Shown here: positions 1 to 32,629 of the stretch, in pieces
Position numbering within the stretch: the first letter of the stretch is position 1
Layout: the number at the start of each line of letters is the position of its first letter
Assembly (NCBI GenBank): GCA_018000835.1
Contig: JAGNJD010000032.1
Location: 1-32,629 of the forward strand
Direction: 5' to 3'
DNA: 32,629 nucleotides
From: Candidatus Goldiibacteriota bacterium
GTDB lineage: Bacteria; Oederibacteriota; PGYV01; DSYL01
Translations under genes and position numbers: made by a program
The notes under the pieces: generated by a model
What the model was told of the DNA's origin: nothing
The model's input: the letters and a program-made list of their open reading frames with translations, nothing else
Databases searched by the model: none

Positions 1-72
1 CCCGATTTTTAGATTCCACTCTTTTCCCTATCTTTTGTTTTTAATATTTTATTAAGAGCATCCAGCCTATCT

Positions 73-175
73 TTATTCATTATTTTCAACCTTGCTATGT
101 GTATACCATGTCTATCCTTATTCCCAATTGACATTAAAGACGGCATTGACAAACGGGACCACGTATGATAATAAT
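73..175 (+). promoter_or_regulatory. Upstream conserved element and candidate promoter of the RCC1 lipoprotein gene
   Basis: Positions 73-118 match the sequence before two other promoters (about 12134-12180 and 12949-12985), including the core CCATGTCTATCC at 107-118. The core region starts at 99, and a TTGACA at 146-151 lies 47 bp downstream, the same spacing as at the other copies. The -10 is less clear: the AT-rich GATAATAAT at 167-175 gives spacers of 15-18 bp. A second TTGACA at 128-133 is a possible alternative. The promoter role is inferred from these matches and from the gene that begins at 222. Confidence 0.45.
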
Positions 176-221
176 ACGATAAAGTATAGGAATTAAAAAT
201 ATGAGAAAGGGAGAAAAAAAG

Positions 222-1337
222 ATGAAAAAAAGAGTGATTTTTTTTCTGTTTATGGTTTTTATTTGTATGGGTATATGTTCATGCCAAAAAAAGGATTCGC
301 CCACAACGCCCACATCAACGAATATAACCATAAAGGCTGTTGCCGCGGGCTTTGCTCACAGTTTAGCGTTAAAGACGGATGGGACATTATTGGCAACAGG
401 GCTGAATGAAGATGGTGAGTTGGGGACAGGCGATAATACAGATAGGAATAGTTGGACACAAGTGCTGGATGGAGTGAACGCTGTTGCCGCTGGCGATTGT
501 CACAGTTTAGCGTTAAAGACGGACGGGACATTATGGGCAACAGGGCGTAATGAAGATGGTGAGTTGGGGACAGGCGATAATACAGATAGGAATAGTTGGA
601 CGCAAGTGCTGAGTGGAGTGAACGCTGTTGCCGCTGGCACTTTTCATAGTTTAGCGTTAAAGACGGACGGGACATTATGGGCAACAGGTGATAATAGTGA
701 TGGTACGTTGGGGACAGGCGATACTTTAAATAGCAATAGTTGGACACAAGTGCTGGATGGAGTGAACGCTGTTGCCGCTGGCGGTGATCACAGTTTAGCG
801 TTAAAGACAGACGGGACATTATGGGCAGCAGGTGAAAATTATTATGGTGAGTTGGGGACAGGCGATACTTTAAATAAAAATAATTGGACGGAAGTACTGG
901 ATGGAGTGATTGCTGTTGCCGCTGGCGAATATCATAGTTTAGCGTTAAAGACGGACGGAACATTATGGGCAACAGGGCGTAATGAAGATGGTGAGTTGGG
1001 GACAAACAATAATATAGGTAGCAATAGTTGGACGGAAGTGCTGAGTGGAGTGATTGCTGTTGCCGCTGGCAATTTTTATAGTTTAGCGTTAAAGACGGAC
1101 GGGACATTATGGGCAACAGGATATAATGAATATGGTGAGTTGGGGACAGGCGATAATACAGATAGGAATAGTTGGACGGAAGTGCTGAGTGGAGTGATTG
1201 CTGTTGCCGCTGGCGGTTTTCATAGTTTAGCGTTAAAGACGGACGGGACATTATGGGCAACAGGCGTTAATTATTATGGTGAGTTGGGGACAGGCGATAA
1301 TACAGATAAAAATAGTTGGACGCAAGTGCTCCCGTAA
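222..1337 (+). CDS. Secreted lipoprotein made of seven RCC1-type beta-propeller repeats
   Basis: The 371-residue product has a Lys/Arg start, a hydrophobic segment and a lipobox-like ICSC, with the predicted lipidated Cys at residue 21, so it is probably exported and membrane-anchored. After a short Ser/Thr/Pro spacer, seven 48-residue repeats follow. Each has the pattern VxAVAAGxxHSLALKTDG, then LWATG and GELGTGD. This is the signature of RCC1/BNR-type blades, and seven blades make a complete propeller. The ATG at 222 is preferred over the one at 201 because a GAAAGGGAGA ribosome site lies just before it, inside the longer reading frame. RCC1 propellers usually bind proteins or ligands; no catalytic residue is visible and the partner is unknown. 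It contains almost no ACGT (one at about 704), unlike the downstream housekeeping genes. Confidence 0.85.
   Translation: MKKRVIFFLFMVFICMGICSCQKKDSPTTPTSTNITIKAVAAGFAHSLALKTDGTLLATGLNEDGELGTGDNTDRNSWTQVLDGVNAVAAGDCHSLALKTDGTLWATGRNEDGELGTGDNTDRNSWTQVLSGVNAVAAGTFHSLALKTDGTLWATGDNSDGTLGTGDTLNSNSWTQVLDGVNAVAAGGDHSLALKTDGTLWAAGENYYGELGTGDTLNKNNWTEVLDGVIAVAAGEYHSLALKTDGTLWATGRNEDGELGTNNNIGSNSWTEVLSGVIAVAAGNFYSLALKTDGTLWATGYNEYGELGTGDNTDRNSWTEVLSGVIAVAAGGFHSLALKTDGTLWATGVNYYGELGTGDNTDKNSWTQVLP
330..1334 (+). repeat. Seven tandem 144-bp coding repeats (RCC1 blades)
   Basis: The repeat unit is 48 codons long. The DNA is nearly identical between units: the stretch coding for SLALKTDGTLWATG recurs with one or two changes. 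Variation concentrates in the two residues before HSLALK and in the GxNxxG loop. Identity at the DNA level, not just the protein level, points to recent expansion or ongoing recombination between units, so copy number may vary between strains or be collapsed in assemblies. Confidence 0.9.
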
Positions 1338-1795
1338 TATTGAATATATAATTATAATATAGGGCAGGAAAAAAATGATGCGGGGCTGGTGGCAATCAAC
1401 TAAAAAAGAGAAGTGGGTATTGCAGGTGTAATAGCATATCAGTTATGGTATTCGCGGATTGTTTCCGCACGGAACGCGGGTATAGCCGACGGTTTGTTTA
1501 AGATAAAATTTAGGAATGGAGAAAGCAATGCTGGGTGTAGTTTTTTGCCATTACAGTCCGGTATTGCGGTGTAATATTGAATTGTGAGCATCAAGGATTT
1601 TTTATGTGTCTGGTTGTCAAAAAAATATCCCAGTGCCTGATGCTCTTTCTTGGTTGCTTTTAGACGTAGCGACATAAAAATACCGTTTTTTTGGTGATTT
1701 TGGGCAGCCCGGACGGATAAAAAGCGTCTTTTCTCATTACCAAAAAAATATATAAAGGTATAATGACTTCGGCTTAAAAACTAATTTTAACACTT
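1338..1795. other. About 460 bp with no supportable gene
   Basis: Only short frames occur here, including a 78-codon one on the minus strand (1439-1675) without a ribosome site or recognisable motif. A 10-bp inverted repeat (TTTTTTTGGT at 1686-1695, ACCAAAAAAA at 1739-1748) encloses a small GACG/CGTC hairpin and could be a decayed structured element. The rest may be a degraded gene; nothing more can be said. Confidence 0.5.
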
Positions 1796-1799
1796 TTTA

Positions 1800-1876
1800 A
1801 GTGTCTGCCATGTCTTTCCTTATTTTCCTTTCACGTTTCACTTTTTTATTGAATAACGTTTTAATTATAATATAAT
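1800..1876 (+). promoter_or_regulatory. nikR promoter with conserved upstream element
   Basis: TTGAAT at 1849-1854 and TATAAT at 1871-1876 are separated by 16 bp, which predicts a start near 1883. The element AGTGTCTGCCATGTCTTTCC lies at 1800-1819, and its start is 49 bp before the -35 box. It matches the element found before the promoters at 12209 and 13013. No GTATGA-N16-TCATAC NikR operator of the E. coli type is seen. Confidence 0.6.
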
Positions 1877-1906
1877 GAACAAAATTAAGTTAAACGTGAG
1901 GTCTGG

Positions 1907-2320
1907 ATGTCACAATTGATAAGATTTGGAGTTTCTCTCGACAGGGAATTACTGAAAAAGTTTGATGCATACGTTAGAAAAAACAGATATAAAACGCGTT
2001 CAAAGGCAATAAGCGACCTGATAGGTTCTGTCTTTGTAGGTCAGGAATGGGAAAAAAACAAAGAAACAGCCGGTGCAATAGTCCTGGTTTACGACCACCA
2101 TAAAAGAGAACTTGTAAATAAAGTCATTGACATCCAGCATGATTTCCAGAAAATAATAATATCGTCCCAGCACGTTCATCTGGACTACAGCAATTGTATG
2201 GAAGTCATCATAGTCAGAGGCAGAACTTCCCTGATACAGAATCTTGCATCCCTGCTGAAATCCACAAAAGGTGTGAAATATTCGTCCATACTCGCTGCAA
2301 CGACGGGTAAAAATCTGTAG
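1907..2320 (+). CDS. nikR: Nickel-responsive transcriptional regulator NikR
   Basis: This 137-residue protein has the family's usual length and two domains. Residues 1-45 form a ribbon-helix-helix DNA-binding domain (IRFGVSLDRELLKKFD, then RSKAISDLI). Residues 55-132 form the ACT-like metal-sensing domain. The four high-affinity nickel ligands are present: H78, H89, H91 and C97 in the context QHVHLDYSNCMEV. NikR tetramers bind Ni2+ and usually repress nickel-uptake genes. No nickel transporter, hydrogenase or urease gene lies nearby, so its targets must be elsewhere, or it may serve a broader metal role. A GTGAGG ribosome site stands at about 1896-1901. It ends 30 bp before the phosphoribosyltransferase gene and probably shares its transcript. 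Confidence 0.93.
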   Translation: MSQLIRFGVSLDRELLKKFDAYVRKNRYKTRSKAISDLIGSVFVGQEWEKNKETAGAIVLVYDHHKRELVNKVIDIQHDFQKIIISSQHVHLDYSNCMEVIIVRGRTSLIQNLASLLKSTKGVKYSSILAATTGKNL

Positions 2321-2350
2321 TTTTTAAGAATATAAACGAAGGTAACAAAA

Positions 2351-2947
2351 TTGGAAAAGCATCATCCCTTAAAATTAAACGGAAAATTTGACGTCGGTTT
2401 TGCTTTAATCGGTCATTCCTGCATCAGAACCGGTTCCGGCAGGACCGGCCTGGCCGGAAAATTATACGGATTTAAATATCAAAAAAACAAAAAATATTTA
2501 AAAGACTTATCCGCGTGCGTCGCATCGTTCATAAAAAACGACGCCGCGTTAAACGAAGCAGATTGCATCATACCAGTGCCGGCATCGGCGGAAAAGGACT
2601 GGCAGCCGGTTTCTCTTATTGCAGAGGCGGTTAGCAAAACGTTGAAAAAAAATTATGCACCAGACGTTATTAAAAAGGTCCGCAAAACCGTGGAATTAAA
2701 AAACGCGGAGAAAAATTATGCAAAAAAGAGGAAAATAATAAAAGACGCTTTTGATTTTTTAGACGAAAAAGCATCTGATTATATAAGGGGAAAAAAGGTT
2801 TTATTGATTGACGACGTATATGATACCGGTGCCACGGCAGATGAAATATCCGTGCTGCTGAAAAAAAAGGGAAAAGCGTCGTTCACCGGTTTTTTATGCA
2901 TAATGAAAATAAAAAAAGATGAGGATTGTGGAAAAAAGCTGGAGTGA
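2351..2947 (+). CDS. ComF-like phosphoribosyltransferase family protein (TTG start)
   Basis: The 198-residue product carries the PRPP-binding motif VLLIDDVYDTGATA at residues 150-163. It also has the ComF-type IIPVPAS strand at residues 73-79. The usual ComF RGFNQ segment is replaced by KDWQPVSLIAEAVSK, and no N-terminal zinc-ribbon cysteines are present, so it is a diverged member. ComF relatives are linked to DNA uptake and ssDNA handling, but the substrate here cannot be told. The start is TTG, with AAGG at about 2339-2342 as ribosome site. It follows nikR by 30 bp. It could also be a salvage phosphoribosyltransferase. Confidence 0.75.
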   Translation: MEKHHPLKLNGKFDVGFALIGHSCIRTGSGRTGLAGKLYGFKYQKNKKYLKDLSACVASFIKNDAALNEADCIIPVPASAEKDWQPVSLIAEAVSKTLKKNYAPDVIKKVRKTVELKNAEKNYAKKRKIIKDAFDFLDEKASDYIRGKKVLLIDDVYDTGATADEISVLLKKKGKASFTGFLCIMKIKKDEDCGKKLE

Positions 2948-3045
2948 CGGAAAACCAGGGACGTTTGCGTAAAATATACGATGCGGATAAATAAAAGAAT
3001 CCGGTTCAAACCATTTCTTTCTCGTGAATGGGCAAATATAAAACG

Positions 3046-3074
3046 TTGACTTAATGCAAATTCGTATTTATAAT
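3046..3074 (+). promoter_or_regulatory. Sigma-70-type promoter of the heptose/Kdo operon
   Basis: TTGACT (3046-3051) and TATAAT (3069-3074) are separated by 17 bp, a near-consensus promoter predicting transcription from about 3081. The short leader holds only the AGGAGA ribosome site (3088-3093) of gmhA. It sits in the 150-bp gap after the phosphoribosyltransferase gene and plausibly drives gmhA, both hldE halves and perhaps genes beyond. Confidence 0.75.
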
Positions 3075-3097
3075 TAATAAAAAATTCAGGAGAACGT

Positions 3098-3679
3098 ATG
3101 AACAAAAATTTTAACAGATACGTAAATGATACCTGTAAGGTTATTCAAAAAAGTTACAAAGTTAATGAGACGGTTTTACAAAAAACCGTTTTTATGCTCT
3201 CTGAGGCGCTGCTGAACGGAAAAAAAATACTTATTTACGGCAACGGCGGTTCTGCGGCAGATGCACAGCACATGGCGGCAGAATTACTCGTCCGGCTAAA
3301 TCTGAACAGAAAGGCATATCCGGCAATTGCACTTACAACGGATACTTCTGTAATAACGTCGTGTGCCAACGATTTTTCCTTTGCAGACGTTTTTTCAAGG
3401 CAGATAGAAGCACTTGGAAACAACGGAGACGCGGCAGTTGCCATATCAACATCAGGTAATTCAGAAAACGTCATAAAGGGCATTAAGGCGGCGAGAAAAA
3501 AGGGTTTATACGTTATTGGTTTAACCGGAGAGGACGGCGGTAAAATGAAAAATTTATGCGATATTTTAATAAACGTAAAATCAAAGAATACAATGCTAAT
3601 CCAGCAGGTGCACGTGGTTTTTATTCACATGATTTGCGATGAACTGGAAAAAAAATTAACGAGGATTGAAAATGCATAA
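3098..3679 (+). CDS. gmhA: Sedoheptulose 7-phosphate isomerase (phosphoheptose isomerase) GmhA
   Basis: GmhA makes D-glycero-D-manno-heptose 7-phosphate from sedoheptulose 7-phosphate, the first step towards ADP-heptose for the LPS inner core. The 193-residue sequence is full length. It shows the SIS-domain phosphate loop GNGGSAADAQHMAAEL (residues 48-63) and ISTSGNSENV (116-125). E62 and H172 sit where the E. coli catalytic Glu65 and His180 are found, the latter in the family pattern IQQVHVVFIHMIC. It overlaps the next gene by 8 bp, giving translational coupling in pathway order. gmhB, the phosphatase of the pathway, is not in the window. Confidence 0.95.
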   Translation: MNKNFNRYVNDTCKVIQKSYKVNETVLQKTVFMLSEALLNGKKILIYGNGGSAADAQHMAAELLVRLNLNRKAYPAIALTTDTSVITSCANDFSFADVFSRQIEALGNNGDAAVAISTSGNSENVIKGIKAARKKGLYVIGLTGEDGGKMKNLCDILINVKSKNTMLIQQVHVVFIHMICDELEKKLTRIENA

Positions 3680-4655
3680 AATTTCAGCGGCAGATTTAAA
3701 AAAAATCGTAAAAAAATTCAGGGGAAAGAGGATACTCGTAGTTGGTGACCTTATGCTCGATAAATATATATGGGGAAACGTAACGAGAATATCACCGGAA
3801 GCGCCCATACCAATAGTCCACGTTACTAAAGAAGAAACAAAACCAGGCGGTGCTGCAAACGTGGTTCTTAACCTCATAGCCCTTGGAGCAAAAGTTTTCT
3901 GCGCCGGCATAGTCGGCAAAGATGATGCGGGCCGTGAACTTGTATCGTACCTGAAAAAGAACGGAGTGGATTGCAGCGCAATAATAATGGACTCTGAAAG
4001 ACCGACTACAATAAAAACGAGAGTCATTGCCCATCAGCAGCAGGTTGTCCGCATTGACAAGGAAAATGGACAGCCGATAAGACAAGAGATGCTGGATAAA
4101 ATCGTAAAAAAAATAAAACGGATGAAGGATAAAATTGATGCAGCAGTTCTATCGGATTATAATAAGGGAATTTTTACTGCAAATACCGTCCAGGAAATAA
4201 TAACAACGCTGCGGGGGAAAATAATTACGGCAGACCCGAAACCGAAAAACCTGAAATTTTTCAGAAACGTCACGCTTATTTCTCCGAACAAAAAAGAAGC
4301 ATCAGAAGCAACGGGAATAACGATGGAAAACGAGAGGGACATCCTGCACGCAGCGCGTGATCTTAAAAATACCATAAATGCAGAAGCGATATTGATAACC
4401 CGTGGTGAGGAAGGCATGTCTCTTTATGACGGCAGTAACCTTGATACCATTCCTACGCGGGCAAGGGAAGTATACGACGTAACCGGCGCCGGCGATACGG
4501 TTATATCTACGGTTACGGCAGCATTGTCTGCCGGCGCTTCTTTTAAGGAAGCATCGCTTATAGCAAACATTGCAGCAGGCATAGTTGTTGCAGAAGTAGG
4601 TGTTGCAACCGTAACCCCCGAGGAATTGTTAAGCGTGATTAATAATGGACTCTAA
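3672..4655 (+). CDS. hldE1: D-glycero-beta-D-manno-heptose-7-phosphate kinase (HldE N-domain type, RfaE1)
   Basis: This PfkB/ribokinase-family sugar kinase phosphorylates heptose 7-phosphate at C1. From the ATG at 3672 it has 327 residues, typical of the stand-alone kinase half. It shows ILVVGDLMLDKYIWG (residues 21-35), the substrate motif KPGGAANVV (57-65) and the ATP/anion-hole motif DVTGAGDTV with catalytic D275. The ATG at 3672 is chosen because GAGG (3661-3664) precedes it by 7 bp; an in-frame TTG at 3666 is less likely. It overlaps gmhA by 8 bp and the adenylyltransferase gene by 11 bp. In E. coli the two activities are fused as HldE; here they are separate genes. Confidence 0.94.
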   Translation: MHKISAADLKKIVKKFRGKRILVVGDLMLDKYIWGNVTRISPEAPIPIVHVTKEETKPGGAANVVLNLIALGAKVFCAGIVGKDDAGRELVSYLKKNGVDCSAIIMDSERPTTIKTRVIAHQQQVVRIDKENGQPIRQEMLDKIVKKIKRMKDKIDAAVLSDYNKGIFTANTVQEIITTLRGKIITADPKPKNLKFFRNVTLISPNKKEASEATGITMENERDILHAARDLKNTINAEAILITRGEEGMSLYDGSNLDTIPTRAREVYDVTGAGDTVISTVTAALSAGASFKEASLIANIAAGIVVAEVGVATVTPEELLSVINNGL

Positions 4656-5136
4656 AATAATTTTAAACAGAAAAAAACTCATAAATGAAGTAAAAAAATT
4701 TAAAAAAGCAGGAAAAAAAATAGTTTTTACCAATGGTTGTTTTGACATCGTCCATGCAGGACACGTAAAACTGCTTTCCGATGCAAAAAAAATGGGCGAC
4801 ATACTTGTCCTTGGGCTAAATAGCGATTCTTCGGTCCGCAGGTTAAAGGGAAAAAACAGGCCCATTGTCCCGCAAAACGAAAGAGCAGAGATAATGTCCG
4901 CTCTCTCATCCGTTGACATAGTAACCGTTTTTTACGAAGACGACCCTTTTAACGTGATAAAAGACATAAAACCGGACGTGCTCGTAAAAGGCGGTGATTG
5001 GCCGTTGGACAAAATAATCGGTGCTGACGTTGTCCGTTCTTATGGCGGGGCCGTAAAGAACATAAAATACATAAAAGGACAATCAACGACGAATATAATA
5101 AAAAAAATTATGGAAAGTCACGGTAATGACGTTTAG
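4645..5136 (+). CDS. hldE2: D-glycero-beta-D-manno-heptose 1-phosphate adenylyltransferase (RfaE2)
   Basis: The 163-residue protein transfers AMP from ATP to heptose 1-phosphate, yielding ADP-heptose. The nucleotidyltransferase signature TNGCFDIVHAGHVKLL includes the HxGH motif at residues 37-40. Downstream, GLNSDSSVRRLKG and VKGGDW are typical of the RfaE2/glycerol-3-phosphate cytidylyltransferase family. It starts inside the last codons of the kinase gene. It is followed by a 95-bp gap carrying a strong palindrome, so it is probably the last gene of the tightly coupled heptose block. Confidence 0.94.
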   Translation: MDSKIILNRKKLINEVKKFKKAGKKIVFTNGCFDIVHAGHVKLLSDAKKMGDILVLGLNSDSSVRRLKGKNRPIVPQNERAEIMSALSSVDIVTVFYEDDPFNVIKDIKPDVLVKGGDWPLDKIIGADVVRSYGGAVKNIKYIKGQSTTNIIKKIMESHGNDV

Positions 5137-5154
5137 TAAAAATGTTGAATCGAG

Positions 5155-5200
5155 ACGTTCGGTAAGAACGTTTTATGATGACGTTTAACGTCATCATAAA
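5155..5200. promoter_or_regulatory. Two adjacent inverted repeats between hldE2 and kdsB
   Basis: Positions 5172-5200 form a perfect palindrome with 14-bp arms (TTTATGATGACGTT and its complement) around one central T. Just upstream, ACGTTC at 5155-5160 and GAACGT at 5166-5171 form a smaller hairpin with a 5-nt loop. No T-run follows, so it is a poor intrinsic terminator. It could be a dimeric regulator site or an mRNA-stabilising hairpin between the heptose and Kdo halves of the operon. Confidence 0.6.
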
Positions 5201-5231
5201 CGTCAGTAATTAAAAGAAACGTGAGGTTTAT

Positions 5232-5993
5232 ATGAACGTTATCGGAATAATACCGGCGCGTTTAAAATCAACCCGCTTGCCGGAAAAGATGCTTGTTAAA
5301 ATAAATGGCAGATGCCTGATAGAATATGTTTATCTGAATGCATTAAAATGCAAATCAATAAAAAAACTTTACGTTGCCACGGATAACGTTAAAATAAAAA
5401 ACGTAATTGAAAAAGCCGGGGGAAACGTGATAATGACGTCAAAAAAATGTAAATCCGGGACGGAACGCATATGTGAGGCAGTTTTAAAACTAAAACTTAA
5501 TTCAAACGACGTCATCGTAAACGTGCAGGGAGACGAGCCGTTATTAGAACCAAACCTTATAGACAGGACCGTAAAGATGATGAGAGAGGATAATCATTGC
5601 GACGTCGTAACCCTTGCATCCCCGGTTAAAAACATGGACGAAATGAACGATACTTCCGTAGTAAAAGTCGTGATATCAAACGATGGATATGCATTATATT
5701 TTTCAAGAGCGTCAATACCATTTTCAAGGGATGGAAGACATCCAAATGGGGATTTTCTTTTAAAACACAAGGGTTTATATACTTACAGGAAAGGCGTTCT
5801 TGACATGTTTCCTAAATATAAGAGTAAATATGAAAACGTTGAAAAACTTGAACAGTTGCGTATTCTTGAGAATGGGTGTAAAATAAAGGTCGTAATAGCA
5901 CAATCAAATTCAATAGGCATTGACACGAAAAAGGACGTTGAGGAGTTCAGAAAGGCACTTAATAAACGAAAAAAAGCGGAGAGTAAAGCATAA
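5232..5993 (+). CDS. kdsB: 3-deoxy-manno-octulosonate cytidylyltransferase (CMP-Kdo synthetase) KdsB
   Basis: KdsB activates Kdo as CMP-Kdo in the cytoplasm for transfer to lipid A. The 253-residue product has the family's N-terminal IIPARLKSTRLPEKML (residues 5-20). It also has KSGTERICEAV and the nucleotide/Mg-binding VQGDEPLLEP. Length is normal. A GTGAGG ribosome site precedes the ATG, in the same AAACGTGAGGT context as nikR. It is separated from hldE2 by the palindromic gap but followed closely by a small gene and kdsA, so the Kdo genes form one unit. Confidence 0.95.
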   Translation: MNVIGIIPARLKSTRLPEKMLVKINGRCLIEYVYLNALKCKSIKKLYVATDNVKIKNVIEKAGGNVIMTSKKCKSGTERICEAVLKLKLNSNDVIVNVQGDEPLLEPNLIDRTVKMMREDNHCDVVTLASPVKNMDEMNDTSVVKVVISNDGYALYFSRASIPFSRDGRHPNGDFLLKHKGLYTYRKGVLDMFPKYKSKYENVEKLEQLRILENGCKIKVVIAQSNSIGIDTKKDVEEFRKALNKRKKAESKA

Positions 5994-6014
5994 AACAGGG
6001 AGGAGATGATAGAA

Positions 6015-6242
6015 ATGGAAGATGAAAAGCAGCAAAAAGAGATAGGAGACGAACTTTTAAAAATATCGCAGGCAAAGCACAAATCTGCACAGGAAAAATA
6101 TCTTGCACTGCAGCAACTTGCAAAGAAATATAACATACCGCTTGAAAAACTTTTAAAAAATATAATAACAGGATGGGTCAATGAAGACAAAAAAACGCAG
6201 CCAAAGCAAACAGGTAAAAATAAAATTAACAAAATCCTTTGA
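6015..6242 (+). CDS. Small charged hypothetical protein between kdsB and kdsA
   Basis: The 75-residue product is rich in Lys, Glu and Gln (MEDEKQQKEIGDELLKISQA) and looks wholly helical. It has a heptad-like LALQQLAKKYNIPLEKLLKNII segment and a basic tail. No known family is recognised. The ATG at 6015 is preferred to the one at 6006 because the strong GGGAGGAG site (5998-6005) lies 9 bp before it but directly abuts the other. Its last 62 bp overlap the start of kdsA in another frame. The good ribosome site and gene packing support translation. It could be a small regulator or partner of the Kdo enzymes (speculative). Confidence 0.65.
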   Translation: MEDEKQQKEIGDELLKISQAKHKSAQEKYLALQQLAKKYNIPLEKLLKNIITGWVNEDKKTQPKQTGKNKINKIL

Positions 6243-7038
6243 CATTACAAACGACGATTTCTTTTTTATTGGCGGACCATGCGTAATTGAAAATGAAAGT
6301 ATGGTTATGGAAACTGCCGCAGGATTAAAAGAAATAACGGATAAATTATCAATTCCTTTTATTTTTAAATCGTCTTATGACAAGGCAAACAGGACTTCAA
6401 TAAAAAGTTTTAGAGGACCTGGAATAAAAAAGGGATTGAATATATTGTCAAAAGTCCGCAGAAAATATAATGTTCCGGTTTTAACCGACGTTCATACACC
6501 GCAGGAAGCGGAGGTTGCAGCGGAATTTGTGGACGTGCTTCAGATACCTGCTTTTTTGTGCAGACAGACGGACGTCCTGGTTGCAGCAGGAAAGACGGGT
6601 AAGGCAGTCAACGTAAAAAAAGGACAGTTCCTGTCCCCTTTTGAAATCAAAAACGTCGTTGAAAAAATAGAGAAAACCGGAAATAACAACGTTATGTTAA
6701 CGGAGCGCGGATATGTTTTTGGTTATAACAATCTTGTCGTGGATTTAAGGTCTATTTATTATATGAGAAAAACCGGGTATCCGGTCATAATTGACGTTAC
6801 GCATTCCGTCCAGATGCCCGGCGGAAATGGAGACGTGAGCGGCGGAGACAGGGAATGCGAAGAGACGATGGCAAAAGGATGCGTCGCAGCAGGTGCCTAT
6901 GGCGTTTTTGCAGAGATTCATCCGCAGCCGGAAAAGGCATTGTCGGATCCTGCCATCCAGTATCCGCTTGACAAAATCGGGAATTTGTTAAAAAATCTTA
7001 TGGCAATATATAACGCCGCAAAATCAGCAGGAAATTAA
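6181..7038 (+). CDS. kdsA: 3-deoxy-D-manno-octulosonate 8-phosphate synthase KdsA, metal-dependent class
   Basis: KdsA condenses arabinose 5-phosphate with phosphoenolpyruvate to Kdo 8-phosphate. Motifs include FKSSYDKANRTSIKSFRGPG (residues 62-81), AGKTGKAVNVKKGQF (136-150) and VTHSVQMPGG (206-215). C34 in GGPCVIE, H208, E245 and D256 have exactly the spacing of the metal ligands C11, H185, E222 and D233 of the Aquifex enzyme. E. coli-type KdsA has Asn in place of the Cys. This therefore belongs to the metal-dependent class. The 285-residue frame has about 23 extra residues before the conserved core. No later conventional start codon lies before the core, so ATG 6181 is kept despite a 62-bp overlap with the upstream gene. 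Confidence 0.95.
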   Translation: MKTKKRSQSKQVKIKLTKSFDITNDDFFFIGGPCVIENESMVMETAAGLKEITDKLSIPFIFKSSYDKANRTSIKSFRGPGIKKGLNILSKVRRKYNVPVLTDVHTPQEAEVAAEFVDVLQIPAFLCRQTDVLVAAGKTGKAVNVKKGQFLSPFEIKNVVEKIEKTGNNNVMLTERGYVFGYNNLVVDLRSIYYMRKTGYPVIIDVTHSVQMPGGNGDVSGGDRECEETMAKGCVAAGAYGVFAEIHPQPEKALSDPAIQYPLDKIGNLLKNLMAIYNAAKSAGN

Positions 7039-7059
7039 AATTAAAAAGAGAGGAATTTT

Positions 7060-7479
7060 ATGGCAAAAGAAGAAAATTATACGGCATACATAGATGGAGC
7101 ATCGTCGGGCAATCCCGGAGATGCAGGCATCGGCATCGTTATATACAAAGATAACGAGGAGATATTACGGGAATCAAGATACATAGGCGTGCAGACGAAT
7201 AATTTTGCCGAGTATAAGGCATTTTTAAGTTTGCTCGAGATACTTAAAAAACACTCTATAAAAAAAATAAAAGTTTATACAGATAGCGAACTTCTCGTAA
7301 AACAGTTAAAAGGTGAATATAAGGTAAATAACGAGGCAATAAAGAATTTTATTTCAAAAATAAAGCAGTTTAAGGACGTAAAATTTGAAATTGAGCACGT
7401 CCCCCGTGAAAAAAACAAAGGAGCCGATAAACTGGCAAAACAGGCGAGCAAAAGAGGAGGGAAAATCAAAGATGTATGA
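7060..7479 (+). CDS. rnhA: Ribonuclease HI-family protein
   Basis: RNase H cleaves the RNA strand of RNA-DNA hybrids during replication and R-loop removal. The 139-residue protein has the acidic catalytic set: D12 in YIDGASSGNPG, E51 in NNFAEYKAF, D75 in VYTDSELLV and D123 in NKGADKLA. H113 lies in the EHVPR segment preceding the last Asp. It lacks the basic handle region of E. coli RNase HI, like many short bacterial and archaeal homologues. A GAGAGGAA ribosome site precedes the ATG. It follows kdsA by 21 bp and overlaps the next gene by 8 bp. Confidence 0.92.
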   Translation: MAKEENYTAYIDGASSGNPGDAGIGIVIYKDNEEILRESRYIGVQTNNFAEYKAFLSLLEILKKHSIKKIKVYTDSELLVKQLKGEYKVNNEAIKNFISKIKQFKDVKFEIEHVPREKNKGADKLAKQASKRGGKIKDV

Positions 7480-7651
7480 AATCATAACCGGCTTATTCAT
7501 ACTCATTTTGCTAACCTGCATTTATGCAATAATAAAATATGGTTTTAACATGATATTTTTATATATTCTCCTTTTTTCACTGGTCGTTATTTTATGGACC
7601 ATAATTACAATTATAGAGGACAGAAAAGAAAGCAAAAATGAGGCAAAATAG
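7472..7651 (+). CDS. Small two-helix membrane protein
   Basis: The 59-residue product has two hydrophobic helices (about residues 4-25 and 28-50) joined by a short Lys/Gly/Asn turn and ending in a charged tail (EDRKESKNEAK). No family is recognised. ATG 7472 is preferred over starts up to 7385, which lie inside rnhA, because GGAGG at about 7456-7460 precedes it. It overlaps rnhA by 8 bp and tldD by 14 bp, so it is probably cotranslated with both. Its function is unknown. Confidence 0.6.
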   Translation: MYEIITGLFILILLTCIYAIIKYGFNMIFLYILLFSLVVILWTIITIIEDRKESKNEAK

Positions 7652-8990
7652 CACAGCAGGAATACTTTCTGCCGGAAATTTTGATTTGTGGGACATATAC
7701 AGGGAAAGGTCATCAAACACTTCTATTACTTTTGACGATAAAAAAATAGACAAAATTTCATCAGGCATTGACGAAGGAGTCGGCATAAGAGCCATAAAAA
7801 ACGGCAAAACGCTGTTTGGCTTTACGAACGACCCGGCAAAAGAATTTGAGATTGCAAAAACGTTTACGGACAAAACCGTGGAAAAAGAAATCAACCTGTC
7901 TTTGATTTCCCCCGACGTAGTTCATAAGGTCTTAATCCCGCCCGAAAGCATTGACATAAGTAAAAAAATTGATTTGCTGAAAAAAATGGACGACATGGCA
8001 CGCTCCATGGACGACATGATAAAGCAGGTTACTTTAACTTATTCCGAAAAAATTCAGGACCTGGAAATAATAAACGATACAGGCACGATCGTAAATGAAA
8101 AGAGGACTTACGTTTCTCTTATCATTCTCATAGTCGGAGTTTTAGGCGGGAAAATTGAGACGGCACACAACGTGATATCCGGGTTATGCGGATATGAAAT
8201 CATAGACGATGATTTAATAGGACAAAAAGTAAGAGAAACCGTAAATCTCGTATTGCAACTGCTTACAACCGATAAAAAGATAATGGGGGAAATGCCGGTG
8301 GTCATTTCTTCAAAGGCAGGCGGCACGATGATACACGAGGCAGTAGGGCATTCCCTGGAAGCAGACCAGATTGAAAAAGGTCTGTCGGTTTATGGCAGGG
8401 ATATGCTTGGTAAAAAAGTTGCATCAGACGTCGTCACGGTTTTTGACGACCCCACGCAGCCAAACAAACGCGGCTCTTATTCATTTGACGATGAAGGAAC
8501 AAAGGCAGTGAAAAAAATCCTGATAGAAAACGGCATTTTAAGGGACTTCATATACGACCGGGAAAATGCTCTAAAACACAAAGTGAAATCAAACGGAGGA
8601 GGAAGACGCGAATCATACAGATACAGACCTATCCCGAGGATGTCAAATACATTCGTGCAAAGCGGGAAAATTTCCCCCGAAGACCTGATAAAATCTACAA
8701 AAAAAGGATTATTCGTAAAAAAAATGGGTGGTGGACAGGTAAATACCGTAACCGGGGAATTTATTTTTGACGTAAAGGAAGGTTACATGATAGAAAATGG
8801 AAAGATAACTTACCCCGTCCGCGATGCAACTCTGCTTGGAAAAGGTTCTGACGTTTTGTTTTCAATTGACGCGGTTTGCTCTGACATCGGTTTTGAAGTT
8901 GGAACGTGCGGAAAGGATGGACAGGGCGTTCCCGTGTCAGACGGATTACCTACCATTAGAATTTCAAAATTCCTTGTCGGCAGCAAATGA
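7638..8990 (+). CDS. tldD: Metalloprotease TldD
   Basis: TldD forms a protease with PmbA/TldE that digests unfolded peptides and matures some modified peptides. The 450-residue sequence, slightly shorter than E. coli TldD, has the motif HEAVGHSLE at residues 233-241. The two His are expected to bind zinc, with a third ligand Cys424 in GTCGKDGQ. Further hallmarks are FDDPTQPNKRGSYSFDDEG, RMSNTFV and FDVKEGYMIENG. The start overlaps the upstream small membrane protein gene by 14 bp with only a weak ribosome site, consistent with coupling. No pmbA partner lies next to it; the next gene is an unrelated exported protein. Confidence 0.93.
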   Translation: MRQNSTAGILSAGNFDLWDIYRERSSNTSITFDDKKIDKISSGIDEGVGIRAIKNGKTLFGFTNDPAKEFEIAKTFTDKTVEKEINLSLISPDVVHKVLIPPESIDISKKIDLLKKMDDMARSMDDMIKQVTLTYSEKIQDLEIINDTGTIVNEKRTYVSLIILIVGVLGGKIETAHNVISGLCGYEIIDDDLIGQKVRETVNLVLQLLTTDKKIMGEMPVVISSKAGGTMIHEAVGHSLEADQIEKGLSVYGRDMLGKKVASDVVTVFDDPTQPNKRGSYSFDDEGTKAVKKILIENGILRDFIYDRENALKHKVKSNGGGRRESYRYRPIPRMSNTFVQSGKISPEDLIKSTKKGLFVKKMGGGQVNTVTGEFIFDVKEGYMIENGKITYPVRDATLLGKGSDVLFSIDAVCSDIGFEVGTCGKDGQGVPVSDGLPTIRISKFLVGSK

Positions 8991-9697
8991 AAAAATTTTT
9001 TTTTATGTTCTTATTTTGTTTTTGTTATGCGGCTTTATTTTCTGACAATGCAGACATAGAATATCCTGTTTCTTCTTCTTTTTTCCCTTTAAATCTTGGA
9101 AACGTTTTGTATTATAAGGGATATAAAACCGGCGAACCGGAAAAACTGCTTAAAATAAGGGCAGACGTTGCTTCCATAGAAAACGTGGAAGGCGTCGATT
9201 ATTATTTTTTTAACGCTCCTTCAGCGGACATAAGGTATCTGATAAGAAAAGATAAAGATGCGGTCCTTTTAAAATTGATGAGATTCCCGTTTCCTATATT
9301 TAATTTTTCAGTAAGCGCGGTTTTTTACCCGGAATTTCTCATGCTGAAATTTCCGATATTAAAAGGCCGGAAATGGCATTATGAGGGCAAGGCAAAAGCA
9401 AAAATTTTCGGCATTTTTACGATTACGAGGGACGTAACTGCTGATTTTGAAGTGGTAAGGAGGGAAAAGGTAATAACCGATGCAGGTCGCCTTGATACCT
9501 ATCACGTAATAATGCGGGTGGATGAGGGAGATGGGCAGGGAATAAAAACATATAAATACTGGTATGCAAAAAATATTGGCTTTGCCATAAGCAATACCGA
9601 TGCCGACAAATGCGAACTTGTGGGATACGTCGTTAAATCTGACGTTGATGGAATAGTGAGGAAAAAAATTCCTGAGAGGGAAGAAGAATATAAATAA
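8987..9697 (+). CDS. Exported protein of unknown function
   Basis: The 236-residue product begins with a signal peptide (MKKFFFMFLFCFCYAALFS) and then looks like an all-beta soluble domain with alternating hydrophobic residues, for example YYFFNAPSADIRYLIRK and KTYKYWYAKNIGFAIS. The general pattern, with a Trp/Tyr strand before a YWYAKNIG motif, resembles periplasmic or outer-membrane proteins of the DUF3108 kind. I cannot name a family with confidence. There is no lipobox Cys at a convincing position. Its start shares ATGA with the tldD stop, so the two are translationally coupled. Confidence 0.7.
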   Translation: MKKFFFMFLFCFCYAALFSDNADIEYPVSSSFFPLNLGNVLYYKGYKTGEPEKLLKIRADVASIENVEGVDYYFFNAPSADIRYLIRKDKDAVLLKLMRFPFPIFNFSVSAVFYPEFLMLKFPILKGRKWHYEGKAKAKIFGIFTITRDVTADFEVVRREKVITDAGRLDTYHVIMRVDEGDGQGIKTYKYWYAKNIGFAISNTDADKCELVGYVVKSDVDGIVRKKIPEREEEYK

Positions 9698-9756
9698 AAC
9701 GATGGCAGACGATAAATTGCAAGGCAACACTATCTGGTTATTCATTTTTGTTTTTA

Positions 9757-9954
9757 ATGGAACGCAATTGTCCGCCGCAATCACCACCCCGTATTTATCA
9801 ACCTAAACATGTAATAACGAAAGATAAAAACACCCTGTCCCTGCACGCTCCACCCCCTGAAAGATGGATATTTTTTCTTATTTTATTCTGTTTCCTGTTC
9901 TTAACGGCTCTTGCCGCGGTATTTATCTGCCGGGTGTTTCATAGTTTTTCTTGA
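9757..9954 (+). CDS. Possible small C-terminally anchored membrane protein
   Basis: A 65-codon frame (MERNCPPQSPPRIYQP...) ends in a single hydrophobic helix (WIFFLILFCFLFLTALAAVFI) after a Pro-rich hydrophilic half. No Shine-Dalgarno site precedes it, and in-frame ATG at 9748 is an equal alternative. It fills the gap between the exported protein and the cstA promoter. The TM segment gives it some weight, but it may be chance in T-rich DNA. Confidence 0.35.
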   Translation: MERNCPPQSPPRIYQPKHVITKDKNTLSLHAPPPERWIFFLILFCFLFLTALAAVFICRVFHSFS

Positions 9955-9977
9955 CATACAAAAATCACAGGTATAAT
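9951..9977 (+). promoter_or_regulatory. cstA promoter
   Basis: A consensus TTGACA (9951-9956) and a consensus TATAAT (9972-9977) are separated by 15 bp, slightly short, predicting a start near 9984. It lies 53 bp before the ribosome site of cstA. No CRP-like palindrome is evident. Confidence 0.6.
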
Positions 9978-10029
9978 ATAAAAACATTATTTTCATAAAT
10001 TGATTTTTTACGTTTAACGGAGGTGCTTT

Positions 10030-11832
10030 ATTAACGCTCTTGTTTTACTCGTAATAGCACTTTGCGTATTTACTCTCGGATACAGATTTATTGGCGCGTT
10101 TCTTTCTGCAAAAGTGCTTGTCCTTGACGAAAAACGCGTAACGCCATCTCACCGGCTTGAAGACGGGCATGATTATATTCCTACGAATAAATGGGTCCTT
10201 TTTGGGCATCATTTTGCAGCAATTGCAGGTGCAGGACCACTTATAGGCCCCGTGCTTGCCGCACAATTTGGATATCTGCCGGGACTTATGTGGATACTTA
10301 TTGGTTCGGTTCTGGCCGGTGCAGTTCATGACTACGTAATACTTTTTGCTTCTGTGAGGCATAATGGCGAACCGCTGCATAAAATAGCCGGACTTTACAT
10401 AGGCAGGATAACCGGCTCTTCTACCGCCGTCGGAGTTATATTCATAATCATAACTGCTCTTGCAGGTTTGTCAATTTCGGTTGTAAACGCTTTGTCATCA
10501 AGCCCATGGGGAACTTTTACCATAGCAGTTACTATACCTGCGGCTTTGCTTGTAGGTGTTTATATGAAAATACTTAGAAAAGATAAAATCATAGAAGCGT
10601 CAATAATAGGGGTTGCTTTGCTGCTTTTCGGAGTCATATTCGGATACACGGTGCAAAATTCGTCTTTTGCCGGATTTTTTACCTTTGACAAAAAACAATT
10701 ATCAGTGATACTCGCGGTTTACGGATTTTTCGCATCGGTTTTACCGGTATGGCTTTTACTCGTGCCGAGGGATTATCTGAGTTCATATCTAAAAATAGGG
10801 ACCGTTGTCCTGCTTGCCATAGGAATAGTTTTTGTAAGACCAAAAATACACATGCCGGCAGTTACTTCATACGTAAACGGCGGAGGGCCGATAATACCCG
10901 GAAAAGTATGGCCTTACGTATGCATAACAATAGCATGCGGTGCCATCTCCGGATTTCATTCCCTGATATCGTCAGGGACGACTCCAAAGATGATAAACAA
11001 CGAAAAGGATATACTGCCAATCGGCTATGGTGCAATGCTTGTAGAAAGTTTTGTATCAGTAATGGCTCTTATCGCAGCGACTTCACTTATACCTGCTGAT
11101 TATTTTGCAATAAACTGCAGTCCTGAGGTATTTGCAAAACTCGGCATTGTCCCGCAAAAACTTTCCGAACTTTCAATGATGGTAAATGAAAACGTGGCAG
11201 GCAGACCGGGCGGCGCCGTATCACTTGCAGTCGGCATGGCATATATATTTTCAGGAATACCCGGAATGAAGGGACTTATGGGATACTGGTATCATTTTAT
11301 AATAATGTTTGAAGCCCTTTTTATATTAACCACCATAGATGCCGGCACAAGAGTGGCGAGATACATACTTCAGGACGTGGCCGGGAAAGTTTCAAAACCA
11401 TTTGCAGACAGGAATTGGGTTCCGGGCGTTATCATCACAAGCGGCTTGATAGTATTTGCATGGGGATATCTCGTATATAACGGAGACATTTCCACGATAT
11501 GGCCCATGTTTGGAGTTGCAAATCAACTGCTCGCAACGGCAGTGCTTGCAATAGGAACCATGATAATAATGAGACACAACAAACGCAAAGCATATGGACT
11601 CGTTACGTTTTTGCCCATGCTTTTTATGCTTGCGACCACGTTAACTGCCGGGATAGGAAATATATTTGGTAATTATTTACCGCAGCATAGTTTTAACGGC
11701 AATCTGAATGCAACGTTAACAGCAATAATGATACTGCTTATCGTCATAATAGTTGTGGATACTTTTATAAAATTAGCAAAATACGTAATGAAGAATGGAT
11801 GGATAAGCGACCCCGACGCCCCGGAAGAATAA
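10030..11832 (+). CDS. cstA: Carbon starvation protein CstA (peptide/pyruvate transporter family), ATT start
   Basis: The 600-residue, many-helix membrane protein belongs to the CstA family, which imports peptides or pyruvate under carbon limitation. Signatures include NALVLLVIALCVFTLGYRFI at the start, the loop TPSHRLEDGHDYIPTNKWVLFGHHFAAIAGAGPLIGP, and GFHSLISSGTTPKM. The first ATG/GTG/TTG-initiated frame begins only at 10102 or later, inside conserved sequence. The conserved N-terminus continues back to ATT at 10030, preceded by a perfect GGAGG (10019-10023) with 6 bp spacing, while a TAA at 10015 closes the frame upstream. ATT is therefore the likely start codon. It is monocistronic behind its own promoter. 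Confidence 0.93.
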   Translation: MNALVLLVIALCVFTLGYRFIGAFLSAKVLVLDEKRVTPSHRLEDGHDYIPTNKWVLFGHHFAAIAGAGPLIGPVLAAQFGYLPGLMWILIGSVLAGAVHDYVILFASVRHNGEPLHKIAGLYIGRITGSSTAVGVIFIIITALAGLSISVVNALSSSPWGTFTIAVTIPAALLVGVYMKILRKDKIIEASIIGVALLLFGVIFGYTVQNSSFAGFFTFDKKQLSVILAVYGFFASVLPVWLLLVPRDYLSSYLKIGTVVLLAIGIVFVRPKIHMPAVTSYVNGGGPIIPGKVWPYVCITIACGAISGFHSLISSGTTPKMINNEKDILPIGYGAMLVESFVSVMALIAATSLIPADYFAINCSPEVFAKLGIVPQKLSELSMMVNENVAGRPGGAVSLAVGMAYIFSGIPGMKGLMGYWYHFIIMFEALFILTTIDAGTRVARYILQDVAGKVSKPFADRNWVPGVIITSGLIVFAWGYLVYNGDISTIWPMFGVANQLLATAVLAIGTMIIMRHNKRKAYGLVTFLPMLFMLATTLTAGIGNIFGNYLPQHSFNGNLNATLTAIMILLIVIIVVDTFIKLAKYVMKNGWISDPDAPEE

Positions 11833-11873
11833 ATGATTGTAGAGGGGGAACGGCAAATGCCGGGTGACAAATT

Positions 11874-11899
11874 GTAGTGGCAGCCCTGCGTGGTTGTCA
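11874..11899. repeat. REP-like palindromic repeat
   Basis: GTAGTGGCAGCCCTGCGTGG and the following bases form an imperfect hairpin and match the unit at 15407-15431 (GTAGGGGCAATCCTTGCGG...). Such GGGGCA...TGCCC repeats are typical partners of RAYT transposases, a remnant of which lies at 15541. It also lies in the region following cstA. Confidence 0.5.
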
Positions 11900-12160
11900 A
11901 TGTTTTCTGATTTGTCATTCCCGAGCAATTGGGAATCCGGTTTTTGTTTTTAATTACATCAAATTTTCCTTTTTTATTATCCCCCCGTAGAAAAAGGGGG
12001 ATGAAGGGGGATTTAATAAAATAAAATCTCCCCTAACCCCTCTTTTCCAAAGAGGGGAATTTATTTTTTTTGTCCCCCGTAGAAAAAGGGGGATAAAGGG
12101 GGATTTAATTACATAAAATCTCCCCTGGCCCCTCTTTATTCATTATTTTCAACCTTTTTA

Positions 12161-12236
12161 AGTGTCTGCCATGTCTATCCTCATTCCCCAAAAAAATAAA
12201 AAAACATATTGACATATTTTTAAAATATTGTATATT
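12161..12236 (+). promoter_or_regulatory. Promoter A with conserved upstream element
   Basis: AGTGTCTGCCATGTCTATCC lies at 12161-12180, 48 bp before TTGACA (12209-12214). After 16 bp comes TATATT (12231-12236), predicting a start near 12243. It is nearly identical to promoter B at 13013. No gene follows within its own unit; transcripts would run through the leader into unit 2. Confidence 0.65.
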
Positions 12237-12347
12237 ACTTTGCACTGGCGTGAGATGCTTTGAAATCGGATGCAAAAATCAAAAAAATAAAAATGTAATA
12301 TTTTTGTTTATTTGTTTAAATGTTTAAGAAAATTAATATTGCTTTAT

Positions 12348-12471
12348 AAAAGGTTGGCTCAATCCTATGGCGTGTGAATTTGTGGCATAAGGATATAGAG
12401 GGTGGCAGAGGCAGGTAAAAAACCTGCCTCTGCTAAAAAAAATTCAAAAATATCTGTTATATCCAACCTTT
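12348..12471 (+). ncRNA. Candidate structured leader RNA, copy A, with 7-codon mini-ORF
   Basis: Three helices can form a three-way junction. P1 is AAAGGTTGG (12349-12357) with CCAACCTTT (12463-12471). P2 is TCCTATG (12363-12369) with CATAAGGA (12386-12393), with one bulge. P3 is a perfect 12-bp stem, GCAGAGGCAGGT (12405-12416) with ACCTGCCTCTGC (12422-12433). ATG GCG TGT GAA TTT GTG GCA TAA (12367-12390) could encode MACEFVA, with its start and stop codons buried in P2. No U-run follows P3, so it is not a standard terminator. It begins about 100 nt downstream of promoter A. The fold is inferred by eye. Confidence 0.45.
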
Positions 12472-12965
12472 GAAGGAATAATTCAATGTTTTTTTTGATT
12501 TGTCATTCCCGAGCAATTAGGAATCCGGTTTTTGTTTTTAATTAAAAGTAATTCCTGCCTATTGTATTTTGCCTTTGCAGACACAGGCTTCAGCCCGCGG
12601 CATTTTTAATTACATCAAATTTTCCTTTTTTATTATCCCCCGTAGAAAAAGGGAGAAAGAGGGGGATTTGTTTTTTTCTTTTTTTTTACACTTTGTAAAG
12701 TGGGACTAAAGGGGGATTTGAAAAAATAAAATCTCCTTTGGCCCCTTTTTTCCAAAGAGGGGAATCTGTTTTTTATCCCCCTTAGAAAAAGGGGGAAAGA
12801 GGGGGATTTGTTTTTTTCTTTTTTTTCCACTTTGTAAAAGGGGGACATAGGTGGATTTGATAAAATAAAATCTCCCCTGGCCCCTCTTTTTCAAAGAGGG
12901 GATTTTAATTTGAAAGAATAAATCTCCTCTGGCCCATCTTTTTTTCATTATTTTCAGCTTTTTTA

Positions 12966-13040
12966 AGTGTCTGCCATGTCTATCCTCATTCCCCAAAACA
13001 TAAAAAAACATATTGACATATTTTTAAAATATTGTATATT
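12966..13040 (+). promoter_or_regulatory. Promoter B with conserved upstream element, for the collagen-like lipoprotein gene
   Basis: AGTGTCTGCCATGTCTATCC is at 12966-12985, 47 bp before TTGACA (13013-13018). TATATT (13035-13040) follows after 16 bp, predicting a start near 13047 and a leader of about 280 nt before the gene at 13331. Confidence 0.7.
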
Positions 13041-13140
13041 GTATTTCATTGGCGTGAGATACTTTGAAACCGGATGCAAAAATCAAAAAAATAAAAATGT
13101 AATATTTTTGTTTATTTGTTTAAATGTTTAAAAAATTTAT

Positions 13141-13262
13141 AAAAGGTTGGCTCAATCCTATGGCGTGTGAATTTGTGGCATAAGGATATAGAGGGTAGCA
13201 GAGGCAGGTAAAAAACCTGCCTCTGCTAAAAAAATTCAAAATATCTGTTATATCCAACCTTT
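13141..13262 (+). ncRNA. Candidate structured leader RNA, copy B, with 7-codon mini-ORF
   Basis: The same three helices as copy A are kept: P1 13142-13150 with 13254-13262, P2 around the mini-ORF at 13160-13183, and P3 13198-13209 with 13215-13226. Differences from copy A fall outside the helices, for example G to A just before P3. The sequence between promoter and P1 is shorter by about 16 nt. It ends 68 nt before the lipoprotein start codon, a position suited to a cis-regulatory leader. It matches no riboswitch class that I recognise. Confidence 0.5.
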
Positions 13263-13330
13263 GAAGAAATAATTCAGCATAATTTTATTTATGGCAATAA
13301 ATGTCATATAAAAAATAACAGGAGGGAAAG

Positions 13331-14068
13331 ATGAAAAAAAGGAAAGTAATAGAGGCAGGAGTATTTGCATTAGCAGTATTAATGATTTTTTCATGCACAG
13401 GACCAGAAGGAAAGGAAGGACCAACTGGACCACAGGGACCGGCAGGACCGGAACAGCCGGGTATATATTACATAAGAATGTTCCAGAACGGGGTATATTC
13501 AGAGACATACGCTGGACAGGTAGAGAGTTCTATTTTTATAGGCACATCAGAACCTGTTTATACAAATAATACAATGCCAATAGGACTTGGACAGAAAGAA
13601 AGGGGAACATACAGAGCATTGATAAAATTTGATTTAAGCAGTTTGCCGAGGAATAAAATAATAGTAGATAAAGCAGAATTAACAATAAAGACAAATTCAG
13701 TTAATTATGGCGGTGGAGCATATAACATGAGCGTCCATAGAATTATGTCTCCCTGGACTGTATTTAAAAATAGCTGGGATTGGGCATCACCGGGAATAAG
13801 ATGGGGAAGTTACGGAGGTGATTATAATTCAAATACAATAACGCCACAATCAGCAACAATTGATTTGCCTGCAAATTCTACAATAACAATAGAATTAGAC
13901 CAGGAAGTAGTGCGTGACTGGATGGAGCATCCAGAGACAAATTATGGTATGATTTTTAATGGAGTTGATGAATTTGCATATAATAATTACGCAGAGATAT
14001 ATCCATCAGGAGCAGAAAATACTACAAACAGGCCATTCCTGAAGATATATTATTATACAATTGAATGA
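13331..14068 (+). CDS. Lipoprotein with collagen-like repeat and DNRLRE-type domain
   Basis: The 245-residue product has a lipoprotein signal (lipobox IFSC, Cys22). A short collagen-like Gly-x-y run follows at once, GPEGKEGPTGPQGPAGP (residues 24-40). Residues 55-245 match the DNRLRE/CBM-like beta-sandwich pattern: an opening strand, YRALIKFDLSSLP, a KAELTIK strand, a Trp-rich middle (SPWTVFKNSWDWASPGIRWG), VVRDWMEHPETNYGMIF, and a closing RPFLKIYYY. Such domains are often found on cell-surface and carbohydrate-associated proteins, so attachment to a surface polymer is plausible. GGAGG stands 6 bp before the ATG. The gene contains no ACGT at all, in contrast to its neighbour. Confidence 0.8.
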   Translation: MKKRKVIEAGVFALAVLMIFSCTGPEGKEGPTGPQGPAGPEQPGIYYIRMFQNGVYSETYAGQVESSIFIGTSEPVYTNNTMPIGLGQKERGTYRALIKFDLSSLPRNKIIVDKAELTIKTNSVNYGGGAYNMSVHRIMSPWTVFKNSWDWASPGIRWGSYGGDYNSNTITPQSATIDLPANSTITIELDQEVVRDWMEHPETNYGMIFNGVDEFAYNNYAEIYPSGAENTTNRPFLKIYYYTIE

Positions 14069-14113
14069 AAAATAATTTTTAGTTTAAAAATAAATAAAAA
14101 TGGAGGTTGGCTC

Positions 14114-15409
14114 ATGAAAAGAGGGGTAGTTTTGTTTGTGGTAATATTTTTGTTACAAACAGTATTAATTACGATATTTTCATGTAAAAAAGGATCCGGC
14201 ATATTAGGACCAGGACATCTTGTGGCAACGCCAACGCCAACAATGACGCCGGACGTAAATTTTTCAGTATATATACATCAGGAAGGGATGCCGGTTAGGA
14301 ATTTAAGGGTTGAATTAAAAAACGATAAAAACAAAATCATATCAACGACAAATGATAAAGGTATAGCAGGATTTAAGGTAAATGAACATGGAAAATGGGA
14401 TTTACTTGTAAATAGTTTTGATGATTTCAGTAATCAGATATTTTACGTAGAACCAACGACAAATACGTTTTTTGCAGTGGATTATGGGATACCAACACTT
14501 GAGTTAAACCTTGAAAGCGGAAGTGAAACAATACCGATTTATCCTGTTTCAATTACATACACTGTAAAATATCATACAAAATTTGAAAGAGAAAAAAAGA
14601 TATGCATTGATTTACCCAATGGTATATCAAAATCTATTTCATATCCGTATACTGTAGCCAAAGACGGGGACGAACTCACGATGCGTCTGGACATAGGCAA
14701 GAGTTTTGAAGGATATAATTCAAGGACAAGCAACAACTTGCAGCAGTATTTTAATTTTTACGTTTATGCAAGCAGAACAGCGACAGAGAATAAAATAACA
14801 ATGTCAAACATAAGGTCTCTTACGAAAGACTGGATGTTTAACGTAACTGTGGATTATTATTTTATGACATTATTCGCGCATGACAGAGACGATGCAAAGA
14901 CGTGCTATTATGCAGGTATAAGAAACATAGACGTAGGAAAATCATATAAAATACCATTTTATGGGATGATAAAATGTGAAACAAAGGAAATGGGGATACA
15001 AAGTGCGACGGTTAATATGGTAAGTAACCGCAGTAATACTGGAAACTGCATGCCGGATTTCACGTCGTATGGATGTTGTCAATTCAGTTATGGATGTTTT
15101 GATGCATTGGCAAAGATAAGGACAGAGAGGGGAGAGCAATCGTCGTGGAGAGATGATATGGAAACAAATGGGTATATAAAGGTGAGATTTTATGATGATG
15201 CATATCTGGACGTGGTAAGGGAGTTCAGGACAAATGCAGGGTGGAGTAGAGTATATTATCACTGGTGCTGCACGTCAAGCGGAGGCATATCCCGTGCAAG
15301 TTGCACGTGTAAAGATAACGTATCAGAAAGTTGCATTGCATGGTATGACGACGTAAAATGTGCAGACATAACGAGATATAGGAGTAAGAGAATAAACGTA
15401 ACGGAGTAG
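14114..15409 (+). CDS. Cys-rich lipoprotein of unknown function
   Basis: The 431-residue product has a lipoprotein signal (IFSC, Cys24) followed by a TPTPTMTPD spacer. Residues 48-130 look like a small beta-sandwich (FSVYIHQEGMPVRNLRVELK, then a TTNDKGIAGFKV segment) of the transthyretin/carboxypeptidase-regulatory type. The C-terminal half is unfamiliar and contains many Cys, including YGCCQFSYGC, HWCCTSSGG and ASCTCKDNVSESC, suggesting several disulfides and an extracytoplasmic location. No enzyme motif is recognised. It lies 45 bp after the collagen-like lipoprotein gene and is probably cotranscribed. Its ribosome-site region (GGAGGTTGGCTCATG) shares GGTTGGCTCA with helix P1 of the leaders upstream. 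Confidence 0.7.
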   Translation: MKRGVVLFVVIFLLQTVLITIFSCKKGSGILGPGHLVATPTPTMTPDVNFSVYIHQEGMPVRNLRVELKNDKNKIISTTNDKGIAGFKVNEHGKWDLLVNSFDDFSNQIFYVEPTTNTFFAVDYGIPTLELNLESGSETIPIYPVSITYTVKYHTKFEREKKICIDLPNGISKSISYPYTVAKDGDELTMRLDIGKSFEGYNSRTSNNLQQYFNFYVYASRTATENKITMSNIRSLTKDWMFNVTVDYYFMTLFAHDRDDAKTCYYAGIRNIDVGKSYKIPFYGMIKCETKEMGIQSATVNMVSNRSNTGNCMPDFTSYGCCQFSYGCFDALAKIRTERGEQSSWRDDMETNGYIKVRFYDDAYLDVVREFRTNAGWSRVYYHWCCTSSGGISRASCTCKDNVSESCIAWYDDVKCADITRYRSKRINVTE

Positions 15410-15540
15410 GGGCAATCCTTGCGGTTGCCCGAAATGATGCGGTTGTCCGAAATTGCGGACACTTGTCAACAATGTCGGTTACCCAAAACGATGCGGTTAT
15501 CCAAAATAATAATACAAGGGCAGGGGCATGCCCCGCCCCT
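15407..15540. repeat. REP-like repeats and palindrome cluster
   Basis: A GGGGCA...TTGCCC hairpin at about 15410-15431 is followed by degenerate units of the form GGTTnCCCnAAAnnATGC (15421-15510). A perfect palindrome GGGGCATGCCCC lies at 15523-15534 inside a longer GGGC/GCCC arm pair. These lie directly before the transposase remnant, the arrangement expected for REP/RAYT systems. Confidence 0.6.
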
Positions 15541-15786
15541 ACGATTGAAACGGTTATTATTGGAAATATTATTGGGGCGTATAAATCACAGGTTTCGAAT
15601 GAAATATTAAAATTATATAAAATACGAAATAAATATATGGGCAAATTATGGAAGCGCAATTATTACGAACATATTATCAGAAGCGAGATAGAATTAAACA
15701 AAATACGCGAATACATTTTATACAATCCTATTAATTGAATGGACCTGGTCCCAAAATCAGCAATAACTGGGAAATATTCAAAATGA
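15541..15786 (+). pseudogene. C-terminal remnant of a REP-associated tyrosine transposase (RAYT)
   Basis: The frame TIETVIIGNIIGAYKSQVSN, then YMGKLWKRNYYEHIIRSE and KIREYILYNPIN matches the C-terminal tail of RAYT/TnpA-REP proteins (consensus IIGxFKSxV...LWQRNYYEHIIR...IxxYIxxNPxxW). The HUH and Tyr catalytic parts are missing, so only the last fifth or so of the gene is left. The TGA at 15736-15738 sits where the family has Trp (TGG), and family-like sequence (MDLVP) continues after it. This is a dead insertion that left REP-like repeats beside it. Confidence 0.75.
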
Positions 15787-16098
15787 AAGTTAATCAGTTA
15801 GTATGTTTTTAATCAGGTAGTAAATTTCAAAGAGTATTCTACAAATAACGTATGAGAAAGTAGAAAATAGAAAAACAAAATCCGGAATGATTTTATCCAA
15901 TCGTCAGCAGGCAACCAACAACGTATTTTACGTCATTCGCGTTACTTATTACAATAAATCCATAAAAAAATACAATCAACTATTCCATTCTTATTGACGT
16001 TCACACAATTAAAAAATTTCATAAAAACGCGTAAAACAAAATTTTTTATTTACTTTTTTAATTTTAGTAAGATAATATTATCAGAGGTGATAAGAAAT
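15787..16098. other. Intergenic region without a gene, containing dispersed repeat copy 1
   Basis: About 310 bp of AT-rich DNA without a credible frame. The first copy of a three-copy repeat is at 15983-16032. The end of the region (16050-16090) is T-rich and leads to the ribosome site of the AbrB-like gene. Confidence 0.5.
15983..16032 (+). repeat. Dispersed repeat family 2, copy 1
   Basis: The shared pattern is TTCCATTCTTATTGACGTTC, a variable stretch, then AATTTCATAAAA. It recurs at 16979 and 17443. It is about 50 bp long and contains no clear palindrome. Confidence 0.6.
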
Positions 16099-16362
16099 AT
16101 GTATAAAGTAACCGTTACGCAAAAATGGCAGATAATGATGCCTGCTGAACATGGGAAAAAGTTTAAAATAAAAAAGGGGATAAGATTATTGGCAGGAGAA
16201 GAGAAAACTTCGTGCATTTTACGAATAAAATGTGCTTTAAAATCAAAAGAATCAATGATTGAATGCCTGTTAAACAAGCACTCAGCAGAATATAAGGCAA
16301 TAGAACACAAATGGGAAAGAATGATTTCTGACATTAATTCATTACGTTACGCGCCTGGTTAA
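16099..16362 (+). CDS. Diverged AbrB/SpoVT-type DNA-binding domain protein
   Basis: The 87-residue protein starts at ATG 16099, after AGAGGTGA at 16083-16090. MYKVTVTQKWQIMMPAEHGK and FKIKKGIRLLAGEE align with the swapped-hairpin AbrB pattern (KVTVTQKGQITIPAEIRKKLGIKKGD). Several signature positions are changed, however: Gly to Trp and Thr-Ile to Met-Met. The C-terminal half is helical and lacks family features. AbrB-like proteins are often antitoxins beside a PIN toxin; none is next to it. It may be an orphan or decaying antitoxin, or a regulator. An earlier in-frame ATG at 15994 adds a residue run that looks non-coding. Confidence 0.6.
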   Translation: MYKVTVTQKWQIMMPAEHGKKFKIKKGIRLLAGEEKTSCILRIKCALKSKESMIECLLNKHSAEYKAIEHKWERMISDINSLRYAPG

Positions 16363-16430
16363 TTTATGCAATTATAAATCATTATGAAGTCAGAAGGTTG
16401 CTTACAAAAACATAATTCAGGAGGTTTAGC

Positions 16431-16976
16431 ATGGCTTACAAAGACGTTAAAAAAGACAAAATTCACAGGCTTATAAACGTAAATCCGCTTTTGCTTATAT
16501 CAACAGTTTCAAAGGACAAGAAATATGATATTGCACCAATTGCATGGGTTTGTCCGCAGGAAATAGACCCGCCGCGTTTGTTAACGTGTATTGACAAAGG
16601 TCATCAGACGTATAAAAACATAAAAGAAACGAAAAATTTCGTTGCGTGCATTCCAAACATAAAGCAGGTTGACATCGTTAAAAAAGCCGGAAGCGTTTCC
16701 GGTTCGCAAACTGATAAATTCGAAAATTTTAAAATAAATTCATTTATTGATAAAGAAACCGGATGTAAAATTCCTGAGGACGTCATTGCTTATCTGCGGT
16801 GCAGAATAAAAGACGTGATATATCCATCGGCAGTCATTATTGCAGACGTTATTTCAGCACAGGCAGATGAAGATGCTTTTGCTGGTGATTATCTTAAAGC
16901 AGACAATCCAAAAGGGAAGGTAATATATCACCTTGGCGGAGACAAATTCGTAACCTTTGGTAATCAGATATTATAA
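16431..16976 (+). CDS. Flavin reductase-like domain (FMN-binding split barrel) protein
   Basis: The 181-residue protein matches the DIM6/NTAB-type flavin reductase family. It has NPLLLISTVSKDKKYDIAPIAWVCPQEIDPP (residues 18-48), the RLLTCIDKGHQTYKNIKETKNFV segment and the C-terminal IYHLGGDKFVTFG. Such proteins bind FMN and reduce it or use it in electron transfer; the partner here is unknown. An AGGAGG site (16419-16424) stands well before the ATG. It is a single gene, flanked on both sides by copies of dispersed repeat family 2. Confidence 0.88.
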   Translation: MAYKDVKKDKIHRLINVNPLLLISTVSKDKKYDIAPIAWVCPQEIDPPRLLTCIDKGHQTYKNIKETKNFVACIPNIKQVDIVKKAGSVSGSQTDKFENFKINSFIDKETGCKIPEDVIAYLRCRIKDVIYPSAVIIADVISAQADEDAFAGDYLKADNPKGKVIYHLGGDKFVTFGNQIL

Positions 16977-16978
16977 TA

Positions 16979-17029
16979 TTCATTCCAGTTGACGTCCACC
17001 CAATCAATGAATTTCATAAAAGCACGTTA
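16979..17029 (+). repeat. Dispersed repeat family 2, copy 2
   Basis: TTCATTCCAGTTGACGTCCA and AATTTCATAAAAGCACG match copy 1 with a few substitutions. It starts directly after the stop codon of the flavin-reductase gene. Confidence 0.55.
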
Positions 17030-17442
17030 ACATAAAAAAACGAAGTAATGAATTAGCATTAAATCAGCGGTTGCAGGATTTCTTTTTCCGGTATTGAAAC
17101 GGGTCGATGTTATGGGCGTGTTTTATATAATCAGATCATTTCAGACCTCCAAAATCAACTCTGAAACCGGCCTCATCCTCATCAGGAAAGCGGGATGAAA
17201 TTCCATTGAATTTTTACCGGAACTACTTTTTTGTCCATTGCCATCCGGTTTATTTAATGGAAGGATTGTTGCATTTTTTTTATAATAAATTGTATGAAAA
17301 CTTCAATCAGTTTTTCGTTTACTTACTTTGTGTGGCTTACGCAGACCCAATTTATTTACGGTTATATCCGTATCTCATAGTAATGCTTTTTCTTATATTG
17401 CTACTTTTTACAATGAATTCCCCGGAAAATGCAATTAATCTT
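17030..17442. other. About 410 bp with no supportable gene
   Basis: An 88-codon frame (17206-17472) is rich in Phe, Tyr and Leu but lacks a ribosome site, and its end runs into repeat copy 3, so it is probably chance in T-rich DNA. Nothing else is recognised. Confidence 0.5.
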
Positions 17443-17485
17443 TCCATTCTTACTGATGTTAACGCTATCTAAAATTTCATAAAAA
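17443..17485 (+). repeat. Dispersed repeat family 2, copy 3
   Basis: TTCCATTCTTACTGATGTTA and AATTTCATAAAAATAAA match copies 1 and 2. It is the most diverged copy and lies about 80 bp before the -35 box of the GH30 promoter. Confidence 0.5.
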
Positions 17486-17504
17486 TAAATATTTTAAAAT
17501 TTTT

Positions 17505-17553
17505 GTTAAACGATTAAAAAAAACTTGACATTTATAAAATTTTCAGGTATATT
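17505..17553 (+). promoter_or_regulatory. Promoter and candidate operator of the GH30-GH53 unit
   Basis: TTGACA (17525-17530) and TATATT (17548-17553) are 17 bp apart, predicting a start near 17560. GTTAAACGATTAAAA (17505-17519) lies 14 bp before the -35 box, counted from its central CG. It resembles CG-centred palindromes placed the same way at the GH74 and DUF6055 promoters. The 5' leader (about 140 nt) holds an inverted repeat ATTATATAAT at 17585-17594 and 17606-17615. Confidence 0.65.
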
Positions 17554-17702
17554 ATTTATAAAATAAAACGTGGGCATAGATTAAATTATATAATTTAAAC
17601 GTATAATTATATAATATAAAAAGGTAAGATAAATAAAAATACCATTCATTAATTTATCTATAAAAATATAGGGGGCATTCTATTTAAAGAGGTCAACTTA
17701 GT

Positions 17703-20615
17703 ATGGTAAAAAGAAAACTAATGTTTGTTTTTTTATTGGTTTTTATTTTATGTCCGGTTTTATTTTCTGCTACATGTAACGTAAACGGGGGTTCTACATT
17801 ACAAAAAATAAGTGGTTTTGGCGCATCATCAGCGTGGAGTGAATGGAGCGGCTGTGAATGCGGCGTCAATTCTTTTTATACAGCCAATGCAGCCCAGTTT
17901 TTCAGCGTTAATAATGGAATAGGGCTTTCAATTATAAGGGCAAGAATACCGCCTGATACCGGACAATGGGGCTCAACTGCAGCACCATTACAGGCAGCAC
18001 GCGACCAGGGTGTAACGCAGATAATGGCAACTGCATGGACTCCGCCTGCTTCATGGAAAAGCAACGGGGCAGTTGATAACGCCAACGGTGCATATCTTTT
18101 ACCGCAATATTATCAGAATTATGCAGATTATCTGGTAAATTACGTAAATACGATGAAAAACAGTTATAACGTGACGATTTACGCAATATCTCCTGCAAAC
18201 GAACCAGATTATCAGGTATCCTACGATGGATGCACGTGGTCAGGGACGCAGCTCAGGGATTTTGTAAAAAATTATCTTGGTCCTGCATTTACTACGAATA
18301 ACATAACAGCGAAAATAATGATACCGGAATCTTATAAAAATGATTGCGCACTTGCAGATGCAACGTTTGCAGATGCAACGGCGCGGAACTACATATTTGC
18401 AATTGCCCAGCATTTTTATGGAGGCGGACCTACGTATTGCACGGCAGCAGGAACGTATAACAAGGAATTCTGGGAAACCGAAAAGTCAAGTTTTGAAGCA
18501 TACGATGCAACGATGACGCATGGATTGACTACTGCTTACTGGATACACCAGTGTCTTGTAAATGCAAATTTCAACGCATTTTTATACTGGTGGCTTGCAG
18601 CGGATCAGAATAACGAAGGATTACGCGGGGTTGACAATGGTGTGCCAAAAAGATTCTGGACCATGGGTAATTACAGTAAATTCATAAGGCCGGGTTATAA
18701 CAGGATAACTTGTGATGCAAATCCATCTTCAAATGTATACGTTTCAGCGTATAAGAGTTCTGATTCTTCTACTTCCGTCATAGTTGCCATAAACAGAAAT
18801 ACTTCGGCAGTAAGCATGACGTTTTCCTTATCCGGCATAACTGCAACTTCATTTACTCCATGGATTACTTCTTCTTCCTACGACCTGGCACAGCAGGGAG
18901 CTGTTACGGTATCTGGTGGTTCTTTTACCTATAATCTGCCTGCCCAAAGCGTCGTAAGTTTTGTAGGTGCAGGAAGCATTGCATCACCGACAGTAACACC
19001 AACACAGGTGGTGGTTTCTACGTGGCGGGTTGTGGCAGGGAGGGACACGTCATACACAGACAGTCAGGGGAACGTATGGTTAAGTGACAGGAACTACAGC
19101 GGCGGCACGGCATACAGCACAACTAATACAATATCAAATGCATTACCAGGAGCATCAGACCAGGCATTGTATCAGACAGAGAGATACGGGAATCCGTTTA
19201 CGTATACATTTAACGTGCCGGCAGGGACGTATCAGGTAACGTTAAAATTTGCCGAAACTTATTTTACGTCGGCAGGACAAAGGTCGTTTAACGTAAGTAT
19301 AAACGGGACGCAGGTATTAACGAATTTTGACATATATGCAGCAGCAGGTGGAGGAAATATAGCAATAGACAGGATATTTAATAACATAACGCCGTCAGGA
19401 GGGACTATAACGATACAATTCGGGCCGGCAGGGACGGATAATGCAAAGATATGTGCCATACAGATAATACCGCAGCCTGTAACGCCGACAGTAACGAGGA
19501 TGAGAACGATGACGTTCACAGGGACGCGGACAGGGACGCCGACGTGGACAAGAACGGCAACAGGGACGTCAACGCGGACGAACACAGTTCAACCGACTAA
19601 CACATGGACGTGGACGCAGACAGTGACGTCAACAATGACGTGGACATCAACAGGGACATTAACGTGGACGAATACGATGCAGCCGACAGAGACGTTCACT
19701 GGAACGTGGACAAACACACCAAGTTTAACCGTTACAGATACGATATCATCAAATACGCCAACAATAACGCAGACATGGACAGTGACGTCAACATTGACGT
19801 GGACGAGAACTGGAACGCCGACGTATTCACGGACAGAGACAACAGGGACGGCAACGCGGACGAATACGACGCAGCCGACAAGCACGTTCACGTGGACAAG
19901 GACGCCGAGTTTAACTGTTACTGATACGATATCATCAAATACGCCGACAGTAACGCAGACATGGACGCTAACGGCCAGTTCAACGATGACATGGACAATG
20001 ACAGCAACGCGGACGTCAACTGGTTCAGTAACGCGGACAAACACGATGCAGCCGACAGGCACGTTCACGTGGACAAGGACTATGACGCAGACGTGGACCA
20101 TGACAAATACACGAACAAGCACACCAACGCCAACATTCACGCAGACGGTAACTCGGACGGTAACACGGACATTCACACAAACAAACACACCTTCTTTTAC
20201 CATGACTGTTACGCTGACGCGGACTCACACTGCAACGCTGGTTTCAACAAAAACGATAACACAGACGGCAACGTCAACTGTAATACCGGATGAAAAGGAA
20301 TTAAAAATAGAAGACGTAGTTATATATCCAAACCCGTATAATCCAGATAATCCAGACAGCGGAGATTTGCACATAGGATTTGAAATAACGCAGGCATGTA
20401 AGATAATTAATGTTCGCATATACACGTCAGGTTTCAGATTAGTAAAACAGATAACGCAGACGGGAAATTACACGGTGGGACGTAACGTAATTGATATAGA
20501 AAGCAGGTATATAAAAAATCTTGCGAATGGTTCATATTTTGTAATAATAACTGCAATAAATAAGCAGGGAAAACAGGAGAGCAGTAAACCGCAAATATTG
20601 ATAAAATTAAGATAA
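17703..20615 (+). CDS. Secreted GH30 glycoside hydrolase with malectin-like module, Thr-rich linker and C-terminal sorting-like domain
   Basis: The 970-residue enzyme has a signal peptide (cleavage near FSA, residue 23). The GH30 catalytic domain spans about residues 26-425. The (beta/alpha)8 acid/base is E167 in SPANEPDY and the likely nucleophile is E260 in FWETEKSSF. GH30 members cut glucuronoxylan, beta-1,6-galactan or glucosylceramide; the neighbouring pectin enzymes favour xylan or beta-1,6-galactan side chains of arabinogalactan. Residues about 437-590 form a malectin/CBM57-like module (WRVVAGRDTSYTDSQGNVWL to AICAIQIIPQP-like end). A Thr-x repeated linker (about 592-860) and the shared tail domain (about 866-970, VVIYPNPYNPDNP) follow. 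It is the first gene of a unit with GH53, 33 bp apart. Confidence 0.9.
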   Translation: MVKRKLMFVFLLVFILCPVLFSATCNVNGGSTLQKISGFGASSAWSEWSGCECGVNSFYTANAAQFFSVNNGIGLSIIRARIPPDTGQWGSTAAPLQAARDQGVTQIMATAWTPPASWKSNGAVDNANGAYLLPQYYQNYADYLVNYVNTMKNSYNVTIYAISPANEPDYQVSYDGCTWSGTQLRDFVKNYLGPAFTTNNITAKIMIPESYKNDCALADATFADATARNYIFAIAQHFYGGGPTYCTAAGTYNKEFWETEKSSFEAYDATMTHGLTTAYWIHQCLVNANFNAFLYWWLAADQNNEGLRGVDNGVPKRFWTMGNYSKFIRPGYNRITCDANPSSNVYVSAYKSSDSSTSVIVAINRNTSAVSMTFSLSGITATSFTPWITSSSYDLAQQGAVTVSGGSFTYNLPAQSVVSFVGAGSIASPTVTPTQVVVSTWRVVAGRDTSYTDSQGNVWLSDRNYSGGTAYSTTNTISNALPGASDQALYQTERYGNPFTYTFNVPAGTYQVTLKFAETYFTSAGQRSFNVSINGTQVLTNFDIYAAAGGGNIAIDRIFNNITPSGGTITIQFGPAGTDNAKICAIQIIPQPVTPTVTRMRTMTFTGTRTGTPTWTRTATGTSTRTNTVQPTNTWTWTQTVTSTMTWTSTGTLTWTNTMQPTETFTGTWTNTPSLTVTDTISSNTPTITQTWTVTSTLTWTRTGTPTYSRTETTGTATRTNTTQPTSTFTWTRTPSLTVTDTISSNTPTVTQTWTLTASSTMTWTMTATRTSTGSVTRTNTMQPTGTFTWTRTMTQTWTMTNTRTSTPTPTFTQTVTRTVTRTFTQTNTPSFTMTVTLTRTHTATLVSTKTITQTATSTVIPDEKELKIEDVVIYPNPYNPDNPDSGDLHIGFEITQACKIINVRIYTSGFRLVKQITQTGNYTVGRNVIDIESRYIKNLANGSYFVIITAINKQGKQESSKPQILIKLR
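19475..20280 (+). repeat. Thr-rich linker repeats in the GH30 gene
   Basis: Almost every second codon is Thr, nearly always ACG or ACA. Two modules recur: one of about 30 codons (TPTWTRTATGTSTRTNTVQP type) and one with SLTVTDTISSNTPTxTQTWT. The DNA is close to that of the other linkers in this window; for example, 20093-20170 is nearly identical to 22270-22347 in the GH53 gene. Confidence 0.9.
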
Positions 20616-20648
20616 TTACAATTTGGGATTACAGGATTTTTTTTAAAA

Positions 20649-22796
20649 ATGAAATTTACAAAAAAATTATTTTATTTTCTTTTAAACGTTCCTTTTTTAT
20701 TCCTTATTTTTTCAAAATCATATGCAGCAACGTTTGCAAATGGTGCAGACGTTGGTTGGCTTTCACAAATGGAATCGTCCGGATATAAATTTTATGACGA
20801 TAATGGAGTTCAGCGGGATTGCCTGCAGATTTTAAAAGACCATTGCATAGATTCAATCCGTTTAAGGGTCTGGGTAAATCCATCAGGCGGCTGGTGCGGA
20901 AAGCAGGACGTCGTTAACATGGCTTTGCGTGCCAAAAACATGGGCTTCAGAATTATGATTGATTTCCATTACAGTGATTCATGGGCAGACCCGGGTAAGC
21001 AGACAAAACCAGCAGCATGGGCAGGATATGATTTTAACCAGTTAGTGCAGGCCGTTTATGACCATACCTATGACGTGTTAAATACGCTTGCAGCAAACGG
21101 TATTACCCCTGAATGGGTTCAGGTCGGAAATGAAACAAACGATGGAATGCTATGGGAAGATGGAAGAGCATCGGCAAATATGGGTAATTTTGCACGGCTA
21201 ATATCAAGCGGATATGATGCAGTAAAAGCCGTTAATCCGCAGATAAAAGTAATTGTGCACATTTCAAATGGGTATGATAACGGACTTTTCAGATGGATAT
21301 TTGACGGATTAAAAAATAATGGGGAAAAATGGGACGTAATAGGCATGTCTCTTTATCCGGAACCTACAAACTGGCAAACCTTAACCGGTCAGTGTTTAAC
21401 CAACATGAACGACATGATAATCCGTTATTCCGGCAAAGAAGTCATGATTTGTGAAATAGGCATGGATTACAGGGAAATGCAGGCATCGCATGATTTTATT
21501 ACTGACATAATTAATAAAACAAAATCGTTGGCAGGTAATAAAGGTCTGGGCGTTTTTTACTGGGAACCGGAATGTTATAACTGGCAGGGATACACAAAAG
21601 GTGCATGGAACACGAATGGACGACCTACAATTGCAATGGACGCTTTTCTGGAAAATTGTCCGATAAATTTACCATCTCCAACGTTCACAAGAGCGAATAT
21701 TAATACGTTTACTATGACACGGACGATAACTGCAAGTTTTACGTCAACGGCAACAAGGACGAGGACTGCAACAGGGACGGTAACACGGACAAACACAGTG
21801 CAGCCGACAGAGACGTTCACTGGAACGTGGACAAACACACCAAGTTTAACCGTTACAGATACGATATCATCAAATACGCCAACAATAACGCAGACATGGA
21901 CAGAAACACCGCTATCGCCGACAAATACACCGACGATAACGCAGACATGGACAGTAACGTCAACCGGGACGTGGACGAGAACTGGAACGCCGACGTATTC
22001 ACGGACGGCAACATTAACGCAAACTGCAACAAGCAGCCAGCAGCCGACAAACACGTTCACAGGTACGCGGACAAACACGCCAGGTTTAACCGTTACAGAT
22101 ACAATATCATCAAATACACCGACGATAACGCAGTCGTGGACAATGACGTCAACATTGACGTGGACTCGGACAGTGACGTCGACGTTGACAAGATCGGCGA
22201 CAGGAACGTCAACGCGGACAAACACGATGCAGCCGACAGGCACGTTCACGTGGACTATGACATCAACGCAGATGTGGACCATGACAAATACACGAACAAG
22301 CACACCAACGCCAACATTCATGCAGACGGTAACTCGGACGGTAACACGGACATTCACACAAACAAACACACCTTCGTTTACCATGACTATCACACCGACA
22401 CGGACGCAAACTGCAACATTACTTTCAACAAAAACGATAACACAGACGGCAACGTCAACTGTAATACCGGATGAAAAGGAATTAAAAATAGAAGACGTAG
22501 TTATATATCCGAATCCGTATAATCCAGATAATCCAGACAGCGGAGATTTGCACATAGGATTTGAAATAACGCAGGCATGTAAGATGATTAATGTTCGCAT
22601 ATACACGTCAGGTTTCAGATTAGTAAAACAGATAACACATACGGGAAATTACACGGTGGGACGTAACGTAATTGATATAGAAAGCAGGTATATAAAAAAT
22701 CTTGCAAATGGTTCGTATTTTGTAATAATAAGTGCAATAAATAAGCAGGGAAAACAGGAAAATAGCAAACCCGAGATATTGGTAATTTTAAAATAA
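20649..22796 (+). CDS. Secreted GH53 endo-beta-1,4-galactanase with Thr-rich linker and C-terminal sorting-like domain
   Basis: The 715-residue product has a signal peptide ending at SYAA. The GH53 domain (about residues 28-340) cleaves beta-1,4-galactan side chains of type I arabinogalactan and rhamnogalacturonan I. Family landmarks are GADVGWLSQME (32-42), IRLRVWVNP (70-78), MIDFHYSDSWADPGKQTKPAAW, the acid/base E162 in QVGNETNDGMLW and the nucleophile E269 in MICEIGMDY. A linker of about 280 residues and the shared ~100-residue tail follow. The ribosome site is weak (CAGGA, spaced 12 bp), so translation may depend on the GH30 gene just upstream. There is no malectin module here. Confidence 0.94.
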   Translation: MKFTKKLFYFLLNVPFLFLIFSKSYAATFANGADVGWLSQMESSGYKFYDDNGVQRDCLQILKDHCIDSIRLRVWVNPSGGWCGKQDVVNMALRAKNMGFRIMIDFHYSDSWADPGKQTKPAAWAGYDFNQLVQAVYDHTYDVLNTLAANGITPEWVQVGNETNDGMLWEDGRASANMGNFARLISSGYDAVKAVNPQIKVIVHISNGYDNGLFRWIFDGLKNNGEKWDVIGMSLYPEPTNWQTLTGQCLTNMNDMIIRYSGKEVMICEIGMDYREMQASHDFITDIINKTKSLAGNKGLGVFYWEPECYNWQGYTKGAWNTNGRPTIAMDAFLENCPINLPSPTFTRANINTFTMTRTITASFTSTATRTRTATGTVTRTNTVQPTETFTGTWTNTPSLTVTDTISSNTPTITQTWTETPLSPTNTPTITQTWTVTSTGTWTRTGTPTYSRTATLTQTATSSQQPTNTFTGTRTNTPGLTVTDTISSNTPTITQSWTMTSTLTWTRTVTSTLTRSATGTSTRTNTMQPTGTFTWTMTSTQMWTMTNTRTSTPTPTFMQTVTRTVTRTFTQTNTPSFTMTITPTRTQTATLLSTKTITQTATSTVIPDEKELKIEDVVIYPNPYNPDNPDSGDLHIGFEITQACKMINVRIYTSGFRLVKQITHTGNYTVGRNVIDIESRYIKNLANGSYFVIISAINKQGKQENSKPEILVILK
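21672..22460 (+). repeat. Thr-rich linker repeats in the GH53 gene
   Basis: It contains the same two codon modules as the GH30 linker, in a different order, plus an extra TPLSPTNTPTITQTWT unit. Near-identical blocks shared with the GH30, GH74 and PL11 genes indicate exchange between genes. Confidence 0.9.
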
Positions 22797-22831
22797 ATTA
22801 TATTCCGATTTAAGCTTACAAAACCAATTAG

Positions 22832-22882
22832 TTAAAACGGTTTAAAAAAAAACTTGATATTAAAACGTTTTTATGGTATAAT
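22832..22882 (+). promoter_or_regulatory. Promoter and candidate operators of the GH74-PL11 unit
   Basis: TTGATA (22854-22859) and TATAAT (22877-22882) are 17 bp apart, with an extended -10 TG at 22874-22875. GTTAAAACGGTTTAAAA starts at 22831, with its CG 16 bp before the -35. The perfect palindrome AAAACGTTTT (22862-22871) lies between the two boxes. A repressor bound there would block the polymerase. Confidence 0.7.
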
Positions 22883-22913
22883 TATTTACAAAAATCAAGG
22901 AGTTTTTAAGTAA

Positions 22914-25900
22914 ATGAAATCAAGATTTAGTATGTTATTCGTAATAATATTTTTTCTTTTCATTCCTTTTATCTCATCCGGTGCTTCTGTTTCTTATAAC
23001 TGGAAAAACGTAATCATAGGCGGTGGTGGTTTTGTAACGGGTATAGTTTATCATCAGGCAGAGTCAGGCCTTGTTTATGCACGAACTGACATGGGCGGCG
23101 CATACAGATGGGATAATTCACTTGGCCGCTGGGTTGCAATAACTGACATGATGAACAGGAATAATTCCGATTATATGGGAATATTATCTATAGCCGTTGA
23201 CCCGACAGACACAAACAGGGTATATCTCATGACCGGTAAATATACGGACTCGTGGGCGGGAAATGGCGCAGTTCTTGTTTCAACAAACCGAGGTAATAGC
23301 TGGACTATTGTTCCATTAAATTTCAAAGTTGGTGGAAATGAAGAAGGTCGTGGTTGTGGAGAGAGACTTGCCGTTGATCCTAATTTACCATCTAAACTTT
23401 TTATGGGAAGTGGTGGCGATGTAGGTTATGGATTATGGCAATCAACCAATTATGGTTCTTCCTGGTCTCAGGTTACTTCATTTAATACCACTGCAAATAT
23501 AAATTTTGTAATTTTTGATAAAGCCAGTGGTTCATCAGGTAGTGCAACACCAAGAATATTTGTGGGAGTAAAAAATACAGGCGGACAGTCATTATATGTA
23601 AGCACTAATGGAGGTTCATCGTGGTCAGTAGTTTCTGGACAGCCAGGCGGTTTAATGGCAATACGTGCAGATATATCATCTGGTTATTTATATACAACAT
23701 GGTCAAACAGCGCAGGACCTAATAATGCAACAGCAGGTGCAGTATGGCGTTATACAATTTCAAGTGGAGCCTGGACAAATATTACGCCAGCAAGTGGTTC
23801 GTATGGATATAGCGGAATATCAGTTGATGCACAGAATCCAAATCATATAATAGTTTGTACTCTTGATTTATGGTGGCCACTTGATCAGGTATGGCGTTCA
23901 ACGAACGGTGGTTCTTCATGGACTTATCTTATGTGGAATCCTTCAAATAATCAGGTTATTGCCAATTTTGACAGAACTTATGCACCCTGGACATCAATAA
24001 GAACGCCGCATTGGCTTGCAGACATAAAAATAGATCCGTTTAATTCAAATAAAGCAATGTTCGTAACCGGTTATGGTATATGGGCATGCGACAACATTTC
24101 TGCTGCAACAACGACGTGGTATTTTAAGGATAACGTTCTGGAAGAAATGGTCCCGCTGGAAATCGTTTCACCGCCGTCGGGTGCATTGCTTCTTTCGGCA
24201 ACCGGCGACCAGGGAGTTTTCAGACATGACAATCTGGATGCATCTCCTTCCTCAGGCGTCGCATTAAACGTCGGCACGTCGCTTTCCATAGATTATGCAG
24301 AAAGTCTGCCGACAAAAGTAGTCGCTGCATTTAATACGTCGCCTTACGGCGCGTATTCGACGAACGGCGGCACGTCATGGACGAATTTTTCCTCTTATCC
24401 GTCCGGTGCAACTGCCGGGGGAGACAAAGCAATTGCAATATCGGCGAATGGCAACATAATCGTATGGGCTCCGGATAATGCGCCTTTATCATATTCCACA
24501 AACAACGGCAATTCATGGACGACGTGCGGCGGAAGTCCTCCTCGCGGATATTTTCCCGAATCGGACAGGGTAAATTCAAACAAATTTTATTATTATGATG
24601 CTGTGAATGGCAGGTTGTGGGTTTCAACAAATGGAGGATCTTCTTTTTCTCAAATGTCAACTGTTTATCCCACATTACCTGATTATCAATCATATAACGG
24701 TTCAGTTAATGCCGTGTTTGGCAGGGAAGGGGATTTATGGATAACGACCGGTGCAGGAGGACTTTATCATTCAACCGATTCCGGCACGAGTTCATCAAAG
24801 GTGAGCAGCGTTACCGAGGCATATCTTATAGGTTTTGGAAAATCATCAGGAACGAGTTCTTACCCTGCAATATATTTGCATGGAATAGTCGGCGGCGCCA
24901 TTGGAATTTACAGGTCAGACGACGGCGGTTCGTCGTGGAGCAGAATAAATACTGACAGCACGCAGTTTGGATGGCTACATTGCATAAAAGGAGACCAGAG
25001 AACTTATGGAAGATGTTACGTTTCTGCGGAAGGAAGAGGCGTGCTTTACGGAGACCCTGCCGGTTCTACGGGTTCTCCTACGTTTACTCCAACAAGGACA
25101 AGGACACCTACCATAGGAGCAACGAGCACTTATACAAGAACTCGTACACCGACGTGGACAAGAACAGGAACTTTGACTTTTACGCGAACGAATACAATAG
25201 TATTAACGAGTACTTTTACGTGGACCCGCACAGGCACGCCGACGTGGACGAGGACTGCAACAGGGACGTCAACGCGGACAAACACAGTGCAGCCGACAAG
25301 CACGTTCACGTGGACCCGCACAGGCACGCCGACATGGACGAGGACTGCAACAGTGACGTCAACACGGACAAACACAGTGCAACCGACAAGCACATTCACG
25401 TGGACGCGGACAGGGACGCCGACTTATTCACGGACAGTGACAGGGACGTCAACGCGGACGAATACAGTGCAGCCGACAAGCACGTTCACGTGGACGCGGA
25501 CAGAAACGCCGCCATCGCCGACAAACACACCGACGATAACTGGAACGCCAACATATTCACGAACAGAGACGGGAACATCAACGCGGACAAACACGATACA
25601 GCCGACAAACACGTTCACTGGAACGAGAACACAAACGCTGACGTATTCACTGACGGCAACATTGACGCAGACTGCAACAAACAGCCGGCAGCCGACAAAC
25701 ACGTTCACAGAAACAAGAACAATCACGCCAAATTTAACCGTTACAGATACAATATCATCAAATACGCCGACAATAACGCAGACGTGGACAGGGACGCCGC
25801 CATCGCCGACAAACACACCGACGATAACGCAGTCGTGGACAGTAACGTCAACCGGGACGTGGACACGGACAGTGACACCGACAATGACGCGGACGTCAAC

Positions 25901-26465
25901 TGGTTCGTCAACGCGGACAAACACGATGCAGCCGACAGGCACGTTCACGTGGACGCGGACATGGACACCAACGTGGACAGGAACATTAACGTCAACGTTC
26001 ACGCAGACGGTAACGCGGACATTCACACAGACAAACACGCCTTCGTTTACGCTAACTATTACTCAGACACGGACGCAAACTGCAACACTGCTTTCAACAA
26101 TGACAATAACGCCGACGTCAACGTCAACTGTAATACCTGATGAAGAAAAATTAAAAATAGGAGACGTAGTCATATATCCGAATCCGTATAATCCAGATAA
26201 TCCAGACAGCGTGGACTTGCACATAGGATTTGAAATAACGCAGGCGTGCAAGACAATAAAAGTACGTATATTTACTTCCGGATTCAGATTAATAAAGCAG
26301 ATAACGCATGCAGGGAATTACTCGGTAGGACGTAACGTAATAGACATAGAAAGCAGGTATATAAAAAATCTTTCGAATGGTTCATATTTTGTTATAATAA
26401 GCGCAATAAATAAGCAGGGGAAGCAGGAAAATAGCAAACCTATTGTCCTTGTTATCTTAAAATGA
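22914..26465 (+). CDS. Secreted GH74 xyloglucanase with Thr-rich linker and C-terminal sorting-like domain
   Basis: The 1183-residue product has a signal peptide (to about residue 24). A double seven-bladed propeller of family GH74 (about 26-720) carries many Asp-box-like STNGGSSW turns. The catalytic base is probably D59 in YARTDMGGAYRW and the acid D432 in SATGDQGVF, by analogy with characterised GH74 enzymes. GH74 cleaves the xyloglucan backbone. A linker of about 350 residues, the longest in the window, and the shared tail domain follow. The DNA for residues about 124-395 (23281-24100) lacks ACGT and reads GATGT or TATGT where the rest prefers GACGT or TACGT, hinting at a mosaic origin. 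Its stop codon is 19 bp before the PL11 start. Confidence 0.93.
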   Translation: MKSRFSMLFVIIFFLFIPFISSGASVSYNWKNVIIGGGGFVTGIVYHQAESGLVYARTDMGGAYRWDNSLGRWVAITDMMNRNNSDYMGILSIAVDPTDTNRVYLMTGKYTDSWAGNGAVLVSTNRGNSWTIVPLNFKVGGNEEGRGCGERLAVDPNLPSKLFMGSGGDVGYGLWQSTNYGSSWSQVTSFNTTANINFVIFDKASGSSGSATPRIFVGVKNTGGQSLYVSTNGGSSWSVVSGQPGGLMAIRADISSGYLYTTWSNSAGPNNATAGAVWRYTISSGAWTNITPASGSYGYSGISVDAQNPNHIIVCTLDLWWPLDQVWRSTNGGSSWTYLMWNPSNNQVIANFDRTYAPWTSIRTPHWLADIKIDPFNSNKAMFVTGYGIWACDNISAATTTWYFKDNVLEEMVPLEIVSPPSGALLLSATGDQGVFRHDNLDASPSSGVALNVGTSLSIDYAESLPTKVVAAFNTSPYGAYSTNGGTSWTNFSSYPSGATAGGDKAIAISANGNIIVWAPDNAPLSYSTNNGNSWTTCGGSPPRGYFPESDRVNSNKFYYYDAVNGRLWVSTNGGSSFSQMSTVYPTLPDYQSYNGSVNAVFGREGDLWITTGAGGLYHSTDSGTSSSKVSSVTEAYLIGFGKSSGTSSYPAIYLHGIVGGAIGIYRSDDGGSSWSRINTDSTQFGWLHCIKGDQRTYGRCYVSAEGRGVLYGDPAGSTGSPTFTPTRTRTPTIGATSTYTRTRTPTWTRTGTLTFTRTNTIVLTSTFTWTRTGTPTWTRTATGTSTRTNTVQPTSTFTWTRTGTPTWTRTATVTSTRTNTVQPTSTFTWTRTGTPTYSRTVTGTSTRTNTVQPTSTFTWTRTETPPSPTNTPTITGTPTYSRTETGTSTRTNTIQPTNTFTGTRTQTLTYSLTATLTQTATNSRQPTNTFTETRTITPNLTVTDTISSNTPTITQTWTGTPPSPTNTPTITQSWTVTSTGTWTRTVTPTMTRTSTGSSTRTNTMQPTGTFTWTRTWTPTWTGTLTSTFTQTVTRTFTQTNTPSFTLTITQTRTQTATLLSTMTITPTSTSTVIPDEEKLKIGDVVIYPNPYNPDNPDSVDLHIGFEITQACKTIKVRIFTSGFRLIKQITHAGNYSVGRNVIDIESRYIKNLSNGSYFVIISAINKQGKQENSKPIVLVILK
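25074..26132 (+). repeat. Thr-rich linker repeats in the GH74 gene
   Basis: Several successive 90-bp units of the TPTWTRTATGTSTRTNTVQP type are followed by SLTVTDTISS-type units and several PPSPTNTPTIT units. This is the longest linker in the window and therefore the likeliest to vary in length or to assemble wrongly. Confidence 0.9.
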
Positions 26466-26484
26466 TTTGAAGAGGTTTGATGTT

Positions 26485-29400
26485 ATGAAATCTGGTTATA
26501 AGAAAATACTAATATTATTTTCTTTATTTATCGCAATATCAAACGTATATTCTGCACGATACATGGAAAATCTTGACAGAGGTGTTGTTGCAGTATGGCT
26601 TGGCAGCAACAGGGTATGGGTTGGCTGGAGGATGTCAGGCACTGACCCATCCGGCATTTCGTTTAACGTATACAGGAACGGAACAAAAATAAATTCATCT
26701 GCAATTACGAATGTCACTTATTATATAGATACGGCAGGCAGTCAGACCGCAAGTTATTATATAAGACCAGTAGTAGGAGGGGTAGAACAGACAGCATCAA
26801 AAAGCGTTACTCCTTGGTCTACTTTTTACAAGACATTGCCGTTACAGATACCATCGGGCGGGACGACTCCTGATGGAGTAGCATATACGTATAATGCAAA
26901 TGATTGCAGCACAGGTGACCTTGATGGAGATGGTGAATATGAAATTGTATTAAAATGGGACCCGTCAAATTCAAAGGATAATTCCCAGAGCGGATATACC
27001 GGAAACGTTTATCTTGATGCATATAAATTAAACGGGACGAGGTTATGGAGGATAGACCTTGGAATAAACATAAGAGCAGGAGCACATTATACCCAGTTTA
27101 TGGTTTATGACCTTGATTGTGACGGTAAGGCAGAAGTTGCGTGCAAGACGGCGCCTGGGACAAAAGACGCAACAGGGAGTTATTTGCATACCGGACCTGC
27201 AGCAAGCGACGATGATAGTGCTGATTACAGGAATTCATCAGGATATATTTTAAGCGGACCTGAATATTTAACGGTTTTCAGGGGGACAAACGGTGCAGAG
27301 ATAGTGACGGTAAATTACGTGCCTGCAAGAGGGACGGTATCAAGCTGGGGCGATAGTTATGGAAACAGGGTTGACAGGTTTCTTGCATGCATAGCATATC
27401 TGGATGGAGTGAAACCAAGTCTTGTAATGCAGAGGGGATATTATACAAGGATGGTGATTGCGGCGTGGGATTTTAACGGGACAAATCTTACGCAGAGATG
27501 GGTATTTGACAGTAATAGCAGCGGAAATAGCAGTTATGCAGGGCAGGGCAATCATAATTTAAGTGTTGGAGACGTTGATGGTGATGGAAAGGATGAAATA
27601 ATACAGGGAGCATGCGCAATAAATGACAATGGGACAGGGATGTATGTAACCGGGTTAGGACACGGAGACGCAATGCATTTTGGAGATCTTGCTCCGGACA
27701 GGGCAGGACTGGAGGTCTGGGAAGTGCATGAATCTACAAGTGCAGCGTATGGATATGAACTGCATGACGCAAGGACAGGGGCGATTGTGTGGGGAACATA
27801 TACAGGGACAGACAACGGCAGAGGACTTGCAGCAGACATAGACTCACGTTATCGTGGTTATGAGATGTGGTCAACCGGCGGGACAGGAGTATACTCCTGC
27901 ACGGGAACGCAGATATCAACGTCAAGGCCTACTGTAAATTTCAGAATATACTGGGACGGGGATTTGCTTGACGAGGTTCTGGACGGCACGTTGATAGACA
28001 AATGGACCGGCAGCGGGACCACAAGATTGCTGACGGGATATAATTATGAATCAACGACCGGAAATAACGGGACGAAAAATACGCCGTGTTTATCAGCGGA
28101 CATTCTTGGCGACTGGAGGGAAGAACTCATATTAAGGAAGTCGGACAATACGGCACTTGTAATATTTACTACTACGACGGAAACGAGTTTCAGGATGTAT
28201 ACTCTTATGCATGACCCGATATACAGGCTGGGCATAGCATGGCAAAACGTGGCATATAACCAGCCGCCGCATCTTGGGTTTTATTTATACGATGGGAATC
28301 CGCCTACACCTGATATAATACTGGTTGGAGCAGGGACGGCAACTCCGGTTATAACTCCGACGCGGACGAGAACACCTACTTTAACTTTAACGCGGACATG
28401 GACAATGACAGGAACACGAACATCAACAAGAACACAAACCATGACGATAACGCCGACGCAGGTAGTAACTGCGATATGGCGGATAGCAGCAGGGAGAAAC
28501 ACGTCATATACGGATTCGCAGGGAAACGTATGGTTAAGTGACAGGAATTATAACGGAGGACTAACATATAATACGAGCAATGAAGTAACAAACGCATTGC
28601 CATCAGCGGCGGACCAGACGTTGTATCAGAACGAGAGGCACGGGAGTTCGTTTACGTATACGTTTAACGTTCCGGCAGGGACGTATCAGGTGACGTTAAA
28701 GTTTGCAGAGACGTTCTGGACGGAAGCAGGGGCAAGGATATTTAACGTAAGCATAAACGGGACGCAGGTGCTGACAAACTTTGACATATATGCAGCAGCA
28801 GGTGGAGCAAACATTGCCATAGACGAGGTATTTAACAACATCCAGCCGGTTGGTGGAGTAATAACGCTACAGTTTGGACCGGCGAGCATAGATGGAGCAA
28901 AGGTATGTGCGATACAAATAATACCACAGCCGGCAACGCCAACTGTTACGAGGACGAGGACGGCAACGCCGACGTGGACAAGAACAGCAACGAGAACGTC
29001 AACGCGGACAAATACAGTGCAGCCGACAAACACGTTCACGTGGACACGGACAGGGACGCCGACGTGGACGAGGACTGCAACGGGAACGTCAACGCGGACA
29101 AATACAGTGCAGCCGACAAACACGTTCACGTGGACACGGACAGTGACGCCGACGTGGACGAGGACTGCAACAGGAACGGCAACGCGAACGAACACAGTGC
29201 AGCCGACAAACACGTGGACAGGAACAAGAACAAGCACACCAAATTTAACCGTTACAGATACGATATCGTCAAATACACCGACATTAACGCCGACATGGAC
29301 GAGGACTGCAACAGGGACGTCAACACGGACAAACACGACGCAGCCGACAAGCACGTTCACTGGTACGCGGACAAACACGCCAGGTTTAACCGTTACAGAC

Positions 29401-30063
29401 ACGATATCATCAAATACACCGACGATAACGCAGACGTGGACAATGACGTCTACATTGACGTGGACGAGGACAATAACGCCGACAATGACGAGGACATTAA
29501 CGGGAACGTCAACGCAGACAAACACAGTGCAACCGACAAACACGTTCACGTGGACGAGGACAGGGACACCAACGTGGACAGGAACATTAACGTCAACGTC
29601 AACGTTCACGCAGACGGTAACACGGACATTCACATGGACGAACACGCCTTCATTAACGGTAACTGTTACGCTGACGCGGACGCATACTGCAACGCTGGTT
29701 TCAACAAAAACTATAACACAGACGGCGACGTCAACTGTAATACCCGATGAAGAAGAATTAAAAATAGAAGACATAGTCATATATCCGAATCCGTATAATC
29801 CAATCAAAGGAGATTTGCATATAGGATTAAATATAACTCAGGCATGTAAGACGATGAAAGTGCGCATATACACGTCAGGTTTCAGATTAGTAAAGCAGAT
29901 AACGCAGACGGGAAATTACACGGTGGGACGTAACATAATAGATATAGAAAACAGATATATAAAAAATCTTGCAAACGGTTCATATTTTGTAATAATAACT
30001 GCGACGAATAAGCAGGGGAAACAGGAAAGCAGCAAACCTGAAATCCTTATAATTTTAAGATAA
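26485..30063 (+). CDS. Secreted PL11 rhamnogalacturonan lyase with malectin-like module, Thr-rich linkers and C-terminal sorting-like domain
   Basis: This 1192-residue enzyme (ATG 26485, AGAGG at 26471-26475; an in-frame TTG at 26467 is less likely) has a signal peptide ending at VYSA. The PL11 domain (about 23-615) starts with ARYMENLDRGVVAVW and carries several calcium-binding DxDxDG loops (GDLDGDGEYEIV, YDLDCDGKAEV, GDVDGDGKDEII), as in YesW/YesX. These cut the Rha-GalA backbone of rhamnogalacturonan I by beta-elimination. A short Thr linker leads into a malectin-like module (WRIAAGRNTSYTDSQGNVWL) closely related to that in the GH30 enzyme. A long linker follows, then the tail domain, here shortened to PYNPIKGDLHIG. 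It is cotranscribed with GH74. Confidence 0.93.
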   Translation: MKSGYKKILILFSLFIAISNVYSARYMENLDRGVVAVWLGSNRVWVGWRMSGTDPSGISFNVYRNGTKINSSAITNVTYYIDTAGSQTASYYIRPVVGGVEQTASKSVTPWSTFYKTLPLQIPSGGTTPDGVAYTYNANDCSTGDLDGDGEYEIVLKWDPSNSKDNSQSGYTGNVYLDAYKLNGTRLWRIDLGINIRAGAHYTQFMVYDLDCDGKAEVACKTAPGTKDATGSYLHTGPAASDDDSADYRNSSGYILSGPEYLTVFRGTNGAEIVTVNYVPARGTVSSWGDSYGNRVDRFLACIAYLDGVKPSLVMQRGYYTRMVIAAWDFNGTNLTQRWVFDSNSSGNSSYAGQGNHNLSVGDVDGDGKDEIIQGACAINDNGTGMYVTGLGHGDAMHFGDLAPDRAGLEVWEVHESTSAAYGYELHDARTGAIVWGTYTGTDNGRGLAADIDSRYRGYEMWSTGGTGVYSCTGTQISTSRPTVNFRIYWDGDLLDEVLDGTLIDKWTGSGTTRLLTGYNYESTTGNNGTKNTPCLSADILGDWREELILRKSDNTALVIFTTTTETSFRMYTLMHDPIYRLGIAWQNVAYNQPPHLGFYLYDGNPPTPDIILVGAGTATPVITPTRTRTPTLTLTRTWTMTGTRTSTRTQTMTITPTQVVTAIWRIAAGRNTSYTDSQGNVWLSDRNYNGGLTYNTSNEVTNALPSAADQTLYQNERHGSSFTYTFNVPAGTYQVTLKFAETFWTEAGARIFNVSINGTQVLTNFDIYAAAGGANIAIDEVFNNIQPVGGVITLQFGPASIDGAKVCAIQIIPQPATPTVTRTRTATPTWTRTATRTSTRTNTVQPTNTFTWTRTGTPTWTRTATGTSTRTNTVQPTNTFTWTRTVTPTWTRTATGTATRTNTVQPTNTWTGTRTSTPNLTVTDTISSNTPTLTPTWTRTATGTSTRTNTTQPTSTFTGTRTNTPGLTVTDTISSNTPTITQTWTMTSTLTWTRTITPTMTRTLTGTSTQTNTVQPTNTFTWTRTGTPTWTGTLTSTSTFTQTVTRTFTWTNTPSLTVTVTLTRTHTATLVSTKTITQTATSTVIPDEEELKIEDIVIYPNPYNPIKGDLHIGLNITQACKTMKVRIYTSGFRLVKQITQTGNYTVGRNIIDIENRYIKNLANGSYFVIITATNKQGKQESSKPEILIILR
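28930..29745 (+). repeat. Thr-rich linker repeats in the PL11 gene
   Basis: At least three successive 90-bp units of the type TPTWTRTATGTSTRTNTVQP are almost identical, then SLTVTDTISS-type units follow. A shorter Thr-rich stretch at about 28339-28460 separates the catalytic domain from the malectin-like module. Confidence 0.9.
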
Positions 30064-30085
30064 ATTTAAAATTGTTAATTACTTT

Positions 30086-30164
30086 TAAACGTTTATTTAT
30101 TATTTTATTGTATGCTAAACCGATTTAAAATAATATTGACACGAAAACGGTTTTGTTGTAAAAT
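30086..30164 (+). promoter_or_regulatory. Promoter and candidate operators of the DUF6055-like gene
   Basis: TTGACA (30136-30141) and TAAAAT (30159-30164) are 17 bp apart. Three CG-centred sites surround it: the perfect palindrome TAAACGTTTA (30086-30095), CTAAACCGATTTAAAA at 30115-30130, and AAAACGGTTTT (30144-30154) between the boxes. The arrangement parallels the GH74 promoter. Confidence 0.65.
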
Positions 30165-30200
30165 AATAAAAATTGCTTAAATACTAAAAGGGGCAATATT

Positions 30201-32629
30201 GTGAGAAGGAAAATAATTTTAATAATAGGTTTATTAAGTTTTAATATAAGTTTATTTGCAGCAAAATCCGTATTTATACCTAACGAATTTTCCAATTATC
30301 CATTAAACCAGTGGTCATGGGATAAATCATACCAGTCGGATAACTTTGTCGTTTTCTGGGGACCTATTGTAGGAACTGACCCGGCAAATTATTCAGATGC
30401 AAATTTACGTTTTAATCCATCCAACGTATGTAATTATCTTGAGACCGCATTTGCAAAATACATAAACGAGATACAGTTTGTATCAAATGACGCATCAACG
30501 AATTTTGGCAAATACAAAACAATAGTAGTAATGAATGACACATGGGGAGATGGCGGCCCGTCCGGATGGGCATTTGGCGGTTCATATGGCAACGTTATTG
30601 CTGCAATGTGGGTTCATCCCGGCGCTACAAAAGATGGATTGGTGCTTGCTCATGAATTTGCACATGGATGTCAGAACATGCAGTCAATACAGGAAAATAA
30701 AGTTGGCGGAGGGTTTGTTAATTATGAACCGGGAGGATTTTTCTGGGAAGGTCACGCCAATTTTATGAGAACACAGGTATATCCTAATAACGCAGAGGAA
30801 GATTATCCAAGATGGTTGATGACAAGAATGTTTCATTATAGTTCCACAAGACACCATTACTGGGGTCCTCCAAGATTATTATACACAATAATGGAAATAG
30901 ATGGAATAAACTGGATAAATAGATTATGGAAAGAATCTGTTTCAAGAGAACATCCTCTTGTAACATACAGACGACTTAAAGGATGGACACAATCTCAGTT
31001 AAATGATCTTATATATGAATACGCAAAGAGAGAAGTAACTCAAAATTATAATGTTACAAATTATGGTGGCACTACAAATATAGGGACAGTAATAAGAAAT
31101 GAATATAACAGATTAAAAAATAATGAACCGCATTATTTATGGCGTGATTATACAATGTTATTAAAAGTGACTACTACTGCTCAGAACAGATATTTTTGTC
31201 CGGATTATTTTGCTCCACAGGATTATGGAATAAACATAATACCGATATATCCTGATAATACTTCTCAACCGGTATGCGTAAAATTCAAAGGCCATGCAGA
31301 ATCAAACAGTTACACAGGCTGGAGATATGGATTTGTAGCAGTAAATTCAAGTAACGTGGCAAGATATGGTGAAATGTATAGAGAAAATGAAAGAGAAATA
31401 ACATTTCAATTAAATACAGGAGAAACTCAATTGTTTTTAGTTGTTGTAGGTTCGCCTACGACGCATACGTCATACGTATGGGAACCGGGCTGGCCAAAGA
31501 TTTACAGATTTCCATATGAGGTATGCATTTCAAACGGGGTACCGGAAGGGTATCAAAGCAATTTCAGGTCAGATATAAAAAGCAAATATGCAGGACATGC
31601 TCATTCAAACGGTGGAGGATGGGTGGCAAATACGGCATCCGTTGCATCAAGCGTTTACGTTGGTCCTAAAGCAGTTATTCTTGGTAGTTCAAATATTTCA
31701 GGAAATGTGAGAATTGATGGGACAGTATGGGTTGAGAATGCAACTGTAAGAGATAATGTAATAATTGACGGAAATGCAAGAATTCGCGGAGGAACATATA
31801 GTAATGATGCAAGAATAATTGAAAATGCAATATGTTATAGTTGCACGGTTTCAGGTGGTGCAACATTAAAAGGCGATATGTTTTCATGGGGCGGTAATTT
31901 CAGTGGCACAGCCATAGTAGGAGGCGATGCAGAAATTTCATCTGCATCAAGCGGGGTTTATCTGCAAACGCCGCATTCTAATAATGGCAGAACAGAAAAT
32001 GACGGCAAAGGTGCAACAGATCCATCAAATATAGATATAAATGCAGCAGTAATTCCATTTACGGATGGGACATTTGGAACGTGCTGCAGCGAAGTAACGC
32101 CGGTAATAACGCCGACAAGGACGGTTACAATAACACAAACGAGGACGCCGACATGGACAAGGACGGCAACGGGAACGTCAACGCGGACAAACACAGTGCA
32201 GCCGACAAGCACGTTCACAGGGACACGGACAGGCACGCCGACATGGACGAGGACGGCAACGGGAACGTCAACACGGACAAACACAGTGCAGCCGACAAAC
32301 ACGTTCACGTGGACACGTACAACAACGCCGACATGGACGAGGACAAGTACACCAAGTTTAACCGTTACAGATACGATATCATCAAATACTCCTACGATAA
32401 CACCGACGCGGACAGGAACTGCAACAGGAACGTCAACGCGGACAAATACGATGCAGCCGACAAGCACGTTCACGTGGACACGTACAACAACGCCGACATG
32501 GACGAGGACAAGTACACCATGTTTAACCGTTACAGATACGACATCATCAAATACTCCTACGATAACACCGACGCAGACAGGAACTGCAACAGGGACGTCA
32601 ACGCGGACAAACACGATGCAGCCGACAAG
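30201..32629 (+). CDS. Secreted DUF6055-like HExxH protein with left-handed beta-helix and Thr-rich linker (partial)
   Basis: The frame starts at GTG 30201, after AAAAGGGG at 30186-30193, and stays open to the end of the window (over 809 codons), so the 3' end is missing. After a signal peptide (to about residue 20) comes a domain with HEFAH at residues 151-155 and E183 in FFWEGHANF. This is a zinc-peptidase-like HExxH plus downstream Glu layout, in a context (DTWGDGGPSGWAFGG, VVFWG) that recalls DUF6055/AvrD-like secreted proteins. Around residues 475-590 short hexapeptide-like repeats (GNVRIDGTVWVENATVRDN) suggest a left-handed beta-helix. The same Thr-x linker modules as the CAZymes begin near residue 630. 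A target such as wall glycoprotein is plausible but unproven. Confidence 0.75.
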   Translation, partial: MRRKIILIIGLLSFNISLFAAKSVFIPNEFSNYPLNQWSWDKSYQSDNFVVFWGPIVGTDPANYSDANLRFNPSNVCNYLETAFAKYINEIQFVSNDASTNFGKYKTIVVMNDTWGDGGPSGWAFGGSYGNVIAAMWVHPGATKDGLVLAHEFAHGCQNMQSIQENKVGGGFVNYEPGGFFWEGHANFMRTQVYPNNAEEDYPRWLMTRMFHYSSTRHHYWGPPRLLYTIMEIDGINWINRLWKESVSREHPLVTYRRLKGWTQSQLNDLIYEYAKREVTQNYNVTNYGGTTNIGTVIRNEYNRLKNNEPHYLWRDYTMLLKVTTTAQNRYFCPDYFAPQDYGINIIPIYPDNTSQPVCVKFKGHAESNSYTGWRYGFVAVNSSNVARYGEMYRENEREITFQLNTGETQLFLVVVGSPTTHTSYVWEPGWPKIYRFPYEVCISNGVPEGYQSNFRSDIKSKYAGHAHSNGGGWVANTASVASSVYVGPKAVILGSSNISGNVRIDGTVWVENATVRDNVIIDGNARIRGGTYSNDARIIENAICYSCTVSGGATLKGDMFSWGGNFSGTAIVGGDAEISSASSGVYLQTPHSNNGRTENDGKGATDPSNIDINAAVIPFTDGTFGTCCSEVTPVITPTRTVTITQTRTPTWTRTATGTSTRTNTVQPTSTFTGTRTGTPTWTRTATGTSTRTNTVQPTNTFTWTRTTTPTWTRTSTPSLTVTDTISSNTPTITPTRTGTATGTSTRTNTMQPTSTFTWTRTTTPTWTRTSTPCLTVTDTTSSNTPTITPTQTGTATGTSTRTNTMQPT
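32093..32629 (+). repeat. Thr-rich linker repeats in the DUF6055-like gene (cut by window end)
   Basis: The modules TPTWTRTATGTSTRTNTVQP and SLTVTDTISSNTPTITPT recur here. A composite unit of about 180 bp (around 32240-32420 and 32420-32600) is duplicated almost exactly, with Ser-Leu changed to Cys-Leu in the second copy. Confidence 0.85.

Follow-up and report, generated by a model that had tools for sequence, protein, structure and literature searches.

A C-terminal tail related to type IX sorting domains on enzymes of a Candidatus Goldiibacteriota genome with SprA- and PorV-like genes

The type IX secretion system (T9SS) has been called specific to Bacteroidota or to the FCB superphylum, and one paper reports its genes as absent from other phyla (PMC11285876, PMC12421860, PMC11205867). 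Type A C-terminal domains of T9SS substrates carry a near-invariant Lys near the C-terminus (PMC10994853). In type B systems, dedicated PorP/SprF carriers stay bound as anchors (PMC12618676, PMC12635249). The name of one NCBI model, "putative type IX sorting system protein PorV2", indicates that curators had already met carriers related to those described below. For a T9SS in Goldbacteria or Elusimicrobia, the open literature gave only reference-list or unrelated mentions, so that an earlier account elsewhere is possible. In the Goldbacteria cellulase paper, type IX secretion appears in a reference only (PMC7031533).

The stretch of DNA analysed here, the window, is the entire contig C29 (32,629 bp) of a 2.32-Mb, 74-contig Candidatus Goldiibacteriota genome. 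Five genes on the same strand run from position 17703 to the contig end, and a Thr-rich linker followed by a C-terminal tail closes four of them (Table 1). An earlier note on the window had described GH30, GH53, GH74 and PL11 enzymes that share a tail and a linker with Thr at nearly every second residue, and a fifth protein cut before its tail. This architecture was confirmed in all four proteins, and the DUF6055 gene indeed meets the contig end inside its linker. Domain scans upheld the names GH30, GH53 and PL11. The GH30 protein matched NCBIfam XynC at 213.7 bits, under the model's cut-off, and gave Pfam GH30C and malectin matches. The name GH74 was not confirmed, as the GH74/BNR-like protein had no Pfam match and only a weak glycosylhydrolase match in NCBIfam. 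The PL11 gene starts with TTG as listed, and an ATG at 26485 is a possible alternative start. The DUF6055/Svx-AvrXca protein (30201-32627) also contains a weakly bactofilin-like part.

Table 1 Genes, linkers and tails in the 3' part of the window.
Feature	Position	Strand	Remarks
GH30-family gene	17703..20615	+	Signal peptide, GH30 catalytic part, malectin domain, Thr linker, tail
Thr-x linker, GH30 protein	19461..20282	+	43% Thr
C-terminal tail (type-A-CTD-like), GH30 protein	20283..20615	+	110 residues
GH53 gene with linker and tail	20649..22796	+	Pfam GH53, 330 bits
Thr-x linker, GH53 protein	21666..22463	+	40% Thr
C-terminal tail, GH53 protein	22464..22796	+	AlphaFold2 model, pLDDT 96
GH74/BNR-repeat-like gene with linker and tail	22914..26465	+	Family name without Pfam confirmation
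Thr-x linker, GH74-like protein	25047..26132	+	42% Thr
C-terminal tail, GH74-like protein	26133..26465	+	
PL11 rhamnogalacturonan lyase gene, malectin domain, two Thr linkers, tail	26467..30063	+	RGL11_C 787 bits, malectin 103 bits
Short first Thr linker, PL11 protein	28315..28491	+	Precedes malectin domain
Second Thr-x linker, PL11 protein	28909..29739	+	43% Thr
C-terminal tail, PL11 protein	29740..30063	+	107 residues
DUF6055/Svx-AvrXca family gene, incomplete	30201..32627	+	Contig ends within its linker
Thr-x linker, DUF6055 protein	32058..32627	+	45% Thr; cut by contig end

The window linkers are 190-370 residues long and contain 40-45% Thr (40-43% in the four complete proteins). Given a Thr, the probability of another at +2 is 0.82-0.90, compared with 0.00-0.06 at +1. 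A DNA pattern search for 11 alternating ACN codons gave 1784 overlapping matches in the genome, versus 3 for a reversed-pattern control. Several contigs start or end in or beside Thr-linker repeats, as seen at the window end (32629) and in C1, C6 and C34. Because contigs break in or near these repeats, the gene counts for the tail family are lower limits.

The four window tails are 107-110 residues long, and each ends exactly at the stop codon. Searching the genome with a single query, we found the tail in 30 reading frames, and a profile located it at 55 places (E ≤ 0.01). All 30 inspected proteins carried the tail at the C-terminus, in most cases preceded by a Thr-rich stretch. K or R occupies position -9 in 27 of the 30 tails and the last position in 28, as part of a conserved hydrophobic-basic C-terminal stretch. 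The earlier note had looked to signal peptides and diverse catalytic domains in support of its reading, and both were found. The passengers are mostly glycoside hydrolases of many families, which outside the window include GH5, GH8 (two), GH9 (five), GH26, GH44 and GH116, and also comprise PL11, an S8 peptidase, CBM proteins and a beta-helix protein. A signal-peptide-like start was present in all 22 proteins with an intact N-terminus, and the case that the note had named as contradicting it, a tail on a cytoplasmic protein, was not seen. The hydrophobic score was at least 2.2 in 21 of these 22, whereas nine housekeeping proteins encoded in the window scored 0.8-1.7; for the remaining one (GH26, L037; score 1.6) the signal peptide was judged by eye. 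The other eight of the 30 were uninformative on this point, comprising five contig-end cuts, one N run, one interrupted GH8 frame and one fragment lacking a passenger. This fragment is a 156-residue linker-tail piece (L037, C37:4485-4952). The GH8 tail gene (L045, C53 near 54133-54444) is interrupted upstream, with a signal peptide further upstream in another frame.

The earlier note had also held that the window tails are more alike than folding needs and hence may serve transport. This argument is weak. The four window tails are 78-93% identical; across 22 tails of the genome only P9, P11, R45 and G76 are invariant, and identity to the first sequence falls to 30%. Among the window tails, dS is 0.18-0.82 and dN/dS about 0.08-0.21, and the GH30 and GH53 linkers share an identical stretch of 105 bp. 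The close similarity of the window tails reflects recent copying or recombination together with purifying selection. Near-identity was dropped as a sign of a transport function, given the divergence of the 22 tails.

We utilized AlphaFold2 to predict the structure of the GH53 tail, and the model was all-beta with eight strands. Unrelated Ig-like domains made up most of the matches when this model was used in a fold search, in which PorU ranked sixth. The predicted fold is of the expected kind but by itself neither decisive nor discriminating. A profile of the 22 tails was then compared with solved proteins and gave only two matches at E ≤ 1, both of them T9SS tails: the PorU C-terminal domain of P. 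gingivalis (6za2, E 7e-4), which is the best solved sequence relative, and, weakly, a T9SS type A domain in a translocon complex (8glj_D, E 0.04). Both matches bear out the resemblance to type IX sorting domains that the earlier note had pointed out. On these sequence grounds, the tail is distantly homologous to T9SS type A C-terminal domains (TIGR04183 / PF18962 Por_Secre_tail). It shares with them a C-terminal Ig-like beta-sandwich starting with YPNP and a basic residue near the end, and, as for type A substrates, the passengers have Sec signal peptides and the genome encodes PorV-family barrels. However, the window tails score under the curated models (best 12.9 bits against TIGR04183, cut-off 23). 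Other tails of the same genome exceed this cut-off, at 36, 35 and 27.7 bits, or pass Por_Secre_tail.

On contig C51 the genome encodes a single SprA/Sov-like protein, 2082 residues long, so that a sov-like gene, which the earlier note had suggested looking for, is present in diverged form. The protein scored 194 bits against TIGR04189 (E 3e-57), just under the cut-off of 200, and a profile of ten SprA-like relatives matched Flavobacterium johnsoniae SprA (6h3i; PMC10994853) with E 1e-47. Matching segments are colinear across the 2082-residue protein. Unlike F. johnsoniae SprA, the Goldiibacteriota protein is strongly diverged, has an N-terminal Fn3 domain and, in this genome and in relatives, adjoins a gene encoding Fn3 repeats and a FlgD-Ig-like tail. 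An upstream MCP-domain gene, seen here and in some relatives, is a further difference. In this genome, genes for a 543-aa protein with an MCP signalling domain and for a 227-aa protein that probably spans the membrane once lie upstream of the SprA-like gene (L062:16692-18323 and L062:18320-19003); the same order recurs in G001, G004 and G009, whereas G003 and G011 retain only the gene for the shorter protein.

SprA-like genes were found in 40 of 45 genomes of the phylum. Relatives at 81% identity are named Candidatus Goldiibacteriota, and more distant ones are labelled FCPU426, Firestonebacteria, Elusimicrobia, Spirochaetes, Zixibacteria, Hydrogenedentes and Lindowbacteria. In a FastTree phylogeny with long branches and an unsure deep order, SprA grouped by phylum for Elusimicrobiota, Firestoneibacteriota, Zixiibacteriota and Spirochaetota. 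Such grouping fits old vertical descent and not recent transfer into this genome. The complete ones among the SprA-like proteins from Elusimicrobiota, Firestoneibacteriota, Spirochaetota, Zixiibacteriota, Hydrogenedentota and Lindowiibacteriota (L107-L185) are mostly 1.7-2.1 thousand residues long.

PorV-like genes, likewise proposed as a check, proved numerous. We identified about 22 PorV/PorQ-family genes in the genome, 16 of which exceeded the NF033709 cut-off and one the PF19572 cut-off, and the family occurred in all 41 genomes searched. When an AlphaFold2 model of one member (pLDDT 84) was compared with solved structures, the chains in the PorV position of two T9SS translocon structures, 8gl6 and 6h3i, ranked first (E 6e-12 and 2e-10); the next-best match was at 2e-6, and FadL-type barrels were several orders behind. 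Five of the carriers in this genome (L077, L079, L080, L095 and L097) end in an OmpA-like, peptidoglycan-binding part, confirmed by Pfam in L077, the one scanned. Other carriers bear TPRs.

Tail genes and PorV-family genes frequently lie side by side. We inspected 62 PorV-family genes (22 from this genome and 40 sampled from relatives), and in 28 a tail gene was the immediate same-strand neighbour, usually directly upstream. This applied to half of the carriers in this genome and to 17 of the 40 from relatives; about half of the PorV genes had no tail gene alongside. The tail was present in 30 of 119 ORFs neighbouring PorV genes versus 4 of 174 other ORFs of the same stretches (p 1e-9). Outside the phylum, across 339 genomes, tail-profile hits occurred in 99 of 114 genomes with SprA versus 8 of 225 without (p 1e-58), a comparison that concerns the wider tail family and counts related genomes as independent, though most are from different genera. 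The pairing resembles that of type B C-terminal domains with dedicated PorP/SprF carriers, in which substrate and carrier genes also adjoin (PMC12618676, PMC12635249). In contrast to type B systems, however, the Goldiibacteriota carriers belong to the PorV/PorQ family, the tails are type-A-like, and an OmpA domain is fused to some carriers, whereas F. johnsoniae uses a separate PorE-like protein. The arrangement also differs from type A secretion with PorV, in that about 22 paralogues, half of them adjoining a tail gene, take the place of one general carrier.

A porU-like gene, also suggested by the earlier note, did not turn up: a PorU-type C25 sortase (PF01364) was absent from this genome and was found in 4 of the 44 genomes of the set, relatives that serve as positive controls. 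GldM (TIGR03517) was not detected in this genome or in 14 others of the phylum, and appeared only in G247 and G377, the two with the strongest SprA scores. TIGR03517 is a narrow model that gives no match in other genomes whose SprA exceeds the cut-off, so that a diverged motor is possible. As neither a PorU-type C25 peptidase nor GldM was found, cleavage and the established energy source are either lacking or have escaped recognition, and we do not file the system as a canonical T9SS. Judged by its parts, it should nevertheless work like one in translocon, carrier and signal. The earlier note's view of the tail family as a type IX sorting signal was largely right with regard to the SprA- and PorV-like genes, their pairing with tails and their co-occurrence, but does not extend to a canonical T9SS.

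We consider it probable that the tail serves as a signal for outer-membrane export and sorting, read by a divergent T9SS-like translocon that works with many dedicated carriers. The enzyme would cross the inner membrane by Sec, in line with the signal peptide seen. A PorV/PorQ-family barrel would then catch the tail in the pore of the diverged SprA/Sov-like translocon; as T9SS structures suggest (PMC10994853), the tail would bind carrier loops in the SprA pore, and carrier and substrate would exit together. The enzyme would either stay on its carrier, in some cases one with a C-terminal OmpA domain, or be released. More weakly, we infer that the tail probably stays on, since no PorU-type sortase was found, that the carriers may remain in place as anchors, as those of type B substrates do (PMC12618676), and that the Thr-rich linker may form a long, probably glycosylated spacer or stalk.

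Ig- and FlgD-like folds are common in bacterial extracellular enzymes, and the tail might be a mere folding, stability or substrate-binding module that has no role in export and owes its spread to being useful in secreted enzymes. Although a fold search alone cannot separate this explanation from a sorting function, we regard it as unlikely: the tail is C-terminal in 30/30 proteins with unrelated passengers, keeps its hydrophobic-basic end, matches PorU and a type A tail in sequence, and shows strong links with SprA when genomes are compared and with PorV genes within operons. Quite unlikely, too, is that the enzymes leave by another route, such as type II secretion, and that the tail then anchors or retains them at the surface, with the PorV-like barrels as outer-membrane docking partners and no SprA step. 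Carriers with OmpA or TPR parts do look like docking proteins, no sortase was found in this genome, and its SprA is strongly diverged. Yet almost the entire phylum retains SprA-like genes, which adjoin a FlgD-Ig-tail gene, and SprA co-occurs with tails in distant phyla.

The shared linker stretches of up to 105 identical bp, and the contig ends that fall within linkers, could also be read as signs of a recombination cassette, in which linker and tail move by repeat-mediated exchange and have no selected function. The purifying selection on the tails already weakens this explanation, and the same tail family occurs in every genome of the phylum searched; we hold it to be very improbable.

Beyond the export role of the tail, we tentatively propose, at somewhat less than even confidence, a sortase-less T9SS-like export outside the FCB superphylum. 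It would combine one SprA with about 20 PorV-family carriers, many of them paired with their own substrate and staying as surface anchors, some tied to peptidoglycan by the fused OmpA part. With SprA grouping by phylum for Firestoneibacteriota, Elusimicrobiota, Spirochaetota and Zixiibacteriota, the core of translocon and carriers would predate the rotary machine of Bacteroidota, to which motor and sortase were added later. If true, T9SS would have a wider range, with translocon, carriers and signal occurring in Goldiibacteriota and translocon genes in Elusimicrobiota and elsewhere, and this would bear on its origin. The proposal also offers an explanation, open to testing, for how enzymes could reach the cell surface in an uncultured phylum that degrades cellulose (PMC7031533), and would allow the secretome of these genomes to be read from the tail.

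An outer membrane is indicated by HldE/RfaE-like, KdsB-like and KdsA-like genes for LPS core sugars at window positions 4645-7038, which were named from their translations without a family scan. In addition, positions 201-1337 of the window encode a lipoprotein-like RCC1-repeat protein.
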